This document shows positions 1-64,000 of a stretch of 64,000 nucleotides of DNA, piece by piece (position 1 is the stretch's first letter; each line of letters opens with the position of its first letter). The position numbers were made by a program, and so were the translations under genes. Source of the DNA: Nitrospira sp. (lineage in GTDB: Bacteria > Nitrospirota > Nitrospiria > Nitrospirales > Nitrospiraceae); assembly GCA_016788885.1 (NCBI GenBank), contig JAEURX010000042.1, positions 1 to 64,000 on the forward strand. Reading direction: 5' to 3'. The notes below the pieces were generated by a model. The model did not search any database and was not told the DNA's origin. It was given only the letters and a program-made list of their open reading frames with translations.

Positions 1-93
1 AGCACCCTGCTCTAGCCTAACGAGCACCACCTATTCGAGGTCATGATTCGTTATTTTGCATAAGGATACATCATCCTCGTTCGTCACTTCGTT

Positions 94-140
94 GGTTTGT
101 AAACCGCCGGTTGGGGGTTCGATTCCTCTCGCCAGCTCCA
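94..140 (+). other. 3' fragment of tRNA-Thr(TGT), probable att site
   Basis: The sequence reads as the 3' part of a tRNA: an anticodon-loop-like stretch with TGT at 98-100, a variable region, a T arm (GGGGG, loop TTCGATT, CCTCT) and an acceptor 3' strand CGCCAGC followed by T and an encoded CCA at 138-140. No matching acceptor 5' strand (GCTGGCG) or D arm lies upstream, and the 5' anticodon strand is disrupted, so it is not a working tRNA. Such 3' tRNA fragments are left at the distal end of islands integrated by tyrosine recombinases into tRNA genes. The intact copy and the island would then lie to the left, outside the window. Confidence 0.6.
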
Positions 141-308
141 TTTTTCAATGGTTTACATGGAATAATGTCTGATGTCTCAAAAAAAGGTTCACTAGGTGTT
201 CACCAACATAGCCCCGGATACCCTGACTTTTTGGTCAGAAAGAGTTAGTCCCTCCATTTGTAAGCTCCCCGTAGATCGAGACACGCAAAAGGAGAATCTT
301 CAGGCAGG
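141..308. other. non-coding spacer between tRNA fragment and IS
   Basis: No supported gene. A short plus-strand frame from 196 runs into the IS and lacks a ribosome binding site or recognisable protein. Confidence 0.5.
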
Positions 309-336
309 TGACGTTGGTCTCATTCCGAGGCAATTC

Positions 337-1197
337 TTAACCAGAGCAGAGGGCTTCTTCGGCGATCGGTTTAGCCTGACGTTGTGCGACAAACTCATCC
401 GGGGTCATGTGCCCAAGTGAGCTGTGAGGGCGGTGGTGATGGTAATCCATCCGCCACGTTTCGATGATCGCTTGGGCTTCGGCCAGTGAGGCGAACTGGT
501 GGACGTTCAGACACTCGTCGCGGAGCCGCCCGTTACACGATTCAATAAAGGCGTTTTCCACGGGCTTGCCGGGGCGAATAAAGCCGAGCTGGACGCCCCG
601 CCGATAGGCCCAATCTTCCAAGGCGCGCGAGTGGAATTCCGTTCCATGATCGACGGTGATGGAGCGAGGCCCCTGGCCCTCCCCGAGGACGCGATCAAGC
701 ACCTGGCTAACCGTCTCTCCCGTCATTCGGAATCTCGCCTCTAGCACCGGACTGCAGCGACTCCAGTTATCCACCACCGTCAAGATTCGAAATGGCCGCC
801 CGTCGGCCGGGGTATCATGGACAACATCCATGCTCCAGCGCTCGGTCGGCCCGGTTGGATTCGGGGCCGGCCCACGATGCAGGGCGATGTGTTTCCGGCG
901 CCGCACCCGCATGCGCAGCTGTAACCCATCCAGGTGATACAATCGTCGGACGCGCGTCCGATTGATCAGCCACCCCTCACGCCGCAGCAAGACCCAGATC
1001 CGCATGTAGCCAAATCGAGGCCGAGCATGCGCCAGATCCCGAATGCGGAGCCGGAGGGCCGATTGATCCTTGGCGCGACTGGTTCGATACCACGAGGCTC
1101 GCCCAAACTGCGCCAAGCGACAGGCCCGCGCACAACTCACCAAGAACGTCTCATGAAGCCAGTGAGCCAATTCTCGGCGCCGGGCAGGCCTCAGACT
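337..1197 (-). CDS. IS3-family transposase OrfB (DDE integrase), by -1 frameshift from OrfA
   Basis: Catalytic half of the IS3 transposase. It has an N-terminal HTH_21-like segment (RPRFGYMRIWVLLRREG) and an RNase H/rve core with the DDE triad visible as SMDVV, TVDHGTEF and FIESCNGRLRDE. The reading frame joins OrfA at the A7 tract (1197-1203) by a -1 shift, giving SLRPARRRELAHWL after the shift; the first in-frame start within it is at 1170. No internal stop or frameshift was seen, so the element may still be functional. Confidence 0.87.
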   Translation of the reverse strand, partial: SLRPARRRELAHWLHETFLVSCARACRLAQFGRASWYRTSRAKDQSALRLRIRDLAHARPRFGYMRIWVLLRREGWLINRTRVRRLYHLDGLQLRMRVRRRKHIALHRGPAPNPTGPTERWSMDVVHDTPADGRPFRILTVVDNWSRCSPVLEARFRMTGETVSQVLDRVLGEGQGPRSITVDHGTEFHSRALEDWAYRRGVQLGFIRPGKPVENAFIESCNGRLRDECLNVHQFASLAEAQAIIETWRMDYHHHRPHSSLGHMTPDEFVAQRQAKPIAEEALCSG

Positions 1198-1457
1198 TTT
1201 TTTCGTAAGGCCTCCGAGAGCATGTGTTTGTCGAGGGAGAGATCGGCCACCAGCCGTTTGAGCCGGGCGTTCTCCTCTTCCACTTGCCGCAGCCGGCGGA
1301 GCTCGCTCACGCCCAGGTGCGCGTACTTATTTTTCCAGGCGTAGAAGGTTTGCTCGGCGATGCCGAGTTGCCGACAGACATCCCCAACTGGGATCCCACT
1401 CTCGGCTTGCCGGATGGCATAGACGATCTGCTCTTCGGAGAATCGTGACCGCTTCAT
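1191..1457 (-). CDS. IS3-family transposase OrfA
   Basis: An 88-residue helix-turn-helix protein that binds the IS ends. The N-terminal part (MKRSRFSEEQIVYAIRQ, then a second helix pair around GDVCRQLGIAEQTFYAWKNKY) is the classic IS3 OrfA HTH, followed by a leucine-rich helix (EENARLKRLVADLSLDKHML). I chose ATG at 1457 because AAAGGAG lies about 7 bases upstream; a longer reading from 1496 lacks this. Near the end the codons cga-aaa-aaa-gtc contain an A7 tract (1197-1203), the typical -1 slippery site for making the OrfAB transposase. Apparently intact. Confidence 0.88.
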   Translation of the reverse strand: MKRSRFSEEQIVYAIRQAESGIPVGDVCRQLGIAEQTFYAWKNKYAHLGVSELRRLRQVEEENARLKRLVADLSLDKHMLSEALRKKV

Positions 1458-1603
1458 CGATCCACTCCTTTCGGCGAGGACCGTCGAAGCCATCATGCTA
1501 CTCTCGTGTTAGAGTGCCGTCGTTTTCTGGGGAGACGTCAAACTAGCGTTGGCAAACAAATGGAACATCCGATTCAAATAAAGGAGGCCACTTCTTACTA
1601 TGG

Positions 1604-2548
1604 TTAATCAGACACGCTCACTTTCCGTCCATTCTTGTACTCCTCCACTGTTTTGCTCACAGTATTCAAAGAAATAGACTGAGAGGTGCCATCCACTTTA
1701 AGCCCTCGCGACCCGGCTAAGGCCTGTAGGTATTCGCGGCTATCACTTATCACGCTTGTACTCGTGATCCCCAAATCAAACGGTCGGGAGCTGAAAATCG
1801 CTTTGATCGTTTCCGCTCCAAACGGACCTTGGATCGTGAATTGCTCCGGGGAGGTGTCATCTCCAAAGGCATATACACGACCCGCCTTCACGACTCCTTG
1901 TCCCCGAAATTGGTTCGGAACCATATGGACAACCGTTCCATCTGCCTGAAAATAATCCAGTTTCAGATACGCGTCCCGCTCCGATTGCACAGAAATGATA
2001 AGCCGGTCTCCCTCGACATAGTGACCGTCCGATTTATTCGTCCAGATCTTGGCTTTTGAAGAAGGAGACTGCGGCACCACAGACACCGCTGCCTGAGAAA
2101 TTTCCTTCGCATTAACCCGTTGACGGATCATGTCCTCCATAGAGACAGGACTCATGAAAGCCGTGATCGTGACACAGATTTCTTGGCCTCGTTTTTCTTC
2201 TTTTTCTACGCGCACACGTTCAAGGAGGGCTGCGCTGGCAGTCTGTACCACATCTTCCTCGAGTCTAAAATTTTTCACTATGGTGGCAGATTCAACAAAG
2301 ACGCGATGACTCCGCACTGCCTGCTCCTGCGCCAAGCTGATAGCGACCCGTTTCGCCTGTGCCGGCGTCTCGCTGTCGCCGTAGGCATAACAAGCTTGCC
2401 CCTCGACAGGCTCCTGAGATGTGCTGGACCCGCCAGGTGATAGGGGCTCACTCCGGGCATTCCAAGCGGGAGTGATAAGCGCACAGACCAATAATGGAAT
2501 CGACCATGAAATCCACCGGTCAAGTTTAGAAATCCGAGACCATTTCAT
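1604..2548 (-). CDS. exported DUF4384 protein, last gene of the two-partner secretion operon
   Basis: A 314-aa protein with an N-terminal hydrophobic signal segment (about residues 14-30). Residues about 50-140 resemble an LPP20/FlgT-like region (AQAKRVAISLAQEQAV, then SATIVKNF and a KRGQEICVTITAFM strand). From about 165 onward is the DUF4384 domain (AYLKLDYFQADGTVVHMVPNQF and related strands). DUF4384 proteins are extracytoplasmic and often accompany proteases or kinases; their activity is unknown. It follows the CHAT gene by 41 bp in the same direction, so it is probably co-transcribed and acts outside the inner membrane. Function beyond that cannot be assigned. Confidence 0.8.
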   Translation of the reverse strand: MKWSRISKLDRWISWSIPLLVCALITPAWNARSEPLSPGGSSTSQEPVEGQACYAYGDSETPAQAKRVAISLAQEQAVRSHRVFVESATIVKNFRLEEDVVQTASAALLERVRVEKEEKRGQEICVTITAFMSPVSMEDMIRQRVNAKEISQAAVSVVPQSPSSKAKIWTNKSDGHYVEGDRLIISVQSERDAYLKLDYFQADGTVVHMVPNQFRGQGVVKAGRVYAFGDDTSPEQFTIQGPFGAETIKAIFSSRPFDLGITSTSVISDSREYLQALAGSRGLKVDGTSQSISLNTVSKTVEEYKNGRKVSVSD

Positions 2549-2589
2549 GACAAGCTCTCACGGTGCGGAATCGCAGCCACAACACTTTT

Positions 2590-5067
2590 CTACATCCAAT
2601 TACTAATTAACAAGAACGGCGCCCAGAAACTGGGATGACCATACCCGGGCTCATTCAGGATCATCAATTGGGCTCGCTGCAGAGCCACTGCTTTGGTCAC
2701 CGAAGGATCTCGAAGCTGCCGATAGAATTCGTCGACTAGTTCCGAGGTGGCTTTGTCGTCAATGAACCACAGCGTAGCCAACGCGCTTCTGGCTCCGGCC
2801 TTGACTGCTACTCCGGCCAACCCCAGAGCTGCCCGATCATCCCCGATTGCAGTTTCACAGGCGCTGAGCGTGAGCAGTTCAAGCGGAGTCTGCCGGTACT
2901 GAAGCAGTCCTACAAGCTGCGAAAGCCGGTTCATTGTGATCTTGTCATCGTAGGCGAGTAAAAATGATTTGTTTACGTCATTCTCCACCACCCCGTGTGA
3001 CGCGATATGCACCATCCCCACTCCCTGTTCTTTTATTTCTCGTTCCATAGAGGGCACCAGAAATTGGCTATCCAAGAGAAGCTTCCCCCCATAGAGGGTT
3101 TTCAGAGTATCAACCTCCGTAGCGACGTTCGGCAAAGCCGGGAACCCTTGGACGGACTCTGTTAACCCCATCGAGAGCAGATTGATTTTGGTTCGGTCGA
3201 CGGGCCGGGTATCGGTCAAATCCATGCTGGGGGTAACTGCCATAGCATACGTATCAATCGCAAAATGCTTTCCATCATAAAGCGCGGCCATCGGAACCGT
3301 CCGGAGAGGTCCATCGGGTACGAACACCAAGGTATGAATGGCGCGTGACGAGTATTCACGTTGCGCCGGCGCTACCAGCCAACCATAGAGTCTTTGAGCA
3401 TGGGTAAGGTAACGGTTTGATTGACGATCTTGGATCGTCCTGCGGAAGGCTCTGACCTCTTGAGTCAACTGTTCCGCGTTTACCGGAACACCAAAACGAT
3501 ACAACTTGTCGCCCATATCAACGAGCAATTCCAAGCGATCCGGAAGAATGATCGGATAAATAACCGCAGTGTGATCAGGAATCGCCCCGCGGCCCCGCTT
3601 CGCAAGCATATTCCCCACGCAGTCGTCTCTAAAGTAGTCCTGCAGCTCGGCAGTTCTACTTGCTTCGACGGCTTCCCGAACCTGCACGAGTAGCCGCTGA
3701 ACCTGTTCGGGCTCTTGAGAATTCACGGCTCGACGTAACAGCGAATCCTCAAATTCCGTAAAGAGCGGTGCAATGGAATCGTGAAATGAGTGGTGACGGC
3801 CCTGATAGCCGACAGAAAATTCATAGCGAATGGGTTTCAGGATAGTCACGGCTCGCTGATACGCCGCAAGCGCCTCATCTGGTTTGTCGGATGCCTTGAG
3901 CAGACGGGCCGTCTGCCATTGCCATCGGTAGGAAGACTCCGGCACGTTGCCCTTCTGGGCGGCGAGTGCAGCTCTTCGCGTGAAATCTAGGGCCTCTCCA
4001 TAACGATGTTCCTTCTCCAACAAAGCTCCTAAATAACCCCAGGCATAAGACTGTGCCCGCGGGTCTCCTAGCCGGGTAGCAACCTGCGCAGCGGCGACAA
4101 AGGAATCCGAAGCCTGTCGCACCAGGCTATTGTCGGAGGGGACATACGATGGCACCTTTTTTCCCTCCCGTGAAGCAGGTGACGTTCCTGCCCCAACGCC
4201 TAGCCCTCGGGTATTACCGGCAAAGGGACCCTCCGCAGCTTGCGCCATCATCCGCGGTGAAGACACCGCCATTCGAAGGTCATCGTACGTCAATCCTATA
4301 TTGAGCAAACCATAGGCTTTGGAGTAAGAATCCTCCAGACTTTGGATCTCTGCATAAGCAAGGTCGAGCTGCTTTTCCGCTTCGGTAAGTTGCTGCTCTT
4401 CAAACAACGCCATCGCCATGTTCGTTTGCGCCATCACAGCGAGCGCCGGCTGATCAGTGAGGCTCGCGAGGCTCTTGCTTTCAAGATAGACGTCGATCGC
4501 TTCAATCCGCTGGTTGGTTGATGTCAAGGCGTTCCCCAGGTCATTGAGAAGCATGGCGAGCAACCCCGTGTCCTTCTCTTCCTCTTCACGCACAAGACTC
4601 ACCGCCTTGGTAAGGTGTTCGAGCGCAAGGTCGCTCTGACCCAATGCAAGTGCGGCATTGCCGAGACGCCCCAGAATAGCGGCGGTCTGTGCTCGGCTGC
4701 CAACTTGCTCCGACAGCTTCAAGGCAGCTTGCAAGGTCGTAAGAGCCTCGCGGATCTGTCCCTCTTGCTGAAACGCATAGGCAAGATGGGTCAACGCCTG
4801 GCTTTGCTCTTTTAACTGGCCTTCTCGTTCATAGAGACGGGCTGCCTCCATCCAATGCAACGCCGCCTGAGGAAAGGATCCTTGGGTGAAAAACTCCCGG
4901 CCCTGCGCCATTTCTTGTTCAGCCGGCCTTAGAGTCTGTTCATTGGCGAGCACATGATGTAACCCGAGCGCTATGAGCACTATGACAATGCAACTCCAGC
5001 GTAAGAATTTCGTGCAGAGCCATCCGACAAGATGGCCCTGCCTGACGCTATTTAGGGGTGAGTTCAT
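2590..5067 (-). CDS. exported TPR-CHAT domain protease
   Basis: An 825-aa caspase-related (clan CD) protease. A signal or anchor segment lies at about 20-42 (WSCIVIVLIALGLHHVLA). Helical TPR repeats fill about 50-420 (for example AALHWMEAARLYEREGQ, QAALKLSEQVGSRAQTAAIL). The C-terminal CHAT domain carries the catalytic dyad: His691 in VHIASHG and Cys737 in LTLSACET. ATG at 5067 has GAGGG just upstream. It lies 40 bp downstream of tpsA and 41 bp upstream of the DUF4384 gene. CHAT proteins beside two-partner secretion exoproteins are familiar from cyanobacteria; a role in processing the exoprotein or another surface protein is inference. Confidence 0.9.
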   Translation of the reverse strand: MNSPLNSVRQGHLVGWLCTKFLRWSCIVIVLIALGLHHVLANEQTLRPAEQEMAQGREFFTQGSFPQAALHWMEAARLYEREGQLKEQSQALTHLAYAFQQEGQIREALTTLQAALKLSEQVGSRAQTAAILGRLGNAALALGQSDLALEHLTKAVSLVREEEEKDTGLLAMLLNDLGNALTSTNQRIEAIDVYLESKSLASLTDQPALAVMAQTNMAMALFEEQQLTEAEKQLDLAYAEIQSLEDSYSKAYGLLNIGLTYDDLRMAVSSPRMMAQAAEGPFAGNTRGLGVGAGTSPASREGKKVPSYVPSDNSLVRQASDSFVAAAQVATRLGDPRAQSYAWGYLGALLEKEHRYGEALDFTRRAALAAQKGNVPESSYRWQWQTARLLKASDKPDEALAAYQRAVTILKPIRYEFSVGYQGRHHSFHDSIAPLFTEFEDSLLRRAVNSQEPEQVQRLLVQVREAVEASRTAELQDYFRDDCVGNMLAKRGRGAIPDHTAVIYPIILPDRLELLVDMGDKLYRFGVPVNAEQLTQEVRAFRRTIQDRQSNRYLTHAQRLYGWLVAPAQREYSSRAIHTLVFVPDGPLRTVPMAALYDGKHFAIDTYAMAVTPSMDLTDTRPVDRTKINLLSMGLTESVQGFPALPNVATEVDTLKTLYGGKLLLDSQFLVPSMEREIKEQGVGMVHIASHGVVENDVNKSFLLAYDDKITMNRLSQLVGLLQYRQTPLELLTLSACETAIGDDRAALGLAGVAVKAGARSALATLWFIDDKATSELVDEFYRQLRDPSVTKAVALQRAQLMILNEPGYGHPSFWAPFLLISNWM

Positions 5068-5107
5068 AATGCCCTCCGTGCCGACCGACGATTCCTATCA
5101 TTGATGA

Positions 5108-7627
5108 TCAGCATCCTTTATCCAGCTGGAGAAAGGCCGCCACGCCGGGGGCCAGATTCAATGTGCCCTGCCCTCTCCTTACTGCGCTTGCCGGAAGGAG
5201 CGAGAGGCCGCTGATTTTCGGTGTCCCGGTTTGAACACCTAACGGGCTCGCGAGCATTCCACCTGGCTGCGGTGGCGCTGCATCCCGACCACGTTGAACA
5301 AATGAGCTGAACTCTCCCGTCTTACTCCCGACGCAACGATCCGACGCCATAATGAGTTGATTGGCATAAGTCGATGGAAGTGGTGTAGTGGGCGCTTTTC
5401 CGGCTGCAACGGAATTGCTCGCTGCGGCAGAATTGCTCAGGGACGTGTCGAGTACTTGCACGTTGGCTGAGGCGGTCGAATTTCCCTCCGATGCCGTAAT
5501 GGTGGCAATTCCTACAGCCTCGCCTCGTATTGGCGTCGTCACACTCTTCTGACCTGCCGGGATGATCACGAACGGATCTGGCCTTGCCACACCGGTATTA
5601 CTGCTATCGAGTGCCACACGCACGTCTCTAGAAGAGGGCGCGGCTAATGTGATGGTGACATTACCGGTAGTATTGGATGAAACAGTGAGGTTGGGTGCAA
5701 ATGTCGTGATCGGGGGCGGGTTCACCACCACAGGCGCAGTGACGTTTCCACCAGCATAAGAAGCTGTAATGGTCGCTGTCCCGGGGTGCTGGCCAAGCAC
5801 GATCACCGGGCCGGTGCTTTGATTCTGGCCAATCGTGATCGGAGTGGGTGCCGGGATTGCATCAGGATTGGAACTTGTGAACGTTACGGTTATCGGATGA
5901 GGCGCTGGTTTTCCCAGCACAACGCTCAGGGTCTCATTGTTGCCTTCAATGAGCGGAGTAGCAGGACCAAAGGACTGCAACGGAATGGGATTGACTTGTA
6001 TTGGTGAACTTGGTGGTGTGCTCGCCACTTGCTGATTACCTACCTGCAAGGAAGCGGTGATAGTGGCAGAGCCTGATTGGAGGGTTGAAAACGGTACGGA
6101 CGCGCTGCTGGTTTGACCAGCCGGAATGGTGACCTGATTGCTCGGGAGTGAAAGCACCGAAGAGTTAGATGCTCCGAATGTGACGGTCACCGGTACTGAC
6201 AGCGGCCTTCCCAGCGTAATGCTCACTGTCCCCCCATCTCCTTCGGTCAGCGCCGAGGGAGTGGGAGCCAGCGAACTGGATGGAAATGTTACCTGGACCA
6301 AGGCACCAGCCGGCGCACTGGTGCCGGCGGAAGCTTTGACGGATGTCGTACCCGGCGCCACGCCATGGACTCCCGGAGTGACGGATGCTGAATTGCTTCC
6401 AGCAGGGACTGTTACAGCGGCGGGGGTTACTGAGGCGACATTCGCATTATCGCTGTTGACTTGAATGTCAACTTGCCTGGTAAAAGCGTGGTTGAGGGTC
6501 ACCGTTAAAGGCCCATTTCCGCCAACATCTAATGTCGTAGCCGGGGATAGTGATGTGACGGCTGGAGACGACACAATGAGTTGGGTGGATGGCAGATTGG
6601 CAACCTGGAGTGATCCGTCCTGAATAATGATTACCGGAGGCTTTCCACTAGTGAGATCCGTGCCAATATAACCGGTCCCGTTTGTTCCGTTGTAGGTCAC
6701 TCCGTTGAGCTGTATCGCGGCACGAGCGTTTATGACGGCGTCAACACCACTAGGACCCTGACCAAGAGTAATTGTGCCGGCGAGTGATGGAGACGATTCG
6801 CAGGGGTAACAGTAATTTGAGTAGCTGTGAGCCCCAGTCTCTTGATTCAGGTCAACGAATGTCCACGAATCACCTTCATATGCAGGTTGTAAGGGCCCAA
6901 CACTCGTAACTCTTACCACTCCATTAGGAGCAGATAGATTTCCACCAGCAATTAGGATGTTCCCTCCCACAAACGCCAGAGCTGGTCCCGGCACTGATAA
7001 ATTGCTTTCGGTAATGGTAATTGGGCCTGGCGTTGTCCCTTCTTTCCCCATAAAGCCGAATGCCACGACAGAGGCAATGGAAAGAATGCCTACGTCCTTG
7101 ACAGACGAATTCATCGTGAATTGACCTTCATTGCTAAAGTTCAAAGTATTGGCAGTAGTGAATGTCGCTGAACCGCCGACGTTTAGCTGTGCATGAGAGC
7201 CGAACATGATCCCGCTGGGATTCATAAACCAAAGATTTGCATTGCCGAAGTTGAATTGGGAGTTGCTATAGCCAGTAGTTTGGAGGGTGCCATTTATTAC
7301 TGACTGCTCTCCGCCCACAACTCGGGCGAAAATATTGGTTGTAGAGGAACCATCATTATGAAATTGCGCCAACGCCTTATCTCCAATGCTAAATGATTGA
7401 AAACTATGAAACAAATTGGTGCCAGCTCGGGTGCCTCCCGTGATGGTTGTCGAAGTGCCAGAACCATTTGTTATCTGAGTTTGAAGATTTTGGCTAGAAT
7501 TTCCAGGCAGAGTGATGTTGTTATTAACCTGAGCTCCGCTAATAGAACTAAACGAAAGTAGTATCGATCCAGTAATCGACCACAGTAACAACAAGGCCAG
7601 CCTGTTGGTCTCAATTTGAATAAACAT
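5108..7627 (-). CDS. TpsA exoprotein, filamentous haemagglutinin N-terminal domain with Ig-like repeats
   Basis: An 839-aa secreted protein. A signal peptide (about 1-32) is followed by the TPS secretion domain (about 33-270), which includes SGTSTTITGGTRAGTNLFHSF and the NPSGIMFG motif (variant of NPNGI) recognised by the TpsB partner. The middle (about 350-740) holds roughly four imperfect Ig-like repeats of about 90 residues, each built around T-V-x-L-G-x-P and SATITAS strands. The C-terminus carries the conserved-looking end SSFVQRGRDAAPPQPGG. Start ATG has GAGGAG 7 bases upstream. It is short compared with large adhesins, closer to cyanobacterial-type TpsA proteins. The partner tpsB is immediately upstream. 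Confidence 0.88.
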   Translation of the reverse strand: MFIQIETNRLALLLLWSITGSILLSFSSISGAQVNNNITLPGNSSQNLQTQITNGSGTSTTITGGTRAGTNLFHSFQSFSIGDKALAQFHNDGSSTTNIFARVVGGEQSVINGTLQTTGYSNSQFNFGNANLWFMNPSGIMFGSHAQLNVGGSATFTTANTLNFSNEGQFTMNSSVKDVGILSIASVVAFGFMGKEGTTPGPITITESNLSVPGPALAFVGGNILIAGGNLSAPNGVVRVTSVGPLQPAYEGDSWTFVDLNQETGAHSYSNYCYPCESSPSLAGTITLGQGPSGVDAVINARAAIQLNGVTYNGTNGTGYIGTDLTSGKPPVIIIQDGSLQVANLPSTQLIVSSPAVTSLSPATTLDVGGNGPLTVTLNHAFTRQVDIQVNSDNANVASVTPAAVTVPAGSNSASVTPGVHGVAPGTTSVKASAGTSAPAGALVQVTFPSSSLAPTPSALTEGDGGTVSITLGRPLSVPVTVTFGASNSSVLSLPSNQVTIPAGQTSSASVPFSTLQSGSATITASLQVGNQQVASTPPSSPIQVNPIPLQSFGPATPLIEGNNETLSVVLGKPAPHPITVTFTSSNPDAIPAPTPITIGQNQSTGPVIVLGQHPGTATITASYAGGNVTAPVVVNPPPITTFAPNLTVSSNTTGNVTITLAAPSSRDVRVALDSSNTGVARPDPFVIIPAGQKSVTTPIRGEAVGIATITASEGNSTASANVQVLDTSLSNSAAASNSVAAGKAPTTPLPSTYANQLIMASDRCVGSKTGEFSSFVQRGRDAAPPQPGGMLASPLGVQTGTPKISGLSLLPASAVRRGQGTLNLAPGVAAFLQLDKGC

Positions 7628-7782
7628 AACGGCGCTCCTCTAGTTCGTTATGTCGAAGATCGACGACTTCCGCTGATAATTCCACCCCTGTAAAACTTTC
7701 GGCCAGCGATAACATCCTGGGAACCGGTCCGGCGCGTTGATGCTCTATACGTATTGAATGGTGATCATTCATTTCATCCTAT
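7628..7782. other. tpsB-tpsA intergenic spacer
   Basis: 155 bp between two minus-strand genes; no gene, no clear terminator. It supplies the tpsA ribosome binding site (GAGGAG near 7635). Confidence 0.5.
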
Positions 7783-9579
7783 CTACAACGCCTGCACGAC
7801 CAACTGTAAATACACGCCGTGGTCCTGCAGATTCCCATTGCCTCCGCGAAAATGGTTGAGTTGCTGTCCCCAATAAACTTCGAAGTGGCTGCCTGGCAGG
7901 AAATTCCAAATTGCTCCCACGCCGACACTCGCCAATGTCTTGGGGGGATCGATCGGACTGGGAACGGTCGTCTGCCATCCGTGGCCAAAGTCAACGAAGG
8001 GAGCAATAAACAAGGTATCGACTCCAGCGGCCGTCCTGTATAGAGGTACGCGCGCTTCTACTGAGGCGATCGCCGCATTGTCCCGGATGAGCGTGAAGGC
8101 TCGATATCCGCGCACGCTATAGCGCCCGCCCACCGAGATCTGTTCCAAGGGAAACAAATGATCGTTGGACAGTTGCACCACCCCTCTCCCAACTAATTGC
8201 GTTCGCAGAAACTGAAGCTGCCGCAACCACTGCCCTTCACCCAACCAGGAAAAGAAACGTCCGTCTGGCAAATTCACGGTTGGATTGGTGGTGGCACCAA
8301 GCGCCCCTATACCGAGTGAAAAGCGCGACAGCGCCGAGAAAACTTGGTTGTCGCCCCGGTGCACCCAATCCTGAGTGAAGCGCAAGACCGCTAATCTGAA
8401 CACCCCGTTCGCCGCGCCCTGGATAAACTCAAACGGCTGGCCCTGCAGAAAACTTTTGTTCTCTTCATAGTCGAGTCCGAGTGAGACACCGAACTCCTGC
8501 CTCGGCGTCCGGTACAGGGGCTGTCGAAGCATTACACCGATGATTTGGGATTCGTTTTTAATATCGAGCACCTCAAAGGGGTCTTCTACGACCTTAAAAT
8601 TGAAGCGGCGATACTGAACAGAGAGCGTGGTATCCCGCGCTGTCACCGGGACGGCATAGGAGAAGTTCAAAATGGGATTCACTCCTGCGGAGGCTCCATA
8701 TTGGAGCGTCAACGTATCGCCGATGCCGAACAGGTTCTGATCCATCAAGGTAATTGAACCCTGCTCTGCTCCAACGGAGGGCGAGAGGAAATTATTGAAC
8801 TCCAGCCATGCCTTGAAAGGATTCGCTTCTTTGACTCGCACATCGAGCGCGCTTTCTCCACGTACGAGGCCGGGTTTCAGCTCGGCATTCACTCGTTCGA
8901 TACGGGGATTCGTCTGGAGAATTTGGAGGCGTTCCTGCAATGTATTCGCGTTAAGGGGTGGCCCGGCACTCAGTCGCAATCGATCCTCGAAGTACGACGT
9001 GCGGAACCACCGGTTGCCTTCAACATTGATCTCCTTCAGCGTGCCTTCGATGATCTGGACCGTGATGAACGGTTCGGTCACCGCCTGATCTGGAATGATC
9101 GCACCCGAGGTGACATAACCATGGTTGATGTAGAACATGGTCAATTCGAGCCTGAGACTTTCCAGATCTTCCGTGGTCAGCTCTCGATTCGTGTACTTGG
9201 AAGTCACTTCGGCAAGTTGTTGATCAGTGAAGGCGGTGTTCCCCACGAGGTGAATCTCCTTCACCGAAATTTTGAGGCCTGTAATTGGTTCACCAGGCCG
9301 GACCTGTGGCTGAGACGGCATTTGGAGCGCAGGCGGCTTGGGTGGCGGAGGGGCCTGAGGCAATTCTGGCTGTTTAGGAGGTAAGGGGATCGGTAGCTCG
9401 AGAGGCAACGGTAGTCCAGCTTGACCGAATACAGAAGACGCCAAGAATACATTGAGCAAGACTGCGGCGACGAATACCCCGCACTCAGCATACCTCGATA
9501 TCGTTGCGTGGCCTTCGATGAATTCCTGGTAGGCCCCTAGTGCTTCTTCTCCTTCAGGAGTTGCTCGCCCCCGAACCAT
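7783..9579 (-). CDS. TpsB outer-membrane transporter, ShlB/FhaC family
   Basis: A 598-aa outer-membrane beta-barrel that secretes the adjacent TpsA. After a hydrophobic export segment (VFVAAVLLNVFLASSVFG) comes a proline-rich linker, then two POTRA domains (ISVKEIHLVGNTAFTD... and FITVQIIEGTLKEINVEG...), then the 16-strand barrel, including the family motif GGRYSVRGYRAF in the L6 loop. GTG at 9588 is possible, but ATG at 9579 is placed 8 bases after GGAGGAG and is preferred. It is the first gene of the minus-strand operon tpsB-tpsA-CHAT-DUF4384. Confidence 0.9.
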   Translation of the reverse strand: MVRGRATPEGEEALGAYQEFIEGHATISRYAECGVFVAAVLLNVFLASSVFGQAGLPLPLELPIPLPPKQPELPQAPPPPKPPALQMPSQPQVRPGEPITGLKISVKEIHLVGNTAFTDQQLAEVTSKYTNRELTTEDLESLRLELTMFYINHGYVTSGAIIPDQAVTEPFITVQIIEGTLKEINVEGNRWFRTSYFEDRLRLSAGPPLNANTLQERLQILQTNPRIERVNAELKPGLVRGESALDVRVKEANPFKAWLEFNNFLSPSVGAEQGSITLMDQNLFGIGDTLTLQYGASAGVNPILNFSYAVPVTARDTTLSVQYRRFNFKVVEDPFEVLDIKNESQIIGVMLRQPLYRTPRQEFGVSLGLDYEENKSFLQGQPFEFIQGAANGVFRLAVLRFTQDWVHRGDNQVFSALSRFSLGIGALGATTNPTVNLPDGRFFSWLGEGQWLRQLQFLRTQLVGRGVVQLSNDHLFPLEQISVGGRYSVRGYRAFTLIRDNAAIASVEARVPLYRTAAGVDTLFIAPFVDFGHGWQTTVPSPIDPPKTLASVGVGAIWNFLPGSHFEVYWGQQLNHFRGGNGNLQDHGVYLQLVVQAL

Positions 9580-10112
9580 CGCTTTCACTCCTCCATGAGA
9601 CAGCCTCGTTATAAATTCACCTATACGAGATGCATACGACGTACCCTTGCACGTACGGAGAGTTTCTTCGCCATTGGATTCGGAATATTTTCCTCTTGGC
9701 AGGATGACTAAGCATGTCAGCGTGCCAAGCAGCCCAGGGGTGAGGTTCGTATCTCATTGGATACTGATAAGTATCTGTACAGATACAGTCGCGTCTCAAT
9801 GAAATGTACTTGTCCGATGTGACAAACAGCTCTTTATTTGTCTCACTTTGAGAAAGAACTTCGGACCTAGTTGAGGAGCCGCTGAAAGAACATGGAGTAT
9901 GGAAATGAAGAGGAAGAAAGAAAGAAGGGGCACCCGAATCAAGGATTACAGATTTCGGCGCCGGATGGAAGGTTGTTATCGGCCAATGTCATCGCTGAAG
10001 CATAGGTCCCAAGCAACTGCCGGCGCGACTGCGTCTCGGAAACGGTTCGTGTCTTGGAAGTAGGCGCACCGTGCCGGCTGTCTTCGATCACAGAACGACC
10101 AACGTAAATGAA
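9580..10112. other. 533-bp non-coding region upstream of the TPS operon
   Basis: No protein with a ribosome binding site or familiar motif was seen on either strand. It contains the half-site array at 9749-9797 described separately and a purine-rich stretch near 9905-9940. It should hold the promoter for tpsB transcription (minus strand); I could not pick convincing -35/-10 boxes. Confidence 0.5.
9749..9797. promoter_or_regulatory. array of alternating GTATC/GATAC half-sites with 11-bp spacing
   Basis: GTATC at 9749, GATAC at 9760, GTATC at 9771, GATAC at 9782 and a near-match GTCTC at 9793. Every start is exactly 11 bp from the last, about one helical turn. Neighbouring half-sites form overlapping inverted repeats, including the perfect 16-bp palindrome GTATCTGTACAGATAC at 9771-9786. 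The array lies about 170-220 bp upstream of tpsB. It resembles a cooperative operator; the regulator is not identifiable from the window. Confidence 0.5.
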
Positions 10113-11132
10113 TTACCTGATTGTCTCATCACGCCCGCTCCGATCGATAACCACAATCACCTGTCCCTTCTCTAGGAATTCAAAGTGATCTTTCACCCCG
10201 TGGATCGTCTGGGCGGCGGCATTGCTGATGACCAGATCCGTATGGCTGTTTCCCGCTGGTCGGAGCGCTTTGACATACAGCGGATTGTCCGTGACCTTCG
10301 GATGAGTTTTGGCCGTCACAGGGTCAGATACATAGGCGGCGATTCCTTCCTTCTGTCTATACTTCGCGAGCACGTAGCTCTGCGAATAGGCTTCTTGACC
10401 ATCCTCTGTGAGAATTTTTGGAACCAAGGCCGGTCGCACCTCCATTCCTCGCGCATCGACTACCAGCCCCGTATAGGGGGCGACCGTTTTGGACCCAGCA
10501 TCTGTCGGGATTTCCCGCACAAGACGCTTGGGTGCGGGAGCATCTTTAGGCGCAAACATCTGCGATGTTTGTCCTGTCAATTTCATTTGCAGCGTGACTT
10601 CATACCCGCCCTTCTCTAATTCCCGCTCCTGAATAACCTTCGCATCTTCAACCATTCCCTGGACCTTCACCTGAATCTCGTCAGTGGTAGCGACGTAATT
10701 TTTGACCGTCGTGGTGGAATCGACGCGGATCGCCGTGAATGCCTCCAACAGGTTTCGATAGGCTACAGACTGGGCGGCGCGTCTTGCCAATAGTCGAGCC
10801 TGCGTGCGGTTGATTGTATCCGGAGGCGGATAGCCGATCCCGGAAGCGGTCACCATCCCTGCCGTCCAGTCCACCATTCCGTTCTGCCCTAGCTTTTCCG
10901 TATAAGCAGTTGAGCCTGCCAAATCGCCGTCACTACCAGGTGCGGGTGAGGTTGGAACCGGCGCGGGTGAAGTCTGGACCGAAGTTGAGGCTGACGATGT
11001 CGGGCCTGCTGCAGGTGCTGAGCTAACCGCGGGAGTGTTTGAACCTTCTTTGCCCCGCACCTCCCTATCGCCCTGACAGCCCATGAGCAATACCGCGATG
11101 ATACCGACCAGCCAGTGTTGCGTGTGATACAT
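10113..11132 (-). CDS. LPP20-like lipoprotein
   Basis: A 339-aa predicted lipoprotein: the N-terminal hydrophobic stretch ends in a lipobox-like LMGC, followed by a Ser/Pro/Ala/Thr-rich linker. Residues about 120-210 form an LPP20-like domain (ARLLARRAAQSVAYRNLLEAF, then TTTVKNY and GMVEDAKVIQERELEKGG). A second region (ADARGMEVRPALVPKILTEDG-type strands) follows. ATG at 11132 has GGAGG 7 bases upstream, so it is preferred over 11156. It stands alone, divergent from the kinase gene at 11413. Its domain resembles the N-terminal half of the DUF4384 protein at 1604. Function is unknown. Confidence 0.78.
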   Translation of the reverse strand: MYHTQHWLVGIIAVLLMGCQGDREVRGKEGSNTPAVSSAPAAGPTSSASTSVQTSPAPVPTSPAPGSDGDLAGSTAYTEKLGQNGMVDWTAGMVTASGIGYPPPDTINRTQARLLARRAAQSVAYRNLLEAFTAIRVDSTTTVKNYVATTDEIQVKVQGMVEDAKVIQERELEKGGYEVTLQMKLTGQTSQMFAPKDAPAPKRLVREIPTDAGSKTVAPYTGLVVDARGMEVRPALVPKILTEDGQEAYSQSYVLAKYRQKEGIAAYVSDPVTAKTHPKVTDNPLYVKALRPAGNSHTDLVISNAAAQTIHGVKDHFEFLEKGQVIVVIDRSGRDETIR

Positions 11133-11156
11133 CGTCCGCCTCCCTTCGACTCTCAT

Positions 11157-11412
11157 TCGAGGTCCGCCCTACCTACCCACAGGTCAGAACGATCAATAAT
11201 CATGCCTTGCCAGCGCTCTTCCCCACGGCACCAACGCTCTCGTCTTTCAGTCGGCTCCAGGTCGAAACCGTACCACGGCTTTTCACGCTTTATCTGAATA
11301 CGGGCCTTGTGATTTCCACCCTTCGGCCAGGTCGTCTTGTTCTCTCGCAAGACTTTCGTATACCCTACATGCCGTTGCCACCTCCCCGGCGCCGCCCGAT
11401 GAGAGGCCCCTG
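11157..11412. other. divergent intergenic region, lipoprotein / kinase 1
   Basis: About 256 bp between divergently transcribed genes, presumably with both promoters. No gene seen. Confidence 0.4.
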
Positions 11413-14007
11413 ATGCCAGACCGGATCTTTTCCGGGAAATACGTCGTCCAGGAAGAAATCGCCAAGGGCGGCATGGGGGTGCTTTATAAAGCCTTGGACC
11501 GGACTCTCAATCGCCTCGTCGCGATCAAGGTCATCCACGAACAGTTCTCCGGCGATCCCTCCTTCACCGAGCGGTTCATCCGCGAGGCCCGCGCCATGGC
11601 TCGGCTCCATCACGAGAACATCGTCACGATCTTTTCCGTTGAAGAAGATCGGGGCGCTCACTTTATTGTGATGGAGTATTTTTCTGGTATGGACCTCCGG
11701 GCAAAGATCAAGGCCCACCACTCGCTTTCCGTCCGTGAAGCGGTCGAAATCGCACTTCAGGTCGCCACCGCGCTGGCCTTCGCGCATTCCCAAGGCATCG
11801 TTCACCGCGACATCAAACCAGCGAACATTCTGGTTGATACCAGAGGGCGTGTCAAATTGACCGACTTTGGTATTGCGGCTGCATTGGACGAAGCCGCCAT
11901 TACCAGCACGGGGCAAATCATAGGAACGCCCGAGTATATGTCTCCGGAACAGGCCGGAGGCACGGCGGTTGACGGCCGCACCGACCTGTATTCGTTGGGC
12001 ATCGTACTGCATGAAATGATCGTCGGCCAGACTCCATTTCGCAGCATGCCCAAAACCAGCATCCTTACTAAGCTGCTGGATCCGGCATATGAAATTCCGC
12101 TGACATTTCCTCCCGAGGTACCATCGAGCGTGCAAGCCATTGTCGAAGACCTCGTACGCCGGGAACCAGAGTATCGAACGCCGAGAGCTGCGATTCTCGC
12201 AAGCCAGTTAAAGGAATGTCTGGAATCCCTCCCCCGAGAGGATACCGATGAGGCACCCACCATCATCGTCACGCCCTCTTCTCCGGTTACGTCTCGCACA
12301 ACGAGAATCGCCACCGCCCCTTATTCTTTTGAATCGCACACCATCCCCTCCCGGCAGAACATAGGGCCACAGGTCGAGTCAGGGCCACAGTCGCCGGCCG
12401 AACAATCTCAACTCCTTCCTGTTTCTTCAGAAGTGCGTGATGAAGCGACAGATATTCTTCCGCGGACAAAACAGGCCTCGCAGACCTCGCCGCTACTACC
12501 AGAGAGCAAACCTATTCGGCGAACGTCTACCCAGGTAACGATGGCGATCGGAATCCTGAGCCTGATCCTCGTCTTCAGCAGCCTTGCCTATGTTTTATCC
12601 AATGGCATCCTGTTCAGAACTCCTTCGACAGACAAGACCGAACATCCTGCCTCCGCCACAACCACTTCCAGCAATGCCGAACCAACCAACGCCGCAAGTT
12701 CACGTCACGACCCGGTCTCCACGGAGAGTGCCCAACTACAGGCCAACATAGAACAAGAACAGCGACAACTTGAGATAGATCAGGCCAGAGTCGAAGCGAA
12801 ACGCCGCGAAGCAGAGGCGCTTCAAAAAAAAGAACGGGACCAGGCAGCACAACAGGCGAAAATCGCGGAGGAGCAGCGCAAAAAAACCCAGGAGACGGCT
12901 CGTGCCGCTCGCGAACGACAGGAAGCAGAACAGCGCAAGTTTGATCAAGAGCAGAAGCGTCTCGAAAAAGAGAAGGACCTCGCTGCCAAGCAAGCTCAGG
13001 TAGCAGAAGAACAACGTCGGAAGGCGCAGGAAGATGCGCGTGCAGCCCGTGAGCGGGAGGAACTCGAAGCCAAACGGGGCAAGGAGGAGGCCGAGACGAA
13101 GCGTTTGCAGGCTGAACGGCAGCGACTTGAAAAGGAACGGGACTCAGCTGAGGAACAGGCACGCCTGGCGGAAGCTCAGCGTAAGAAGGCGGAAGAGGAA
13201 ACCCGACTCGCCAGAGAGCGGCATGAGGCGCAGCAACAGCGATTCCGCGACGAACAGCAGCGCATGGAAAAAGAAGGCGAACTCGCCGCCCAGAGAGCAG
13301 CCATACAAGAGAAGGAACGTCGCAAAGCGGAGGAGGCGGCCCGATTGGCAAAGGAACGGCTGGAGGCGGAACAGAAACGGCTGCAAACTGAAAGCGATCG
13401 CCTGGATAGAGAGAGAGAGCTGACCGCACAGAAGGCCCGAGCAGAGATGGAGGAACGCCGAAAAGCCCAGGAAGAAGAATCGCGTGTCGCTCGTGAGCGC
13501 TATGAAGCGGAACAGACGCAGCTCCGGGCTGACCGTGAACGGCTGGACAAGGAACGGCGCGAGGCTGCCGCGCAGCAGGCGAAGAGGGACGAGGAGGAAC
13601 GCAAGAGGCGCGTCGCACAGGAAGAAGATCGCCGAAAGAAAGAGGAATTGATCGCCAAACTTCCTTCCGACGGTCAGAGCGGCGCCAGCGCTTCACGGCG
13701 GCAATTACGGGAGCTCCTGGATGAATTTAAGCGAGCCTATGAAGGGGAAGACCTCGAAACCTTGGAGCGACTCTCTGAGATGGGAAGCGATCGACTGGGT
13801 TTCGTGCGCACCATGTTCAGCAACTATCGGACAATTCAGGTGTCGATCCAAAGCCTCGCGGTGATAGACGATGAGGCCTCGGCGACCATCATTCACGAGG
13901 TGCTGATCAACAACAACGGCGAAGCGGTCAAACCAAGCCCGATTCTCAGATCGGCGCGAATCAAGATCCGAAAGACCGGGGATCGATGGGCAAAGATTGA
14001 ATGGTAG
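11413..14007 (+). CDS. transmembrane Ser/Thr protein kinase 1, with long coiled coil
   Basis: An 864-aa PknB-type kinase. The kinase domain (about 10-275) has the glycine loop GGMG (19-22), catalytic Lys39, HRD with Asp133, DFG 151-153 and GTPEYMSPEQ. A transmembrane helix lies near 377-400. Residues about 444-750 are a highly charged KxxAEEARLAxER-type coiled coil of TolA-like periodicity. The C-terminal 105 residues (from about 760) form a compact domain shared with kinase 2 (RRQLRELLDEFKRAYEGEDL... ending DRWAKIEW), probably SnoaL/NTF2-like. The cytoplasmic kinase and extracytoplasmic coiled coil plus sensor-like domain are inferred. Active-site residues are intact. The gene converges on the FHA-transglycosylase gene, 4 bp away. 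Confidence 0.92.
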   Translation: MPDRIFSGKYVVQEEIAKGGMGVLYKALDRTLNRLVAIKVIHEQFSGDPSFTERFIREARAMARLHHENIVTIFSVEEDRGAHFIVMEYFSGMDLRAKIKAHHSLSVREAVEIALQVATALAFAHSQGIVHRDIKPANILVDTRGRVKLTDFGIAAALDEAAITSTGQIIGTPEYMSPEQAGGTAVDGRTDLYSLGIVLHEMIVGQTPFRSMPKTSILTKLLDPAYEIPLTFPPEVPSSVQAIVEDLVRREPEYRTPRAAILASQLKECLESLPREDTDEAPTIIVTPSSPVTSRTTRIATAPYSFESHTIPSRQNIGPQVESGPQSPAEQSQLLPVSSEVRDEATDILPRTKQASQTSPLLPESKPIRRTSTQVTMAIGILSLILVFSSLAYVLSNGILFRTPSTDKTEHPASATTTSSNAEPTNAASSRHDPVSTESAQLQANIEQEQRQLEIDQARVEAKRREAEALQKKERDQAAQQAKIAEEQRKKTQETARAARERQEAEQRKFDQEQKRLEKEKDLAAKQAQVAEEQRRKAQEDARAAREREELEAKRGKEEAETKRLQAERQRLEKERDSAEEQARLAEAQRKKAEEETRLARERHEAQQQRFRDEQQRMEKEGELAAQRAAIQEKERRKAEEAARLAKERLEAEQKRLQTESDRLDRERELTAQKARAEMEERRKAQEEESRVARERYEAEQTQLRADRERLDKERREAAAQQAKRDEEERKRRVAQEEDRRKKEELIAKLPSDGQSGASASRRQLRELLDEFKRAYEGEDLETLERLSEMGSDRLGFVRTMFSNYRTIQVSIQSLAVIDDEASATIIHEVLINNNGEAVKPSPILRSARIKIRKTGDRWAKIEW

Positions 14008-14011
14008 CGCG

Positions 14012-15493
14012 TCAAGGACGGGACCGTACCTGCTCGGCGAACGGATTCTGAAATTCGAATCCGAACAGCGCCGGATTTTCTGCGATCACTGCGGCGGAAA
14101 AAATGTAAAACACATAGTCGTAGGTTTCCTGAGGAACCTTGTGTTGCTTCAATAACTGCCAAAAGTTCCGCTCTCTCGGATTGTTCGGCATCTTTCGGAT
14201 GATGTTGATCACATTTCCCTCTCCCCAGTTATAGGACGCCATCACGAGTAGTCCCGATGCCTGGGCATCGGTATTGTAGATGCGCCGGATATATTTCGCC
14301 GCCGCCCTCGTGGCCTTCTGGAAATGAAACCGTTCATCTTGGGGATCGTATTGGGCGAGGTTTCTCAGCGGTCCTGGCTTTAATCCATACTGCTCGGCAG
14401 TTTGCGGAATAAATTGCCAGATCCCTTTCGCATACCCCATTCTCGTGGGAGGCCCCACTGCTTTTGAGTCGAAGCCGCTCTCTTGGAGTGCCAAATAGAA
14501 AAACTGCGGCGGGAGGTTTTGGGTCCACATTTCATTGGCCACCGTCGGGATAAACCCGTTCTCCCTGGCTCGCTTAATGGCGTTCTGCAGCCGGTCGGTC
14601 GATTTCCAACGACGAATATATTTCTTCACCTCCGACAAAAAATCACGCGGCATGGCCACTTCGCATTCGCCGAAAAGCCGCGCCATCCGAAATACGAGAC
14701 GGTCCTGCTCACCCATCCCCTCATAAATATCCAGTTCGCTCAAAAAGCGATCGTATTGCACTTCCATTTCCCGAAGTCGTTGGCGCTTACTCAGAATTTT
14801 CTCCATGAGGTCTTTGCGCTTAGTCGCGACCACTTCCTCTTCGAGTTCCGAGACCTGAATTTCGACCTGCTTCATCGTGTAGAACATCTCTCCCGCGGTT
14901 CTCGTCATCTGATCGACCCTTGCCCGTTGGTATAATGCGTATCCCACGGCGCAGACTAAGAGGACGACGACAGCCGAAACAGCCCCGCGATACCAGCGTT
15001 TCTGTTGTCGCTCCCGGCGCTTTGCCGCCTCCCGGTACCGACGAGCCTCTTCGCTCTCTTCCGCGGTGTCTCCCCGCTTCCAGCGGTTGACAATCTCCGT
15101 GACCGACGGCAGTTCATCGCCTACTCGTGCCAGCTCGGGCGGCTGATCAGAAAACACAGCTTCATCGCCGACGGCGAGCCATACGGCCGGTCCACCCAAT
15201 CCCAGTTCCACGGTTACGGGTTTTTGCAGTTGGACCCGGGTGACCTGACGCCCGTCGACATACAAACCATGAGTGCTTTGATGATCGGCAAGCCACCATT
15301 GGCCGGCCTCCAGCTTCACCTCCGCGTGGATACGGCTGACCACTCGTTCCGACACCACCACTTGGCAATCGGCCGATCGTCCGATCAGAAACGTGTGAAC
15401 AAAACGCTGCTCGCCGCTCCACGAGGTGCCTATGCAGACCCGTACGCGAACCGGTTGAACTGTGTTGAGCGGGGCAGTTAAATCGTCAGACAT
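14012..15493 (-). CDS. membrane FHA-lytic transglycosylase fusion
   Basis: A 493-aa protein. An FHA phosphothreonine-binding domain occupies about 15-110, with GRS 38-40, SRIH 53-56 and a TH(G) strand. A charged linker leads to one transmembrane helix (about 170-188), then a helical stalk (190-310) and a C-terminal SLT (Slt/MltE-like) transglycosylase domain. There, Glu338 in LALQESGFDSKAVG is the expected catalytic acid, followed by GIWQFIPQTAEQYGL and YNWGEGNV. This implies a cytoplasmic FHA and a periplasmic peptidoglycan-cleaving domain. I used ATG at 15493; a GTG at 15526 is possible. It lies between two Ser/Thr kinases, which suggests phospho-regulated cell-wall cleavage (inference). 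Confidence 0.88.
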   Translation of the reverse strand: MSDDLTAPLNTVQPVRVRVCIGTSWSGEQRFVHTFLIGRSADCQVVVSERVVSRIHAEVKLEAGQWWLADHQSTHGLYVDGRQVTRVQLQKPVTVELGLGGPAVWLAVGDEAVFSDQPPELARVGDELPSVTEIVNRWKRGDTAEESEEARRYREAAKRRERQQKRWYRGAVSAVVVLLVCAVGYALYQRARVDQMTRTAGEMFYTMKQVEIQVSELEEEVVATKRKDLMEKILSKRQRLREMEVQYDRFLSELDIYEGMGEQDRLVFRMARLFGECEVAMPRDFLSEVKKYIRRWKSTDRLQNAIKRARENGFIPTVANEMWTQNLPPQFFYLALQESGFDSKAVGPPTRMGYAKGIWQFIPQTAEQYGLKPGPLRNLAQYDPQDERFHFQKATRAAAKYIRRIYNTDAQASGLLVMASYNWGEGNVINIIRKMPNNPRERNFWQLLKQHKVPQETYDYVFYIFSAAVIAENPALFGFEFQNPFAEQVRSRP

Positions 15494-15564
15494 GTCGGGT
15501 GGGTAACGAGCATGTGATCCGCTCACATCCTAGTGGTGGACTGCAACCTGAGCGAACGGAAAGA

Positions 15565-15773
15565 CTAGCAGGATGTTGAAAAAGTCCGTCAGCGGCGTTC
15601 TCGTGTCGCTCAGAGGCTCAACGTACGGCAAAGAGTACGCTTCGCCTCTTCGCTCGCTGCGGCCTTGCTGGACGGATTTTTTGACCATCCTGCGAGCTGT
15701 TCCGCTCCCATCCGCGATCTTGTGCGGTCGTTCGTGTCCGGGGACATAAAATGGTTTTTCAACAGCCTGCTAG
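15565..15773. mobile_element. MITE-like 0.2-kb inverted-repeat element
   Basis: The ends are CAGGATGTTGAAAAA (15569-15583) and, read on the other strand, CAGGCTGTTGAAAAA (to 15769), 14 of 15 matching, flanked on both sides by CTAG (15565-15568, 15770-15773), which looks like a 4-bp target duplication. The interior has no open frame and contains self-complementary stretches (gtccgtc ... gacggattttttg). From memory, repeats with a TGTTGAAAAAGTCC end are common in Nitrospira genomes. The right CTAG supplies the stop codon of the gene at 15770. Confidence 0.7.
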
Positions 15774-16534
15774 GCAAGCGCTTGTTGAAGTTGCAAGCGT
15801 AATGGATCTTCGACGTGCTCGATCAACTCAAGCGAAATCAACTCCACAAAAGCAAGGACACCGGAGAAGCGTGTCGTCATCAGCAGCACATCATCCGCGG
15901 GACGGAACGATGTGAGAGGAGCGGTGATGGTGACAAAGGACAAGGCCCCTAAACCGGGCAAGGGTTTCATGTCCATCTGGTAGCGCAACGCTGCCAAAAG
16001 TTGGACCAGATTTGGCTGGCTCTTCATGAGAAGCTGCATCACCAGTGCATTGACAACGAATTGCCGCAAGACCTCGGTCTTCCGTTCCATCCGGCTCTCC
16101 ACCATCGAATGCACTTGGGACAGTGTCAGCCCCGACTCAAAGCTCAGCACCCATTGCACGGGAGAAGTAATCGTCACATCCTTGGAGTCACGTTCTGACT
16201 TGGCTCTGTGAGTATACTCCCACCGATAGATGGCAGGCTGACTATCGAGTTGGGCGAGGGCGGTATCGGGAAATTCGAGCGGCAACCCGAACGGACTACG
16301 GCTCACCTCGCGATACAGTTCTTTCAAACGGGTAAGAGCAAGATCTGACCCGTTGACGTCATCGCGTGATCCGACATGTCGGCCTAACAACCGTCGAGGA
16401 GCCAACAACGGTTTAAGGGTTTCTATATACACGCGTAACCGGCTGTCCAAGATGCGGGACACGGCATCAGTCTTTTCACGAAGCGAGGCGACCTGGTCCA
16501 GGGTGAGCGTTTCTCCCGTACGCGAGCTCTCCAT
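15770..16534 (-). CDS. unknown 254-aa protein beside kinase 2
   Basis: I do not recognise a family. The protein starts at ATG 16534 with GGGAGG 8 bases upstream (the GTG at 16543 touches the Shine-Dalgarno). It is soluble-looking, with N-terminal helices (LDQVASLREKTDAVSRILDSRL), a middle beta-rich part (YRWEYTHRAKSE, VQWVLSF) and a C-terminal part with strands (LGALSFVTITAPL) and a final helix. No signal peptide or transmembrane helix. Its TAG stop is inside the CTAG flank of the MITE; since the flank is a target duplication, the stop is probably native and the gene full length. It is divergent from kinase 2, with 228 bp between. Confidence 0.65.
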   Translation of the reverse strand: MESSRTGETLTLDQVASLREKTDAVSRILDSRLRVYIETLKPLLAPRRLLGRHVGSRDDVNGSDLALTRLKELYREVSRSPFGLPLEFPDTALAQLDSQPAIYRWEYTHRAKSERDSKDVTITSPVQWVLSFESGLTLSQVHSMVESRMERKTEVLRQFVVNALVMQLLMKSQPNLVQLLAALRYQMDMKPLPGLGALSFVTITAPLTSFRPADDVLLMTTRFSGVLAFVELISLELIEHVEDPLRLQLQQALA

Positions 16535-16762
16535 CTGGTACACCTCCCAAGCGCGGCGCCATTATCGAGCGCGATCGCCTGAAAATCAAGGCTAGCGTGA
16601 CGAACCCAGATGCGCGAGGCTCGCATTCCAGTCAGGCCTGATCGCCAGTTTATCGCCTTCCTGTCACGTCACGAGCCCGCAGGGCGATCCTTGTTCTTCT
16701 TGAAGCGTTTCAGCTAGGCTACTACGTCACTGCCCCTGCGTCCCTCTCCCGGGAGATGTTGA

Positions 16763-18478
16763 ATGACCAATCAAGTCTTCTCCGGCAAGTACATCGTCCA
16801 GGACGTACTTGCGAAGGGCGGGATGGGAGTCATTTACAAAGCCTTGGATCGCACCCTCAATCGAATCGTCGCCATCAAGGTTGTCCACGAACATCTCTCC
16901 GGCGATCCCTCGTTTACCGAGCGTTTTCTGCGCGAGGCCCGCGCCATGGCTCGGCTGGATCATCAGAATATCGTGACCATCCATGCAGTCGAGGAAGAAC
17001 GGGGCACTCCGTATATCGTCATGGAATATCTTTCAGGCAGCAATCTCCGTGCCTTCATGCAAGCCCGCAAACCGGTTCCTGTTCGAACGAGTGTCGAAAT
17101 TGCGCTCCAGGTGGCTGAAGCCCTGGCTTACGCCCACCATGAAGGGATCGTGCACCGCGACATCAAGCCGGCCAATATTCTTGTCGACAGCCACGGCCGG
17201 GTCAAAATCACGGACTTCGGAATTGCGGCGGCACTCGACGAAGTGTCGATTACGACGGTCGGCCAAGTGCTCGGCACGCCGGAATACATGTCTCCTGAAC
17301 AAGCCAGCGGGGGCAAAGTTGACGGTCGTGCGGATCTCTATTCCCTCGGCATCGTGCTGCACGAGATGGTTGTCGGACACCATCCATTCGGAAATCTGCC
17401 AAAGACGGTGATCCAGAGCCAATTGCACGATACGAACCAGGAAATCAGGCTTGCCTTTCCGGACCATGTCCCGTCGTCGCTGAAAGCCATCATCGAGGAC
17501 CTCGTGCGAAGAGACCGGGACTATCGCACCCCGACGGCCCGATTGCTTGTGAGCCAGCTCAAGGAATGCCTCCACACACTGCCGCCATCAATTGAACCAA
17601 CCGAAGAAGAACGCACTATTCTCGTGACGCCTCATCCCGAAGGGCAGCCTGAACAGCGAATGCCGCCGCCTGTCTCTTCAGAGGCGCCCTATCGGTCTTC
17701 TTCGCCTTTCACTCAGTCCCCATTAGAGACAACACACCCACCGCAAAAGAGCGCGGACGAAGTCGTTTCTGCGCCGTTAGGTCCGGAGGATAAAACGGAC
17801 GTGCATCCGCAACATCCGGCGCAAAGGAAGCCGGAATCTCCTCATGTGCCGCAACCCTTCTGGCAAAGATATAACGTCCTTCCGCTCGTCGCCATAGCAT
17901 TGGCAGGGGTTCTGGCATTAGTGGGCATCATCCTCTACGTCAATATCGTCGACCGACCGCAACCTCCGGATCCCCCTAAGAAGGAAGAGCCCCTGGTTAA
18001 TCCTCCAGGACCGCCTGCTGACAGGGGGACCGGAGACCAGGACAATTTATCTACAGGAGAGACCCCAGAGCCGGACAGAAAAGTTGTGCCGTCACCCCCG
18101 CCACAACTGACAGGCTCGAAAGGCACCAGCCGACCGTCAACCGGGCCAAAGACCATCGCTCCGTCACGACAGCAGCTGGACCAGCTCCTCAGTGACTTTC
18201 AAACAGCCTATGAGAGACAGGATTTGTCCTCCTTGCAGCGCTTGTCCGACATCAGCCCAGACCGCCAGATGTTTTTGGATATGATGTCGAACAATTATTC
18301 GCTCATCACAACCTCCATCCAGGATATCGAAGTCAGGAACAATCAGGCCACGGCAACATTGATTCACGAGCAATTGATCGATAAGAACGGTGAGAAAGTT
18401 GCTCCCGATCAAATCCTGCGGAGCATTCGGATCAGAGTGCGTAAGGACGGCGACCATTGGAGCAAGGTGCTCTGGTAA
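16763..18478 (+). CDS. transmembrane Ser/Thr protein kinase 2
   Basis: A 571-aa paralogue of kinase 1 with identical spacing of Lys39, the HRD Asp133 and DFG 151-153, and an intact GTPEYMSPEQ activation-loop end. A proline-rich juxtamembrane segment (about 280-360) is followed by one transmembrane helix (about 371-395), a Pro-rich linker and the same C-terminal domain as kinase 1 (about 467-571, SRQQLDQLLSDFQTAYERQD... DHWSKVLW), but no coiled coil. It is followed after 17 bp by the broken tssBC fusion, so the two are probably co-transcribed. This links the kinase to a T6SS-type sheath. Confidence 0.92.
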   Translation: MTNQVFSGKYIVQDVLAKGGMGVIYKALDRTLNRIVAIKVVHEHLSGDPSFTERFLREARAMARLDHQNIVTIHAVEEERGTPYIVMEYLSGSNLRAFMQARKPVPVRTSVEIALQVAEALAYAHHEGIVHRDIKPANILVDSHGRVKITDFGIAAALDEVSITTVGQVLGTPEYMSPEQASGGKVDGRADLYSLGIVLHEMVVGHHPFGNLPKTVIQSQLHDTNQEIRLAFPDHVPSSLKAIIEDLVRRDRDYRTPTARLLVSQLKECLHTLPPSIEPTEEERTILVTPHPEGQPEQRMPPPVSSEAPYRSSSPFTQSPLETTHPPQKSADEVVSAPLGPEDKTDVHPQHPAQRKPESPHVPQPFWQRYNVLPLVAIALAGVLALVGIILYVNIVDRPQPPDPPKKEEPLVNPPGPPADRGTGDQDNLSTGETPEPDRKVVPSPPPQLTGSKGTSRPSTGPKTIAPSRQQLDQLLSDFQTAYERQDLSSLQRLSDISPDRQMFLDMMSNNYSLITTSIQDIEVRNNQATATLIHEQLIDKNGEKVAPDQILRSIRIRVRKDGDHWSKVLW

Positions 18479-18495
18479 AGGAAAGGGACAGAACT

Positions 18496-20065
18496 ATGAC
18501 CACACACCGTCCCACCGGCAGCGTCGATGTTGTCCTCACAGCCGGAGAATCCCGTCCGTTGAGACGACCGGCTCAAGACATTCCATTTCGCATGTTACTC
18601 ATGGGCAATTTCAGCGGCAGGGAGAGTTCGCCGGAAGGCGCCAGACGAAGGCCACCGATCACCTGGCGCCCGCTGCGAGTGGATCGGGACAATCTTCAGA
18701 GCATTCCCGGCAAGCTCTCTGCCACACTTGAGGGGCCCCTCCTCGGAGAGAACACGCCCCCCATCACGCTGAGGTTCACCGATCTCGATGACTTTCATCC
18801 TGATCGCCTGGTTCCTCAGATCGAGCCCCTGCAAAAGCTCTCTGACCTGCGCCGGCGCCTGACCAGCCCAGCCACATTCTCTGCGGCTGTCGATGAAGTC
18901 CACGCATGGACACAGCCCCGGCAACCAACGGAAACCCGATCGTTCGCCGCCGCCCCCCACCCCGGCAGGCAACCCTCACTGACTCACCAACCAGCGGTCT
19001 CCTCGACCACATACTCGAACAGGCTCCCACGTCCTTGCACGATCTTGGATCTTCTGAATGGCAGTTATTTCTCCGCTCCATCATCAGGCCACACCTGGTC
19101 CCGAAAGCACATCCGCTGGAAAAAGAGCTGGTCGCACAGGTGAATGACGCCATGAGTCAGATCCTGCGAACCCTGCTCCACCATCCAACATTCCAAGAAC
19201 TGAGAGCGGCCTGGCTGGGGCTCTCATTTCTCGTGGATCGGCTTGAGACCGATTCGCGGCTTCAGCTCTACCTGCTAGATCTCTCCAAGGGTGAACTATC
19301 AGCAGATCTGCCCCGCAGCGACGATCTGTATACGACCCGGCTCTACCGCCTCCTGGTCCAAGAGACGGTCCGCACTCCCGGCGCGCATCCGTGGGCCGTG
19401 GTTGGTGGAGTCTATACGTTCGATCGAACGGGTAACGATGTTGAGATGCTGGATCGGATTGCCCACATTGCCAAGGAAGCCGGAGCGCCGTTTCTGGCCG
19501 CCGCCTCACCCTGCATAGCGGGATGCTCTTCGTTCGGATCAAGGCTGGATCCGGATGACTGGGAAGGGCCGGCGGCCCATCAGGAGGAGCAGCAGCGGTG
19601 GGAACGGCTGCGACAGATTGAGGACGCGTCGTATCTCGGTCTCTCTCTGCCGCGATTCTTACTCTGCCTGCCGTTCGGACGTGAGACAGAAGCGATCAGC
19701 GCCTTTGACTTTGAGGAAATGGCAGGCGGCCCAAACCATGATGATTATTGCTGGGGCAACCCGATCTTCGCCTGTCTTGTGCTCTTGGGGTAGGCCTTTT
19801 CAGCGGATGGCGGCAGCTTCGACCCGGATCAATTCGGGATCTCGACGGGCTTCCCTTGCCTGTCTATCAGGATGAGGCGGGGGATTCCGTGACCAAGCCC
19901 TGTGCTGAAGCCTGGCTCACAGAAAAGGCCGCCGAACGGCTGCTTGAAGCGGGCCTGATGCCCCTCCTCTCCTACAAAAACCAGGATCGCATCTGTCTCG
20001 TGCGGTTCCAGTCGATCGCATCGCCGTTGAAACCGTTGCAAGGCCGGTGGAGTGAGGCCGGATAG
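18496..20065 (+). pseudogene. fused TssB-TssC sheath protein, two frame breaks
   Basis: Three successive frames together encode one sheath fusion of about 523 aa. The first frame (from ATG 18496, GGAAAGGGA upstream) is TssB-like (FRMLLMGNFSGRE, VDRDNL, LRFTDLDDFHPDRLVPQIEPL). The second (about 18955-19790) is TssC-like (EKELVAQVNDAMSQILRTLLHH, LRAAWLGLSFLVDR, PWAVVGGVYTF, YLGLSLPRFLL, YCWGNPIFAC). The third ends with the TssC C-terminus (TEKAAERLLEAGLMPLLSYKN). Each junction needs one extra base: in the C6 tract at 18953-18958 and in the GGGG before the TAG at 19791-19793. With both bases restored the frame is continuous. The cause is either homopolymer sequencing error or recent inactivation. 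It is separate from the intact tssB/tssC at 45.9-47.9 kb. Confidence 0.82.
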
Positions 20066-20086
20066 GACCACAACACGAGCGAACGA

Positions 20087-22096
20087 TCACCGTCTGGCCT
20101 GTGTCGGCACAAAGACAAAATCACCCAACCCTTCGTGGCCGGCCATGTGTATAGGACCATAGGTCGGGACCTGCTCCACCTTCATTCGCTCGGCTGCTTC
20201 TGCGACTCGCGCCCTCACCGTCCAGAATAACCGCTCCGTTTCCAATGCAGTCGTGTTTTCCGAAAGCACAGCTAGGAAAGCCGCCGCAAAAATGGAATGC
20301 CCCGCGCCACCGTCATCGAGAACCGGTTTGGCACCGCCGGATGTGAGGGTGGTGCGAATTTTCCTGTCGGCAATCGACCTCAGCAGCAATTGCCTGGCTT
20401 GGTCTTGCACCTCAGGATTGAGCCTGGCCATGGCTGAACGAACGAGTTTACCGGCGAAACAGGAATCGGCAACGACGAGCACTTGCTTAGCCGGAATCAA
20501 CTCCAGCAAGTCGGTCACGGCCGGGAACTCGATCCACTCCGTATTGTCCAGAAGGTCTCCTTCAACCGGGATCCAATACCCTCGATCGATTTCAGGTTCA
20601 AGAAACCCATGCCCTGCATAGTAAATGAGTAAATCGTCCCGCTCAGACAGAGTCTTCCGATAGTCATTGAGCGCTTTTAACGTCTCCTTTCTACTGGAAT
20701 CCTTGATCACCTTGACATGGAAACCATATTGATCCTGCAACACGTTCGCTACAGCAGTCGCATCCGCAATGGCGGTGTTCAGCGGAGTCCATTGGCGATA
20801 GTGATCATTTCCGATAACAAGAGCATGGTACTGCCCAACCCTTGAGAGACCAGTTGTGGTCTCTCCCTCGCCGGCAGCCGCTGCACCAGACCTCACCATC
20901 AGCTTCATGTTGCCCTGTTTGTCCTGCCTATCGATGGCGACAAGATCCATGGGCACAGCCGATCTGGTCCCCTGGCTTGTCTGGACAGGCAACGAGAAGG
21001 TTCCCTGTTCGTCGACGACCACCGAGGCTCCATTGGCGGTGAGTGACCGAAGACCAGCGTGAGCGATCACACGTCCCGTGAGACGCAGCGGCCGTCCCGG
21101 TTGGATCACGACTGGAATCCGGCCTTGCTCAACTCGTATTCCCCTCGTCACCATGACGGGCGGATCGACGATCTGGAGAAAAGGCCCAGCAAGACCAAGA
21201 TCCTGAGGAGGAGATTGCCGGATCAATGAAACTTGTTTTTGGGCAGCCTCCTTCAAAGACAGCACCTGCATCTGCAGCTTTGCCACTTCGCTCTCACGGG
21301 CTTTGAGCAGTCGCTCCTGCTTGGCAATCACATCGCTGACTGTTGACGCAGGCCGGTTATCCGAAGTTCTCCCCTCCTCCTTCAACTGCTGCAGCCTGCG
21401 CCGCTCGTCATCGAGTAGGCTGGTCCGTTCGGCCAGCCGACTACGGGTCTGTTCGAGTTCTTGTTGAACGATATCCAATCGAACCTGTGGATCTCCCGCC
21501 GGAGCGCTGTTGCTTCCGCTCTCCACATCGGCCAGATTCCCTTCCCTCAGCCCGCTTGCCTTGGCAAACCACTTTCCGGCCTCAGCGCTACTTTTCTCGA
21601 CGCCGATTCCCTGTTCATACAACCGCCCTAAATTCACTGCCGCTCGACTGACGCCGCGCTCAGCAGCCTGTCGATACCAGGATGCCGCCTTGGGATAGTT
21701 CGGCCGTCCATCGGCGCCCTTCTCATACAAGACTCCCACGTAGTACTGCGCATCTGGGTCCCCTCCCTCTGCCGCACTGATCCATACCGTGAGCGCCGTC
21801 CGGTAGTCTGCCCGATCAAGCGCGACGTACTCTCCACCACGAATCGCGCAATCTTCCGCTGTCGTCCTGATTGGCCGACGGTCAGTGAGATAGGTCACAC
21901 GAGTGCCAAGTTGCCTGATCTGCCCGGGAAGAAGACAATCGACCACATCAAACGGATTGGCAGATCGTGGGTCTTTTAACTCGAGCTTTGACGTGCCATC
22001 GAGCTGCTCTGACGCACAGCCTACGAGCAGTCCCATCAGAAGTGCAGTCAGCCCATCACGGAGTTTTGCTCGAATATGTTGTGGAGCGGTTCTCAT
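20087..22096 (-). CDS. caspase-like (C14) lipoprotein with Sel1 repeats
   Basis: A 669-aa protein. A lipoprotein signal ends LLVGCAS (Cys about 27). Sel1/TPR-like repeats lie at about 100-185 (ALTVWISAAEGGDPDAQYYV, YPKAASWYRQAAERGVSRAA), then a coiled coil (about 205-290), an Ig/beta segment, and a C-terminal caspase p20-like domain (about 415-660) with His496 in YYAGHG and Cys546 in VVADSCFAGKL. This is a clan CD cysteine protease predicted to sit on an outer or inner membrane leaflet. It converges on the tssBC fusion (21 bp apart) and diverges from the outer-membrane protein gene. No Shine-Dalgarno is obvious at the ATG. The substrate is unknown. Confidence 0.88.
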   Translation of the reverse strand: MRTAPQHIRAKLRDGLTALLMGLLVGCASEQLDGTSKLELKDPRSANPFDVVDCLLPGQIRQLGTRVTYLTDRRPIRTTAEDCAIRGGEYVALDRADYRTALTVWISAAEGGDPDAQYYVGVLYEKGADGRPNYPKAASWYRQAAERGVSRAAVNLGRLYEQGIGVEKSSAEAGKWFAKASGLREGNLADVESGSNSAPAGDPQVRLDIVQQELEQTRSRLAERTSLLDDERRRLQQLKEEGRTSDNRPASTVSDVIAKQERLLKARESEVAKLQMQVLSLKEAAQKQVSLIRQSPPQDLGLAGPFLQIVDPPVMVTRGIRVEQGRIPVVIQPGRPLRLTGRVIAHAGLRSLTANGASVVVDEQGTFSLPVQTSQGTRSAVPMDLVAIDRQDKQGNMKLMVRSGAAAAGEGETTTGLSRVGQYHALVIGNDHYRQWTPLNTAIADATAVANVLQDQYGFHVKVIKDSSRKETLKALNDYRKTLSERDDLLIYYAGHGFLEPEIDRGYWIPVEGDLLDNTEWIEFPAVTDLLELIPAKQVLVVADSCFAGKLVRSAMARLNPEVQDQARQLLLRSIADRKIRTTLTSGGAKPVLDDGGAGHSIFAAAFLAVLSENTTALETERLFWTVRARVAEAAERMKVEQVPTYGPIHMAGHEGLGDFVFVPTQARR

Positions 22097-22119
22097 TCGA
22101 GACGGTACATTTATCCCTA

Positions 22120-22146
22120 TTGAGGAGACTCACGTTACCCTATAAT
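22120..22146 (+). promoter_or_regulatory. candidate sigma-70 promoter for the outer-membrane protein gene
   Basis: A perfect TATAAT at 22141-22146 with TTGAGG at 22120-22125 (15-bp spacer, shorter than ideal). It lies in the divergent region upstream of the gene at 22270. Confidence 0.4.
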
Positions 22147-22269
22147 AGTCACCGCTTCAATATGATGAGGCAGATCTATAGCCGTGATACAGGCGCCTCA
22201 CCTCCGGACAATCTCGAATCGGCACCGGCAGTCGCTTACCACCTATCCAGAAGGAAGGAGGACCGTGGC

Positions 22270-23649
22270 ATGATGTATCAGGATTCACAAAGCGGGAAGC
22301 GGACCTTCATTCTCGCCATAAGTCTTGGCATCGGTCTTCTACAGTTTGCTCAGCCCATGGCCTCGACCGCGCAGGTATTGAATCAACGAGTGAATGAGTT
22401 ATTGGCGAATAACTGCGCGGGCCTGGGAGCGAACGTGGTCGGAGGAAACGCACTCTTGCTTGGCCCCAATCTTAACGCACTCTGTCAGTTTCCGAACACC
22501 GGCGCTGCTTCATCGACTGGAGGTGGAGCCGCCTCAGTTCAAGGATCTGCCGCATCGATTCTCAACAGAGCCTTGCTGCAACGATTGAATGAGATTGAAG
22601 AAGAGGAGGGGCAGGAGCATAAGCGCTCATCCTCACTCATGTTCAATCCGATCGGCTCATTGATGTCAGGGTTCGCGGGCAACCAGTCCGTGTCGTCTCC
22701 CTTTTATGCAGCTACGACAGCGGGAGGTGGGTCAGCGGCTTCGTTCAATACCGGCAGCCGCAGCCGCTGGAACGGGGTGGGATTTTTCGCCAGCGGACTC
22801 GTGGAATCACTGAACCGGGACATCACCACCTTTCAGGATGGTTATAAATCCACTATTCTCGGCATTACGGCGGGGGCCGATTATCGATTCAGCAAAAAAC
22901 TCGTCGCCGGTCTTGCCTTGAGCTATTCAAATACCGATGGCTCCTTCCGCAGCGGTGGTGACTTCAGCACAAACTCCTATGGCGGGATTTTGTTCGCATC
23001 CTATGTGCCAACGGACAAAACCTTTGTCCAGATCACTGGTGGTTATACGCGAAACAATTATCTGGTGGCACGTGCCGCCTCAGCTGATTCCCGAACTGCT
23101 GGAGGAACGACCGGAGGAAATATTGTGAATGGTATCGCTTCCAGTAATTCCAACGGCGATGTCTTCAACCTTGGGTTCATGACGGGATACGATCATCCGA
23201 TCGGCCGGTTTACCATCGGCCCTCGTCTAGGCCTCAATTACAGCCATACCCAGATTCACAATTACAGAGAATCCGGTGGGACAGGAATCGAACTCAAGTA
23301 TGACGACCAAAGTATTAACTCATTGCAAAGCGTCTTAGGCGTCCAGGGATCAGCCGCGTTCAGTACGGGTTTGGGAGTCCTAGTTCCGCAATTTAATGCG
23401 GATTACATCCATGAGTTTGCCAATTCTCAGCGTTTTATCGGGGTCCAGTTTGCCGAAGACTTGCGCGCCACGCCGACCAAATTCACGTTCCAAAACGATG
23501 TTCCCGTTCGGAACTATTTCAATCTGGGGACTGGTCTCGTCATGGTCTTGCCCAACGGCTGGCAGCCGTTCGTGAATTTCCGGGCGATGGTAGGCAACGA
23601 GCAGTTTACTAATTACGCAGGGACATTCGGGCTGCGGATCGAACTCTAA
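22270..23649 (+). CDS. autotransporter-type outer-membrane beta-barrel protein
   Basis: A 459-aa protein with a signal peptide ending near MASTAQ, a short Gly/Ala/Ser-rich N-terminal region (about 30-150) and a C-terminal autotransporter-like barrel (about 165-459). The barrel has alternating strands such as ITAGADYRFSKKLVAGLALSYS, FVQITGGYTRNNY and FTIGPRLGLNYSHTQI, and ends in a hydrophobic/aromatic strand closing with ...LRIEL. The start is ATG 22270 (or 22273) with AGGAGG about 9 bases upstream; the longer frame to 21967 overlaps the divergent gene and has no export signal. There is little room for a passenger, so it may act as a porin or surface protein. Confidence 0.8.
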   Translation: MMYQDSQSGKRTFILAISLGIGLLQFAQPMASTAQVLNQRVNELLANNCAGLGANVVGGNALLLGPNLNALCQFPNTGAASSTGGGAASVQGSAASILNRALLQRLNEIEEEEGQEHKRSSSLMFNPIGSLMSGFAGNQSVSSPFYAATTAGGGSAASFNTGSRSRWNGVGFFASGLVESLNRDITTFQDGYKSTILGITAGADYRFSKKLVAGLALSYSNTDGSFRSGGDFSTNSYGGILFASYVPTDKTFVQITGGYTRNNYLVARAASADSRTAGGTTGGNIVNGIASSNSNGDVFNLGFMTGYDHPIGRFTIGPRLGLNYSHTQIHNYRESGGTGIELKYDDQSINSLQSVLGVQGSAAFSTGLGVLVPQFNADYIHEFANSQRFIGVQFAEDLRATPTKFTFQNDVPVRNYFNLGTGLVMVLPNGWQPFVNFRAMVGNEQFTNYAGTFGLRIEL

Positions 23650-23819
23650 AGCTGAGGTTTGCGGACGATGAACATCGAGGTACAAACCCTAAGAATTCGT
23701 CAGCCTGGCGGTGTTCCGAGGTTCGTTCTCTTTGAATGCAAAGCCTTGATGCAGGATTCCCCCTCTGATTGAGATTTGGCATTTCGACAGTGATTGGTTT
23801 CGTCATCATATTGCTTTCG
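23650..23819. other. convergent intergenic region
   Basis: 170 bp between converging genes; no gene and no convincing hairpin-T-tract terminator seen. Confidence 0.35.
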
Positions 23820-24398
23820 CTATGGAGGGCAGCTCCCTTGAGAGAGCGGAGAGTTGGCGTCGCAGGCCACCACCTCATCAAGTTCTTGGAGATGATTGAT
23901 GTAGGGGGCTACGCACGGAAAAGTCTTCTCGTACCCTACGGGACTCCCCTTTCGGACTGTGACTCCAGCCTGGTGCTGTGGCGGACTCTCCTCTCCCTCG
24001 TAGTAGCTATATACCGTGTACTGAGTGTCCTTTCGAGCAAAGGTCAATTCTCGCCTGTCGACTTGCGCACGAAAGTAATGTGCCATCTTGAACTGATCGA
24101 CTGACTTGGCACGCTGAGCAGGGAACTCCAGCTCCAACGAGCCTGGGGCACCATAGCGGTACTGAATGTAGCGCTCCGGCGTTGTAAGCGACTTCGACGC
24201 ACAGATGGATAACACTTTCTTCGAGCCAGTGATCTGGCAGCTGAAGATCACTTGCTCTGTTACTGAGCAACGAGACGGGGTGTTCTTGTCACCACCGCCG
24301 AATGCCGGAACGGCCAAATCCCCTAGAAACAGGACTGTCAAGAAAGCTGCGGCGCAGGACGTGACAGCAGATAGACTGCGTCGGATCGAAATACCCAT
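23820..24398 (-). CDS. exported Cys-containing unknown; possible immunity partner of the muramidase
   Basis: A 192-aa protein with an N-terminal RRS and hydrophobic segment (SAVTSCAAAFLTVLFLGDLAVPAFG) that predicts export. The mature part is beta-rich and has six cysteines (CSVTEQ, FSCQI, SICAS, FPCVA, VACDA, GSCPP). I chose ATG 24398; a TTG at 24428 overlaps the muramidase stop. I do not recognise the family. Its position directly downstream of a cell-wall-degrading T6SS effector candidate and its export signal fit a periplasmic immunity protein, but this is inferred only from context. Confidence 0.6.
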   Translation of the reverse strand: MGISIRRSLSAVTSCAAAFLTVLFLGDLAVPAFGGGDKNTPSRCSVTEQVIFSCQITGSKKVLSICASKSLTTPERYIQYRYGAPGSLELEFPAQRAKSVDQFKMAHYFRAQVDRRELTFARKDTQYTVYSYYEGEESPPQHQAGVTVRKGSPVGYEKTFPCVAPYINHLQELDEVVACDANSPLSQGSCPP

Positions 24399-24424
24399 AA
24401 GCCGGCACCCCTGAAGCCGATGAG

Positions 24425-25312
24425 TCAATTCTCAATGCTCCCCTTGCTCCTTTTGTACTCGTTGTACGCTGACTCCATCTTTTCGTCGTACTTGTTCTCC
24501 TTGTAAGCCGGACCATTATAGCCTAGGGCGAACTTCGCCCAGTCTTTCGATCTCAGATACTGAACCAGCTTGTTGTCTGTGCAAAACGCAACGAATGACC
24601 GAAGATGCCCAGCCTCCGAAACAAACATTGCATCGCAGAATGTAAACACATCATCGAACCCGTTGTGGTTGAAGCCCATAACCTGAAATTTTCCCCACGA
24701 GGCAGACTTCAATGCCGCTTCAGCATTAAGTGCGAATGCTTCGGTAAGGCGTGTCCACTGATCGATACTGTAATACCTCCTCGCGCCGGTCCAGCTGGCT
24801 TGTGATAAATGCGGGTGGCTTTTGTCGTACCGACCCTCCGTGAACCTGTTGAACCAAAGTGCTTCAAACAGGATCTTCGGTCGTCCCTGGTCATCAAATC
24901 CGGTTGTGCCTCCGGATTCGACCTTTGAAACGGCATAGATCACAGCAGGTTCCACCGCAAGTGTGGTCGCCTCTTTGGCGATGTCGGTGTCAGAGATACG
25001 TGGTGGGTTCGTTGAACTCGGTCTTGGAATCGCATAGGTGGTCGAAAATGGCTTCAACCCAACAGGAGGAAGGCAAATCGGCGACAGCACCGCTGTGGCA
25101 TCTCCGATCCAGAACGAATCGCCGGGATGGCGTGACAGGCTTGTGGGATCCGCACTGTCCTGAACGCCGAGGGGCCCGGGAGTATCACCCAAGCAAGCAA
25201 GAACCGAGGGATCTGCCGCGTCATTGATTCCCAGGGGGCCAGGCGTGCGAGGCGGCCCCATCCAGCGGCGGTTTTTCAGTCCAGTGCTACCCCGAATTCT
25301 CGAAACAGCCAT
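24425..25312 (-). CDS. N-acetylmuramidase (DUF3380), probable T6SS effector
   Basis: A 295-aa protein without a signal peptide. The N-terminal 60 residues contain two copies of TPGPLGxxDxADP (residues 23-35 and 44-56, 21-residue period). The C-terminal domain (about 110-295) matches the DUF3380 muramidase family: IYAVSKVESGG with the likely catalytic Glu, ILFEALWFNRFT, SWGKFQVMGFN and FALGYNGPAY. ATG 25312 has GGGAGGA 7 bases upstream. A leaderless peptidoglycan hydrolase at the end of a T6SS operon, with an exported protein downstream, is the usual form of an antibacterial effector; delivery is inferred. Confidence 0.85.
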   Translation of the reverse strand: MAVSRIRGSTGLKNRRWMGPPRTPGPLGINDAADPSVLACLGDTPGPLGVQDSADPTSLSRHPGDSFWIGDATAVLSPICLPPVGLKPFSTTYAIPRPSSTNPPRISDTDIAKEATTLAVEPAVIYAVSKVESGGTTGFDDQGRPKILFEALWFNRFTEGRYDKSHPHLSQASWTGARRYYSIDQWTRLTEAFALNAEAALKSASWGKFQVMGFNHNGFDDVFTFCDAMFVSEAGHLRSFVAFCTDNKLVQYLRSKDWAKFALGYNGPAYKENKYDEKMESAYNEYKRSKGSIEN

Positions 25313-25444
25313 TGGTGTCCTCCCTCGCAACTCTATTCCGGAAACCGTTGTTCCCCAAGGGCACGTCATTCATGGTCGTGATAAGTTCGCACAATCTAAA
25401 CCCACCGTGGATAGTTCATGGGGCGTTCACTGGCGGCGATCTAT

Positions 25445-25978
25445 CTAGCGAACCTCCGGCCAACCCTTCGAGACCGGCAGCGGAGTGTATTCGATAAATT
25501 TGAAGGCGGTTCCAAACAGCGAGCCCCCTCGAATAATGCCCGGCACGTAGAGCTGGTAGACTTCATGAATGCTTTGCATAGGCGTCATGGTGGGCAGGTC
25601 ACGCGGATCTTTGCCAGCACTCCTCACCTGTTTTCCTCTGCCCTTCCAACACAGGAGGGGCTGGATCACCTCCGCTCGGACATAGGCATTGACCTCGCTG
25701 TATTCGTACAGAATCGCGGCAAACAGCCGGACGGCATAGCTGAGCGAATAACCATGCTGTAAGGCGAAGTGCTTGATCTTTTGGAAGTACTCATATTCCA
25801 GCCACCAGGGACCATTGGCTGCACTCTCGGGGCTACCGGTGGAAGTGTCGATGAACCGGTACAGCACCTGACCGGGATGGAGTTCCACCTGCCGAACCAT
25901 GTTCATCCCTTCCAAGGCTTTGTGGTAACCCTGACTCATCAACTCCTGATTGATCCACTTGGCCGTGTCGCGTGGCAC
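25445..25978 (-). CDS. unknown 177-aa protein between macro-domain and muramidase genes
   Basis: Not recognised. GTG 25978 is preferred because GGAGG lies 7 bases upstream; an ATG at 25939 lacks one. It has no signal or transmembrane helix. It is rich in aromatic residues (GPWWLEYEYFQKIKHFALQHGY) and has a helical middle (LSYAVRLFAAILYEYSEVNAYVRAEVI) and a C-terminal IHEVYQLYVPGI segment. It is co-oriented with the muramidase (132 bp downstream). It could be an adaptor, an immunity protein or a toxin; sequence alone does not decide. Confidence 0.6.
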   Translation of the reverse strand: MPRDTAKWINQELMSQGYHKALEGMNMVRQVELHPGQVLYRFIDTSTGSPESAANGPWWLEYEYFQKIKHFALQHGYSLSYAVRLFAAILYEYSEVNAYVRAEVIQPLLCWKGRGKQVRSAGKDPRDLPTMTPMQSIHEVYQLYVPGIIRGGSLFGTAFKFIEYTPLPVSKGWPEVR

Positions 25979-26193
25979 AATCGTACCTCCATTCGCTCGA
26001 TCTACTTATTGCGCATCAGCTGCGCCTCATAACGACGAGCCGATTGCCGCTCAGTCGCGGCTGACCTGGTTGGCGCATGGTCTCCTCGATTGACAGAGCA
26101 ATCCGCTGCACTACTTGCGAGTGCGGAACGTCCCGGTCATCACAAGCAATACACATCCCAAATGGATCGTACGGAACAGCATGCCTCGCTCGC

Positions 26194-26787
26194 TCAACTC
26201 TTCGTCGGGAAGCATTGGTGCTTCAAGAACAGAACAGCGTCCCGTTCGGCAAAGAAGATTAACCGTATCTCTGTGAGGAGTGAGTCTCGCGCGAAAAATC
26301 GACTAATCGCCTCAGATGCCACCACGGCAGCCTCCTCACGAGGATAGCCGTAAATCCCTGTCGAAATCGCCGGGAAGGCAAGAGTTCGCAGTTTGTGCTG
26401 CACCGCGAGATGCAGGCAATTGGTGTAACAGGAAGCCAACAAGGATGCATCCTGTTCGCCATGCGCACCTTTGATAGGGCCAACAGTGTGGATCACATAC
26501 CGCGCCGGCAATAAGCCGCCGGATGTGATGACGGCCTCACCTGTCGGGAGACCATGCGGATATCGCGTCCGCCGAATCTCTTCACATTGTTCCAGAATGA
26601 CTGGACCACCCGCGTCATGGATCGCCCCGTCCACACCCCCACCGCCGAGTAAGGTGGAATTAGCAGCGTTGACGATGGCATCGACTCGTTGCGTACAGAT
26701 GTCCCCCACCAGAACATGGATACGCCCATTCAAAAAGGTTCCCTGTACCGCCGCCGGTTTGGTGTGAGGAAAGATACTGTTACTCAT
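26194..26787 (-). CDS. macro-domain ADP-ribose-binding protein
   Basis: A 197-aa macro domain of the YmdB/MacroD type. It shows VGDICTQRVDAIVNAANSTL, the GGGGVDGAI loop, a C-terminal PAISTGIYGYP phosphate loop, and a terminal FFAERDAVLF strand. Such proteins bind ADP-ribose and often remove O-acetyl or ADP-ribose groups from targets (family knowledge). It lies within the accessory tail of the T6SS locus, where it could protect against or reverse ADP-ribosylation, but no ADP-ribosyltransferase motif is visible in the window. Start ATG 26787 lacks a clear Shine-Dalgarno. Confidence 0.9.
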   Translation of the reverse strand: MSNSIFPHTKPAAVQGTFLNGRIHVLVGDICTQRVDAIVNAANSTLLGGGGVDGAIHDAGGPVILEQCEEIRRTRYPHGLPTGEAVITSGGLLPARYVIHTVGPIKGAHGEQDASLLASCYTNCLHLAVQHKLRTLAFPAISTGIYGYPREEAAVVASEAISRFFARDSLLTEIRLIFFAERDAVLFLKHQCFPTKS

Positions 26788-26887
26788 GAGAACACGCGTA
26801 ATAATTGCTGCCCGTCGTATTCAGACCGTTGCTCGGCTTGAAGCGCGGAGGGGCGAGGGCCATGGGATCGCTCCTCTTTCTCAGCCC

Positions 26888-28162
26888 CTATTTCAGCAGC
26901 GCCTGCTGTCGGAAGCCGGGAGCGCTAGTGTTGAAAAGTGCCGTGCCTGGTTGGCGCATGACCAATTCAAGCGCGGCCACGGCGCGGTGGCGTTGCCGTC
27001 CATTGCGAAGCACCTGTTGGAGCCAGTCAATGCTGACGGGGTTACCAAGCAGGTACCGCGTCCCGTTGGTGAATTTCTTTTGATGTTTGCCCCACCAATT
27101 GTTTATCAGCGCAGGATCCGGCCAAGCGAGATGTTCATCGGGATCCAGCTCAACATCCTCATCCTCAGGATTGTCTGTCGGACCGGCTTCGAAGCCTTCA
27201 GGCTTCTTGCCTTCTAACATGTCATTCACGAGGTCGGCTCCTGTAATGATCGCAAATGACTCTCCGGCAACCCGAGCCAGCGCAGGTCCAGACATCTGAT
27301 CGATCAGCCATGGAATCGAAACAGGATCGCCGACGAGGCCGCTCACTTGCACAGCCAAACGACGAGTTTCCACCTTGCCGGCCAGTTCTTGTTGCCACGT
27401 CTTGGCCTGGGAAGAAGACATCCGTCGCGTGACCAATTCCATGGCGCCCTGTGAAAAGAGCTCGCCCTGTGTCGCGATCTTCTGTAATAAAGGGATGGTT
27501 GTCACGTCACCGAGCAACAACGCAGACCAGGTGGCTGCACATCGGCAGCCCTCATCGGCATCGTTCACGCCGGCTTTGGCCAAAACAAGTAAGTCTGTTC
27601 GCCCAAGCTCTCCGATGGCTCGTAGCGCTCGTGCACGAAGCAACGGAGAAGGAGACGATAAAGCGTCTTTCAGTGCTGAACCAGGATCTTGACGATGGAT
27701 GACCGAAGCAGCAAGGCCGATGCGCTTCAGAATAGGAGATTCATTCCGTAGAAGGTTGAGAATCTGTTCCTTCACCTGCGTATGGGGAATCCATCCCAAT
27801 GCCGAGACCAGGCCTCGTGCAAGCTCGGGCGATCTCGTCGCAACTTCGAGGACAGTAGTCATCCAGTCCTCATGGCCACTCTCAAAAGCCAGGACCGCCG
27901 CAGCAAACACTTCCCCTGGTCCTTCTAAACCGAGCGCCTCTTTACAGATCTCCCACCCTGGTTCGCCGGCAACCCTGAGTCCGTCCAGATGGGCCTCGAG
28001 ACGTTCATCCAACCTGGCCACACTTCTCAACGAATAGTGCTGCGCACCCACAGCCCTCTCCCGCATAGTCCACAGAAACGCCGCTTCTTCGGCGTGTTGA
28101 GACACGATTTTTTCAATGATGCCTGACAGCGGGTTGGATTCCATTCTATTGACACCTAACAT
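26888..28162 (-). CDS. TIGR02270 family T6SS-associated HEAT-like protein
   Basis: A 424-aa protein of the TIGR02270 type, a family I know from T6SS neighbourhoods without defined function. N-terminal signature: SQHAEEAAFLWTMRERAVGA with YSLRSVARLDERLEAHLDGL. The middle consists of HEAT-like helical pairs (SPLLRARALRAIGELGR, DEGCRCAATWSALLLGD). The C-terminal part ends with WLQQVLRNGRQRHRAVAALELV. The start at 28162 is 8 bases after GGAGGG. Cytoplasmic; probably a scaffold or chaperone. Confidence 0.8.
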   Translation of the reverse strand: MLGVNRMESNPLSGIIEKIVSQHAEEAAFLWTMRERAVGAQHYSLRSVARLDERLEAHLDGLRVAGEPGWEICKEALGLEGPGEVFAAAVLAFESGHEDWMTTVLEVATRSPELARGLVSALGWIPHTQVKEQILNLLRNESPILKRIGLAASVIHRQDPGSALKDALSSPSPLLRARALRAIGELGRTDLLVLAKAGVNDADEGCRCAATWSALLLGDVTTIPLLQKIATQGELFSQGAMELVTRRMSSSQAKTWQQELAGKVETRRLAVQVSGLVGDPVSIPWLIDQMSGPALARVAGESFAIITGADLVNDMLEGKKPEGFEAGPTDNPEDEDVELDPDEHLAWPDPALINNWWGKHQKKFTNGTRYLLGNPVSIDWLQQVLRNGRQRHRAVAALELVMRQPGTALFNTSAPGFRQQALLK

Positions 28163-28177
28163 GATCATTGCCCTCCA

Positions 28178-28345
28178 TCAGTTCTGACGAGAGGGAATAA
28201 AGCCTACCCCCCCAGGGCACTCCCGATTGTCACGTTTCGAGAGATCCTTAAGAGAATAGTTTCTCGTACCGACGGCCCTGTCACAGAGAAGCAGGAGAAA
28301 ACACCTTCTTCGGCATTCTAAGTCACAGTGGGCTGAATCACAGAT
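28178..28345 (-). pseudogene. degenerate 5' remnant of a second TIGR02270 gene
   Basis: This region translates in part to RAVGTRNYSLKDLSKRD, clearly similar to RAVGAQHYSLRSVARLD at the start of the intact gene just downstream. At DNA level, GAATAGT...CTTCTTCGGC at 28253-28315 aligns with 28030-28091 with one indel. The rest of the gene is missing, so this is the decayed stub of a tandem duplicate. Confidence 0.65.
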
Positions 28346-28375
28346 GGAGTTGTCAGACAACAGACCATGCGCTCA

Positions 28376-29161
28376 TCACTCGATTGTCACAAGGACGATA
28401 GGTTCAACCGTGAGCGAGTAGTGTTGAAGGCAATTCAGCAAGGTATTCCAGGAAAATTCACTCGCTTCAAACAGAGAAAAGACAAGCTCGGCAGAGTACT
28501 CGTCGTAAGCGGCCAGGGTTTCTCGCCACACCTCCGCCTCGTAGGCCGACTTCACAGGAGGACCGTAGGCTCCCTGACCCATGAGAGCAACCCACTCCCC
28601 GACCCGCGCCACCAGACTCTCCAAAACGTCTCTTAGCACAGGCCGGGAGAACTCCACTACACAACGGCGCTCCTTCTGGTAATCCCCAGGGTCTTCCCGC
28701 TCAAGGCGGATCTGAAACCGTTGTGACAGCGGCGGGTATGCCGCCGCCTCAGTCCCCCATGTGGCGTCGGGCAAGTGCACTACCCGAGCCTGCTGGCCTG
28801 GCGTCAGATCGGAAACAGTGACATCGCGGACCGGCTGCATTCGTGCGGACCACCTCCAGACAAGATGGCGGACCAACTGGAAGGCGCGGACATCCACCTC
28901 ATAGCCGCTAAGCAGAAAGGCTGGTTGCATTGGAGATGAGAGATTTGCACGCGTAAGGCCCAGAGAGGAGTCAGAAGGTGACGCCATCTCCCGGGCGAAG
29001 GCACCGTGGCCGCCTGCCGTTATGAATGAGCCAACCAGAACTTCGAGATTGGTCAGCTGCTCTGGAGTAGGTACCGCTCCAAGCCCGAACTCCAAGAGCA
29101 GGTCTTGCCGCGGAGCATTCGTCCAACTAATGGACAATCTTGGAAGAGGCTCAGCCGCCAT
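28376..29161 (-). CDS. unknown 261-aa protein after the DUF3396 gene
   Basis: Not recognised by family. Soluble, no signal. Notable segments are LLLEFGLGAVPTPEQLTNLE near the start, a middle WRWSARMQPVRDV, and ARVGEWVALMGQGAYGP. ATG 29161 overlaps the end of the DUF3396 gene by 11 bp, showing tight translational coupling. It may be a second accessory or immunity component of that cargo module. Confidence 0.6.
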   Translation of the reverse strand: MAAEPLPRLSISWTNAPRQDLLLEFGLGAVPTPEQLTNLEVLVGSFITAGGHGAFAREMASPSDSSLGLTRANLSSPMQPAFLLSGYEVDVRAFQLVRHLVWRWSARMQPVRDVTVSDLTPGQQARVVHLPDATWGTEAAAYPPLSQRFQIRLEREDPGDYQKERRCVVEFSRPVLRDVLESLVARVGEWVALMGQGAYGPPVKSAYEAEVWRETLAAYDEYSAELVFSLFEASEFSWNTLLNCLQHYSLTVEPIVLVTIE

Positions 29162-30101
29162 TGGCGAACCTCCTTAACCACATCTTTGTTTTGTCACGGT
29201 GGTCCCCACCCGGGAGATCCAGGGCTCCATATCTCTCGATGATAGGTTCCTGCAATGATGCCACAGCATTGTATACTGAGCGGTAATCGGGAAGCAGCTC
29301 GCCGCGATTAACGTGTCCCCAAAGTGGGGCGGGGCCCGCTTGAAGGATCACGCCTGCGGTCACGGGAAGTACGCCCACCGAGTCAGTTAATTGCTGGCGC
29401 AAAGCTTTAATACCTCCAAGTCGGTCGGCAAATTCCCTCCCAAGCATGGTTAACCAATTGACACCCTTAATCCCCTCGCGTCGAAGAGCCACCGAGTCAA
29501 CGACTGAACGGGATATGTCCAGCCCAGGGTGTTGTATTGACAGACCCCAAGCGGCTCTGTCGCTTTTCTCTTGATGATATGGGCTAAGTGAAAGGGCGAA
29601 TCCCGCATGCCCGGAATGGAACGGAAAATGTTCACACGCGTCGACAGCAAAGGCGAGCAACTCTCCAGGCTTTTCCATCGCCCATCGCGCAGGGAACGCA
29701 CAACGGACGACATTTGCATCAACACCGTAGCCAGGATACCCCTGCTCCTCGCCCCAAACAAAGAACGAGTGCTCGCTCGCATCATCGTACCGAGCACCAT
29801 CCTTGAGTTCAATACTTAGGACATCGCGCGGAGGCGCCCCAGGCCTTAGCCAACCCCGTAACATGTCCAGGGCGCGTGGTGTGCAAGCTTTGTGACGCGT
29901 CATGTTCTCCGTGGCATACCACCGCAAAACGCCCGGCGGGCAAAGCGACAGGAATTTTTCGTAGATGTGCAAGACAGACCTGGGGATGGCCGAAAGGTCC
30001 TGTCCCGTGTAGAGGACCACGTCGCAGCAAACGGAGACTAGCCTCGAATCGCCCTCCCTGATATTGAATCCGGCTACAGTGCTGGTTGGCTGATCAGTCA
30101 T
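29151..30101 (-). CDS. DUF3396 (TsiV-type) T6SS immunity-family protein
   Basis: A 316-aa protein matching the DUF3396 family, members of which are immunity proteins to T6SS effectors, including nuclease effectors (family knowledge). Segments: VVLYTGQDLSAIPRSVLHIYEKF, SIELKDGARYDDASEHSFFVWGEEQ, VNWLTMLGREFADRLGG and a C-terminal GHVNRGELLPDYR. ATG 30101 overlaps the end of the preceding small gene by 8 bp, so it is coupled to it, as expected for immunity behind a toxin. Cytoplasmic. Confidence 0.82.
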   Translation of the reverse strand: MTDQPTSTVAGFNIREGDSRLVSVCCDVVLYTGQDLSAIPRSVLHIYEKFLSLCPPGVLRWYATENMTRHKACTPRALDMLRGWLRPGAPPRDVLSIELKDGARYDDASEHSFFVWGEEQGYPGYGVDANVVRCAFPARWAMEKPGELLAFAVDACEHFPFHSGHAGFALSLSPYHQEKSDRAAWGLSIQHPGLDISRSVVDSVALRREGIKGVNWLTMLGREFADRLGGIKALRQQLTDSVGVLPVTAGVILQAGPAPLWGHVNRGELLPDYRSVYNAVASLQEPIIERYGALDLPGGDHRDKTKMWLRRFANGG

Positions 30102-30645
30102 CACATGGCTCCGATGCGCAGTTCATAGGAGACAACGCTGACACCTTACCACCATTCGCTATCCTGCTATATGCATTCCGCTGCCTATGACCCATCATGG
30201 ACGGACCGGACCTTGTCATGTCAGAGGGCATCGGGATGGGCCCAGTAGGTACACTTTTCTTGACAGAGGCCGAGCAGGGAAACTTCGCATCGTAAACGTC
30301 ATAGGATTGGGGCGGTGGCCCACCCACAACCACATCCGGTCTGCGCCCTTGCCCGGCTGGCAGTTGTGGGGCCCCAGGACGCTGCATAGTCGGAGGCGTT
30401 TTGTTCATGTCAAATGTCTTTTCACACTGGTAGTTCTTATTCTTTTTTTCTAGCGTTTTTTTTACACATGTGTGTTTCTTGGAGCCTAGGGCTGAACACT
30501 GGCTACCCGGAGGCATCGGGGCACCCGCTACGGTGGTGCTAACGTTGTAATCATTTCCATCTTCATTTTTCTGGTCGCACTTTTGAATCGCGCACTTGAT
30601 ATCGTGCTCAGTACTCGGTGTTGTCAGTTCATCCTGATCCAACAT
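30094..30645 (-). CDS. Cys/Lys-rich 183-aa protein, toxin candidate behind a PAAR-like gene
   Basis: Starts with ATG 30645 in a TAATG overlap with the DUF4150 gene and ends overlapping the DUF3396 gene. No known catalytic motif recognised. The N-terminal half is Lys- and Cys-rich (CAIQKCDQ, SALGSKKHTCVKK), a proline-rich middle follows (PPTMQRPGAPQLPAGQG), then a C-terminal part with MMGHRQRNAYSRIANGG and a CASEPC end. Base composition is clearly more A+T-rich than the neighbours (for example 30420-30480). Position between PAAR-like carrier and immunity-family gene makes a T6SS effector the best reading. Confidence 0.6.
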   Translation of the reverse strand: MLDQDELTTPSTEHDIKCAIQKCDQKNEDGNDYNVSTTVAGAPMPPGSQCSALGSKKHTCVKKTLEKKNKNYQCEKTFDMNKTPPTMQRPGAPQLPAGQGRRPDVVVGGPPPQSYDVYDAKFPCSASVKKSVPTGPIPMPSDMTRSGPSMMGHRQRNAYSRIANGGKVSALSPMNCASEPCDD

Positions 30646-31064
30646 TACATTGCCGCCCCCGTATTCGGCGGACTTCCACTCGCCCCACAATTGTTCAACA
30701 TAGGTTCGCCAAGTAGATGAACACTCTTTCCCTCAATCTTTACTGTCATAGAGCCGGGGGTGATGAACTTAGCAGGTCCATGGCAATTTGCTGATATGAG
30801 ACCCCCTCCAGTTCCTTTGCTGGCCATATCACCTATGCTCTCGAAGGTTGCACCTCGAATCGCAACTGCATTGCCTTCGATTTTGACCGTCGTCGAGTAG
30901 TCTTTTGGCGAGAGTTCTGATTTCGCGATGTTGGGCAACGGCGCAGGCACAAAGGGCGCCGGCGGACCTGGCATCTTACAGACATTCGGCAACGTCGCCT
31001 TGGCAATGCCTCTGCTGCCTTTTGTGACCGGCGTTTTGGGTGGATGGATCGCTACGCTAGACAT
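30645..31064 (-). CDS. DUF4150 PAAR-like spike-tip protein
   Basis: A 139-aa PAAR-like protein. It shows the DUF4150 pattern: a proline-rich start (PPKTPVTKGSRGIAKATLPNVCKMPGPP), paired strands STTVKIEGNAVAIRGATF and SMTVKIEGKSVHLLGEPM, and conserved Cys/His (ANCHGPAKF, NNCGASG). It is predicted to sit on the VgrG tip and carry cargo. It has no toxin extension of its own; the next gene is coupled through TAATG, so the cargo is a separate protein. Confidence 0.85.
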   Translation of the reverse strand: MSSVAIHPPKTPVTKGSRGIAKATLPNVCKMPGPPAPFVPAPLPNIAKSELSPKDYSTTVKIEGNAVAIRGATFESIGDMASKGTGGGLISANCHGPAKFITPGSMTVKIEGKSVHLLGEPMLNNCGASGSPPNTGAAM

Positions 31065-31079
31065 AGAGCGCGATTCTTT

Positions 31080-32138
31080 TTAGATCTTACTTGTGGTTTG
31101 GAGCACAGCTGCGCCTCGCAGACCACATTCAGAGCTCATCCACAGTAAGGTTTGAGGGCCTTTGGCATACCCACGGGTAGCGGCCTGGCAAGCAAGCATC
31201 ACGAATAGCGGGCCAGAAGCAGCACCCATATCACCCCAACAGTCGGCTGGAGAATCGTATGTGGTCGGATCGTCAAAGTACTGCGGCAGCCGTAAACAGA
31301 CAAAGCCCCATTCTTCACCACGGTAACGCTCGCCGTTAATGTCGCAGATTACCGCATTGATCCTTTCAGGGCCGGAGGGCAGGCCACCTACAGCGCGTCT
31401 TACGACCGAGGTCAACCCCTCACCGAGACATATCTCCGAGGTCTTAATGAGTTTGGTCTCCCTGCCCGTGGCAACCACAAGCACACGAGCCAAGACACTC
31501 AAGCCCAGTCGTGCGCAGGCTCGATCGGTCATCAGCAAACAAAACCCGGCCCCTTCACCCGGTACAAAGGCAGAGCGTGATACCGCCCCGGCGAGTTGCC
31601 GATTCTCATCGAGCCATTCCATGGTATCCGGTTGAAAATAGCTGTCCACCCCACCGACCAGACACGTCTCACACGCGCCCTGTTGAATCTGCTCAATGGC
31701 CATTGCCAGCGCAGCTAGCCCCGCAGCATGCCCTTGGGTATACACGTTCACCTCCGATATGGTGATCGGTAGTCCCTCAAACCGCATGAATCCTGACCGA
31801 ACCGACGCGGCGTCCTGCTCGGTAAACCCCGGTCGGATCTCGGGCAGGCTTAGATACAGAGGGAGCCGTAGACCTGGTGCCTGCGCATCCTTTGTCAGTG
31901 GTGCGCAGGCCTCGCGAAGCGCGGTTTCGGCCAACGCCAGGAGCCGCTCTGGGCCCATCAAGCCAGGATCGAGCTGAACGTCGAGGGCTCCCGGCATCGG
32001 TTCGCCCATTCGGTCGATCATGAAGGGGTGCTCACCCATCCCGCTGATCCCGGCCCTATAAGCAGCCGCACTCGGTGCAGCCCGCATACCCAGGGGCGTT
32101 CGAGCACCGGTGGCTACGATAAAGACAGGAATACTCAT
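31080..32138 (-). CDS. ketoacyl-synthase-like thiolase-fold protein, catalytic Cys absent
   Basis: A 352-aa beta-ketoacyl-synthase-like protein of the kind found beside DUF2169 and DUF4150 genes in T6SS loci. ATG 32138 forms an ATGA overlap with the DUF2169 stop. The nucleophile-elbow region reads VYTQGHAAGLAAL, where active ketosynthases have T-A-C-A-S-G, so the Cys is replaced; the usual His motif region reads INGERYRGEEWG. It is probably a non-catalytic scaffold or adaptor for loading cargo, not a fatty-acid enzyme. Confidence 0.82.
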   Translation of the reverse strand: MSIPVFIVATGARTPLGMRAAPSAAAYRAGISGMGEHPFMIDRMGEPMPGALDVQLDPGLMGPERLLALAETALREACAPLTKDAQAPGLRLPLYLSLPEIRPGFTEQDAASVRSGFMRFEGLPITISEVNVYTQGHAAGLAALAMAIEQIQQGACETCLVGGVDSYFQPDTMEWLDENRQLAGAVSRSAFVPGEGAGFCLLMTDRACARLGLSVLARVLVVATGRETKLIKTSEICLGEGLTSVVRRAVGGLPSGPERINAVICDINGERYRGEEWGFVCLRLPQYFDDPTTYDSPADCWGDMGAASGPLFVMLACQAATRGYAKGPQTLLWMSSECGLRGAAVLQTTSKI

Positions 32139-33142
32139 CTGATATACGGCTTCTCCCGCACGACGGTTTCTTCTAGATAATCGACGTTCGTCCGGCAGGC
32201 CAACGAGGTCAGCCACACCATCATTACACGCGAATTGTCCGGCTCGATAATCACCGTTGAAACCCGGCTGCGGTGCTCTTCCCTACGCCCGTCAATGCGG
32301 GTGCTGAAGATACAGTGGACCTTCGGCAAGATGAATCGCAGTACTCCATTCGGAGTCAAGTTGACGAGCTCCACATCTTCGCCCCCGAATAGATGCATGT
32401 CAGGGCGTTGATCCTTGGGGGCACATTGCAGTGAGTGGGGATCCCAATCTTCAGGCAAGAGGGGAAGACGGTGCTGTTGCCAAGCCTTATCGTAAGTGCC
32501 CATCAGCTCGCGGCGAGGAGACCAATGGCTGTCGATTGCACCAAAACCGGCTGGGCCTGCCTTCTCGATACTTCCCTTGGGATACTGGAAATTCGGGAGC
32601 GGCTGCCCCAGCCGATTTTTTGATTTCGCAACGACGCCGCAGCCGACAGGATTGCGTGGATCCATACGCTGCTTTTTCGGATCAGGATCAGTTTGGTCGT
32701 ATCCACCGTAGGCGCGTTCGTAGATGATCGGCAGCTGAGTGATGGGTTCGGCTTTTGAAGGTTTGAGACCGAACAATCCTCGCTTCCACCGCCGGTTCCC
32801 TACGACCCGAATCACCTTGTGTATTTGAGCGACACGAACCGAAACCAGAAATTCGGTGCTCGGTCGTCCCTTCGGAGCATAGGCCGTGCCATTGATCACT
32901 ACATCTGTGGTGGGCTTGGGAGCGACAAGATCGGCATCATAGCGCAGACTCGATACCCCTGGCTCGCCGTTATACTCAGGAGCCAGCAGTGGATCGAGCT
33001 GTTCGTTCGCCAGCACAACTGTTCCGTCGGCCTTGATGTCATAGGTTCCCTTGACGGCCACAATCCACTCGTGCACGCCGTCTTTATCACGCCCCCACGT
33101 TTTCTTAGCCTTATACGGCGTATGGTTCGTTATGGACCACAT
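32135..33142 (-). CDS. DUF2169 T6SS accessory protein
   Basis: A 335-aa protein with the DUF2169 pattern from the start: TPYKAKKTWGRDKDG, WIVAVKGTYDI, a central YERAYGG and RMDPRNPVGCG, then HCIFSTRIDGRREEH and RVSTVIIEPD. Family members act as adaptors for loading PAAR-tipped effectors (family knowledge). I start it at ATG 33142; the frame is open upstream, but that part belongs to the methyltransferase end, which it overlaps by 13 bp. Its stop overlaps the ketosynthase-like start (ATGA). Confidence 0.88.
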   Translation of the reverse strand: MWSITNHTPYKAKKTWGRDKDGVHEWIVAVKGTYDIKADGTVVLANEQLDPLLAPEYNGEPGVSSLRYDADLVAPKPTTDVVINGTAYAPKGRPSTEFLVSVRVAQIHKVIRVVGNRRWKRGLFGLKPSKAEPITQLPIIYERAYGGYDQTDPDPKKQRMDPRNPVGCGVVAKSKNRLGQPLPNFQYPKGSIEKAGPAGFGAIDSHWSPRRELMGTYDKAWQQHRLPLLPEDWDPHSLQCAPKDQRPDMHLFGGEDVELVNLTPNGVLRFILPKVHCIFSTRIDGRREEHRSRVSTVIIEPDNSRVMMVWLTSLACRTNVDYLEETVVREKPYIR

Positions 33143-34524
33143 TGCTGTGTTTCTTCCTGCGGGCACGTCCTCGTATAGATGCAATCCGCTTCGAACTCTG
33201 ATGGGACCGACTCCCTTGTATGGTAGGGCGTCGTCACATATCCACCCCAGCGGGCTTCCAACCTGTTCAGCGACTCCGAACATTCGCCACACTCACTGGG
33301 CTCGATGCAACGGAGTTCGATGAGCCCATTGCGGTGTAAGATCCTTAAATCGTCTATCACATGGGTGACGTCAAGGAATGCATCACCAATGCGCACACCT
33401 CGCGGCCACCGAGGTTGCAGCCTGTTGAGCGCTGCCCAGATGACCTCCTCCTTGGCTTCTACTTGGTAGCCGGAAGGATGTTGGAACATCTGATGTTCTG
33501 TATCGCTCGAGGCACAAGGGCTGAGACAGGAGGCGATGAAGAGGTTCGCGAACTCCTCAATCGTAAGAGGCTGTCGCGTCCACGGACTTTTTGTCAGGAT
33601 CGGCGTATGGAGCTGTCGATAGCTTAGAAGGTCCACTGTGTCTTCGAATCCACGCCCCATGATTCCATCTGCCCTGAGTCGAGGTCCCAAGTCTTCCGGA
33701 ATCTTGCCAGAAGGGTAATTGAAATCTGCATCGGCTACATGTTGGAATCCGCAGCGTTCCGCAAGACCCAGAAATTCACTCCGCCAATAGGCGTGGTTAT
33801 CGATGGCAAGGAATTCGTGGGCGACATAGGACACGTGGTTTTCACACACAAACTTAAATTCATTCGATAACAGTTGCGAATAGGGGTGCTCGCCTATCGT
33901 CAATGAAGCGACGACTTTGGCGGCCACATCCTGCGCCGCTTGGGCACGGTCCAGCAGGCTTGATATCTCAGCCGTTTGCGCGAGTAGAAACTCCCGTACC
34001 ATTCCCCGGACATTCCAGCCAGGCCTTGTGTTGTAGTTCAGATACAGGAGACCTCCGTCGCGGAGGCGTTCGGCGCAGAGGCTCAGCAAGGCATCACGGA
34101 CATCCTTGGGAACCCATGAGAAAACCCCGTGCGCGATGATGTAGTTGAACTGACCCGAGATTTGTTTGGCGGCTGTAAGGAAATCCGCATGGATAAATTC
34201 GATGTTGGGCAATCCCAATGCTGCCTTACGGGAATCGGCAATCTCGATCTGGCTGCGCGCGCCGTCGACCCCGACAAACGTCGCATTCCTGCGATAGTAG
34301 GCTAACGGCAAGAGATTTGATCCGTCTCCACATCCAAGTTCGAGCACTCGATAGGTATCAAGCGGCGGTCGCGGCCCACCATGAAGCAGGGAGGCGACGG
34401 CCAGTCGCTCGGGCGCTGTCCATTCGATGGGAAGAGATTTATAGGGCAACTCATCATACGGATTGAATGCACTTTTGCATTCGGGTTCCTGTAGTGACCC
34501 ATTTGCTATATTCGCGTTCATCAT
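33130..34524 (-). CDS. SAM-dependent methyltransferase with regulatory domain
   Basis: A 464-aa protein. Class I methyltransferase fold at about 45-200: motif I VLELGCGDGSNLLPLAY, then FVGVDGARSQI, IEFIHADF and a FNYIIAHGVFSWV. A methyltransferase regulatory domain follows (HVSYVAHEFLAIDN ... FEDTVDLLSYRQLHTPIL). The target is unknown; such genes recur in T6SS clusters. I used ATG 34524; a GTG at 34584 is possible and would overlap the DUF6484 gene. Confidence 0.85.
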   Translation of the reverse strand: MMNANIANGSLQEPECKSAFNPYDELPYKSLPIEWTAPERLAVASLLHGGPRPPLDTYRVLELGCGDGSNLLPLAYYRRNATFVGVDGARSQIEIADSRKAALGLPNIEFIHADFLTAAKQISGQFNYIIAHGVFSWVPKDVRDALLSLCAERLRDGGLLYLNYNTRPGWNVRGMVREFLLAQTAEISSLLDRAQAAQDVAAKVVASLTIGEHPYSQLLSNEFKFVCENHVSYVAHEFLAIDNHAYWRSEFLGLAERCGFQHVADADFNYPSGKIPEDLGPRLRADGIMGRGFEDTVDLLSYRQLHTPILTKSPWTRQPLTIEEFANLFIASCLSPCASSDTEHQMFQHPSGYQVEAKEEVIWAALNRLQPRWPRGVRIGDAFLDVTHVIDDLRILHRNGLIELRCIEPSECGECSESLNRLEARWGGYVTTPYHTRESVPSEFEADCIYTRTCPQEETQQCGP

Positions 34525-34561
34525 AACGAGAGCCTGGCGTGCCGCGACCGAAAAGGACCTA

Positions 34562-35056
34562 CTAGTTGATTTGGACTGACCCACCCTTAATCCGATTCAC
34601 TCCAGATGATCGGCTTAGGACATAGGTTCCCTTAAGCAAGATCTTGCCGGCACGAGTCAGGGTTATACTCGCCTCACCACACCGAAGGACTATTTCCTTC
34701 TCCGCAGACAACACTATTTTTTCACCGTCACATTCCACAGAAACAGATTTAGATTGGGTCTTCTCATCCGGTACTGTGGTTGATTGCACAACGCCTATTA
34801 TGATTGGCTTAAAAGCGCTGGCTTCCTCAAATACGAGAAGTACCTCTTTTCCAAGAGTTTCTCGACCTATTACGACAGTGGTTTTGGCGCATAGAGGAAC
34901 GCCAGAATGATTCGACGCGAAGTTCACCAACGGCTCTCCCTGTCGTGTCAGATCGACAAGTTTTCCTATCACTACGCCATTGATAGCCTCACCATCGTGA
35001 CGGTCCTCGCTCGCCATCAGGACCTCCAGCACATTCTCTCCAGCGATATCTCTCAT
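34562..35056 (-). CDS. DUF6484 VgrG-associated protein
   Basis: A 164-aa protein of the DUF6484 type, usually coded just after vgrG. N-terminal part: INGVVIGKLVDLTRQGEPLV, TVVIGRETLGKEVLLVFEE. The C-terminal half (VECDGEKIVLSAEKEIVLRCGEASITL...) is a beta-repeat resembling the spike end of VgrG/DUF2345, which suggests it docks on the spike. It follows vgrG by 12 bp. Composition is somewhat A+T-richer than vgrG. Confidence 0.78.
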   Translation of the reverse strand: MRDIAGENVLEVLMASEDRHDGEAINGVVIGKLVDLTRQGEPLVNFASNHSGVPLCAKTTVVIGRETLGKEVLLVFEEASAFKPIIIGVVQSTTVPDEKTQSKSVSVECDGEKIVLSAEKEIVLRCGEASITLTRAGKILLKGTYVLSRSSGVNRIKGGSVQIN

Positions 35057-35068
35057 CGTTCACTCCTC

Positions 35069-37348
35069 TTACGGATTCAAACCAATCTTCGAACCCTTGA
35101 CCGTGATCTCGCCGTCGCCCTTGACCGAAATTTTGTTGCCGTTGATCGTGATATCTCCATTGCTTTTCATGCTAATTACTGCTTTCCCACATTTAATTGT
35201 CAGCTCGTCCTTGATGTTGATCACCCCTTTCTTGTCGCCGGTAATACCGATATCATCGCCCGCTTTCACGTTCATCTTTTTCCCGGATGAAATCGAAACG
35301 TCTTTTCCAGCGCTCTCCGTGATGTTATCGCCGGCACTTGACGCAATGTTTTTACCGGCATCCATCGCGATGTCTTTTCCCGCCTTCTCCGAGATGTTGC
35401 CCGTCGCATCCACTGACTTGTTGGCCTTTGTGTTCTCACTGCTGTTTCCAACAACATTGACAGACTTCAGCCCGCCGATTTCTTCAGCCTTCAACCCAAC
35501 GATCGACTCATTCATCGCTCCGCCGACAGTCACTTGGTAACCGGCCCCGACACTCAATGCGCGGGCCAAGATGATCGTATGGGCTGAGGCGGTCTTCACG
35601 GTGATGGTTTCGTTGCCGCTGATGGTCTCGGTGTGGTTGCCTCCAATCGTCATGGTCTTATCACTATCAATGGTTTCTGTGTGCGTGGCGCCGACGTGGA
35701 TTTTTTTGTTGGATCCGACATCTTCGCTCTGATCAACCTTGACGGTCTTCGTCCGGTTATTCCCGACGCTCAGCGATTCGTCATGGCCGACCGACTGGCT
35801 CTTATCGTTCTCAATGACGATGTTCCAGTCTTTCTGGCCGTGCAGATAAATCTCTTCGCCGCCCTTCTTATCCTCGAAACGCAACTCGTTGGAGCCCGCG
35901 CCCCCTTTGGAGCTGTTCGACTTGATCGTGCTCTTCGTCTGTTCGCCCGGCAGCAGATAAGGCGGCATTTGCTCCGCATTGTAAACTCGCCCCGTGATGA
36001 TCGGCCGGTCGGGATCTCCTTCAATAAACTCCACGATGACTTCCTGCCCAATCCGCGGCAGAAACATCGCCCCCCATTGCTTGCCTGCCCAGTTCTGGGA
36101 GACACGAGTCCAGCAGGAGCTGTTCTCGTCGTACTTCCCTTCCCGATCCCAGTGGAATTGGACCTTCACCCGCCCATAGTTGTCCGTCCAGATTTCCTCG
36201 CCGGCCTTACCCACCACGACCGCCGTTTGCACACCTTGGATAATCGGCTTCGGCGTCACTTGCGGCGGTCTGAACGGAACTTTGTGGGGGATGCAGGTGA
36301 AGGAGTTGGTGTAGGCCGATTCGTCTTTGCCCACCGTGGTCGTCGTATAGGTGCCGCCCACTGTGGCGACGTGGTGCAGACTGGTCAGCAGATAGGCCTG
36401 ATTCATGTCCTTGCGCACATAGTCTTTCAAGTCGAAACGATAGCCGGACGTGAACGCCCGGCAGGAGCTGGTGCCGGTAACGACGAAGTATTGCGCCTCC
36501 TCTTCCTCCATACGGAGCTTGGCGATGGCATCGCCTTGATTCTTCTTGGCGTATTCTCCGGGGTAGTCGTAGATTTCAAGTTTGCTGTTCCCGCCCACCT
36601 CGATCGTGCTTTTCATTTCCGCATCCAGGCTGGTGCTCGGGGTCTCGAAATTATAGTCGGTGACGGCATACTTGCCCGGCCGTAGAATTTGCTCCCATTG
36701 GAAACTCGTGATGACATCTTCCGCCAACGCACCGCTGCCCTGCGGGTCCCATTTGGCGTCCTTCTGCTCCGGGCAGGGCTGATGCGCTGTCGGATCGTTG
36801 GCGATCACCAAAGTATGTTTGTCTTTTTCATGTTCAAAGAAATACAACAGGCCGTACTGTTCCATCAGGCGCGACACGAAATTGAAATCAGTTTCCCGAT
36901 ACTGGACGCAGTAGTCCCTCGGCTCAAAGGTGCCCTGCAATTGCAGCTTATAATCCGTGAATCCCAGGTCTTTAAAAATTTGCCGGATAATATCCGGGAT
37001 GGTTTTCTTCTGGAAGATTCGACAATCAGAAGTCCGCGTGAGGAACCAGGTCCAAGGCACCATGGTCGCCCGATAGTTGGCGAGCCCCCGGTCGCTTCCG
37101 GTCTGCATGAAGCGGCTGATGAACCCGTTGAAGTATCGTTTTTTCTCCGAGCCGAGCGTGACGCGAAGCGTGACGCGCTTGCCGATGATGTCCTCGAACT
37201 TAATATCAGGGTCGTGCGAGAGCAGGTCCAGATCGAAATTCGAGAGACGCGAAATCCCTTCCTGACCGGAAAAGCCGCGGAGGAGCAGAATATCCTTTCC
37301 AAGCGGCGTCTCGATCCCGATCAGCCTGTTCTCTTGTGTGTGTGGCAT
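35069..37348 (-). CDS. tssI: TssI/VgrG spike protein
   Basis: A 759-aa VgrG. The gp27-like N-terminal part (about 1-370) includes LRGFSGQEGISRLSNFDLDLLS and RDYCVQYRETDFNFVSRLMEQYGLLYFFEH. The gp5-like OB region has GRVKVQFHWDREGKYDENSSCWTRV and QEVIVEFIEGDPDRPIITGRVYN. The C-terminal needle (about 540-759) is a long DUF2345-like run of short beta repeats (SVGNNRTKTVKVD, KTMTIGGNHTETI, ITVKGSKIGLNP). There is no added enzymatic domain, so cargo must come through the PAAR-like module downstream. Confidence 0.96.
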   Translation of the reverse strand: MPHTQENRLIGIETPLGKDILLLRGFSGQEGISRLSNFDLDLLSHDPDIKFEDIIGKRVTLRVTLGSEKKRYFNGFISRFMQTGSDRGLANYRATMVPWTWFLTRTSDCRIFQKKTIPDIIRQIFKDLGFTDYKLQLQGTFEPRDYCVQYRETDFNFVSRLMEQYGLLYFFEHEKDKHTLVIANDPTAHQPCPEQKDAKWDPQGSGALAEDVITSFQWEQILRPGKYAVTDYNFETPSTSLDAEMKSTIEVGGNSKLEIYDYPGEYAKKNQGDAIAKLRMEEEEAQYFVVTGTSSCRAFTSGYRFDLKDYVRKDMNQAYLLTSLHHVATVGGTYTTTTVGKDESAYTNSFTCIPHKVPFRPPQVTPKPIIQGVQTAVVVGKAGEEIWTDNYGRVKVQFHWDREGKYDENSSCWTRVSQNWAGKQWGAMFLPRIGQEVIVEFIEGDPDRPIITGRVYNAEQMPPYLLPGEQTKSTIKSNSSKGGAGSNELRFEDKKGGEEIYLHGQKDWNIVIENDKSQSVGHDESLSVGNNRTKTVKVDQSEDVGSNKKIHVGATHTETIDSDKTMTIGGNHTETISGNETITVKTASAHTIILARALSVGAGYQVTVGGAMNESIVGLKAEEIGGLKSVNVVGNSSENTKANKSVDATGNISEKAGKDIAMDAGKNIASSAGDNITESAGKDVSISSGKKMNVKAGDDIGITGDKKGVINIKDELTIKCGKAVISMKSNGDITINGNKISVKGDGEITVKGSKIGLNP

Positions 37349-37383
37349 CCCTTCAACCCAATGAGCAGGAAACTCTTTCGTTC

Positions 37384-40092
37384 CTATGCCACCTCGTAGC
37401 GGAAATTCCCTGCGGGCTCGACCGTGATATGGACCTTGTTGACCGATTCCCCTGCCGCCATGCGCGCGAGAAACTCCGTCGAGAGTTCCGGCAGCAAGGT
37501 GCGGGTGAGAATGTGGTCGACATTCCGCGCGCCGCTTTCCACCTCGGTGCAGCGGTCGGCAATCGCCGTGACCAATGCTTCGTCGTAGGACATCGCCGCG
37601 CGATGGTTTTCTTTGATTCGGCGCATGATCCGGCTGAGCTGCAATCCGATGATGCGCCGCATGATGTCGGGAGAGATCGGAAAGAACGGCACGACGATGA
37701 GTCGTCCTAGAAAGGCCGGCTTGAAATACTTCAACAGATCAGGCCTGATGGCATCGGCCAATGCCTCTGGCTCAGGCCTGGTCTCCGGATCTGCGCAGAG
37801 CTTCATCACGGTATCCGTGCCGGCGTTGGAGGTCATAATGATCACGGTGTTCTTGAAATCGATGTCACGCCCCTCGCCGTCTTTCATCATGCCCTTGTCA
37901 AAAACCTGGTAGAAAATATCCTGCACGCCCGGATGGGCTTTTTCCATCTCATCCAACAGGATCACGCTGTATGGTCTTCGGCGCACGGCTTCCGTCAACA
38001 CCCCTCCCTCGCCATACCCGACATAACCGGGCGGTGACCCCATGAGCAGAGAGACTTTGTGCTCTTCCTTGAATTCGGACATATTGAGGGTGGTGATATT
38101 TTGATCGCTGCCGAACAGCAACTCGGCGAGCGCCAGTCCTGTTTCGGTCTTACCCACGCCGCTTGGTCCGACGAACATGAAGACGCCGATCGGCCGGCGA
38201 GGATCTTCCAGCTTGGCTCGCGCCGTACGCAAACGTTGACTGAGCGCATCCAGGGCATGGGATTGTCCCACCACGCGTTTTTCCAAGTTCTCCTTGAGAC
38301 TCAAGACCGTGTTGATCTCGTCTTTGACCATGCGTCCGATCGGGATGCCGGTCCAGGCCGAGATCACCTGGGCAATGGCCTGTCCGTCTACACTAGGCTG
38401 CAAGAGGGGGCTTTCTCCCTGGAGCGAGGCCAACTCTTTTTTCAGCCTTGTCAGATCGGCCTGCAATGTCTCGACTTCTTGCGGAGTCAGTCGGACGGGC
38501 GTCTTTTCCGTTGCCTTGTCAGGAGCCTTGTCGGTTGTTGCCTTCTCCGGGATCTTCGGCGGCGCTGCCTGCTGCTCCAGTTTCTGACGGATCCCTGCAA
38601 TCTCGCCGACCAGCTTCTTTTCCTGTTCCCACCGGATCTTGAGTTCAGCCTGGCGTTTCTCTTCCGCGGCCTTCTCCCGGCCCAATTCAGCCACGCGGTC
38701 CTGATGGTTGCCGCCCGTGATGTCTTCCCGTTCCAGAATGTCGATTTCCGTATCGATGAGTGAGATTCGCCGGCGTGCGTCTTCCAATGCGGGAGGTTCA
38801 GCGACCTGCCCGAGGGCCACTCTGGCGCAGGCCGTATCCAGGACGCTCACGGCCTTGTCCGGTAATTGCCGGCCTGAAATATAGCGATGCGAGAGCTTCA
38901 CCGCAGCCTCGATCGCTTCATCCAAGAGCCTTACTTTATGGTGCTGTTCCAGAGTCCCGGCCAATCCCCGCATCATATTGATGGCGGTGGCCTCCGTCGG
39001 TTCTTCCACCTTCACCACCTGAAACCGCCTGGTCAGCGCAGGATCTTTCTCAAAGTATTTTTTATATTCGGCCCAGGTGGTCGCAGCGATGGTTCGTAGT
39101 TCGCCCCGGGCCAGCGCCGGCTTGAGAATGTTGGCTGCGTCGCCCTGTCCCGCCGCTCCTCCGGCGCCGATCAACGTGTGCGCCTCATCGATAAACGTGA
39201 TAATAGGTTGCGGGGACGCTTTGACTTCGTTGATCACCGACTTGAGCCGGCTTTCGAATTCCCCCTTCACCCCTGCTCCTGCCTGTAACAACGCGAGGTC
39301 GAGCACCCGCACGGTGACGTTCTGTAGCGGCGGCGGCACATCGCCGGCGACGATTCTCAGCGCCAAGCCTTCCACCACAGCGGTTTTCCCTACTCCGGCC
39401 TCCCCGGTGAGAATGGGATTGTTCTGCCTGCGTCTGGTCAGAATATCGATGACCTGCCTGATTTCCGCATCGCGGCCCAATACCGGATCGACCTGCCCCT
39501 GTTTCGCCCTCGCGGTCAGATCGATGGTGAACTGATCGATGGCCGGAGTCCTGGAGGCATGGGGAGCCCCCTGTGCCGCCGGCGTGTCGACCCCGCCCGT
39601 CTGGACCTCTTCCAGGTCTTCCGCCGATCCGGCGACGATCTTCGTCAGCTGGGCATGCAGGTCCTCAGCCGAGATCTTTTGCACCTCGGGCGACATCTCG
39701 CGCATCATGCGGGCAAAATCGTCTTCGGCGAGTAAGGCCAGCATCACATGACCGGACCGCACGCGATTCACTCCATATTCAATGGACGCCAACGACCAGG
39801 CTTCATTGATGAGGCGCGGGACCCGTGGCGCCAGGGTCGGGGTCCTCGCGTTGCCGGTCTTAAACCGATCGAGGGTGCGCGTGATATCCCGGGCCAATCG
39901 CGATTGATCAATGCCATAGTGGCGACAAATCTTGTGGACATCCGTATTCGACATTTCCAGCACCTTCGCCAGGAGATGTTCGATGTCCACATCGTAATGT
40001 GTCCGACTGAGACACAACCCTGCGGCCCCTTCCAATGCGCGGCGACAGGTATCGTTGAGCTTGCCGATGAGTCCCTTGAGATTGATGTTCAT
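37384..40092 (-). CDS. clpV: TssH/ClpV AAA+ ATPase
   Basis: A 902-aa Clp-type ATPase that disassembles contracted sheath. N-terminal repeat domain (about 1-150), first AAA with GEAGVGKTAVVEG, a middle coiled coil with an unusually long KxPEKATTDKAPDKATEK-like insertion, second AAA with GPSGVGKTETGLALAE, and DEMEKAHPGVQDIFYQVFD. ATG 40092 has GAGGA upstream; the longer frame to 40203 only overlaps tssG. It lies 24 bp after tssG. Confidence 0.96.
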   Translation of the reverse strand: MNINLKGLIGKLNDTCRRALEGAAGLCLSRTHYDVDIEHLLAKVLEMSNTDVHKICRHYGIDQSRLARDITRTLDRFKTGNARTPTLAPRVPRLINEAWSLASIEYGVNRVRSGHVMLALLAEDDFARMMREMSPEVQKISAEDLHAQLTKIVAGSAEDLEEVQTGGVDTPAAQGAPHASRTPAIDQFTIDLTARAKQGQVDPVLGRDAEIRQVIDILTRRRQNNPILTGEAGVGKTAVVEGLALRIVAGDVPPPLQNVTVRVLDLALLQAGAGVKGEFESRLKSVINEVKASPQPIITFIDEAHTLIGAGGAAGQGDAANILKPALARGELRTIAATTWAEYKKYFEKDPALTRRFQVVKVEEPTEATAINMMRGLAGTLEQHHKVRLLDEAIEAAVKLSHRYISGRQLPDKAVSVLDTACARVALGQVAEPPALEDARRRISLIDTEIDILEREDITGGNHQDRVAELGREKAAEEKRQAELKIRWEQEKKLVGEIAGIRQKLEQQAAPPKIPEKATTDKAPDKATEKTPVRLTPQEVETLQADLTRLKKELASLQGESPLLQPSVDGQAIAQVISAWTGIPIGRMVKDEINTVLSLKENLEKRVVGQSHALDALSQRLRTARAKLEDPRRPIGVFMFVGPSGVGKTETGLALAELLFGSDQNITTLNMSEFKEEHKVSLLMGSPPGYVGYGEGGVLTEAVRRRPYSVILLDEMEKAHPGVQDIFYQVFDKGMMKDGEGRDIDFKNTVIIMTSNAGTDTVMKLCADPETRPEPEALADAIRPDLLKYFKPAFLGRLIVVPFFPISPDIMRRIIGLQLSRIMRRIKENHRAAMSYDEALVTAIADRCTEVESGARNVDHILTRTLLPELSTEFLARMAAGESVNKVHITVEPAGNFRYEVA

Positions 40093-40115
40093 GTCTGTCC
40101 TCTCCGCGAACCCTG

Positions 40116-41180
40116 TTACGCCCTCGCTGCCTGTGCCGTCATGGTGGAGCCGGAGAACTGTACGTCGTCTGCATGGTGATCGAACTCTTTGGTCTTCAGC
40201 CATGTCGTCCAGCCGAGCCTCGGGGCATAGGTGTCCGTCGACCGGAGTCTCGTGGGCGGCACTTCCTCGGCTCGTAATCTCAATTGCACATCGAAATCCA
40301 GTTCCGGCCCGGCAAACAATTTCGTCAGTTGCACGAGGGTCGGATAGGCCCGACCGGAGGGCAACAACCGATCGAACTGCTCAAATTCCAGCGGACCCAA
40401 CTCGACCTTAAACGCAGCCTGCTGATCCCAGATTTTGGTTCCAGCCAGCGCAGACCAGCCCAATATATTGTTGCTTCCGGTCACGCCGATCGTGGTCCAA
40501 TCTGTTTCTTCCAAAGTGAGCCAGGCCCCGATAAATTGATTCACACGCACCGGTACCTGAAAATAGTCCGCGAGGCAGCGCTCCAGCGCTTCCGCTGATC
40601 GCGGGCGTTGTCCCAGGAGTCCGACATAACGGAGGATCGATCGTTCATCGATGGTCAATCGATCGCATAGTCCCGTCGTACCTAGGCCGGCGACAGCGAA
40701 CAGACAGCGGGCGAACCGATCGTCGCTCCCCTTCAACAGCCATTGTTCAAACCCCGCCGTGCAATCGTGTTTTTCCCAGGCCCGATAAAACAGGGAGATC
40801 ATGCGATGGTTGAACACATCGAAAAAATCACGCAGCGTCTGGTCCTTGGCTTGCAACCGTTCCAGCATGAGTTCGGTGTAATAGCGGGGAAGGACACCCT
40901 GGGGACCGGTGAGCCCCATAAACGCCACGGTCATTTCAGCCGGCCGTCTCTCGTCGCGGGCCTGATTGATCTGATGAATGGCGCTCGGGGGGAAGGCAAG
41001 GGATTGATGGGCACGGAAGCGAACGATTTCTTTCGAGGGAATGGCGCTCTCGCCGACCGGCTGCCGTTCCGGATAGACGCGCGCCAGCAGCCGGACCGCT
41101 TGAAAGAAATCGAAGCGAAAGCCCCGCTGCGTGAGGTCCTGTTTTAGATCAGGATCTGTTCCCCTGCTCTGGGCGGCCAT
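40116..41180 (-). CDS. tssG: TssG baseplate protein
   Basis: A 354-aa TssG: FRFDFFQAVRLLARVYPER at the start, then PSKEIVRFRAHQSLAFPPSAI, GLTGPQGVLPRYYTELML and DFFDVFNHRMISLFYRAWEKH, and a C-terminal GRAYPTLVQLTKLFAGPELDFDVQL-like segment. It forms the baseplate wedge with TssF, TssE and TssK. It overlaps the end of tssF by 37 bp, so the two are translationally coupled. Confidence 0.95.
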   Translation of the reverse strand: MAAQSRGTDPDLKQDLTQRGFRFDFFQAVRLLARVYPERQPVGESAIPSKEIVRFRAHQSLAFPPSAIHQINQARDERRPAEMTVAFMGLTGPQGVLPRYYTELMLERLQAKDQTLRDFFDVFNHRMISLFYRAWEKHDCTAGFEQWLLKGSDDRFARCLFAVAGLGTTGLCDRLTIDERSILRYVGLLGQRPRSAEALERCLADYFQVPVRVNQFIGAWLTLEETDWTTIGVTGSNNILGWSALAGTKIWDQQAAFKVELGPLEFEQFDRLLPSGRAYPTLVQLTKLFAGPELDFDVQLRLRAEEVPPTRLRSTDTYAPRLGWTTWLKTKEFDHHADDVQFSGSTMTAQAARA

Positions 41181-42958
41181 TGTTTAATCGGCCTTTCTCG
41201 TTGTTGAGTGCGGGCGACTAACTGGGTAAAGGAGTTCAGCGAAGCATAGAGACCGAAGAACTTCTCCAACACGCTCGCGAACAGATAGACGCTGCTCCCC
41301 ACATACTTGTTCTCATCAAACTCCAGGGTTACTTCCATTCCGCGGCAGAACCCGTTCCATGCCAGCGATGTCGGCCTGCGCGTCACACGGCGAGAGGACA
41401 CAGCCGTGATGCCCTCGATTTGCTGATGAACCACGCTGGAATCCGAGAAATCATAAAGCCGCAGGATTTCCTGTAACGCCTGTGGACTGCCCTCGGTTAA
41501 GGAGAGGTAATTCAACGACAGATGGGAGATCAGGCGCCATTGAGTCCCCCCCCCCAGCGGCGGCTGCATCGGTTCTGTCGGTTTGACGAGCGCCCGTATA
41601 CGCGCCACCGGCGCGGCCTTTTCGAGCTCGAAATCGCCCCGGACGTCGTCCACTGCCATCCGTCTGGTGAGGCCACGGTTCGTACAGGTCGTGGAAATCA
41701 TGAGCGTGTCCCCGGCCGGCACGGTGGGATCCATGTCGAGATCGACCAGCGAGAGATACACCTCGGAGCCTACATCACCTTTACGGTCGGAAGGCCTGCG
41801 GCTCTGGTACCAAAAAGCGCTCTGCTCGCGGTCCAGCCGCGTGTGCTTGAGCGAATAGATAGGCTGCACCGGTCTGACGGTCTGTTTATCCCCGGACAGG
41901 AGGGATACGGCGTCGATGGAATAAATCTCGTTCGCCAGGGGCCGCCTCACTTCAGGAATCACCCGGTACTCGTGCTGTGTCTGGTCGAGACGGATTGGTT
42001 CCGCCGTCTGAGTGAACAGGTTCACCACCGGTGCACAGCCGAGCCGGAAGGTATCGGTGGTCGGCATGTAATCCGATCGTGGCGGCTGATCGAGGACGAT
42101 CTCGATTTCCAACTTGTTTCCTATCCCTGCCTTCACCACCTGTTGCAAGTTAGCAATCTCGATGAACAGAAACTTCTGAGGGAACGTAAAATACTCGTGC
42201 AAGAGTCTGTAACCCGGCAGCGCCTGTGACGGATAGGGAAGTAAGCCTTCATCCATGCCGAATCCAACCGGACGCAGAGAGCCCGAGGGCAGCAGGGCCG
42301 GTTTCTCTCCCGGCTTGGCCCCACCTGCACGACAACGAACTTCGTGCGTATGATTCAACAGCAGTTCGTACAGCGAATAGACAAGCGGCGCCTCGCCGTT
42401 GAGGTAGAAGCGCAACTGCTCGACCTGGAGATCCTTGAAGGTAAGCCCGCCCTGCGCATGAAGCTCCAGTTTCATCACCGCCCCCGGCTTTCCCCCCGGC
42501 AAGGCCCGCTCAGCCGGTTGCACTTTGACAGAGGCCAGCATGATCGGCCAGAGAGTGGTGGAATAGCAGGTCCGATATCGACATTGCGTGCCGTCGATCG
42601 GTCGGGAAAATAATTGCGTCCCCACTGGCATGACGTACCCGCTCGTCAGTTTTCCCTGCTCCGGATCAAGGACGAACTCGACAATCGACATGGAAGGGAT
42701 GGGAGCCAGGTAATGAGGGTACAGCATACCGAGCAAGGCATCCGTAATCTCCGGAAACTCATCATCGATCTTGAGATGAACTCTCGCCGAAAGGAACGCG
42801 AAGGCTTGGATCAACCGCTCGACATGCGGGTCCTCGCATTTATTGGGCTCCAGCAGGAGGCGGCCAGCTACCTTGGGATAGGCCTGGGCGAATTCCTGCC
42901 CCAACTGGCGAAGGGTCGATAGTTCCCGCTCGTAATATTCGAGCAGCGTCTCTCGCAC
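41144..42958 (-). CDS. tssF: TssF baseplate protein
   Basis: A 604-aa TssF with the diagnostic N-terminus (LLEYYERELSTLRQLGQEFAQ, then KCEDPHVERLIQAFAFLSARVH and FPEITDALLGMLYPHYLAPIPS) and a C-terminal CRGMEVTLEFDENKYVGSSVY segment. The start is GTG at 42958, overlapping the tssE stop by one base (TAGTG) with a purine-rich GGAGAAG upstream. Part of the baseplate wedge. Confidence 0.95.
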   Translation of the reverse strand: MRETLLEYYERELSTLRQLGQEFAQAYPKVAGRLLLEPNKCEDPHVERLIQAFAFLSARVHLKIDDEFPEITDALLGMLYPHYLAPIPSMSIVEFVLDPEQGKLTSGYVMPVGTQLFSRPIDGTQCRYRTCYSTTLWPIMLASVKVQPAERALPGGKPGAVMKLELHAQGGLTFKDLQVEQLRFYLNGEAPLVYSLYELLLNHTHEVRCRAGGAKPGEKPALLPSGSLRPVGFGMDEGLLPYPSQALPGYRLLHEYFTFPQKFLFIEIANLQQVVKAGIGNKLEIEIVLDQPPRSDYMPTTDTFRLGCAPVVNLFTQTAEPIRLDQTQHEYRVIPEVRRPLANEIYSIDAVSLLSGDKQTVRPVQPIYSLKHTRLDREQSAFWYQSRRPSDRKGDVGSEVYLSLVDLDMDPTVPAGDTLMISTTCTNRGLTRRMAVDDVRGDFELEKAAPVARIRALVKPTEPMQPPLGGGTQWRLISHLSLNYLSLTEGSPQALQEILRLYDFSDSSVVHQQIEGITAVSSRRVTRRPTSLAWNGFCRGMEVTLEFDENKYVGSSVYLFASVLEKFFGLYASLNSFTQLVARTQQRERPIKQWPPRAGEQILI

Positions 42959-43779
42959 TAGACTTCTCCTCGCACGGAGTAAGACGAGGTCCCCAGTTGC
43001 AGGGCTGCATCGAAGCGCACCGGTTCCGGCGCCGGATCCAGACGCAACAGGGCCTCAATCCGAAAATGAATCGCCACATCGAACTTGCTCGGCGGTTCCA
43101 GCGTGACCCGCACTGATTTCAGTCGTGGTTCGAACTTCGTCAAGGCCTCTTCCACGGACCGCCGCATCACCTTGCGATGCTCGGGATTCAAAAGACTGTA
43201 GCTGGTGAAATCCGGCAGCCCGAACATCAAGAGAGAATTATTGATCTCTGTGTATTCCGTGGGCGCGCCCTCCAGGAGTTCACGCCTAGTGTTCAGCAGC
43301 ACTTCTATATCACGGGAAATCGATTTCTTCAGCTCGCGGACATTCGCTGAGGAGAGGGCCGGTTTCCGCATCTTGTGCAGTTCGTCGGCAAAGATCTCAT
43401 CCAGCAACATACGATTCAGCAGCGCCACATGAGAGGCTTTCCGGCTATCTTCCATGAGTCGGATCATGTCCGGGGAAAGGGCCACTCCTTCGAATCGCTT
43501 CCGCTCATACAGAAGCGGCCCTCTGATGATGCGATTGAGGCCTTCCGTCACGGCGAGGAGGAGGGCATTGGCGCCCGCTCCAGTTCCTTCTCGGTCCAGG
43601 AATTCCCGCTCTTCCGGCCGAAGTTGCTCTCGCATGAATCGCGTCACGGAATCACGCGGGCTCTTCAGTCGCCCCGTCAGTTTCGCCGGATCCTTAAGAT
43701 CCAACATGTCCAGATAGGGATCTCCGGCACGGGGATCGTCATCAAGCAGGCGGTCCAGTATTGAAGTTGTGAGAGCCAT
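42958..43779 (-). CDS. tssE: TssE baseplate protein with a large internal insertion
   Basis: A 273-aa gp25-like baseplate protein, much longer than usual TssE (about 140-180). The short N-terminal signature (SILDRLLDDDP) is at the start and the gp25 core begins near residue 145 (VRELKKSISRDIEVLLNTRRE, MFGLPDFTSYSLLNPEHRK, FEPRLKSVRVTLEP). About 110 residues (ERLKSPRDSV-to-ALSSAN region) lie between them and carry helices such as SHVALLNRMLLDEIFADELHK. ATG 43779 used; TTG 43788 possible. Confidence 0.9.
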   Translation of the reverse strand: MALTTSILDRLLDDDPRAGDPYLDMLDLKDPAKLTGRLKSPRDSVTRFMREQLRPEEREFLDREGTGAGANALLLAVTEGLNRIIRGPLLYERKRFEGVALSPDMIRLMEDSRKASHVALLNRMLLDEIFADELHKMRKPALSSANVRELKKSISRDIEVLLNTRRELLEGAPTEYTEINNSLLMFGLPDFTSYSLLNPEHRKVMRRSVEEALTKFEPRLKSVRVTLEPPSKFDVAIHFRIEALLRLDPAPEPVRFDAALQLGTSSYSVRGEV

Positions 43780-43814
43780 TTCAGACAAAAATTGCCACCA
43801 CCATCTCGTTGAAT

Positions 43815-44789
43815 CTAATTACCAACTGTAAGCTTGAATGGTTCAAAGCTTTCGTTAAGCATTCGCAACGCATCCCGTACTCTTTCTGTGTTTGCGTTCC
43901 GCATGATCTCTTCGATGATCTTGCGGGCTTCCTTATCGCTAATAGGAACTCCGATGCTACCGAGGGCAGCGACGATCTGCTCTGCATTCTGTTGCTGATC
44001 GCTCACTGTCAGCTTCAACGCTCCAGGGATACTGCTAGCTACCTTGGTCAGGACAGTCCAAAGTATCGTCCATATGACTGAAAGGGCTGAGAGCCGTTGT
44101 GCCATAACTTTTTTGCCCAATTTCCCAACCAGGACTCCGGCCCCGCGGGCGGAGATCATAGGGTCCGTTGCCATGGCTTCAGGGAGGTTACCACCTATGG
44201 ACTTGAGACCTCCCCAGGCCGAAAGAAGAACCAAATCGAGAATCTTTTCATACAATGTCGGAGTGTGTTCCTTCAGAATGTCACGAACCCTGAAACAGAC
44301 AGAAACTGCTTTACTCCAACGTGCGAAGTTGTCCTTATTCTTAAGGACAAATTTCAACGCATCAGTTCCCATGACCGTGACAAATCCTACGCTGCTCACA
44401 CAAGAACAGACGCCCATTAGAAACTGCATTTCGTATTCTGCCAGTTTGGCTATTGGAGTAGCCCGACGTGCAGCATCTATAAACGGGAAGGTCTTAACTT
44501 CGTCGATAAATCCCTTCGGCGTTTGAAAATAGCTAATCCCATTGCATGGACTCAGTTCGTTCACCAAAACATAAAATACTCCTAAATGTCCTGCCCAGAG
44601 AACAACTCGCAGTCCGTCTGTCGCCATCCAGGTTTGCCCCTTCTTGGCATATCCCCATAGGCCCCCAATCAGTAATTGTGAGTCATCGTTAGCGGGAATC
44701 ACCTCGTTAACTTGTGTGGGTGAGAGGACAAATGGTGCGTCACTGTTGGCAGGAACTAGCTCCTTAACTTGTGTGAGTGCGTTGCTCAT
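43815..44789 (-). CDS. unknown 324-aa protein with hydrophobic segments, between hcp and tssE
   Basis: Not recognised. The N-terminus has two copies of a TQVxExxPANxD motif (about residues 6-16 and 25-35). Four hydrophobic stretches follow: GLRVVLWAGHLGVFYVLV, QFLMGVCSCVSSVGFVTVMG, ILDLVLLSAWGGL and LSVIWTILWTVLTKVASSI, then a soluble helical tail. No cleavable signal. Base composition is more A+T-rich than adjacent core genes. It could be a membrane-active effector travelling with Hcp, or a structural accessory; neither is shown. Confidence 0.65.
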   Translation of the reverse strand: MSNALTQVKELVPANSDAPFVLSPTQVNEVIPANDDSQLLIGGLWGYAKKGQTWMATDGLRVVLWAGHLGVFYVLVNELSPCNGISYFQTPKGFIDEVKTFPFIDAARRATPIAKLAEYEMQFLMGVCSCVSSVGFVTVMGTDALKFVLKNKDNFARWSKAVSVCFRVRDILKEHTPTLYEKILDLVLLSAWGGLKSIGGNLPEAMATDPMISARGAGVLVGKLGKKVMAQRLSALSVIWTILWTVLTKVASSIPGALKLTVSDQQQNAEQIVAALGSIGVPISDKEARKIIEEIMRNANTERVRDALRMLNESFEPFKLTVGN

Positions 44790-44978
44790 TCGTCAGCTCA
44801 TAACAGAACTGCACATGTAATTACCGACAATCATGTCTTTTGACGAAAGTCCGAGGGCAAGAGTCCCCTGGTTCAGAGCCTTTTTCTCGAACCACTAACA
44901 GATGAAAATCCCCTGCGAAAAATTGACAGACAGACCCATTGCTAAAAAGTGCCGCACGGACCTGTCATCTTACATCGG
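44790..44978. other. hcp downstream spacer with hairpin
   Basis: 189 bp without a gene. GGTTC...GAACC at about 44872-44895 can form a stem of 8 pairs with one bulge, but there is no T-tract in the direction of transcription, so I do not call a terminator. Confidence 0.35.
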
Positions 44979-45434
44979 CTATTTCTTCACCCCCTTGCGC
45001 AGGTCGTACCCTGCCTTCGACGTACCCCACTCCCACATTGCAGCGCGATATCGCAAGGCAATCGTCTCTGTGGGCCTGGCCTCTGCGCTATGAAACCCCA
45101 CCGATACGTTACTCACAATGACGTCATCCAGGGTCACCTTGCACATGACGTCCTTACCCGAAATCAGTGTAATTTCGGCCTTGGGGATCTGTTCCTTCAC
45201 CGCACAGGCCTTGGCGAGCGAGGGACTCGCCGCATCCATCTCCTTCACGATCACGAGGTCGGCAAAGGTCGTGATATTGCCGGACAGCCGGTCGCCTTCT
45301 TCCCATTCGCCGGCTTGATTTACCCCATAAGACATTGATTGAAAGACAATCTGGTCTTTGAACTTATCAGTTGTCGCCTTCCCTTTGATATCACCTAACT
45401 TTAAAAACGCGTTCTCCTGCCTCACCTCTGCCAT
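44979..45434 (-). CDS. hcp: TssD/Hcp tube protein
   Basis: A 151-aa Hcp that stacks in hexamers as the T6SS inner tube and can carry small effectors. Family features: NAFLKLGDIKGKATTDKF, the MSYGVNQAGEW segment, FADLVIVKEMDAASPSLAKA, and a terminal ALRYRAAMWEWGTSKA strand. GGAGGAGGG lies just upstream of ATG 45434. Large spacers on both sides (424 bp upstream, 189 bp downstream) suggest its own promoter and high expression. Confidence 0.95.
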   Translation of the reverse strand: MAEVRQENAFLKLGDIKGKATTDKFKDQIVFQSMSYGVNQAGEWEEGDRLSGNITTFADLVIVKEMDAASPSLAKACAVKEQIPKAEITLISGKDVMCKVTLDDVIVSNVSVGFHSAEARPTETIALRYRAAMWEWGTSKAGYDLRKGVKK

Positions 45435-45858
45435 GATGCCCTCCTCCTTGTGAGTGCGGTTGGCCGGTTATGTCTTTTCAATGCATCTATTCTGTTCATT
45501 CACAAACGCAACATATGTACCCATCCGAGCAGTCACTCATCAGCGTATAAAAATCGCGACTGAATGGTGGGAATGTTGGCTTTCTCCCCATGCGGTCCAG
45601 TCTAGAACTTTCAGATTTCAGTTAGGACGGCATCCAATAGGATACGCGATCAATACAATCGGATACGCACTGTAACCAAGAGCCATGAGAGAAAGAGTGG
45701 CATTGAGGCAATCGCTACCATTGAATACAAGGATGGATCGGCGCAAGACTCTTGCCGTTTCTGGCTTTATCCGATTCACTGAACCGACACATCGACCCGG
45801 GCTTGCTTGGCCAGACCGATATCTCCTTCCCTTTTTGGAAACCGAGGCCCCCTATCTT
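45435..45858. other. 424-bp non-coding region between tssC and hcp
   Basis: The only long gap inside the T6SS core. No gene was seen. It contains the hcp ribosome binding site, a sigma-54-like box (45508-45522) and a repeated GGATACGC at 45641 and 45661 of unknown meaning. Confidence 0.5.
45508..45522 (-). promoter_or_regulatory. possible sigma-54 promoter of hcp
   Basis: On the minus strand the sequence GGGTACATATGTTGCG has GG and GC separated by exactly 10 bases, the -24/-12 spacing, with AC and TTGC matches to the consensus. The predicted start leaves a leader of roughly 60 bases before hcp. T6SS hcp genes are often sigma-54-dependent elsewhere. No enhancer-binding activator gene is in the window. 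Confidence 0.3.
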
Positions 45859-47352
45859 TTACCGCTTCGCCGGGGGTGGTAACTCTGCCACTAACCGAAG
45901 GGAGACCGTCAGTTCATCCAACTGAAAGTGCGGCTTCAAAAACGCAATGGCTTTGTAGACACCAGGCTTCCCAGCCACTTCTGCGACTTCTACTCGAGCT
46001 TCCTTCAGAGGAAACTTGGCTTTGATCTCTTGCCCAGCATCTTCGGTGCTCACGACATACTTGCTGATCCAGCGATTCAGGAAATCTTCGCAATCTTTGC
46101 GCGTCATGAAGCTTCCGATCTTGTCCCGCATAATGGACTTGAGATAATGGGCGAACCGTGACATGGCCAGAAGATACTGAAGCTGCGTAGAGAGGCGCGC
46201 ATTGGCGTTCGCCGCATCCGTGTCATATTTCTTGGCTTTCTGGCAGGATTGCGCCCCGAAGAACGCCGCAAAGTCGGTCCCCTTGCAGTGTACGAGAGGA
46301 ATAAACCCGAGGTCCGACAGCTCCTTCTCGCGACGATCGGTGATGGCAATTTCTGTCGGGCATTTCAGTGCGATCTCTCCCTCATCGGTGCGGAACGTAT
46401 GAGTCGGAAGTCCATCCACACGCCCGCCTCCTTCGACCCCGCGGATGGCTGCGGTCCACCCATACTTGGCAAACGCGTCCGTGAGCCGGGCCCCCATGGC
46501 ATAGGCGGCATTTCCCCAGAGATACTTGCTGTGATCAGTACCATCCACATCTTCTTTGAAATTAAATGCCTCCACCGGTACCGTCTCCGGACCATAGGGC
46601 AGCCGCATCAGGACATGAGGTAAGGTCAGCCCTACATACCGAGAGTCCTCTGACTCGCGGAAGGACTTCCACTTGGCATAATCCGGAGTCTCAAATTTCT
46701 TGGCCAGATCACGAGGATTGGGAAGGTCCGTGAACGTTTCAAGCCCGAGCAGTCCTGGCGCAGCCGCCGAAATGAACGGCGCATGAGCCGAAGCCGCCAC
46801 ATTCGACACCTTCTCCAGCAAGGCCAAATCCTGAGGATGTCGCCCGAATTCGAAGTCTCCGATCAAGGCACCATAAGGCGCTCCACCGAAGGTTCCGTAC
46901 TCCTCTTCGTAGACCTTTTTGAACAGCGCGCTCTGGTCGAATTCCACCGCCTTCTCGAGATCCTTCCGCAGTTCATCCTTGCTGATGTTCAACACGCGGA
47001 TCTTTAGCATGGTGCTGGTTTCGCTCTGCATGACGAAATAGTGCAGCCCGCGCCAGGCCCCTTCCAGCTTTTGAAACTCCGGCGAATGCATGATGGCATT
47101 GAGCTGCGCGGAGAGGACCTTGTCGATGTCTGCGATCCGCGCATTGATCGTCGCCTCGAGGTCTTTGGATACCCGGAGGGTGCCCTTCATCACTTCTTCC
47201 ACGAGGGTGGCAATCTGACGGCGCGACTGGTCTCGCTCCCAATCATCCTTTCCGATACGGGTCTCATTGATAATTTGATCAAGAACCCCACTCTCCACCG
47301 TTCCTGCCGCCGCCGCGCCCTGGGGCTGCGCTTGTTTCGCTTCTTCCGCCAT
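45859..47352 (-). CDS. tssC: TssC large sheath subunit
   Basis: A 497-aa EvpB/VipB-type sheath protein with the full family pattern: IADIDKVLSAQLNAIMHSPEFQKLEGAWRGL-type start, FGGAPYGALIGDFEFG, SAAAPGLLGLE, YVGLTLPHVLMRLPYG, YLWGNAAYAMG, and a C-terminal AFLKPHFQLDELTVSLRLVA. Together with TssB it forms the contractile sheath. It follows tssB by 2 bp. Intact, unlike the fused copy at 18.5-20.1 kb. Confidence 0.97.
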   Translation of the reverse strand: MAEEAKQAQPQGAAAAGTVESGVLDQIINETRIGKDDWERDQSRRQIATLVEEVMKGTLRVSKDLEATINARIADIDKVLSAQLNAIMHSPEFQKLEGAWRGLHYFVMQSETSTMLKIRVLNISKDELRKDLEKAVEFDQSALFKKVYEEEYGTFGGAPYGALIGDFEFGRHPQDLALLEKVSNVAASAHAPFISAAAPGLLGLETFTDLPNPRDLAKKFETPDYAKWKSFRESEDSRYVGLTLPHVLMRLPYGPETVPVEAFNFKEDVDGTDHSKYLWGNAAYAMGARLTDAFAKYGWTAAIRGVEGGGRVDGLPTHTFRTDEGEIALKCPTEIAITDRREKELSDLGFIPLVHCKGTDFAAFFGAQSCQKAKKYDTDAANANARLSTQLQYLLAMSRFAHYLKSIMRDKIGSFMTRKDCEDFLNRWISKYVVSTEDAGQEIKAKFPLKEARVEVAEVAGKPGVYKAIAFLKPHFQLDELTVSLRLVAELPPPAKR

Positions 47353-47354
47353 GG

Positions 47355-47888
47355 TTAGCCCTCCTTCTGGGAACCACCTTCAGTTCCCAGTCCTGCTTCT
47401 TTTCCGATCTTCTGCTGCAACTCAGAGTTGGCGATAATCTCCTGGAGTTTCTCCGCCAACTTGTCGTTCCCGTCGGTTTTCGCCAGAAGGGCGGACAGCT
47501 GCTTTCTGACCTCGACTAGCTTCTTCAAAGGCTCGACTTGGTCGGCGACCTGCTCGGGGCTGAAGTCATCGATGTTATTGAAGCGCAACTCCACCCCAAT
47601 TTTGGTGTCGTCATTGGTTAGCTTGTTATCCACCTTATACGCGAGACGAGGGCCGATCCCCTTCATCACATCATTGAAGTTATCTCGATCGGTCTCCACG
47701 AACTTGCGCTTAGGATCCTTCAAGAGCGCAGGTGGCTGCTCTGGCTTTCCAGCCAAGTCTGCCATGACGCCAACGACGAAGGGCAACTCCTTCATCTCAA
47801 TGGCGCCGCCCGTCTCCACGTCATAGGTGATCTGCACACGCGGCGGACGAACTCGATCCAACTTGTGTTGAGTGCTTTCACGCGCCAT
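47355..47888 (-). CDS. tssB: TssB small sheath subunit
   Basis: A 177-aa VipA-type protein: RPPRVQITYDVETGGAIEMKELPFVVGVMADL-type N-terminus (residues about 12-45), KFVETDRDNFNDVM, LRFNNIDDFSPEQVADQVEPL. The ATG at 47888 sits 6 bases after GGAGG and is preferred over 47894. It pairs with TssC; the C-terminal helical tail is the usual ClpV-exposed region. Confidence 0.96.
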   Translation of the reverse strand: MARESTQHKLDRVRPPRVQITYDVETGGAIEMKELPFVVGVMADLAGKPEQPPALLKDPKRKFVETDRDNFNDVMKGIGPRLAYKVDNKLTNDDTKIGVELRFNNIDDFSPEQVADQVEPLKKLVEVRKQLSALLAKTDGNDKLAEKLQEIIANSELQQKIGKEAGLGTEGGSQKEG

Positions 47889-47911
47889 GAACATCCTCCA
47901 TCGATAGATGA

Positions 47912-49030
47912 CTACGTATGTTGGTCACTCGCCGACCGGTTCTGGGTTAGCCCCAGCGTTTCACGGACGTTGCCGAGCACATCATCGCTTTTGATAACCT
48001 CCTGGAGCCATTCTTCCAGCGGCATTTCTCCCCACCGCGCTGCGCGCTGGACAAGATAGGCCACCGGACTATGCGGTTCCGTCCGCCGAAAAAATTCCGC
48101 AACGGCTCCCAGTCTCCGCAATGCATCTGCGCGATCAACCGGCACAATGCCGGATCCGCTCGCCGTCATGTGTACCACCGGTGCCATGTCGGCCTCCTGA
48201 GGAACGATGGCTGATTGACTTATGGTCGGTACCCCGACACCCCCCTTTTTTCGAACAATGCTATTCATCAGAGACCGGCATTCGCTCAAGGCCTCCTTGA
48301 TGAGTCGCAAACTCGGCGCTTCCGGGCGATATTTCTCATCCAGGATACGCTCGAACCGTTCAAATTCGTCCCAACTCTGGTTCAGATTCTCAAGAATGGT
48401 CGAGCAATGGCTCAAAGGTGTCGACGCGACCGCCTTCTCAAATGTTTCCCCTTCGAGCTTGCCCTCTTCCAATGCCTCGGCAAGCTGCCGCTTTCTTTGC
48501 CCATCCGTCGCCGCTCCCCGGCGCAGATTCTCGACTTCTTGCGATTCCTTGTATTGCCAGCAGCTGTAGGCTGGCCCGCCGGGTGGCTGAACCAACGGCA
48601 TGTTGAGGATGGCGACCGGAAGGATTTTATTCAGTGCTTCGAGCCGTCCACCGCGAAACTCCAGGTCGCCGTCTTCAATCGACGGGTAAAACGAATCCCA
48701 GTACTGTTCATGCAATCCACCCAAGATCTTGAAGCCATCCCGGAGTCCTGCTGAGCCATATTTCTTGACCAATCCTTCGGTCAGCCAGGCCGCCACTTGA
48801 AGATCTTTGCCCTCAGTCGACAGAATTCTTGTCGCGAGTTGAATAACCTTCGGCCAGTCCGCGACCTTCACTTCGCGCTTCCATTCGCCCTGGCTTGCGG
48901 CATCTTCTTCGCGACGCGCTTCCTTGAGCAATTCAAAGGATACGCCGTCTCGCGGATCAAGCCCACAGGGCTTGTCGCCTGAGATCGGCTTGAGAATCGC
49001 ATCGATATCCACTGTCGGCACGGAAGCCAT
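47912..49030 (-). CDS. tssA: TssA cap/assembly protein
   Basis: A 372-aa ImpA-type protein. The ImpA_N domain fills the first half (ILKPISGDKPCGLDPR, WPKVIQLATRILSTEGKDLQVAAWLTEGL, GLHEQYWDSFYP, ALNKILPVAIL). The C-terminal part ends in a short helical domain (PHSPVAYLVQRAARWGEMPLEEWLQEVI), as in short TssA proteins. It coordinates sheath polymerisation on the baseplate. Lies 23 bp upstream of tssB. Confidence 0.94.
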   Translation of the reverse strand: MASVPTVDIDAILKPISGDKPCGLDPRDGVSFELLKEARREEDAASQGEWKREVKVADWPKVIQLATRILSTEGKDLQVAAWLTEGLVKKYGSAGLRDGFKILGGLHEQYWDSFYPSIEDGDLEFRGGRLEALNKILPVAILNMPLVQPPGGPAYSCWQYKESQEVENLRRGAATDGQRKRQLAEALEEGKLEGETFEKAVASTPLSHCSTILENLNQSWDEFERFERILDEKYRPEAPSLRLIKEALSECRSLMNSIVRKKGGVGVPTISQSAIVPQEADMAPVVHMTASGSGIVPVDRADALRRLGAVAEFFRRTEPHSPVAYLVQRAARWGEMPLEEWLQEVIKSDDVLGNVRETLGLTQNRSASDQHT

Positions 49031-49042
49031 GATGTCCTTTGC

Positions 49043-49846
49043 CTATCGCACTGCCGCCAACACCTCAAACTCCAGCTCCCCGACTTCCAGGATCGAAACT
49101 TCGCGGTCATCCACGAGAAAGGTCTTCTGACCGACTCCTCCGACCAATCCTGCGCCCAGATCAAGCCATTCGGTCATCCGGCCGAGACGCACCTTGTCAT
49201 CGACCTCCAGCTCCGATCCTGCGTACAGCACGGGTAGAAAGGCTTCACCCACAGGGCCATCTTCTATTTCCACCGTCGCCGGCACCCAGAGCAAATCCCG
49301 CAAGTGTTTCGGCTGTGGAATGACCACTTTGTGAATGCGTTCGAAGGGTATCCAAATGTAGGAATCGCGCACAATCACCTCCAGGATGCCCCTGAGGCGA
49401 TCGTCGGAATCACGGAAGGAGGTGAAGGGCTGCCCTTTCATCCGGCCTCGGATCTCCGGCCTGGCACGCTGTGCCCGTTCATACAGCGCCTTGGCCTCAA
49501 CCTGGTGCGCCTCGCGCAGCTGGTTATGAGCGTCTATATAGAGTGCGACATGTTCGGGAGGTTCAAACAGAAAACTCGGCTTGATGCCCTCATTGAAAAA
49601 TCGCCGCCGAGTGACTTCGGCACGGAGGATGTTTTTGTAGACCTCCACGCCAATGCCGACCTGTTCGTTTTGATGTCCGATGACGTCAAGCTGACGGTGC
49701 GCCCGCTCGTAGTCACCGGTGAAGCAGAGGAGTTCGAACAGGAACGTCCGCAGTCTGGCGTCGGTCGGATGTCGCTTAATGTCCTCGTTTAACTCGGAAA
49801 TCGCCGCGGAGAGTTGATGCAGTTTGAGTAAGTCATTTGCTCCCAT
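49043..49846 (-). CDS. tagJ: TagJ/ImpE-type T6SS accessory protein
   Basis: A 267-aa ImpE/TagJ-like protein: helical N-terminus LHQLSAAISELNEDIKRHPTDARLRTFLFELLCFTGD (positions about 8-44), then YKNILRAEVTRRRFF and a C-terminal PVLYAGSELEVDDKVRLGRMTEW. The family links TssB/ClpV and modulates sheath recycling. Start ATG 49846; the frame extends to 50020 but overlaps tagF without a signal. Lies 12 bp before tssA. Confidence 0.9.
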   Translation of the reverse strand: MGANDLLKLHQLSAAISELNEDIKRHPTDARLRTFLFELLCFTGDYERAHRQLDVIGHQNEQVGIGVEVYKNILRAEVTRRRFFNEGIKPSFLFEPPEHVALYIDAHNQLREAHQVEAKALYERAQRARPEIRGRMKGQPFTSFRDSDDRLRGILEVIVRDSYIWIPFERIHKVVIPQPKHLRDLLWVPATVEIEDGPVGEAFLPVLYAGSELEVDDKVRLGRMTEWLDLGAGLVGGVGQKTFLVDDREVSILEVGELEFEVLAAVR

Positions 49847-49988
49847 ACAAGGGACCTCTGCTGAGGGGTGGAAGGGATTCCATCCTAGTGAAATCACAGG
49901 AAAAGAGCAAGGCTGTCTCTGCGGCAAATACTTGCATTCCACATCTTTCCCCACTGCCCGCCGAACCCCTTTGAACCGACCTCGCTTT

Positions 49989-50945
49989 TTAGGATCCCCC
50001 GGCGCTGAGTCCCGACACACGATGCAGAAATGCCTCCAAGGTCACGTCTCCATCATCGAGAAGCTCACGTCCAGCCTCCGTCAACTGCCCCTCATCGTCG
50101 TTCTCGAACAGCTCATTTGGCCGGCCTTCCGGACGGATGAGAGAAAGCAGAAGTTGGGGGAGCGGTCGTTCCATGGAGACCAACAGCAACGGCTTCATCT
50201 TGGAAGGCCATCGATTCCAGAAGAGAATCCCAGTCTCCGGCCGGTGGCCCGAGGCGTGAGATGCGAGATCCATCCAAAATGGGAGGTCGTAGGTCTCCTC
50301 CTTGCTATCTATGAGCAAGGGGAATTGGGCCTGCCAGTGGCGTCGGCTCGCGGAGTCCGATCCTGACCGTGAATGGAGCAAAGACCGAAGCAGGTCGTAT
50401 TTTTGGGTACTGTCGAACCCGCCCAATACATCAGTCCAGTATTCTCGCATCCGGCGGTGCAGCAGCTCCGCATGGTATCGCGTCTCTATAAAAGTGGTCT
50501 CAGGCGCCTCTACCGGTGAAAGCGCCTGTAGCCGAAATTGCAGGCGGTTGAGATCGGCTTCGGTGCTGATATCCTCCAGCAACCGATGGCTCTGCTCAAA
50601 AAACTCCCTGAAATGCATGGGTGCGCACCAGGGGATCTCATGAAACTCCTTCCTCTCCAAGAGTAAGTAAATCAAAAAAGGAAACTCTCGCCCCGCCTTG
50701 TCCTGACTTGGTTTCAGGAGGCCGACCAGGAAGCGGCTCCGATCGGGCGGCAAGTATAAAAACGTCCACTGATCCCCTTGCATGAATTCCATGGACCAGG
50801 AAGGCCCCAGGGTGGATTTTGCATGGAACATCCCCTCGCGGATCCACTGATCCAATGCATCAATCTCCGCTCCTGACGCCTGGCATCGAATAAATTCCGC
50901 AGACAGAGGCAGCTTTCCGTAATAGCCGAGCGTAGAGCTATACAT
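49989..50945 (-). CDS. tagF: TagF/ImpM-type T6SS regulator
   Basis: A 318-aa protein. The TagF domain (about 1-160) shows YYGKLPLSAEFIRCQASGAEI, LDQWIREGM and FLVGLLKPSQDKAGREFPFLIYL. The C-terminal half (YWTDVLGGFDSTQKYDLL... MKPLLLVSMERPLPQLL) is an added helical domain. TagF represses T6SS assembly, in some species through the Fha protein (family knowledge), which fits the Fha gene upstream. The start could also be a GTG at 50954 within the tssM stop. Confidence 0.88.
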   Translation of the reverse strand: MYSSTLGYYGKLPLSAEFIRCQASGAEIDALDQWIREGMFHAKSTLGPSWSMEFMQGDQWTFLYLPPDRSRFLVGLLKPSQDKAGREFPFLIYLLLERKEFHEIPWCAPMHFREFFEQSHRLLEDISTEADLNRLQFRLQALSPVEAPETTFIETRYHAELLHRRMREYWTDVLGGFDSTQKYDLLRSLLHSRSGSDSASRRHWQAQFPLLIDSKEETYDLPFWMDLASHASGHRPETGILFWNRWPSKMKPLLLVSMERPLPQLLLSLIRPEGRPNELFENDDEGQLTEAGRELLDDGDVTLEAFLHRVSGLSAGGS

Positions 50946-50950
50946 TGAGC

Positions 50951-53900
50951 TCACGTCACATGGGGGACGCAGGTGAATTGCTCGAAGAATCCAGGACGGA
51001 ATGGGTTCCTAATGCTCTTGGCTCTCACGTCATATCGGATATGCAGCGGCTTGGAGTCCGGGGTTAGTAACTCCCATTGGACCTTCACCTTGACATCGCT
51101 GTGATCGGTCGACTCAATCGCACCAGCCCTGATAAGCTTGAACAGTCCCCAGACATCCTTGAAGTCCCTCGTGACCGAGCTGTCGCCAACCTTGACAACC
51201 AGCGCGGCTCCAAGAGACGGTGTCGGGCCAGGCCATTTCATCTCCCACCAGTCTTGCGGCTCCATGCGATACCGCAGCGGCTCGCCACCAATGTCCAGCC
51301 GTATCTCACTGACGCTTCGACCGCCAGCCCCCCCTGGCGGATAGGGATAGACTTCGATCACCGATCCCAAATCCGGAGATGCTTTCGTAAAGAGGCTCTC
51401 TGAAACAAACCTGGCCTTCTCCAACGACTCGATGAAGGCATCGGAGACGGTCAGCGCGACTCCGTTCGATGCTCTGCGCACTAAACGGTCGCCCCTCTCT
51501 TCCAGAAATGGTTTTAAGTCTGCCTGGTAGAAACGCCAGAGCGCCCCCTTATCCGGGTGCAAAAAATTGACGACGTCCTCCACCACAGCATCCTCTCCAG
51601 ATGAGCGAAAGGGATATTTACCCTCAATCGTACGCTTGCAGGCTTGAAACACATCGGTGCCCCAGCGTTGGTCGATATCCAACCGCGTCCGCTCTAACAC
51701 TCCGCGCATGGTCATCAACCATGGCTCCGACAGCAACGCCGCCATGGATTCTCGTAATTCGGTGTCCAGCTTCTGCAGGAAGGCATCTGTCTTCTCCATC
51801 CCCTGCTTAAGCTCATTCGATCCTCCAGCCACGATGGTCCTCGCAAGGGTGTTGGTACCCGGGCTGATGGTCTCCTCAAGTAGAATGGGTCGAAACACCT
51901 GGTGCGCCTTCCGTAATTCCGTCAGGTACTGGACGATAGGCGTCTCTTCCTTTGCATCCTTCCGGGCAACAATCAGATCATGCAGCGCAAGAAAATAAAC
52001 GGTGACTCCGCCCGGAAACTCAGTCGCGTCCGACGCACGCGGTGGCTTCTCGAGCTTCTTGCCGACTGCTTCCAACCCTAGCTTTTCCTTCACCTTTCCC
52101 AGCAAGCCGACTGCCGACTCCTGAAGTTTTGCAATGCCTTCAGGCTCCGGCACGGTATTGCGATCGACCGCTTCCAATATTCGCAGGAAGGGCGAATCCG
52201 GCAGGCTCAAGATCGAGAGCAATTTTTCCATGTCCGTCGGAGTGACGGCGGGACCAAGTGAGAGGGATTTCAAGAAGGCCCGCCAATGCAGTCGATAGTC
52301 TTGAAAGTAGAGTGTCTTGATCCCCCGCTCCAGATCGATCTGTTTCGTATCAGGCTCGCCCACGACCCAGGCTTCGCTTCCAAGACCTTCGAGCACGCGA
52401 CCCATGGCAACCTGGAACGGTCCTTTCCAACCCTCGTAGGTGAACACACCAGGAATCATATGGTTGCTGACGACCGTCCCCTGCTGACCTCCTTGAAGGG
52501 ACGTCTCAACAGAAAATGGAGCGGGCCGAAGAGATTCGTCGATTTCACGAAGGCTGAGGCCATAGAGCCGGTCCACAATGGGGATATCGCGCAGACGCTC
52601 TTGCGCGCTCGCCACCAGGTGTTTATTTAACTCAACCCGGCCCTGTTGCGCGCGAGCCAGCACAGCGGTATAGAGAGCCATATGCCGTTTGATACTGGCC
52701 TGCACCCAGTCCGGAACCGCATAGGTGGCATACAGGCCCTTCAGCCGCTCGTTCCAGTAAGTGGTCAGCCATCGCTCCAAATATGGGCTGCTCAGGCGCT
52801 TGGGCTCACCGAGCATGATGTAGGCTTTGAGCATGGAATAGTAGTGATCACTTGCGCCTATCGCCTCCCCGCGCGACTCTCCCGACGCAAATTGATAAAG
52901 TTCGTCCTCCATCGCGCGCTTCGTCGGAAGGAGAAAGATCTTTTCAACCTGCCGCGCGTAGACCTCCTCGAGATCGCCGAGCAGCCGCTCTCCTCGATAT
53001 AAACCCCAGAGTCGGAACGGCACACCGTTCTCGCTATTGGAGACCAGTTCCCCCAAACGACCGCCCAGCCTATCGAGATACTCCACATCCTTTTCGAGGC
53101 TCGCCGCATCCGTCACTTGGAGATCGGGCGCATTCAGCGCCACCGATAGGGTATTGCTGACCAGCGCCCTATTCCCGACATAGGAGAACGCAAGCGCGAT
53201 CACTGAGATTGCGACAAATAGCGTTCCCGCCGCAAAGGCGGCCACGCGCAGGAAGCCCCGTTGTTTATGGATGGCGGTCGAGGGCCCCGCGAGGAATTGA
53301 TCCGGAAAGATGACGTCGGTAAACAGTTCCTTCAGAAAATAGCTCTTGGTCTCGGCGGGCGAAAACATTGAGGCGACCATATCACCAAGTCCGGAAGCGC
53401 GACTGATGACCCCGAGGATGCGATCGATCGGCGCCCCCTCTTGCGTCCCACTGGTCAAATAGAACCCGCGGAACATCGGACCTTCCTGGTACGGGTTCGA
53501 TTGAAACAACACTTCGACAAAATGCGCCAACTTGTCGGTCGCAGAAGCGAGCTGGAGAGGAAAGGTGAAAATATTCAACTTGTAGGGTCCGCGAGCATTC
53601 ACCAGGCGGGCGAACCGGCGGGATTTCACGGCGGCGAGCAACTGATCGAACTCGGTCTTGAAACGCACTTGCGGCGGATCTTTGGCAGCGCTCTTGGGAA
53701 ACGTGCAGCCCCAAATCCGCTCCCGCTCGGCCTTCGTGAGTTCATCAAAAAATTCAACAAAACCCCTCACCAAGTCGCATTTCGTGAAAATCAGATAGAT
53801 GGGAAATGTCATTCCCAGATGCGTCATCAGCTCGTCGATACGACTTCGAATTTTCTTGGCATGAGCCTCCAGCTCCTCCTCACTGGCCTGCATCAGATCG

Positions 53901-54583
53901 GCGATGCTGATCGCAACGAGGATGCCGTTGAGGGGTTTTTCTTTCCGGCACTTCTTGAGCAGATCCAAAAAGCCCAGCCATTCTTTTTGATCTTCCTCAT
54001 GGGTGACATAGCGACCGGCCGTGTCGAGCAGCACCGCGTCATTCGTAAACCACCAGTCGCAGTTTCTGGTTCCTCCCATTCCCTGCAGCCCCTGCCCGGA
54101 TTCGCCGAGATAGGGAAACTGCAACCCGGAATGGCGAAGGGCGGTGCTTTTTCCAGAGGCGGGCGGCCCGATGAACATGTACCAGGGCAGGGCATAGAGA
54201 GCTGCTTTCCCTTTAACCCCCTTCCCGATCGTAGACTCTTTCAGAGCCGCCAGGCCCTTATCGAACTGGCGGCGCAATGCTTCCAACTCCTCCTTATGGT
54301 CAGGCCTGGCCGCCGCCACTTGAACCTGGGCCTGCTGTTGCAGCGATACCTCCAATTGCACGGCACGGTGCTGAGAGACGACATGTTGGATGACAGAGAA
54401 GATGAACCGCAATAAGACGATGGCGATGATAATCTGCACCCGGCTTTCGACCGAATCCAGACCGATCGTCGGACCGGCCACCCAGACCAACCAGACCAAA
54501 CAGACTAGTCCGAACTCGACCACCAGGCGGCGATGCCCCAGCATGGCTACCACCAGCGATTTTATCCTCGCAAACAACCCCAT
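50951..54583 (-). CDS. tssM: TssM/IcmF membrane-complex protein
   Basis: A 1210-aa IcmF-type protein. Two N-terminal transmembrane helices (about 15-60, LVVEFGLVCLVWLVWVAGPTI), the cytoplasmic NTPase-like domain with Walker A GPPASGKST (about 138-146), a third transmembrane helix near 445-470 (VAAFAAGTLFVAISVIALAF), then the large periplasmic domain ending in the TssM C-terminal beta domain. Together with TssJ and TssL it forms the trans-envelope channel. Starts in a TAATG overlap with the tssL stop. Confidence 0.97.
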   Translation of the reverse strand: MGLFARIKSLVVAMLGHRRLVVEFGLVCLVWLVWVAGPTIGLDSVESRVQIIIAIVLLRFIFSVIQHVVSQHRAVQLEVSLQQQAQVQVAAARPDHKEELEALRRQFDKGLAALKESTIGKGVKGKAALYALPWYMFIGPPASGKSTALRHSGLQFPYLGESGQGLQGMGGTRNCDWWFTNDAVLLDTAGRYVTHEEDQKEWLGFLDLLKKCRKEKPLNGILVAISIADLMQASEEELEAHAKKIRSRIDELMTHLGMTFPIYLIFTKCDLVRGFVEFFDELTKAERERIWGCTFPKSAAKDPPQVRFKTEFDQLLAAVKSRRFARLVNARGPYKLNIFTFPLQLASATDKLAHFVEVLFQSNPYQEGPMFRGFYLTSGTQEGAPIDRILGVISRASGLGDMVASMFSPAETKSYFLKELFTDVIFPDQFLAGPSTAIHKQRGFLRVAAFAAGTLFVAISVIALAFSYVGNRALVSNTLSVALNAPDLQVTDAASLEKDVEYLDRLGGRLGELVSNSENGVPFRLWGLYRGERLLGDLEEVYARQVEKIFLLPTKRAMEDELYQFASGESRGEAIGASDHYYSMLKAYIMLGEPKRLSSPYLERWLTTYWNERLKGLYATYAVPDWVQASIKRHMALYTAVLARAQQGRVELNKHLVASAQERLRDIPIVDRLYGLSLREIDESLRPAPFSVETSLQGGQQGTVVSNHMIPGVFTYEGWKGPFQVAMGRVLEGLGSEAWVVGEPDTKQIDLERGIKTLYFQDYRLHWRAFLKSLSLGPAVTPTDMEKLLSILSLPDSPFLRILEAVDRNTVPEPEGIAKLQESAVGLLGKVKEKLGLEAVGKKLEKPPRASDATEFPGGVTVYFLALHDLIVARKDAKEETPIVQYLTELRKAHQVFRPILLEETISPGTNTLARTIVAGGSNELKQGMEKTDAFLQKLDTELRESMAALLSEPWLMTMRGVLERTRLDIDQRWGTDVFQACKRTIEGKYPFRSSGEDAVVEDVVNFLHPDKGALWRFYQADLKPFLEERGDRLVRRASNGVALTVSDAFIESLEKARFVSESLFTKASPDLGSVIEVYPYPPGGAGGRSVSEIRLDIGGEPLRYRMEPQDWWEMKWPGPTPSLGAALVVKVGDSSVTRDFKDVWGLFKLIRAGAIESTDHSDVKVKVQWELLTPDSKPLHIRYDVRAKSIRNPFRPGFFEQFTCVPHVT

Positions 54584-55281
54584 TATCCCCGCACCTCCTG
54601 GAGGAGCCGTTTCAATTCATGGCCGACATAGCCGGCATCCTGTCCGATCAACAGAGACAGTCCGAGATAGAACAGAAGGACCAGGGCGGTGCTGGTTGCA
54701 ATGATGACCCAGACCGGAAGCTCGCTCTTGACCATCTCCAGCAACTCTTCCGGGCGTCGCCCACGAGGCGAAAGCGGTGGGATCTCCCCGCGCTTTCCTT
54801 GAATCTGGCGTGCAAGGTCCTCGACCAGCCCTCGTAATTTTTCACGATCCTGCAGCTTGTATTGGCCCTCGAACCCGAGCATGAGACAGTAGGTGTAGAG
54901 CTCCAGCAAGTCGGCGTTCATCGGGATGCCACCGCGAATACTTTCCAGTCGTTTAAAGAACCCTTCCCCTGCCGTAAATTCCCCGAATAATTCGTATTGC
55001 AGCGGCCGAGCGGCCCATTCGTCCTTCTGCGGCCAGCGCGAGTTGATGAGCATCTCGTCAAGAAATGCGGCCACAGCGTAGCGAGCTTGTGTCAACGCCT
55101 CCTGGGTCACGCCGGAGGTGCGGCCTCTTTCCTCAGCTGCTTGGAACAACTGCTGGAGCCGGGTACGGAGGCTCTCGACTCCTCCCGGATTGGTGGCATC
55201 ACGGAGTTGTACGCCGAGCACCAACAGGTCGTTGAACACTTCGCTCAGGGAGTTCGTCTTTTCGGCCGGGACGGTGACCAT
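54583..55281 (-). CDS. tssL: TssL/DotU membrane-complex protein, without peptidoglycan-binding domain
   Basis: A 232-aa DotU-type protein: ARYAVAAFLDEMLINSRW, LFGEFTAGEGFFKRLESI, LELYTYCLMLGFEGQY, and one C-terminal transmembrane helix (about 190-212, VWVIIATSTALVLLFYLGLSL). There is no OmpA or SPOR peptidoglycan-binding extension after the helix, so anchoring must be provided by another protein. Lies 6 bp after tssK. Confidence 0.95.
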   Translation of the reverse strand: MVTVPAEKTNSLSEVFNDLLVLGVQLRDATNPGGVESLRTRLQQLFQAAEERGRTSGVTQEALTQARYAVAAFLDEMLINSRWPQKDEWAARPLQYELFGEFTAGEGFFKRLESIRGGIPMNADLLELYTYCLMLGFEGQYKLQDREKLRGLVEDLARQIQGKRGEIPPLSPRGRRPEELLEMVKSELPVWVIIATSTALVLLFYLGLSLLIGQDAGYVGHELKRLLQEVRG

Positions 55282-55287
55282 GGCTGA

Positions 55288-56628
55288 CTACTCCTTCGTT
55301 GCCAGCAACTGCAGCCGAAGGGATTGCAGGCTTTGAGGAACATGGAGGGCAACGATTTGCGTTTTCTTGATTTCCTCCCAGAACACTCCTCGATCATCCA
55401 AACGAAAGTATTGCTGGCCAACCCGAACCGGCAATGTCGCAGGAGGGCGCGGGGTATGGTACAGCCGAACTCCAGGCATCGCGGCTGCCACAATTTCCTT
55501 TAGCTTGGCGGGCGAACCGATCCTGATGAATTGCGGCACTTGCTGGCGAATCTGATCCTCGCTGAGATCGCCGGCGACCACCAAGAAAAACTGAGAGGAC
55601 GCAAAAAGGCGGCTTTCCGGAACCCGCGCCACCCAGACGTTATCCCCGCTGGCCTCCAGCGCGATGGTCAGGTAATGCGTGGGCTGAAATCGTTCCACGA
55701 TGGAGCGGATGGTATGGTCCAGGTCCTCGAAGGTGGCTGCAAGGTTGTCGTGTCGATAGGGCGGCAGCGTCAGGACTTCAAGGGGTCCGGCCAACATCGA
55801 GAGCGCTCCGGTCAAACGGGCAAGGATGAGATACAGAAACTCCGGATGCACCTTTTCAACCAGATTCGCATGTTGCATGGCCGGCAAATGGGCCATGAGC
55901 GCGGAGATGAGGTGATATTTTCCCAGATCCATTCCGATGGCTTCCAAAATGCCACGCTGAGCATTACCGTAGGATCCGATTTGAGCCGTAATGAGTTCGA
56001 TAAGGCCGCGGAGCAGCCGCATGAGGTACGCCGAGGCGGAGATCCACAGACAAGCCGGAATGTAGGTTTCCTTCAATGCGACGGCCCCCGACTGGGTCCT
56101 GAGCAACTCGCCGATCTTCAGGACCACCATGTCGCTCGTGGGTTCGCCCGAAAACAAGATACGGAGGTTCTTTCGTGCGACGAGGATCTCCTGAGGATTG
56201 CCGCCCGTCGTGGAATCCTTCCGTTCGACATAGGCTGAAGAATACCGAGCGGCTCGAGAGCCCGACTCGCCGCCCAACGCGCAGTTCACGCCGTCCGTCT
56301 GCTCCACCGGCAAGGCCAGAAACACATCGAGGTGATCGACTGAGGCCGGGAACAGGTCACCAATGAGCCGCGTTTGCGGAGCCATGTCCTCTTCCGGAAT
56401 CCTGACGACCACACCATCCGGCAACAGCCCATGAAAACCAAGCAACGTGACCCGGCCGTTGGAGAGCCCGTCATGATCGATGTCCAGCCTCAAGGCGCCA
56501 TACCCGAACGCGACCAACGCACGAAGCCGTTCATTGAGATGACGCTCGTAATACTGGTCCCACTGTTGAAATAACTGCGGAGTGAGGAGCATCCCCTCGC
56601 TCCAGACGACCCGTTGGTTGTTCTCCAT
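55288..56628 (-). CDS. tssK: TssK baseplate adaptor
   Basis: A 446-aa TssK: VVWSEGMLLTPQLFQQWDQYYE at the start (the family signature W-x-E-G-M-x-L-x-P-Q-H-F-Q), then LRLDIDHDGLSNGRV, a DVFLALPVEQTDGVN strand and a C-terminal VRVGQQYFRLDDRGVFWEEI. It joins the baseplate to TssL/TssM. Lies 20 bp after tssJ. Confidence 0.95.
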   Translation of the reverse strand: MENNQRVVWSEGMLLTPQLFQQWDQYYERHLNERLRALVAFGYGALRLDIDHDGLSNGRVTLLGFHGLLPDGVVVRIPEEDMAPQTRLIGDLFPASVDHLDVFLALPVEQTDGVNCALGGESGSRAARYSSAYVERKDSTTGGNPQEILVARKNLRILFSGEPTSDMVVLKIGELLRTQSGAVALKETYIPACLWISASAYLMRLLRGLIELITAQIGSYGNAQRGILEAIGMDLGKYHLISALMAHLPAMQHANLVEKVHPEFLYLILARLTGALSMLAGPLEVLTLPPYRHDNLAATFEDLDHTIRSIVERFQPTHYLTIALEASGDNVWVARVPESRLFASSQFFLVVAGDLSEDQIRQQVPQFIRIGSPAKLKEIVAAAMPGVRLYHTPRPPATLPVRVGQQYFRLDDRGVFWEEIKKTQIVALHVPQSLQSLRLQLLATKE

Positions 56629-56648
56629 TGTGATGACCGTCGCCTTCC

Positions 56649-57143
56649 TTATTCGTCCTTCAATTTGAGCTTGTGTTCATCCAGAATCAATTTGACGGTG
56701 GGGGTTGCAAAGGGAATCCACGTGGACTGGTCCGACGACACGACCCGCCGCCAGAGCTCTCCTTCCGGCTTACGGAACAACGCCATGACTCCCAGAAACT
56801 GAACCCCCTTCCTCTGATCTACCTGCAATTCTATGGAGGTCTTCGTTTCAGGATAGACCGTGACCTCCCTCCGTTCGAGCAAATCCCCCGCCAACTCCTT
56901 CTCGTCATTCCTCCAGAGTGCCCGGAAATCCGCTCGGTCAAACCGCTCCCTATTCCTCAACTGATACACGCGCACGACAACGGACAAGGGGGCGCCTGAT
57001 TCATCGGGATTCAGCCTATAGGTCGGCAGGAGCGTGACTCGGACATCTTTGATGCCGCTCCCGCACCCGACGGTGATTCCTCCCATCATGAGGATGATCA
57101 GAAAGAAACACAGATTACCGACCACGTTGAGTCTTCTGGACAT
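56649..57143 (-). CDS. tssJ: TssJ outer-membrane lipoprotein
   Basis: A 164-aa lipoprotein with a hydrophobic signal ending GITVGCGSG. Mature part matches TssJ: LNPDESGAPLSVVVRVYQLRNRERFDRADF and a C-terminal TPTVKLILDEHKLKL-like strand. It anchors the T6SS membrane complex in the outer membrane by binding TssM. ATG 57143 is preferred (57185 adds an unlikely N-terminus). Overlaps the end of the fha gene by 29 bp. Confidence 0.92.
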   Translation of the reverse strand: MSRRLNVVGNLCFFLIILMMGGITVGCGSGIKDVRVTLLPTYRLNPDESGAPLSVVVRVYQLRNRERFDRADFRALWRNDEKELAGDLLERREVTVYPETKTSIELQVDQRKGVQFLGVMALFRKPEGELWRRVVSSDQSTWIPFATPTVKLILDEHKLKLKDE

Positions 57144-58377
57144 CCAGGTAGCCTTTCGCGAAATGTGGCGCCAGTATTTGTTCAAAGATCCTGACTTCCT
57201 CTTCTGTAAACCGCCGGTGTTTTCGTTTGAAGTGTTTCCAGGCTCCCCAATGTTTCAGGAGACGGAAGGAAGGAGGGAGACGCAACGGCCCGATTTCCAC
57301 CGGACTGGCCTCAATTTCCGTTTCGATTGCCGCCGGATCGAACTCTTTCAGTATGGCGCGAAGACTCTCTTCAAAACCCTTGATGACCCCGATCTGATGG
57401 AGGGCCAAATCGCGAAAGACCCGTTGAAGATCTGCCATGACGGCTTCTGTTTCTTGTGGATTGGACAAGGCGTCGAGAAGAAAGGCCCCGACCTGCTGCT
57501 CGTTTTCCGCCTGTTTGATCTGATTAGGCGCCCAATTGAGAATACGGGTCGCCTCCACCTCTAATTCACGGGCAAATTGCCGCCTGCCTCGTAACGACTC
57601 CAGCAGATTGCTGAAGGTGATCTGGAGAATCTGATCGATCCGCTGCGCGAACTGCCCGATGAATTCAGCGCTCATCGGCGCGGGAAGTCTTAAGCAGTAT
57701 TTCTGCGCAATAGCCAGAAGACCTCGATAGGCCGCTTCCTCGGCAGTCTGATTCGCCCGCGCTGGTTGTGCAGGAACCGCTTCGGGAGGAGGACCAGCAG
57801 CAGCGGCGGCCGGTTGACCAAGTCGCAGGCACAACCCGGCTCGGACTTTGGACAGCAGGGATTCGCAGGCTCGTGCATCCTGTTGTGCCAAGGCCTGACG
57901 CAGCAGGACCAGCAACTCCGCTTCCCGCTCCTTCGGCGTACAGTCTCTCAATTCGGCATAACGACGACAAAGCTCGTACACGAGCGCTTCCGCGTCGCCG
58001 CATTGAACAGCGATCCGCGGATCCTCAGCCATGCTGTGCGCGGTACCGTTTGCCTCTTGGGTTTGTAATGAAAACAAAATAGTGAAATCCCCGATGCCGA
58101 TTTGATCGCCTTCCTGCAATGGATATTCGCGCTGGGGCACCAGCGGCCGCTCATTCATCCTGGTGCCGTTGGTGCTCCCCATATCAACCAGCACGCAGGC
58201 GTTGGCCTTGCGTCGAATCTCTGCATGACGAGAGGATACGACCCGCTGAGGATCCTGCAACGTCACATCGTTCGAGGAAGCCCGGCCGATCGTCACCTCC
58301 CCTTGGTCGAAGACACGCTCCCATGACTTGCCGTCGCCAAAATCCTTACGCGGGTGAATTTCCAATCGAATAGCCAT
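57115..58377 (-). CDS. fha: Fha/TagH FHA-domain T6SS regulator
   Basis: A 420-aa protein. The N-terminal FHA domain (about 1-100) has GRASSND, SSRHAEI and STNGTRMN, the phosphothreonine-binding loops. A Pro/Ala-rich linker (AAAAAGPPPEAVPAQPAR) follows, then the C-terminal VI_FHA domain (about 215-400). Fha1 proteins switch on T6SS assembly when phosphorylated by a kinase such as PpkA (family knowledge). Here no canonical PpkA/PppA pair lies next to it; kinases 1 and 2 and the pseudokinase are the nearby candidates. Confidence 0.9.
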   Translation of the reverse strand: MAIRLEIHPRKDFGDGKSWERVFDQGEVTIGRASSNDVTLQDPQRVVSSRHAEIRRKANACVLVDMGSTNGTRMNERPLVPQREYPLQEGDQIGIGDFTILFSLQTQEANGTAHSMAEDPRIAVQCGDAEALVYELCRRYAELRDCTPKEREAELLVLLRQALAQQDARACESLLSKVRAGLCLRLGQPAAAAAGPPPEAVPAQPARANQTAEEAAYRGLLAIAQKYCLRLPAPMSAEFIGQFAQRIDQILQITFSNLLESLRGRRQFARELEVEATRILNWAPNQIKQAENEQQVGAFLLDALSNPQETEAVMADLQRVFRDLALHQIGVIKGFEESLRAILKEFDPAAIETEIEASPVEIGPLRLPPSFRLLKHWGAWKHFKRKHRRFTEEEVRIFEQILAPHFAKGYLDVQKTQRGR

Positions 58378-58385
58378 CATGCACA

Positions 58386-59696
58386 CTACATCCGCTCAGC
58401 AAGCGCACGATCACAGACCCGCATGAGGTCACGATGCCGGGCAGCGGCGTCAAACAACTCGATCCTCGCCTGTTCGGCCAGATGTTCTGCTGCACGCGTG
58501 GCGCGCTGCAACGCTTCCGGGACCGGCTTATTGTCCGTCGTTCCCATGTGGTCACAGAAGCTGAAGCCCCGAATCCCGGACACCAGTCGCAAGCCGCAGA
58601 TCAGCGCGTCATACCACACCGATTCCGGAATGCTGATAGAAGGTGACGGGAAGACCTCGCCCTGTTCTTTGAATCGCTCGCTGACGCGCGAGAAGAGAGT
58701 CCAATGATCATCAGGATCCAAGCCTTGAACAAGGGGCTCCAGCCTCTCGAGCAGTCCTGCAATGTGTTGCTGCACCTGCTCCAATGACCGGGACTGATGG
58801 ACGAGAAGCGCGCGAAACAGCAACATCCCCAGACTGTACAGATCGCAGGCAAGATGGAACGCGCGATAGACCTTTGCTCCGGTGTCGGAAAATACCTGCT
58901 GTTTGGCCCGTTCCAATTGGTTCCATGCTGCGGTTGGAATCGGATCCGTCACACCGCTGACGATCAGCCCGCGTTCGGCCTCCTCTACTCTTCTTGCCCA
59001 GAGATGAATCAAAGTCGCCCCGTTCCCCGGCAGCTTGAGAGCGAGGTGGAATGCGTCTTGTTCGGAACAGTCAGCGAATGAGACGGTCTCTGAAAATACA
59101 TGGGCGCGTAAGAGTCCGCGTGAGAGTTGTTCGTCTGTGTCATCGGGAAGCCGCTCAATTGAACGAAGCAGGACCGTGACTGAGAGTTCGCGGCCCATGG
59201 GCCATTGCCTCATCACGGGCGCGGCATAGGCGGCATCGAGGTTTCCGGATGGAATAAAGATGTCCCGGGCCATTTCCTTCGGCATGGTCTCGTGGACCAA
59301 AGGTTGCGCCCCCTTCGCAACGTCCAATTCCATGGCAAAAAGCCACCGGGCCGGAAGCCACGCGAACGATTGATCGCTGACACGCAGGCTGATATGCGCG
59401 GGATCCAGAGACAAATAGGGACGCTGGACCTGTCGATAGAATTCAGCCACCCGACGACAGAGGCCGGCGAATCCGCTGAGCTTCAGCCATAACTGTTCCA
59501 GAGGTAGCCGCCCTGGCTCATCCTCGAATAGAAACTGCCGGCCGGAGGAGAATTTGGCTCGAAAGGGCGGGAGTGAGTGAGCGGGCTCAGGGATGGTTGC
59601 CCAATCAGCTCCTCCTAGCAGATCACAGACCTTATCCCAAGACAAACAAGGAGCCACTGATTCAGGATTGGGAGTCTGTAGCAAAGGACTCGGCAT
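58386..59696 (-). CDS. kinase-like (pseudokinase) protein, first gene of T6SS block
   Basis: A 436-aa protein with remnants of a protein-kinase fold. YLSLDPAHISLRV occupies the catalytic-loop position but has no HRD, no DFG follows, and there is no glycine-rich loop. LACDLYSLGMLLFRALL matches the kinase subdomain IX helix. A C-terminal helical domain (RATRAAEHLAEQARIELFDAAARHRDLM) follows. No membrane helix. It overlaps the start of the Fha gene region (9 bp apart), which suggests they work together. Regulatory rather than catalytic activity is the likely role. Confidence 0.75.
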   Translation of the reverse strand: MPSPLLQTPNPESVAPCLSWDKVCDLLGGADWATIPEPAHSLPPFRAKFSSGRQFLFEDEPGRLPLEQLWLKLSGFAGLCRRVAEFYRQVQRPYLSLDPAHISLRVSDQSFAWLPARWLFAMELDVAKGAQPLVHETMPKEMARDIFIPSGNLDAAYAAPVMRQWPMGRELSVTVLLRSIERLPDDTDEQLSRGLLRAHVFSETVSFADCSEQDAFHLALKLPGNGATLIHLWARRVEEAERGLIVSGVTDPIPTAAWNQLERAKQQVFSDTGAKVYRAFHLACDLYSLGMLLFRALLVHQSRSLEQVQQHIAGLLERLEPLVQGLDPDDHWTLFSRVSERFKEQGEVFPSPSISIPESVWYDALICGLRLVSGIRGFSFCDHMGTTDNKPVPEALQRATRAAEHLAEQARIELFDAAARHRDLMRVCDRALAERM

Positions 59697-60638
59697 AGGG
59701 CAGTCACGTCACTTGAGCGGACAGAACCCCACAGTACTGGTGCAGACGACTAGGTGCATCTTCGAAGGATCGAAAGGTATGCCTTTCATCGAAATAAATC
59801 AAGCACATACAACGGAAATGGAAGCATTTAGCCAAAATGCGAGCGGGTCTTGAAAGATTTCATATTTCGCATAATCCTTGAAGCCGTCGCTCATTAGGCA
59901 CTCACTGTGCCGCTGCGTTGAAGTAGAGCCATAGAGCTTCATCCCGTTTGAATTTTTATTGAAACCCCTGGGCTCAGTTAACCTGCCGATGAAGATTTTT
60001 CGGCGAGAGGCGATTTGAAGAAAGCAAGCGATAGACAGTGCACCTGTTCAACAAAAGAGGAGAATGTTCAGAACGCTCTTCGTCAGCATTGTTAACAGGC
60101 TCTTGGTTTCACAATACTTGTCGACGGTTGGGCTATGTCAGTACTCGCGACGAAAATGTTCAACGCCAGGGAGAGAAGGTATCCACCTTTCAGACGCCGT
60201 CGGCATGACTTACATGTATTTCCTTTCAATGATGATGCCGCCAGGCTGCTAGTGGTCCGGCAAAGCTTGTGCTTGTTGAACTCTGCAAAGGCGGTCCGCC
60301 TTCCGACAGTGACGAGGGGGACTTGAAGGCGGGACGTCGAATACATTTGGCAGCTTGTTACACGAACCACTGACAGGGTTCGACGGATGCATTTCGAGCT
60401 TTTACACAGGATTTGTGGCCACCGCCTTCCATATGGACGCCGGAGTCCATCCAGAGGGAGGTTTAAAGTGTTTTTCTGAGAAAAAGTGTAGAATGCCGAG
60501 CAAACTTTTCCGGGCGCCCATGAACAGTTCAGATCCGCTTAATACAAAGCCTTCATCTCCTACAGCCATATCGCGGACGGCAAACTGGCGCAGACGCTAC
60601 AACCCCAGTCTAATCGCCTGTGAATGAGCCGACTAACC
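59697..60638. other. 942-bp non-coding region between T6SS block and TIR-NB-ARC gene
   Basis: Divergent region between the minus-strand T6SS block and the plus-strand NLR-like gene, so it should hold both promoters. No supported gene on either strand; frames at 60135-60326 and 60355-60627 lack start signals or recognisable motifs. A CTTGAA direct repeat near 59852 and 59877 is the only regular feature I noted. Confidence 0.5.
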
Positions 60639-63600
60639 ATGTCTGAATCGCCACGAGTCTTTGTCTCTTACGCCCGCAAGGACGGCGAAGAATTTGCCAC
60701 CAGGCTGCGCAAGCGTTTGGAAAGCGAGCACCCGGAAATCAGCCTCTGGCAGGACCGGGCAAGGATGGAAGGCGGGGTCGGCTGGTGGAAGCAAATCACG
60801 GAGGCGTTAGAGAAGGTCCAATTTCTAGTCCTCGTCATGACACCTGGGGCCATGCAATCGACGACCTCCCGCAAGGAATGGCGCTACGCGCGCCAACTAG
60901 GACTCTGCGTGTATCCCGTGAAGGGCGTGTCGGATGCAGAGCTTGACTGGACGAGTGTGCCTCATTGGATGAGCAAAGCCCATTTCTTTGACTTGGACCG
61001 CGAATGGGAAACCTTCATCAACCATTTGAAGAGTCCCTGCCAAGCGGCGCGGGTCCCTTTCATGGCGCCTGATCCACCGGAAGGGTTTGTCGAACGTCCG
61101 CTGTTGTTCGAACAGTTGATGAACCAGCTGTTGGACACGAGCCGCGAGAACCCCGTGACGATCACGACCACACTGCATGGAGCAGGCGGATTAGGGAAGA
61201 CGACGCTCGCCGCGGCCTTGTGCCATCATGATGACGTGATCACCGCCTTTGACGATGGCATTTTGTGGGTCACCCTTGGTCAAAAGCCTCAGATTCAGGC
61301 GGGGCTCACCAAACTGTATGCCGCGCTGACGGGTGAACATCCGGGGTTTGTCGATGAGGAGGATGCGGCCTTCCACCTCGCCCAGAAACTCGAAGACAAG
61401 AGTTGCCTGATCGTGATCGACGATGTTTGGGACTCTGCGCATTTACAGCCGTTCATGCGTGGTGCGACCCATTGCACGAGACTGATCACGACCAGGAACT
61501 TTGACATTGCCGCCGAAAGCAAACGGGTGAACGTCGACGCAATGACGCCATCCGAGGCGGTCCAGATGCTGACAATGCGCCTCCCCATGCCAGCAGGGGA
61601 TCTCACGCCGTTTCGTGAGTTGGCCCAGCGCCTCGGCGAATGGCCCTTGTTGCTCGAATTGACGAACGGCACCCTGCGACAACTTATCGAGCGCGGGGAT
61701 ACTCAAGAAGGCGCCATAGTTTATCTTCGTGAAAAGCTCGATGACCAAGGCGTCGTGGCCTTCGACCAGCGTAATCCCCTGCAGCGCAACCAGGCCATCA
61801 CCAAGACCATCGAGGTAAGCCTCGACCTGTTAACTCCGGGCGAGCGTGAACGGTACTCGGAACTGGCCATCTTCCCCGAAGACAAGGACATCCCGCTTCG
61901 TGTGGTCGGTGACCTATGGGGGTTCAAAAGTCTGGCGACGAAAGAGCTGGCGCTCCGCCTTGATAATCTGTCACTGCTGAAATTCAACCTCCAAACTGGC
62001 GCCATTCGCCTACATGATGTGATGCGGGCCTACCTTTCGAGCAAACTGGCCAATCCTGGAAATTTGCATGGCAAGCTTGTTGATGTGTGGGGAGAACCGT
62101 CCCGTTTAACCGAGCCCTACGCCTGGCGCTGGCTGCCTTATCACCTTCTCGGTGCGGGACGGAAAAAAGATCTGCGGGAGCTGCTTCTAAATTTTGACTG
62201 GCTAATAGCGAAACTGAACAATACCGAGGTCAGCGCTGTGATCGCAGATTATGCTTTCGATAGCGATACAGATGTCAGACTGGTTCGAGAGGCGCTTCAA
62301 CTGTCCGCACATGTTTTGGTAGATGACACAACGCAACTTCCAGGCCAGTTATTGGGCCGATTGTCAGCTGACATTTCAGAGGATATCCGGTCATTGCGGC
62401 AAAAGGCTGAGAGGTGGAGGACCCGGCAATGGCTCCGACCTCTACTTCCCATCTTGATAGCGCCGGGGGGAGCCCTGTGTTTCACTCTTGCGGGGCATTC
62501 TGCAAGGGTGCGGGCGGTGGCGGTCACTTCCGACGGACGTCATGCAGTTTCCGCTTCCGATGACTGTTCTCTGAGGATTTGGAACCTACAGCGAAACGAC
62601 GAAGAACGGACTCTGGTCGGCCATAGGGATTGGATTAGAGCGGTTGTTATCACTTCGGATGGACAACGTGCAGTTTCAGTGTCAGATGACCACACGCTGA
62701 GGATTTGGGACATCACGACTGGAGCAGAACTGCGGCAGATGCATATATATTTCGATGCGCTGACAGCCCTAGCGGTGACTCCAGATGCGAAATTCGTTAT
62801 CTCCGCCTCTCATGATCGGACACTTAAGGTATGGGACCTAGACCGTGGTCTTGAGAAATGTACTCTCCGTGGTCATCTTGGAAAGGTCAATTCGGTAGCT
62901 GTGAGTCCGACTGGCCGATATGCCATTTCAGCTTCTGATGACCGAACACTAAAAGTCTGGAACATCGAAACATGGCGAGAAGAATGGACACTCACAGGAC
63001 ATACCTCAAAGGTGAATGTCGTAGCCATAAGTCCGAACGGACAGCTCGCAATCTCAGCGTCCAACGACAATACCCTTAGACTGTGGGACCTCGACCACGG
63101 TGTAGAGAAGCGCGCCATCGGGATCATGAGTCAAGCCTCTTTAGTCAGAGGAATGGCAATCACACCGGATACCAATCGCATCATTTGCTCAGAGATGCAC
63201 TGGCTCCGAGTCTGGGACATAGAAGGCAAGGGACAGGGAAGCCTTCTCAGGGGACATGCCGACTGGGTCAATGCCGTGGCATTGACCAGAGATGGAGAGT
63301 ACTGCGTGTCAGCATCAGACGACCGTACGCTCAAGGTTTGGAACCTACGACGCGGCTTGGACCGCGAGAGCTTCACTGGGCATGCGACTCAGGTGAGGGC
63401 GCTCGCGGTTACCCATGATGGACGTCGTGCAATTTCCTCTTCCTCGGACGGCACAATGGTCGTCTGGGATGTCGAGCGCCTAGAAAAGCTGCGCGTGTTC
63501 AAGGGACAAGGCCTCTGGCATTTAGTGCACATACCCAAGAGCCGGCGGGCTCTCTATGCGGCCGGCGAACGATACATTCGCGTCATGAGTCTGGAGACTG

Positions 63601-64000
63601 GAACCGAACAGCGCGCGTTTAGCGTCCATGCAGATAGGATTACGGCAATTGCCGTCACGCCAACCGGAGATCTTGCAATTTCAGCCTCGGACGACCGGAC
63701 AATGCAGGTTTGGGATATCGCTACTGGCCGGAAGCGCATGACGATTGAACTCTTTCAGCATTGGGTGCGGGCGCTGGCGGTCACGCCGAACGGGCGTTTT
63801 CTTGTCTCTGGTTCCGAAGATTTCACCATCAAGGTGTGGGACCTGAACGATGGAAAGGAAATTGAAAACCTCCAAGAGCAACAAGAAGCGCGCTACCGTT
63901 CGAGACATGCTGCCCGCGTGAATGCTGTGGCAGTTACCCCTGACAGTCGGTTCGTCATATCGGGATCAGATGATCATACCGTGAAAATGTGGAATATCGA
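60639..64000 (+). CDS. TIR-NB-ARC-WD40 protein (bacterial NLR-like), truncated by window end
   Basis: At least 1120 codons, open to the window end. N-terminal TIR domain (about 5-140): PRVFVSYARKDGEEFATRL, DRARMEGG and SRKEWRYARQ, where Glu80 is the likely catalytic NADase residue. NB-ARC/STAND ATPase (about 150-480): P-loop GAGGLGKTTL with Lys187, Walker B LIVIDDVW with Asp261-Asp262, a GLPL-equivalent GEWPLLLEL and an MHD-like LHDVM at about 459. From about 618, at least twelve WD40 repeats (LRIWNL, LKVWDL, LRLWDL and so on), enough for more than one propeller. The architecture matches STAND/NLR-type antiphage sensors with NAD+-degrading output. ATG 60624 is an in-frame alternative start. 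Confidence 0.9.
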   Translation, partial: MSESPRVFVSYARKDGEEFATRLRKRLESEHPEISLWQDRARMEGGVGWWKQITEALEKVQFLVLVMTPGAMQSTTSRKEWRYARQLGLCVYPVKGVSDAELDWTSVPHWMSKAHFFDLDREWETFINHLKSPCQAARVPFMAPDPPEGFVERPLLFEQLMNQLLDTSRENPVTITTTLHGAGGLGKTTLAAALCHHDDVITAFDDGILWVTLGQKPQIQAGLTKLYAALTGEHPGFVDEEDAAFHLAQKLEDKSCLIVIDDVWDSAHLQPFMRGATHCTRLITTRNFDIAAESKRVNVDAMTPSEAVQMLTMRLPMPAGDLTPFRELAQRLGEWPLLLELTNGTLRQLIERGDTQEGAIVYLREKLDDQGVVAFDQRNPLQRNQAITKTIEVSLDLLTPGERERYSELAIFPEDKDIPLRVVGDLWGFKSLATKELALRLDNLSLLKFNLQTGAIRLHDVMRAYLSSKLANPGNLHGKLVDVWGEPSRLTEPYAWRWLPYHLLGAGRKKDLRELLLNFDWLIAKLNNTEVSAVIADYAFDSDTDVRLVREALQLSAHVLVDDTTQLPGQLLGRLSADISEDIRSLRQKAERWRTRQWLRPLLPILIAPGGALCFTLAGHSARVRAVAVTSDGRHAVSASDDCSLRIWNLQRNDEERTLVGHRDWIRAVVITSDGQRAVSVSDDHTLRIWDITTGAELRQMHIYFDALTALAVTPDAKFVISASHDRTLKVWDLDRGLEKCTLRGHLGKVNSVAVSPTGRYAISASDDRTLKVWNIETWREEWTLTGHTSKVNVVAISPNGQLAISASNDNTLRLWDLDHGVEKRAIGIMSQASLVRGMAITPDTNRIICSEMHWLRVWDIEGKGQGSLLRGHADWVNAVALTRDGEYCVSASDDRTLKVWNLRRGLDRESFTGHATQVRALAVTHDGRRAISSSSDGTMVVWDVERLEKLRVFKGQGLWHLVHIPKSRRALYAAGERYIRVMSLETGTEQRAFSVHADRITAIAVTPTGDLAISASDDRTMQVWDIATGRKRMTIELFQHWVRALAVTPNGRFLVSGSEDFTIKVWDLNDGKEIENLQEQQEARYRSRHAARVNAVAVTPDSRFVISGSDDHTVKMWNI

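What the first reader, a model, noticed from the sequence alone, without database searches (positions are those of the whole stretch)
18496..20065. Fused TssB-TssC sheath gene broken by two 1-base deletions in homopolymers
TssB and TssC halves are in one gene with a Pro-rich linker, an unusual layout, and it is co-oriented with a Ser/Thr kinase 17 bp upstream. Both breaks are consistent with one missing base in a C6 and a G4 tract, so sequencing error is as likely as pseudogenisation. If restored, this is a second, fused sheath separate from the intact tssB/tssC.
Basis: partly seen in the sequence, partly recalled or inferred. Interest (0 to 1): 0.65.

Follow-up and report, generated by a model that had tools for sequence, protein, structure and literature searches.

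The report
Broken fused sheath-like secretion gene
In this Nitrospira genome a gene that joins the two sheath proteins of the type VI secretion "harpoon" into one shortened protein is a recently broken copy, but intact relatives in other bacteria form an apparently unnamed branch of sheath-like accessory proteins.

Summary
The fusion's own upstream region is gone. About 16 other orthologous genes in the window show no frame break, so this is a recent pseudogene rather than sequencing error. Intact fusions (477-523 aa, or embedded in 592-1205 aa proteins) occur in Nitrospirota, Rhodobacterales plasmids and beta/gammaproteobacteria, nearly always inside T6SS loci. Their TssC parts form one clade (100/100) apart from canonical TssC. 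None is a second sheath: all lack the TssC C-terminal (VipB_2) domain that makes the inner handshake, and those tested score below NCBI's TssB and TssC cut-offs. They keep the TssB-TssC body plus a ClpV-recognition-like helix that matches the class of the TssC in the same genome. Most likely they are non-polymerising sheath mimics acting on ClpV or sheath ends; this mechanism is inferred. New variant of a known kind.

The parts
18496..18946 (+). TssB-like N-terminal part of the broken fusion (reading frame 1; PF05591 match at residues 27-123, about 18574-18864)
   Evidence: Pfam E 4.3e-13; 67% identical to N. defluvii; dN/dS 0.22-0.30
18947..18958 (+). lesion 1: one-base loss in the linker (frame 1 to frame 3); exact base not determinable
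   Evidence: DNA alignment with three orthologues
18999..19016 (+). LLDHIL helix at the start of the TssC part, like the ClpV-recognition motif of TssC N-termini
   Evidence: alignment with VipB 5mxn chain start SLLDEIM; LLDEII motif of VipB in PMC4239648; family alignment
18987..19790 (+). TssC-like part, first stretch (reading frame 3; PF05943)
   Evidence: Pfam E 4.8e-52; 79% identical to N. defluvii
19791..19793 (+). lesion 2: in-frame nonsense codon TAG where all intact relatives have a sense codon
   Evidence: (one TAG read through)
19811..19812 (+). lesion 3: one-base loss (frame 3 to frame 2), not in a homopolymer
19829..20065 (+). TssC-like part, last stretch (reading frame 2) and natural stop; no VipB_2 domain follows
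   Evidence: 86% identical to N. defluvii; PF05943 positions 242-300
18479..18495 (+). 17-base gap between kinase stop and fusion ATG; the conserved upstream region of the relatives is missing
   Evidence: homology to the relatives' fusion region begins at 18478
16763..18478 (+). Ser/Thr protein kinase (571 aa), intact, direct neighbour of the fusion in this genome only
   Evidence: Pfam Pkinase E 1.2e-55; orthologue in G013 followed by two regulator genes
20087..22096 (-). Sel1-repeat/caspase-domain protein, convergent neighbour, intact; conserved next to the fusion in N. defluvii
45859..47352 (-). canonical TssC (497 aa), intact, with the VipB_2 domain
   Evidence: dN/dS 0.013-0.016
47355..47894 (-). 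canonical TssB (179 aa), intact
   Evidence: dN/dS 0.03
37384..40203 (-). canonical TssH/ClpV ATPase, intact

Best explanation
SHOWN: 18496-20065 is a pseudogene, with three inactivating lesions and loss of its own upstream region, of a T6SS accessory gene that is intact in sister species. That gene belongs to a monophyletic family of fused, truncated TssB-TssC paralogues found in at least two phyla. The family keeps the middle and outer parts of a sheath protomer (the TssB core with its helix, and the TssC N-terminal sheath domain) but lacks the TssC C-terminal VipB_2 domain and the TssB N- and C-terminal arms, so it should be unable to join the inner handshake that builds a sheath. INFERRED: the protein is a non-polymerising sheath mimic. 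After its linker it carries a TssC-type, class-matched ClpV-recognition helix, so it most likely docks on ClpV, and possibly on exposed sheath subunits or ends, and tunes sheath recycling or length. In this strain it has been lost, while the rest of the T6SS stays intact and under strong constraint, so it is dispensable there. Identity and pseudogene state about 0.9; a ClpV or sheath-end role about 0.35.
For: Three lesions against three orthologues, with other orthologous window genes in single frames. No acceleration on the window branch: 44 synonymous/46 nonsynonymous against 34/50 in N. defluvii, so the loss is recent. Intact fusions in N. defluvii, G013, G446, G346, G254, G806, G588, Rhodobacterales and Eleftheria. 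Location inside T6SS loci, between ClpV and VgrG in G446, G254 and the Rhodobacterales, beside TagH and PP2C in G588. One clade, 100/100. VipB_2 absent and present once per T6SS-bearing Nitrospira genome. Below NCBI's TssB and TssC cut-offs. Domain roles in PMC5807055; LLDEII-ClpV binding in PMC4239648. The motif matches the class of the canonical TssC N-terminus in 8 of 8 systems.
Against: The motif match rests on one evolutionary switch (the three F-type fusions are one clade). No usable structure model was obtained (pLDDT 41). In P. aeruginosa H1, a TagJ-bearing system, the TssC N-terminus is not needed for ClpV binding; the window T6SS also has TagJ and its ClpV N-domain is closest to ClpV1. 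The G806 fusion lies outside its T6SS cluster. Constraint on the fusion (dN/dS mostly 0.1-0.4) is much looser than on the sheath. No experiment exists.
Confidence: 0.7

Rival explanations
1. Sequencing or assembly error: the gene is intact in the organism and the breaks are base-calling artefacts.
For: Draft of 75 contigs; lesion 1 may lie in a C6 tract; the window branch shows no excess of amino-acid changes.
Against: Lesion 2 is a substitution to a stop and lesion 3 is not in a homopolymer; about 16 other orthologous genes in the window are unbroken; the upstream region is also rearranged. Three hits in one of roughly 14-16 similar-sized genes has a chance of about 0.005 under uniform error (rough estimate).
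Confidence: 0.08
2. The fusion is a sheath-end terminator: it docks on the distal or first ring of the TssBC sheath and, lacking handshake strands, stops growth or marks the end.
For: It keeps domain 2 and 3 elements that contact neighbours but no handshake domain. Contractile systems with several sheath isoforms are known (own knowledge: Afp2/3/4).
Against: No direct evidence; distal-end roles are already assigned to TssA and TagA proteins (PMC6745524 and PMC7545191, abstracts).
Confidence: 0.22
3. It works as part of effector or spike loading, as its loci often place it just before vgrG.
For: The fusion lies next to vgrG, or one gene away, in G446, G254 and the Rhodobacterales.
Against: Not adjacent to vgrG in Nitrospira, G588 or G806; no spike or adaptor domain.
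Confidence: 0.1
4. It is a second functional contractile sheath.
For: TssB and TssC halves in one chain.
Against: No VipB_2 domain in any intact member tested; found with a canonical tssB/tssC pair wherever the locus is complete; own clade; loose constraint.
Confidence: 0.03
5. The two halves are now made as separate overlapping ORFs (ATG 18906 opens the second frame) and still work as a pair.
For: An ATG-started ORF 18906-19793 covers the TssC half; lesion 1 is in the linker.
Against: Lesions 2 and 3 remove the last ~90 residues of the TssC part.
Confidence: 0.05

Closest known systems
TssC/VipB contractile sheath large subunit (TIGR03355, PF05943+PF18945)
   Same: The N-terminal sheath domain aligns over its whole length (PF05943 2-299 of 301), with a TssC-like N-terminal helix
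   Different: No PF18945 domain (about 120 residues missing), below the NCBI cut-off (231 against 271.5 bits), separate clade
TssB/VipA contractile sheath small subunit (TIGR03358, PF05591)
   Same: Core and the PFRxxIMGxFSG and HPD motifs; helix that contacts TssC
   Different: Lacks the N-terminal stretch of TagJ-class TssB and the C-terminal part; below the NCBI cut-off (42 against 97.25 bits)
TssC40/ImpD-type second TssC (Agrobacterium Atu4340; PMC3702570)
   Same: A TssC paralogue next to a canonical one, not redundant with it
   Different: A second TssC such as that of L022 keeps the C-terminal domain, has no TssB part, and falls outside the fusion clade
TagJ/HsiE accessory protein
   Same: T6SS accessory factor that links sheath and ClpV (PMC4239648)
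   Different: No sequence relation seen; the fusion is sheath-derived

Membership tests
TssC equivalog (TIGR03355) | score above 271.5 bits | tested here: not met
   231, 231, 247, 148 and 166 bits for five intact fusions
TssC equivalog (TIGR03355) | C-terminal VipB_2 (gpW/gp25-like) domain, part of the inner handshake | tested here: not met
   no PF18945 match in fusions; present in canonical TssC; one copy per T6SS-bearing Nitrospira genome
TssC equivalog (TIGR03355) | N-terminal sheath domain PF05943 | tested here: met
   E 5e-67 over 2-299 of 301
TssB equivalog (TIGR03358) | score above 97.25 bits | tested here: not met
   42, 55, 52, 26 and 23 bits
fused TssB-TssC(N) clade defined here | TssB core and TssC N-terminal domain in one ORF, no VipB_2, one clade | tested here: met
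   intact orthologues, tree 100/100
fused TssB-TssC(N) clade defined here | a functional, single-frame gene in this genome | tested here: not met
   three lesions
ClpV-binding sheath protein | TssC-type N-terminal helix that docks in the ClpV N-domain | tested here: inconclusive
   motif present and class-matched; binding not testable here
contractile sheath | polymerises around the Hcp tube and contracts | not testable with these tools
   structure prediction failed (pLDDT 41)

The most novel reading that the evidence does not exclude
A previously unnamed T6SS component: a fused, handshake-less TssB-TssC protein that carries the ClpV-recognition helix of its own system and controls sheath recycling or length by competing with, capping or recruiting to the true sheath, in at least two phyla.
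Probability: 0.3. Interest if true: 0.7.

Novelty: new variant of a known kind. Interest (0 to 1): 0.45.

Why it matters
Genome annotation calls intact members 'contractile sheath large subunit', which hides a separate branch of T6SS parts. If they bind ClpV or sheath ends, they would be a sheath-derived regulator of how often or how far the machine fires. The natural loss in this Nitrospira strain beside intact sister copies gives a ready comparison.

Tried and rejected
AlphaFold2 with the few sequences allowed gave pLDDT 41 and was not used. Viral contigs held no fusion relatives and one canonical TssC. Nine literature searches found no described TssB-TssC fusion of this kind. Programmed -1 frameshifting at the C6 tract was considered and rejected: intact orthologues need none, and it would not pass lesions 2 and 3. 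The long open frames reported for G306 looked like a fusion but proved to be separate tssB and tssC genes.

Full report
OBSERVATION. Three successive + strand frames at 18496-20065 encode a TssB-like stretch (PF05591, E 4.3e-13) and two TssC-like stretches (PF05943, E 4.8e-52 and 1.4e-5). A Ser/Thr kinase ends 17 bases upstream. The genome is a Nitrospira (nearest named relative with the gene: Candidatus N. defluvii, FP929003.1), 3.92 Mb in 75 contigs, 99.8% complete.

INTACT ORTHOLOGUES. N. defluvii has one 523-aa ORF and G013 one 520-aa ORF. G028 has the gene split over two contig ends, each part in a single frame. The middle piece of the window is 70-79% identical to them.

WHAT IS BROKEN. 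The DNA alignment with the orthologues shows three lesions. Lesion 1 is a one-base loss in the poorly conserved linker (about 18947-18958). Lesion 3 is a one-base loss at 19811/19812, outside any homopolymer. An independent six-frame search agrees: frame 3 is read through one TAG to about 19859.

ERROR OR DECAY. N. defluvii proteins matched back to the window in single frames for about 16 other genes, including T6SS core genes. The fusion was the only real gene in several frames. Three hits in one of 14-16 similar genes would have a chance of about 0.005 under uniform error (rough estimate). The conserved stretch upstream of the fusion start in N. defluvii, G013 and G028 is absent: homology begins at 18478, the kinase stop. 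In G013 a histidine kinase and a sigma-54-type response regulator lie between the same kinase and the fusion. The best match to that regulator anywhere in the window's genome is only 55% identical, which suggests that the pair was lost here; the direction of that change (deletion here or insertion there) is inferred. dN/dS of the pieces is 0.11-0.41 across comparisons, and the window branch shows no surplus of amino-acid changes (44 synonymous/46 nonsynonymous, against 34/50 for N. defluvii). The breakage is therefore recent. The canonical tssC and tssB are far more constrained (0.013-0.03).

THE FAMILY. Full-length fusions were found in other Nitrospirota (G446, G346, G254; 41-44% identity to N. 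defluvii), in T6SS plasmids of Rhodobacterales and Eleftheria (30-32% identity), and in 2 of 398 sampled genomes of the phylum of L022, a gammaproteobacterial MAG. In the Rhodobacterales the fusion is the C-terminal half of a 1063-1205 aa protein after a long acidic, repetitive N-terminal half. The fusion lies between ClpV and VgrG in G446, G254 and the Rhodobacterales, next to TagH and close to PP2C in G588, and next to PP2C in G346; the G806 copy lies away from its T6SS cluster. In a maximum-likelihood tree the TssC parts of 12 fusions form one group with 100/100 support, apart from canonical TssC and from the second TssC of L022 (some long branches). In Nitrospira 9 of 29 genomes have a T6SS by the VipB_2 domain, each with one copy, and four of these carry the fusion.

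WHAT THE PROTEIN LACKS AND KEEPS. None of the intact fusions tested has PF18945, and the TssB match ends at about position 121-134 of 155. All five intact fusions tested fall below the NCBI cut-offs for TssC and TssB. Profile alignment to the solved sheath 5n8n covers TssC chain residues 22-337 of 461 and TssB 25-128 of 132. By the cryo-EM description of that sheath (PMC5807055), the inner handshake uses TssC strands 11-13 and TssB strand 1. Domain 2 uses TssB strands 2-3 with TssC strands 1-4 and 8, and domain 3 uses TssB helix 117-133 with TssC helices 39-54 and 66-86. The fusion therefore appears to keep domains 2 and 3 and to lack the TssC part of domain 1. It should not polymerise as a sheath (inference).

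CLPV MOTIF. VipB binds ClpV by an N-terminal helix with an LLDEII motif (PMC4239648). The fusion has such a helix at the start of its TssC part, after the linker. In eight systems the helix type matches the canonical TssC of the same genome (canonical/fusion). LL-type: Nitrospira VLDQII/LLDHIL, G446 LLDQII/FLDQVL, G254 LLDQIL/LLAQIL, G588 LLEQAI/ILDTML, G806 LLSQIM/FLDSIM. F-type: Qingshengfaniella SSEFESLLQKEF/LSDFQRLIGDT, Leisingera SAEFANLLQKEF/LSAFQQLIKDT, Eleftheria SDFSALLNKAF/LDDFARLVQ. The three F-type fusions are one clade, so this is one switch, not eight independent events. Against a simple groove-binding model, the window T6SS has TagJ and a ClpV N-domain closest to P. aeruginosa ClpV1, in whose system the TssC N-terminus is not required for ClpV binding.

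CONCLUSION. The window holds a recently dead copy of a conserved T6SS accessory gene whose family is, as far as nine literature searches show, not described. The most likely role of intact members is a non-polymerising sheath mimic that engages ClpV or sheath ends. That role is inferred, not shown. The model attempt failed, and no binding or deletion data were found.

Noticed in passing
L029:1-910 (G047, strand -): A second broken fusion: the TssB and TssC parts lie in different frames and the match is cut near the contig end; the genome has no VipB_2 TssC. An independent loss seems likely.
   Followed up: partly
window 60624-63998: Long protein (at least 1125 aa, runs on to the window's end) with an N-terminal stretch that looks TIR-like by eye, then NB-ARC and WD40 repeats, next to the T6SS cluster.
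   Followed up: no
window 29151-30104: TsiV-type T6SS immunity protein (PF11876, E 3e-40) downstream of the vgrG cluster; an effector-immunity module probably lies at 28-35 kb.
   Followed up: no
window 42958-43788: TssE with about 150 extra N-terminal residues before its gp25 domain; the gene before it (43815-44789) has no Pfam match.
   Followed up: no
window 11413-14007 and 16763-18478: Two related Ser/Thr kinases with a shared C-terminal domain, flanking an FHA-lytic transglycosylase protein (14012-15526, - strand).
   Followed up: no
L080:12177-13055 and L081:11478-12308: An ion channel gene (PF00520 in L080) sits before the fusion in Rhodobacterales T6SS plasmids, and a caspase gene flanks the L080 locus; a caspase gene also neighbours the Nitrospira fusion.
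   Followed up: partly
L080:13501-16692 and L081:13144-16761: About 500-620 residues of acidic, repetitive sequence (repeats like DDLLGGLD) precede the fusion part, with an acidic tail after it.
   Followed up: no
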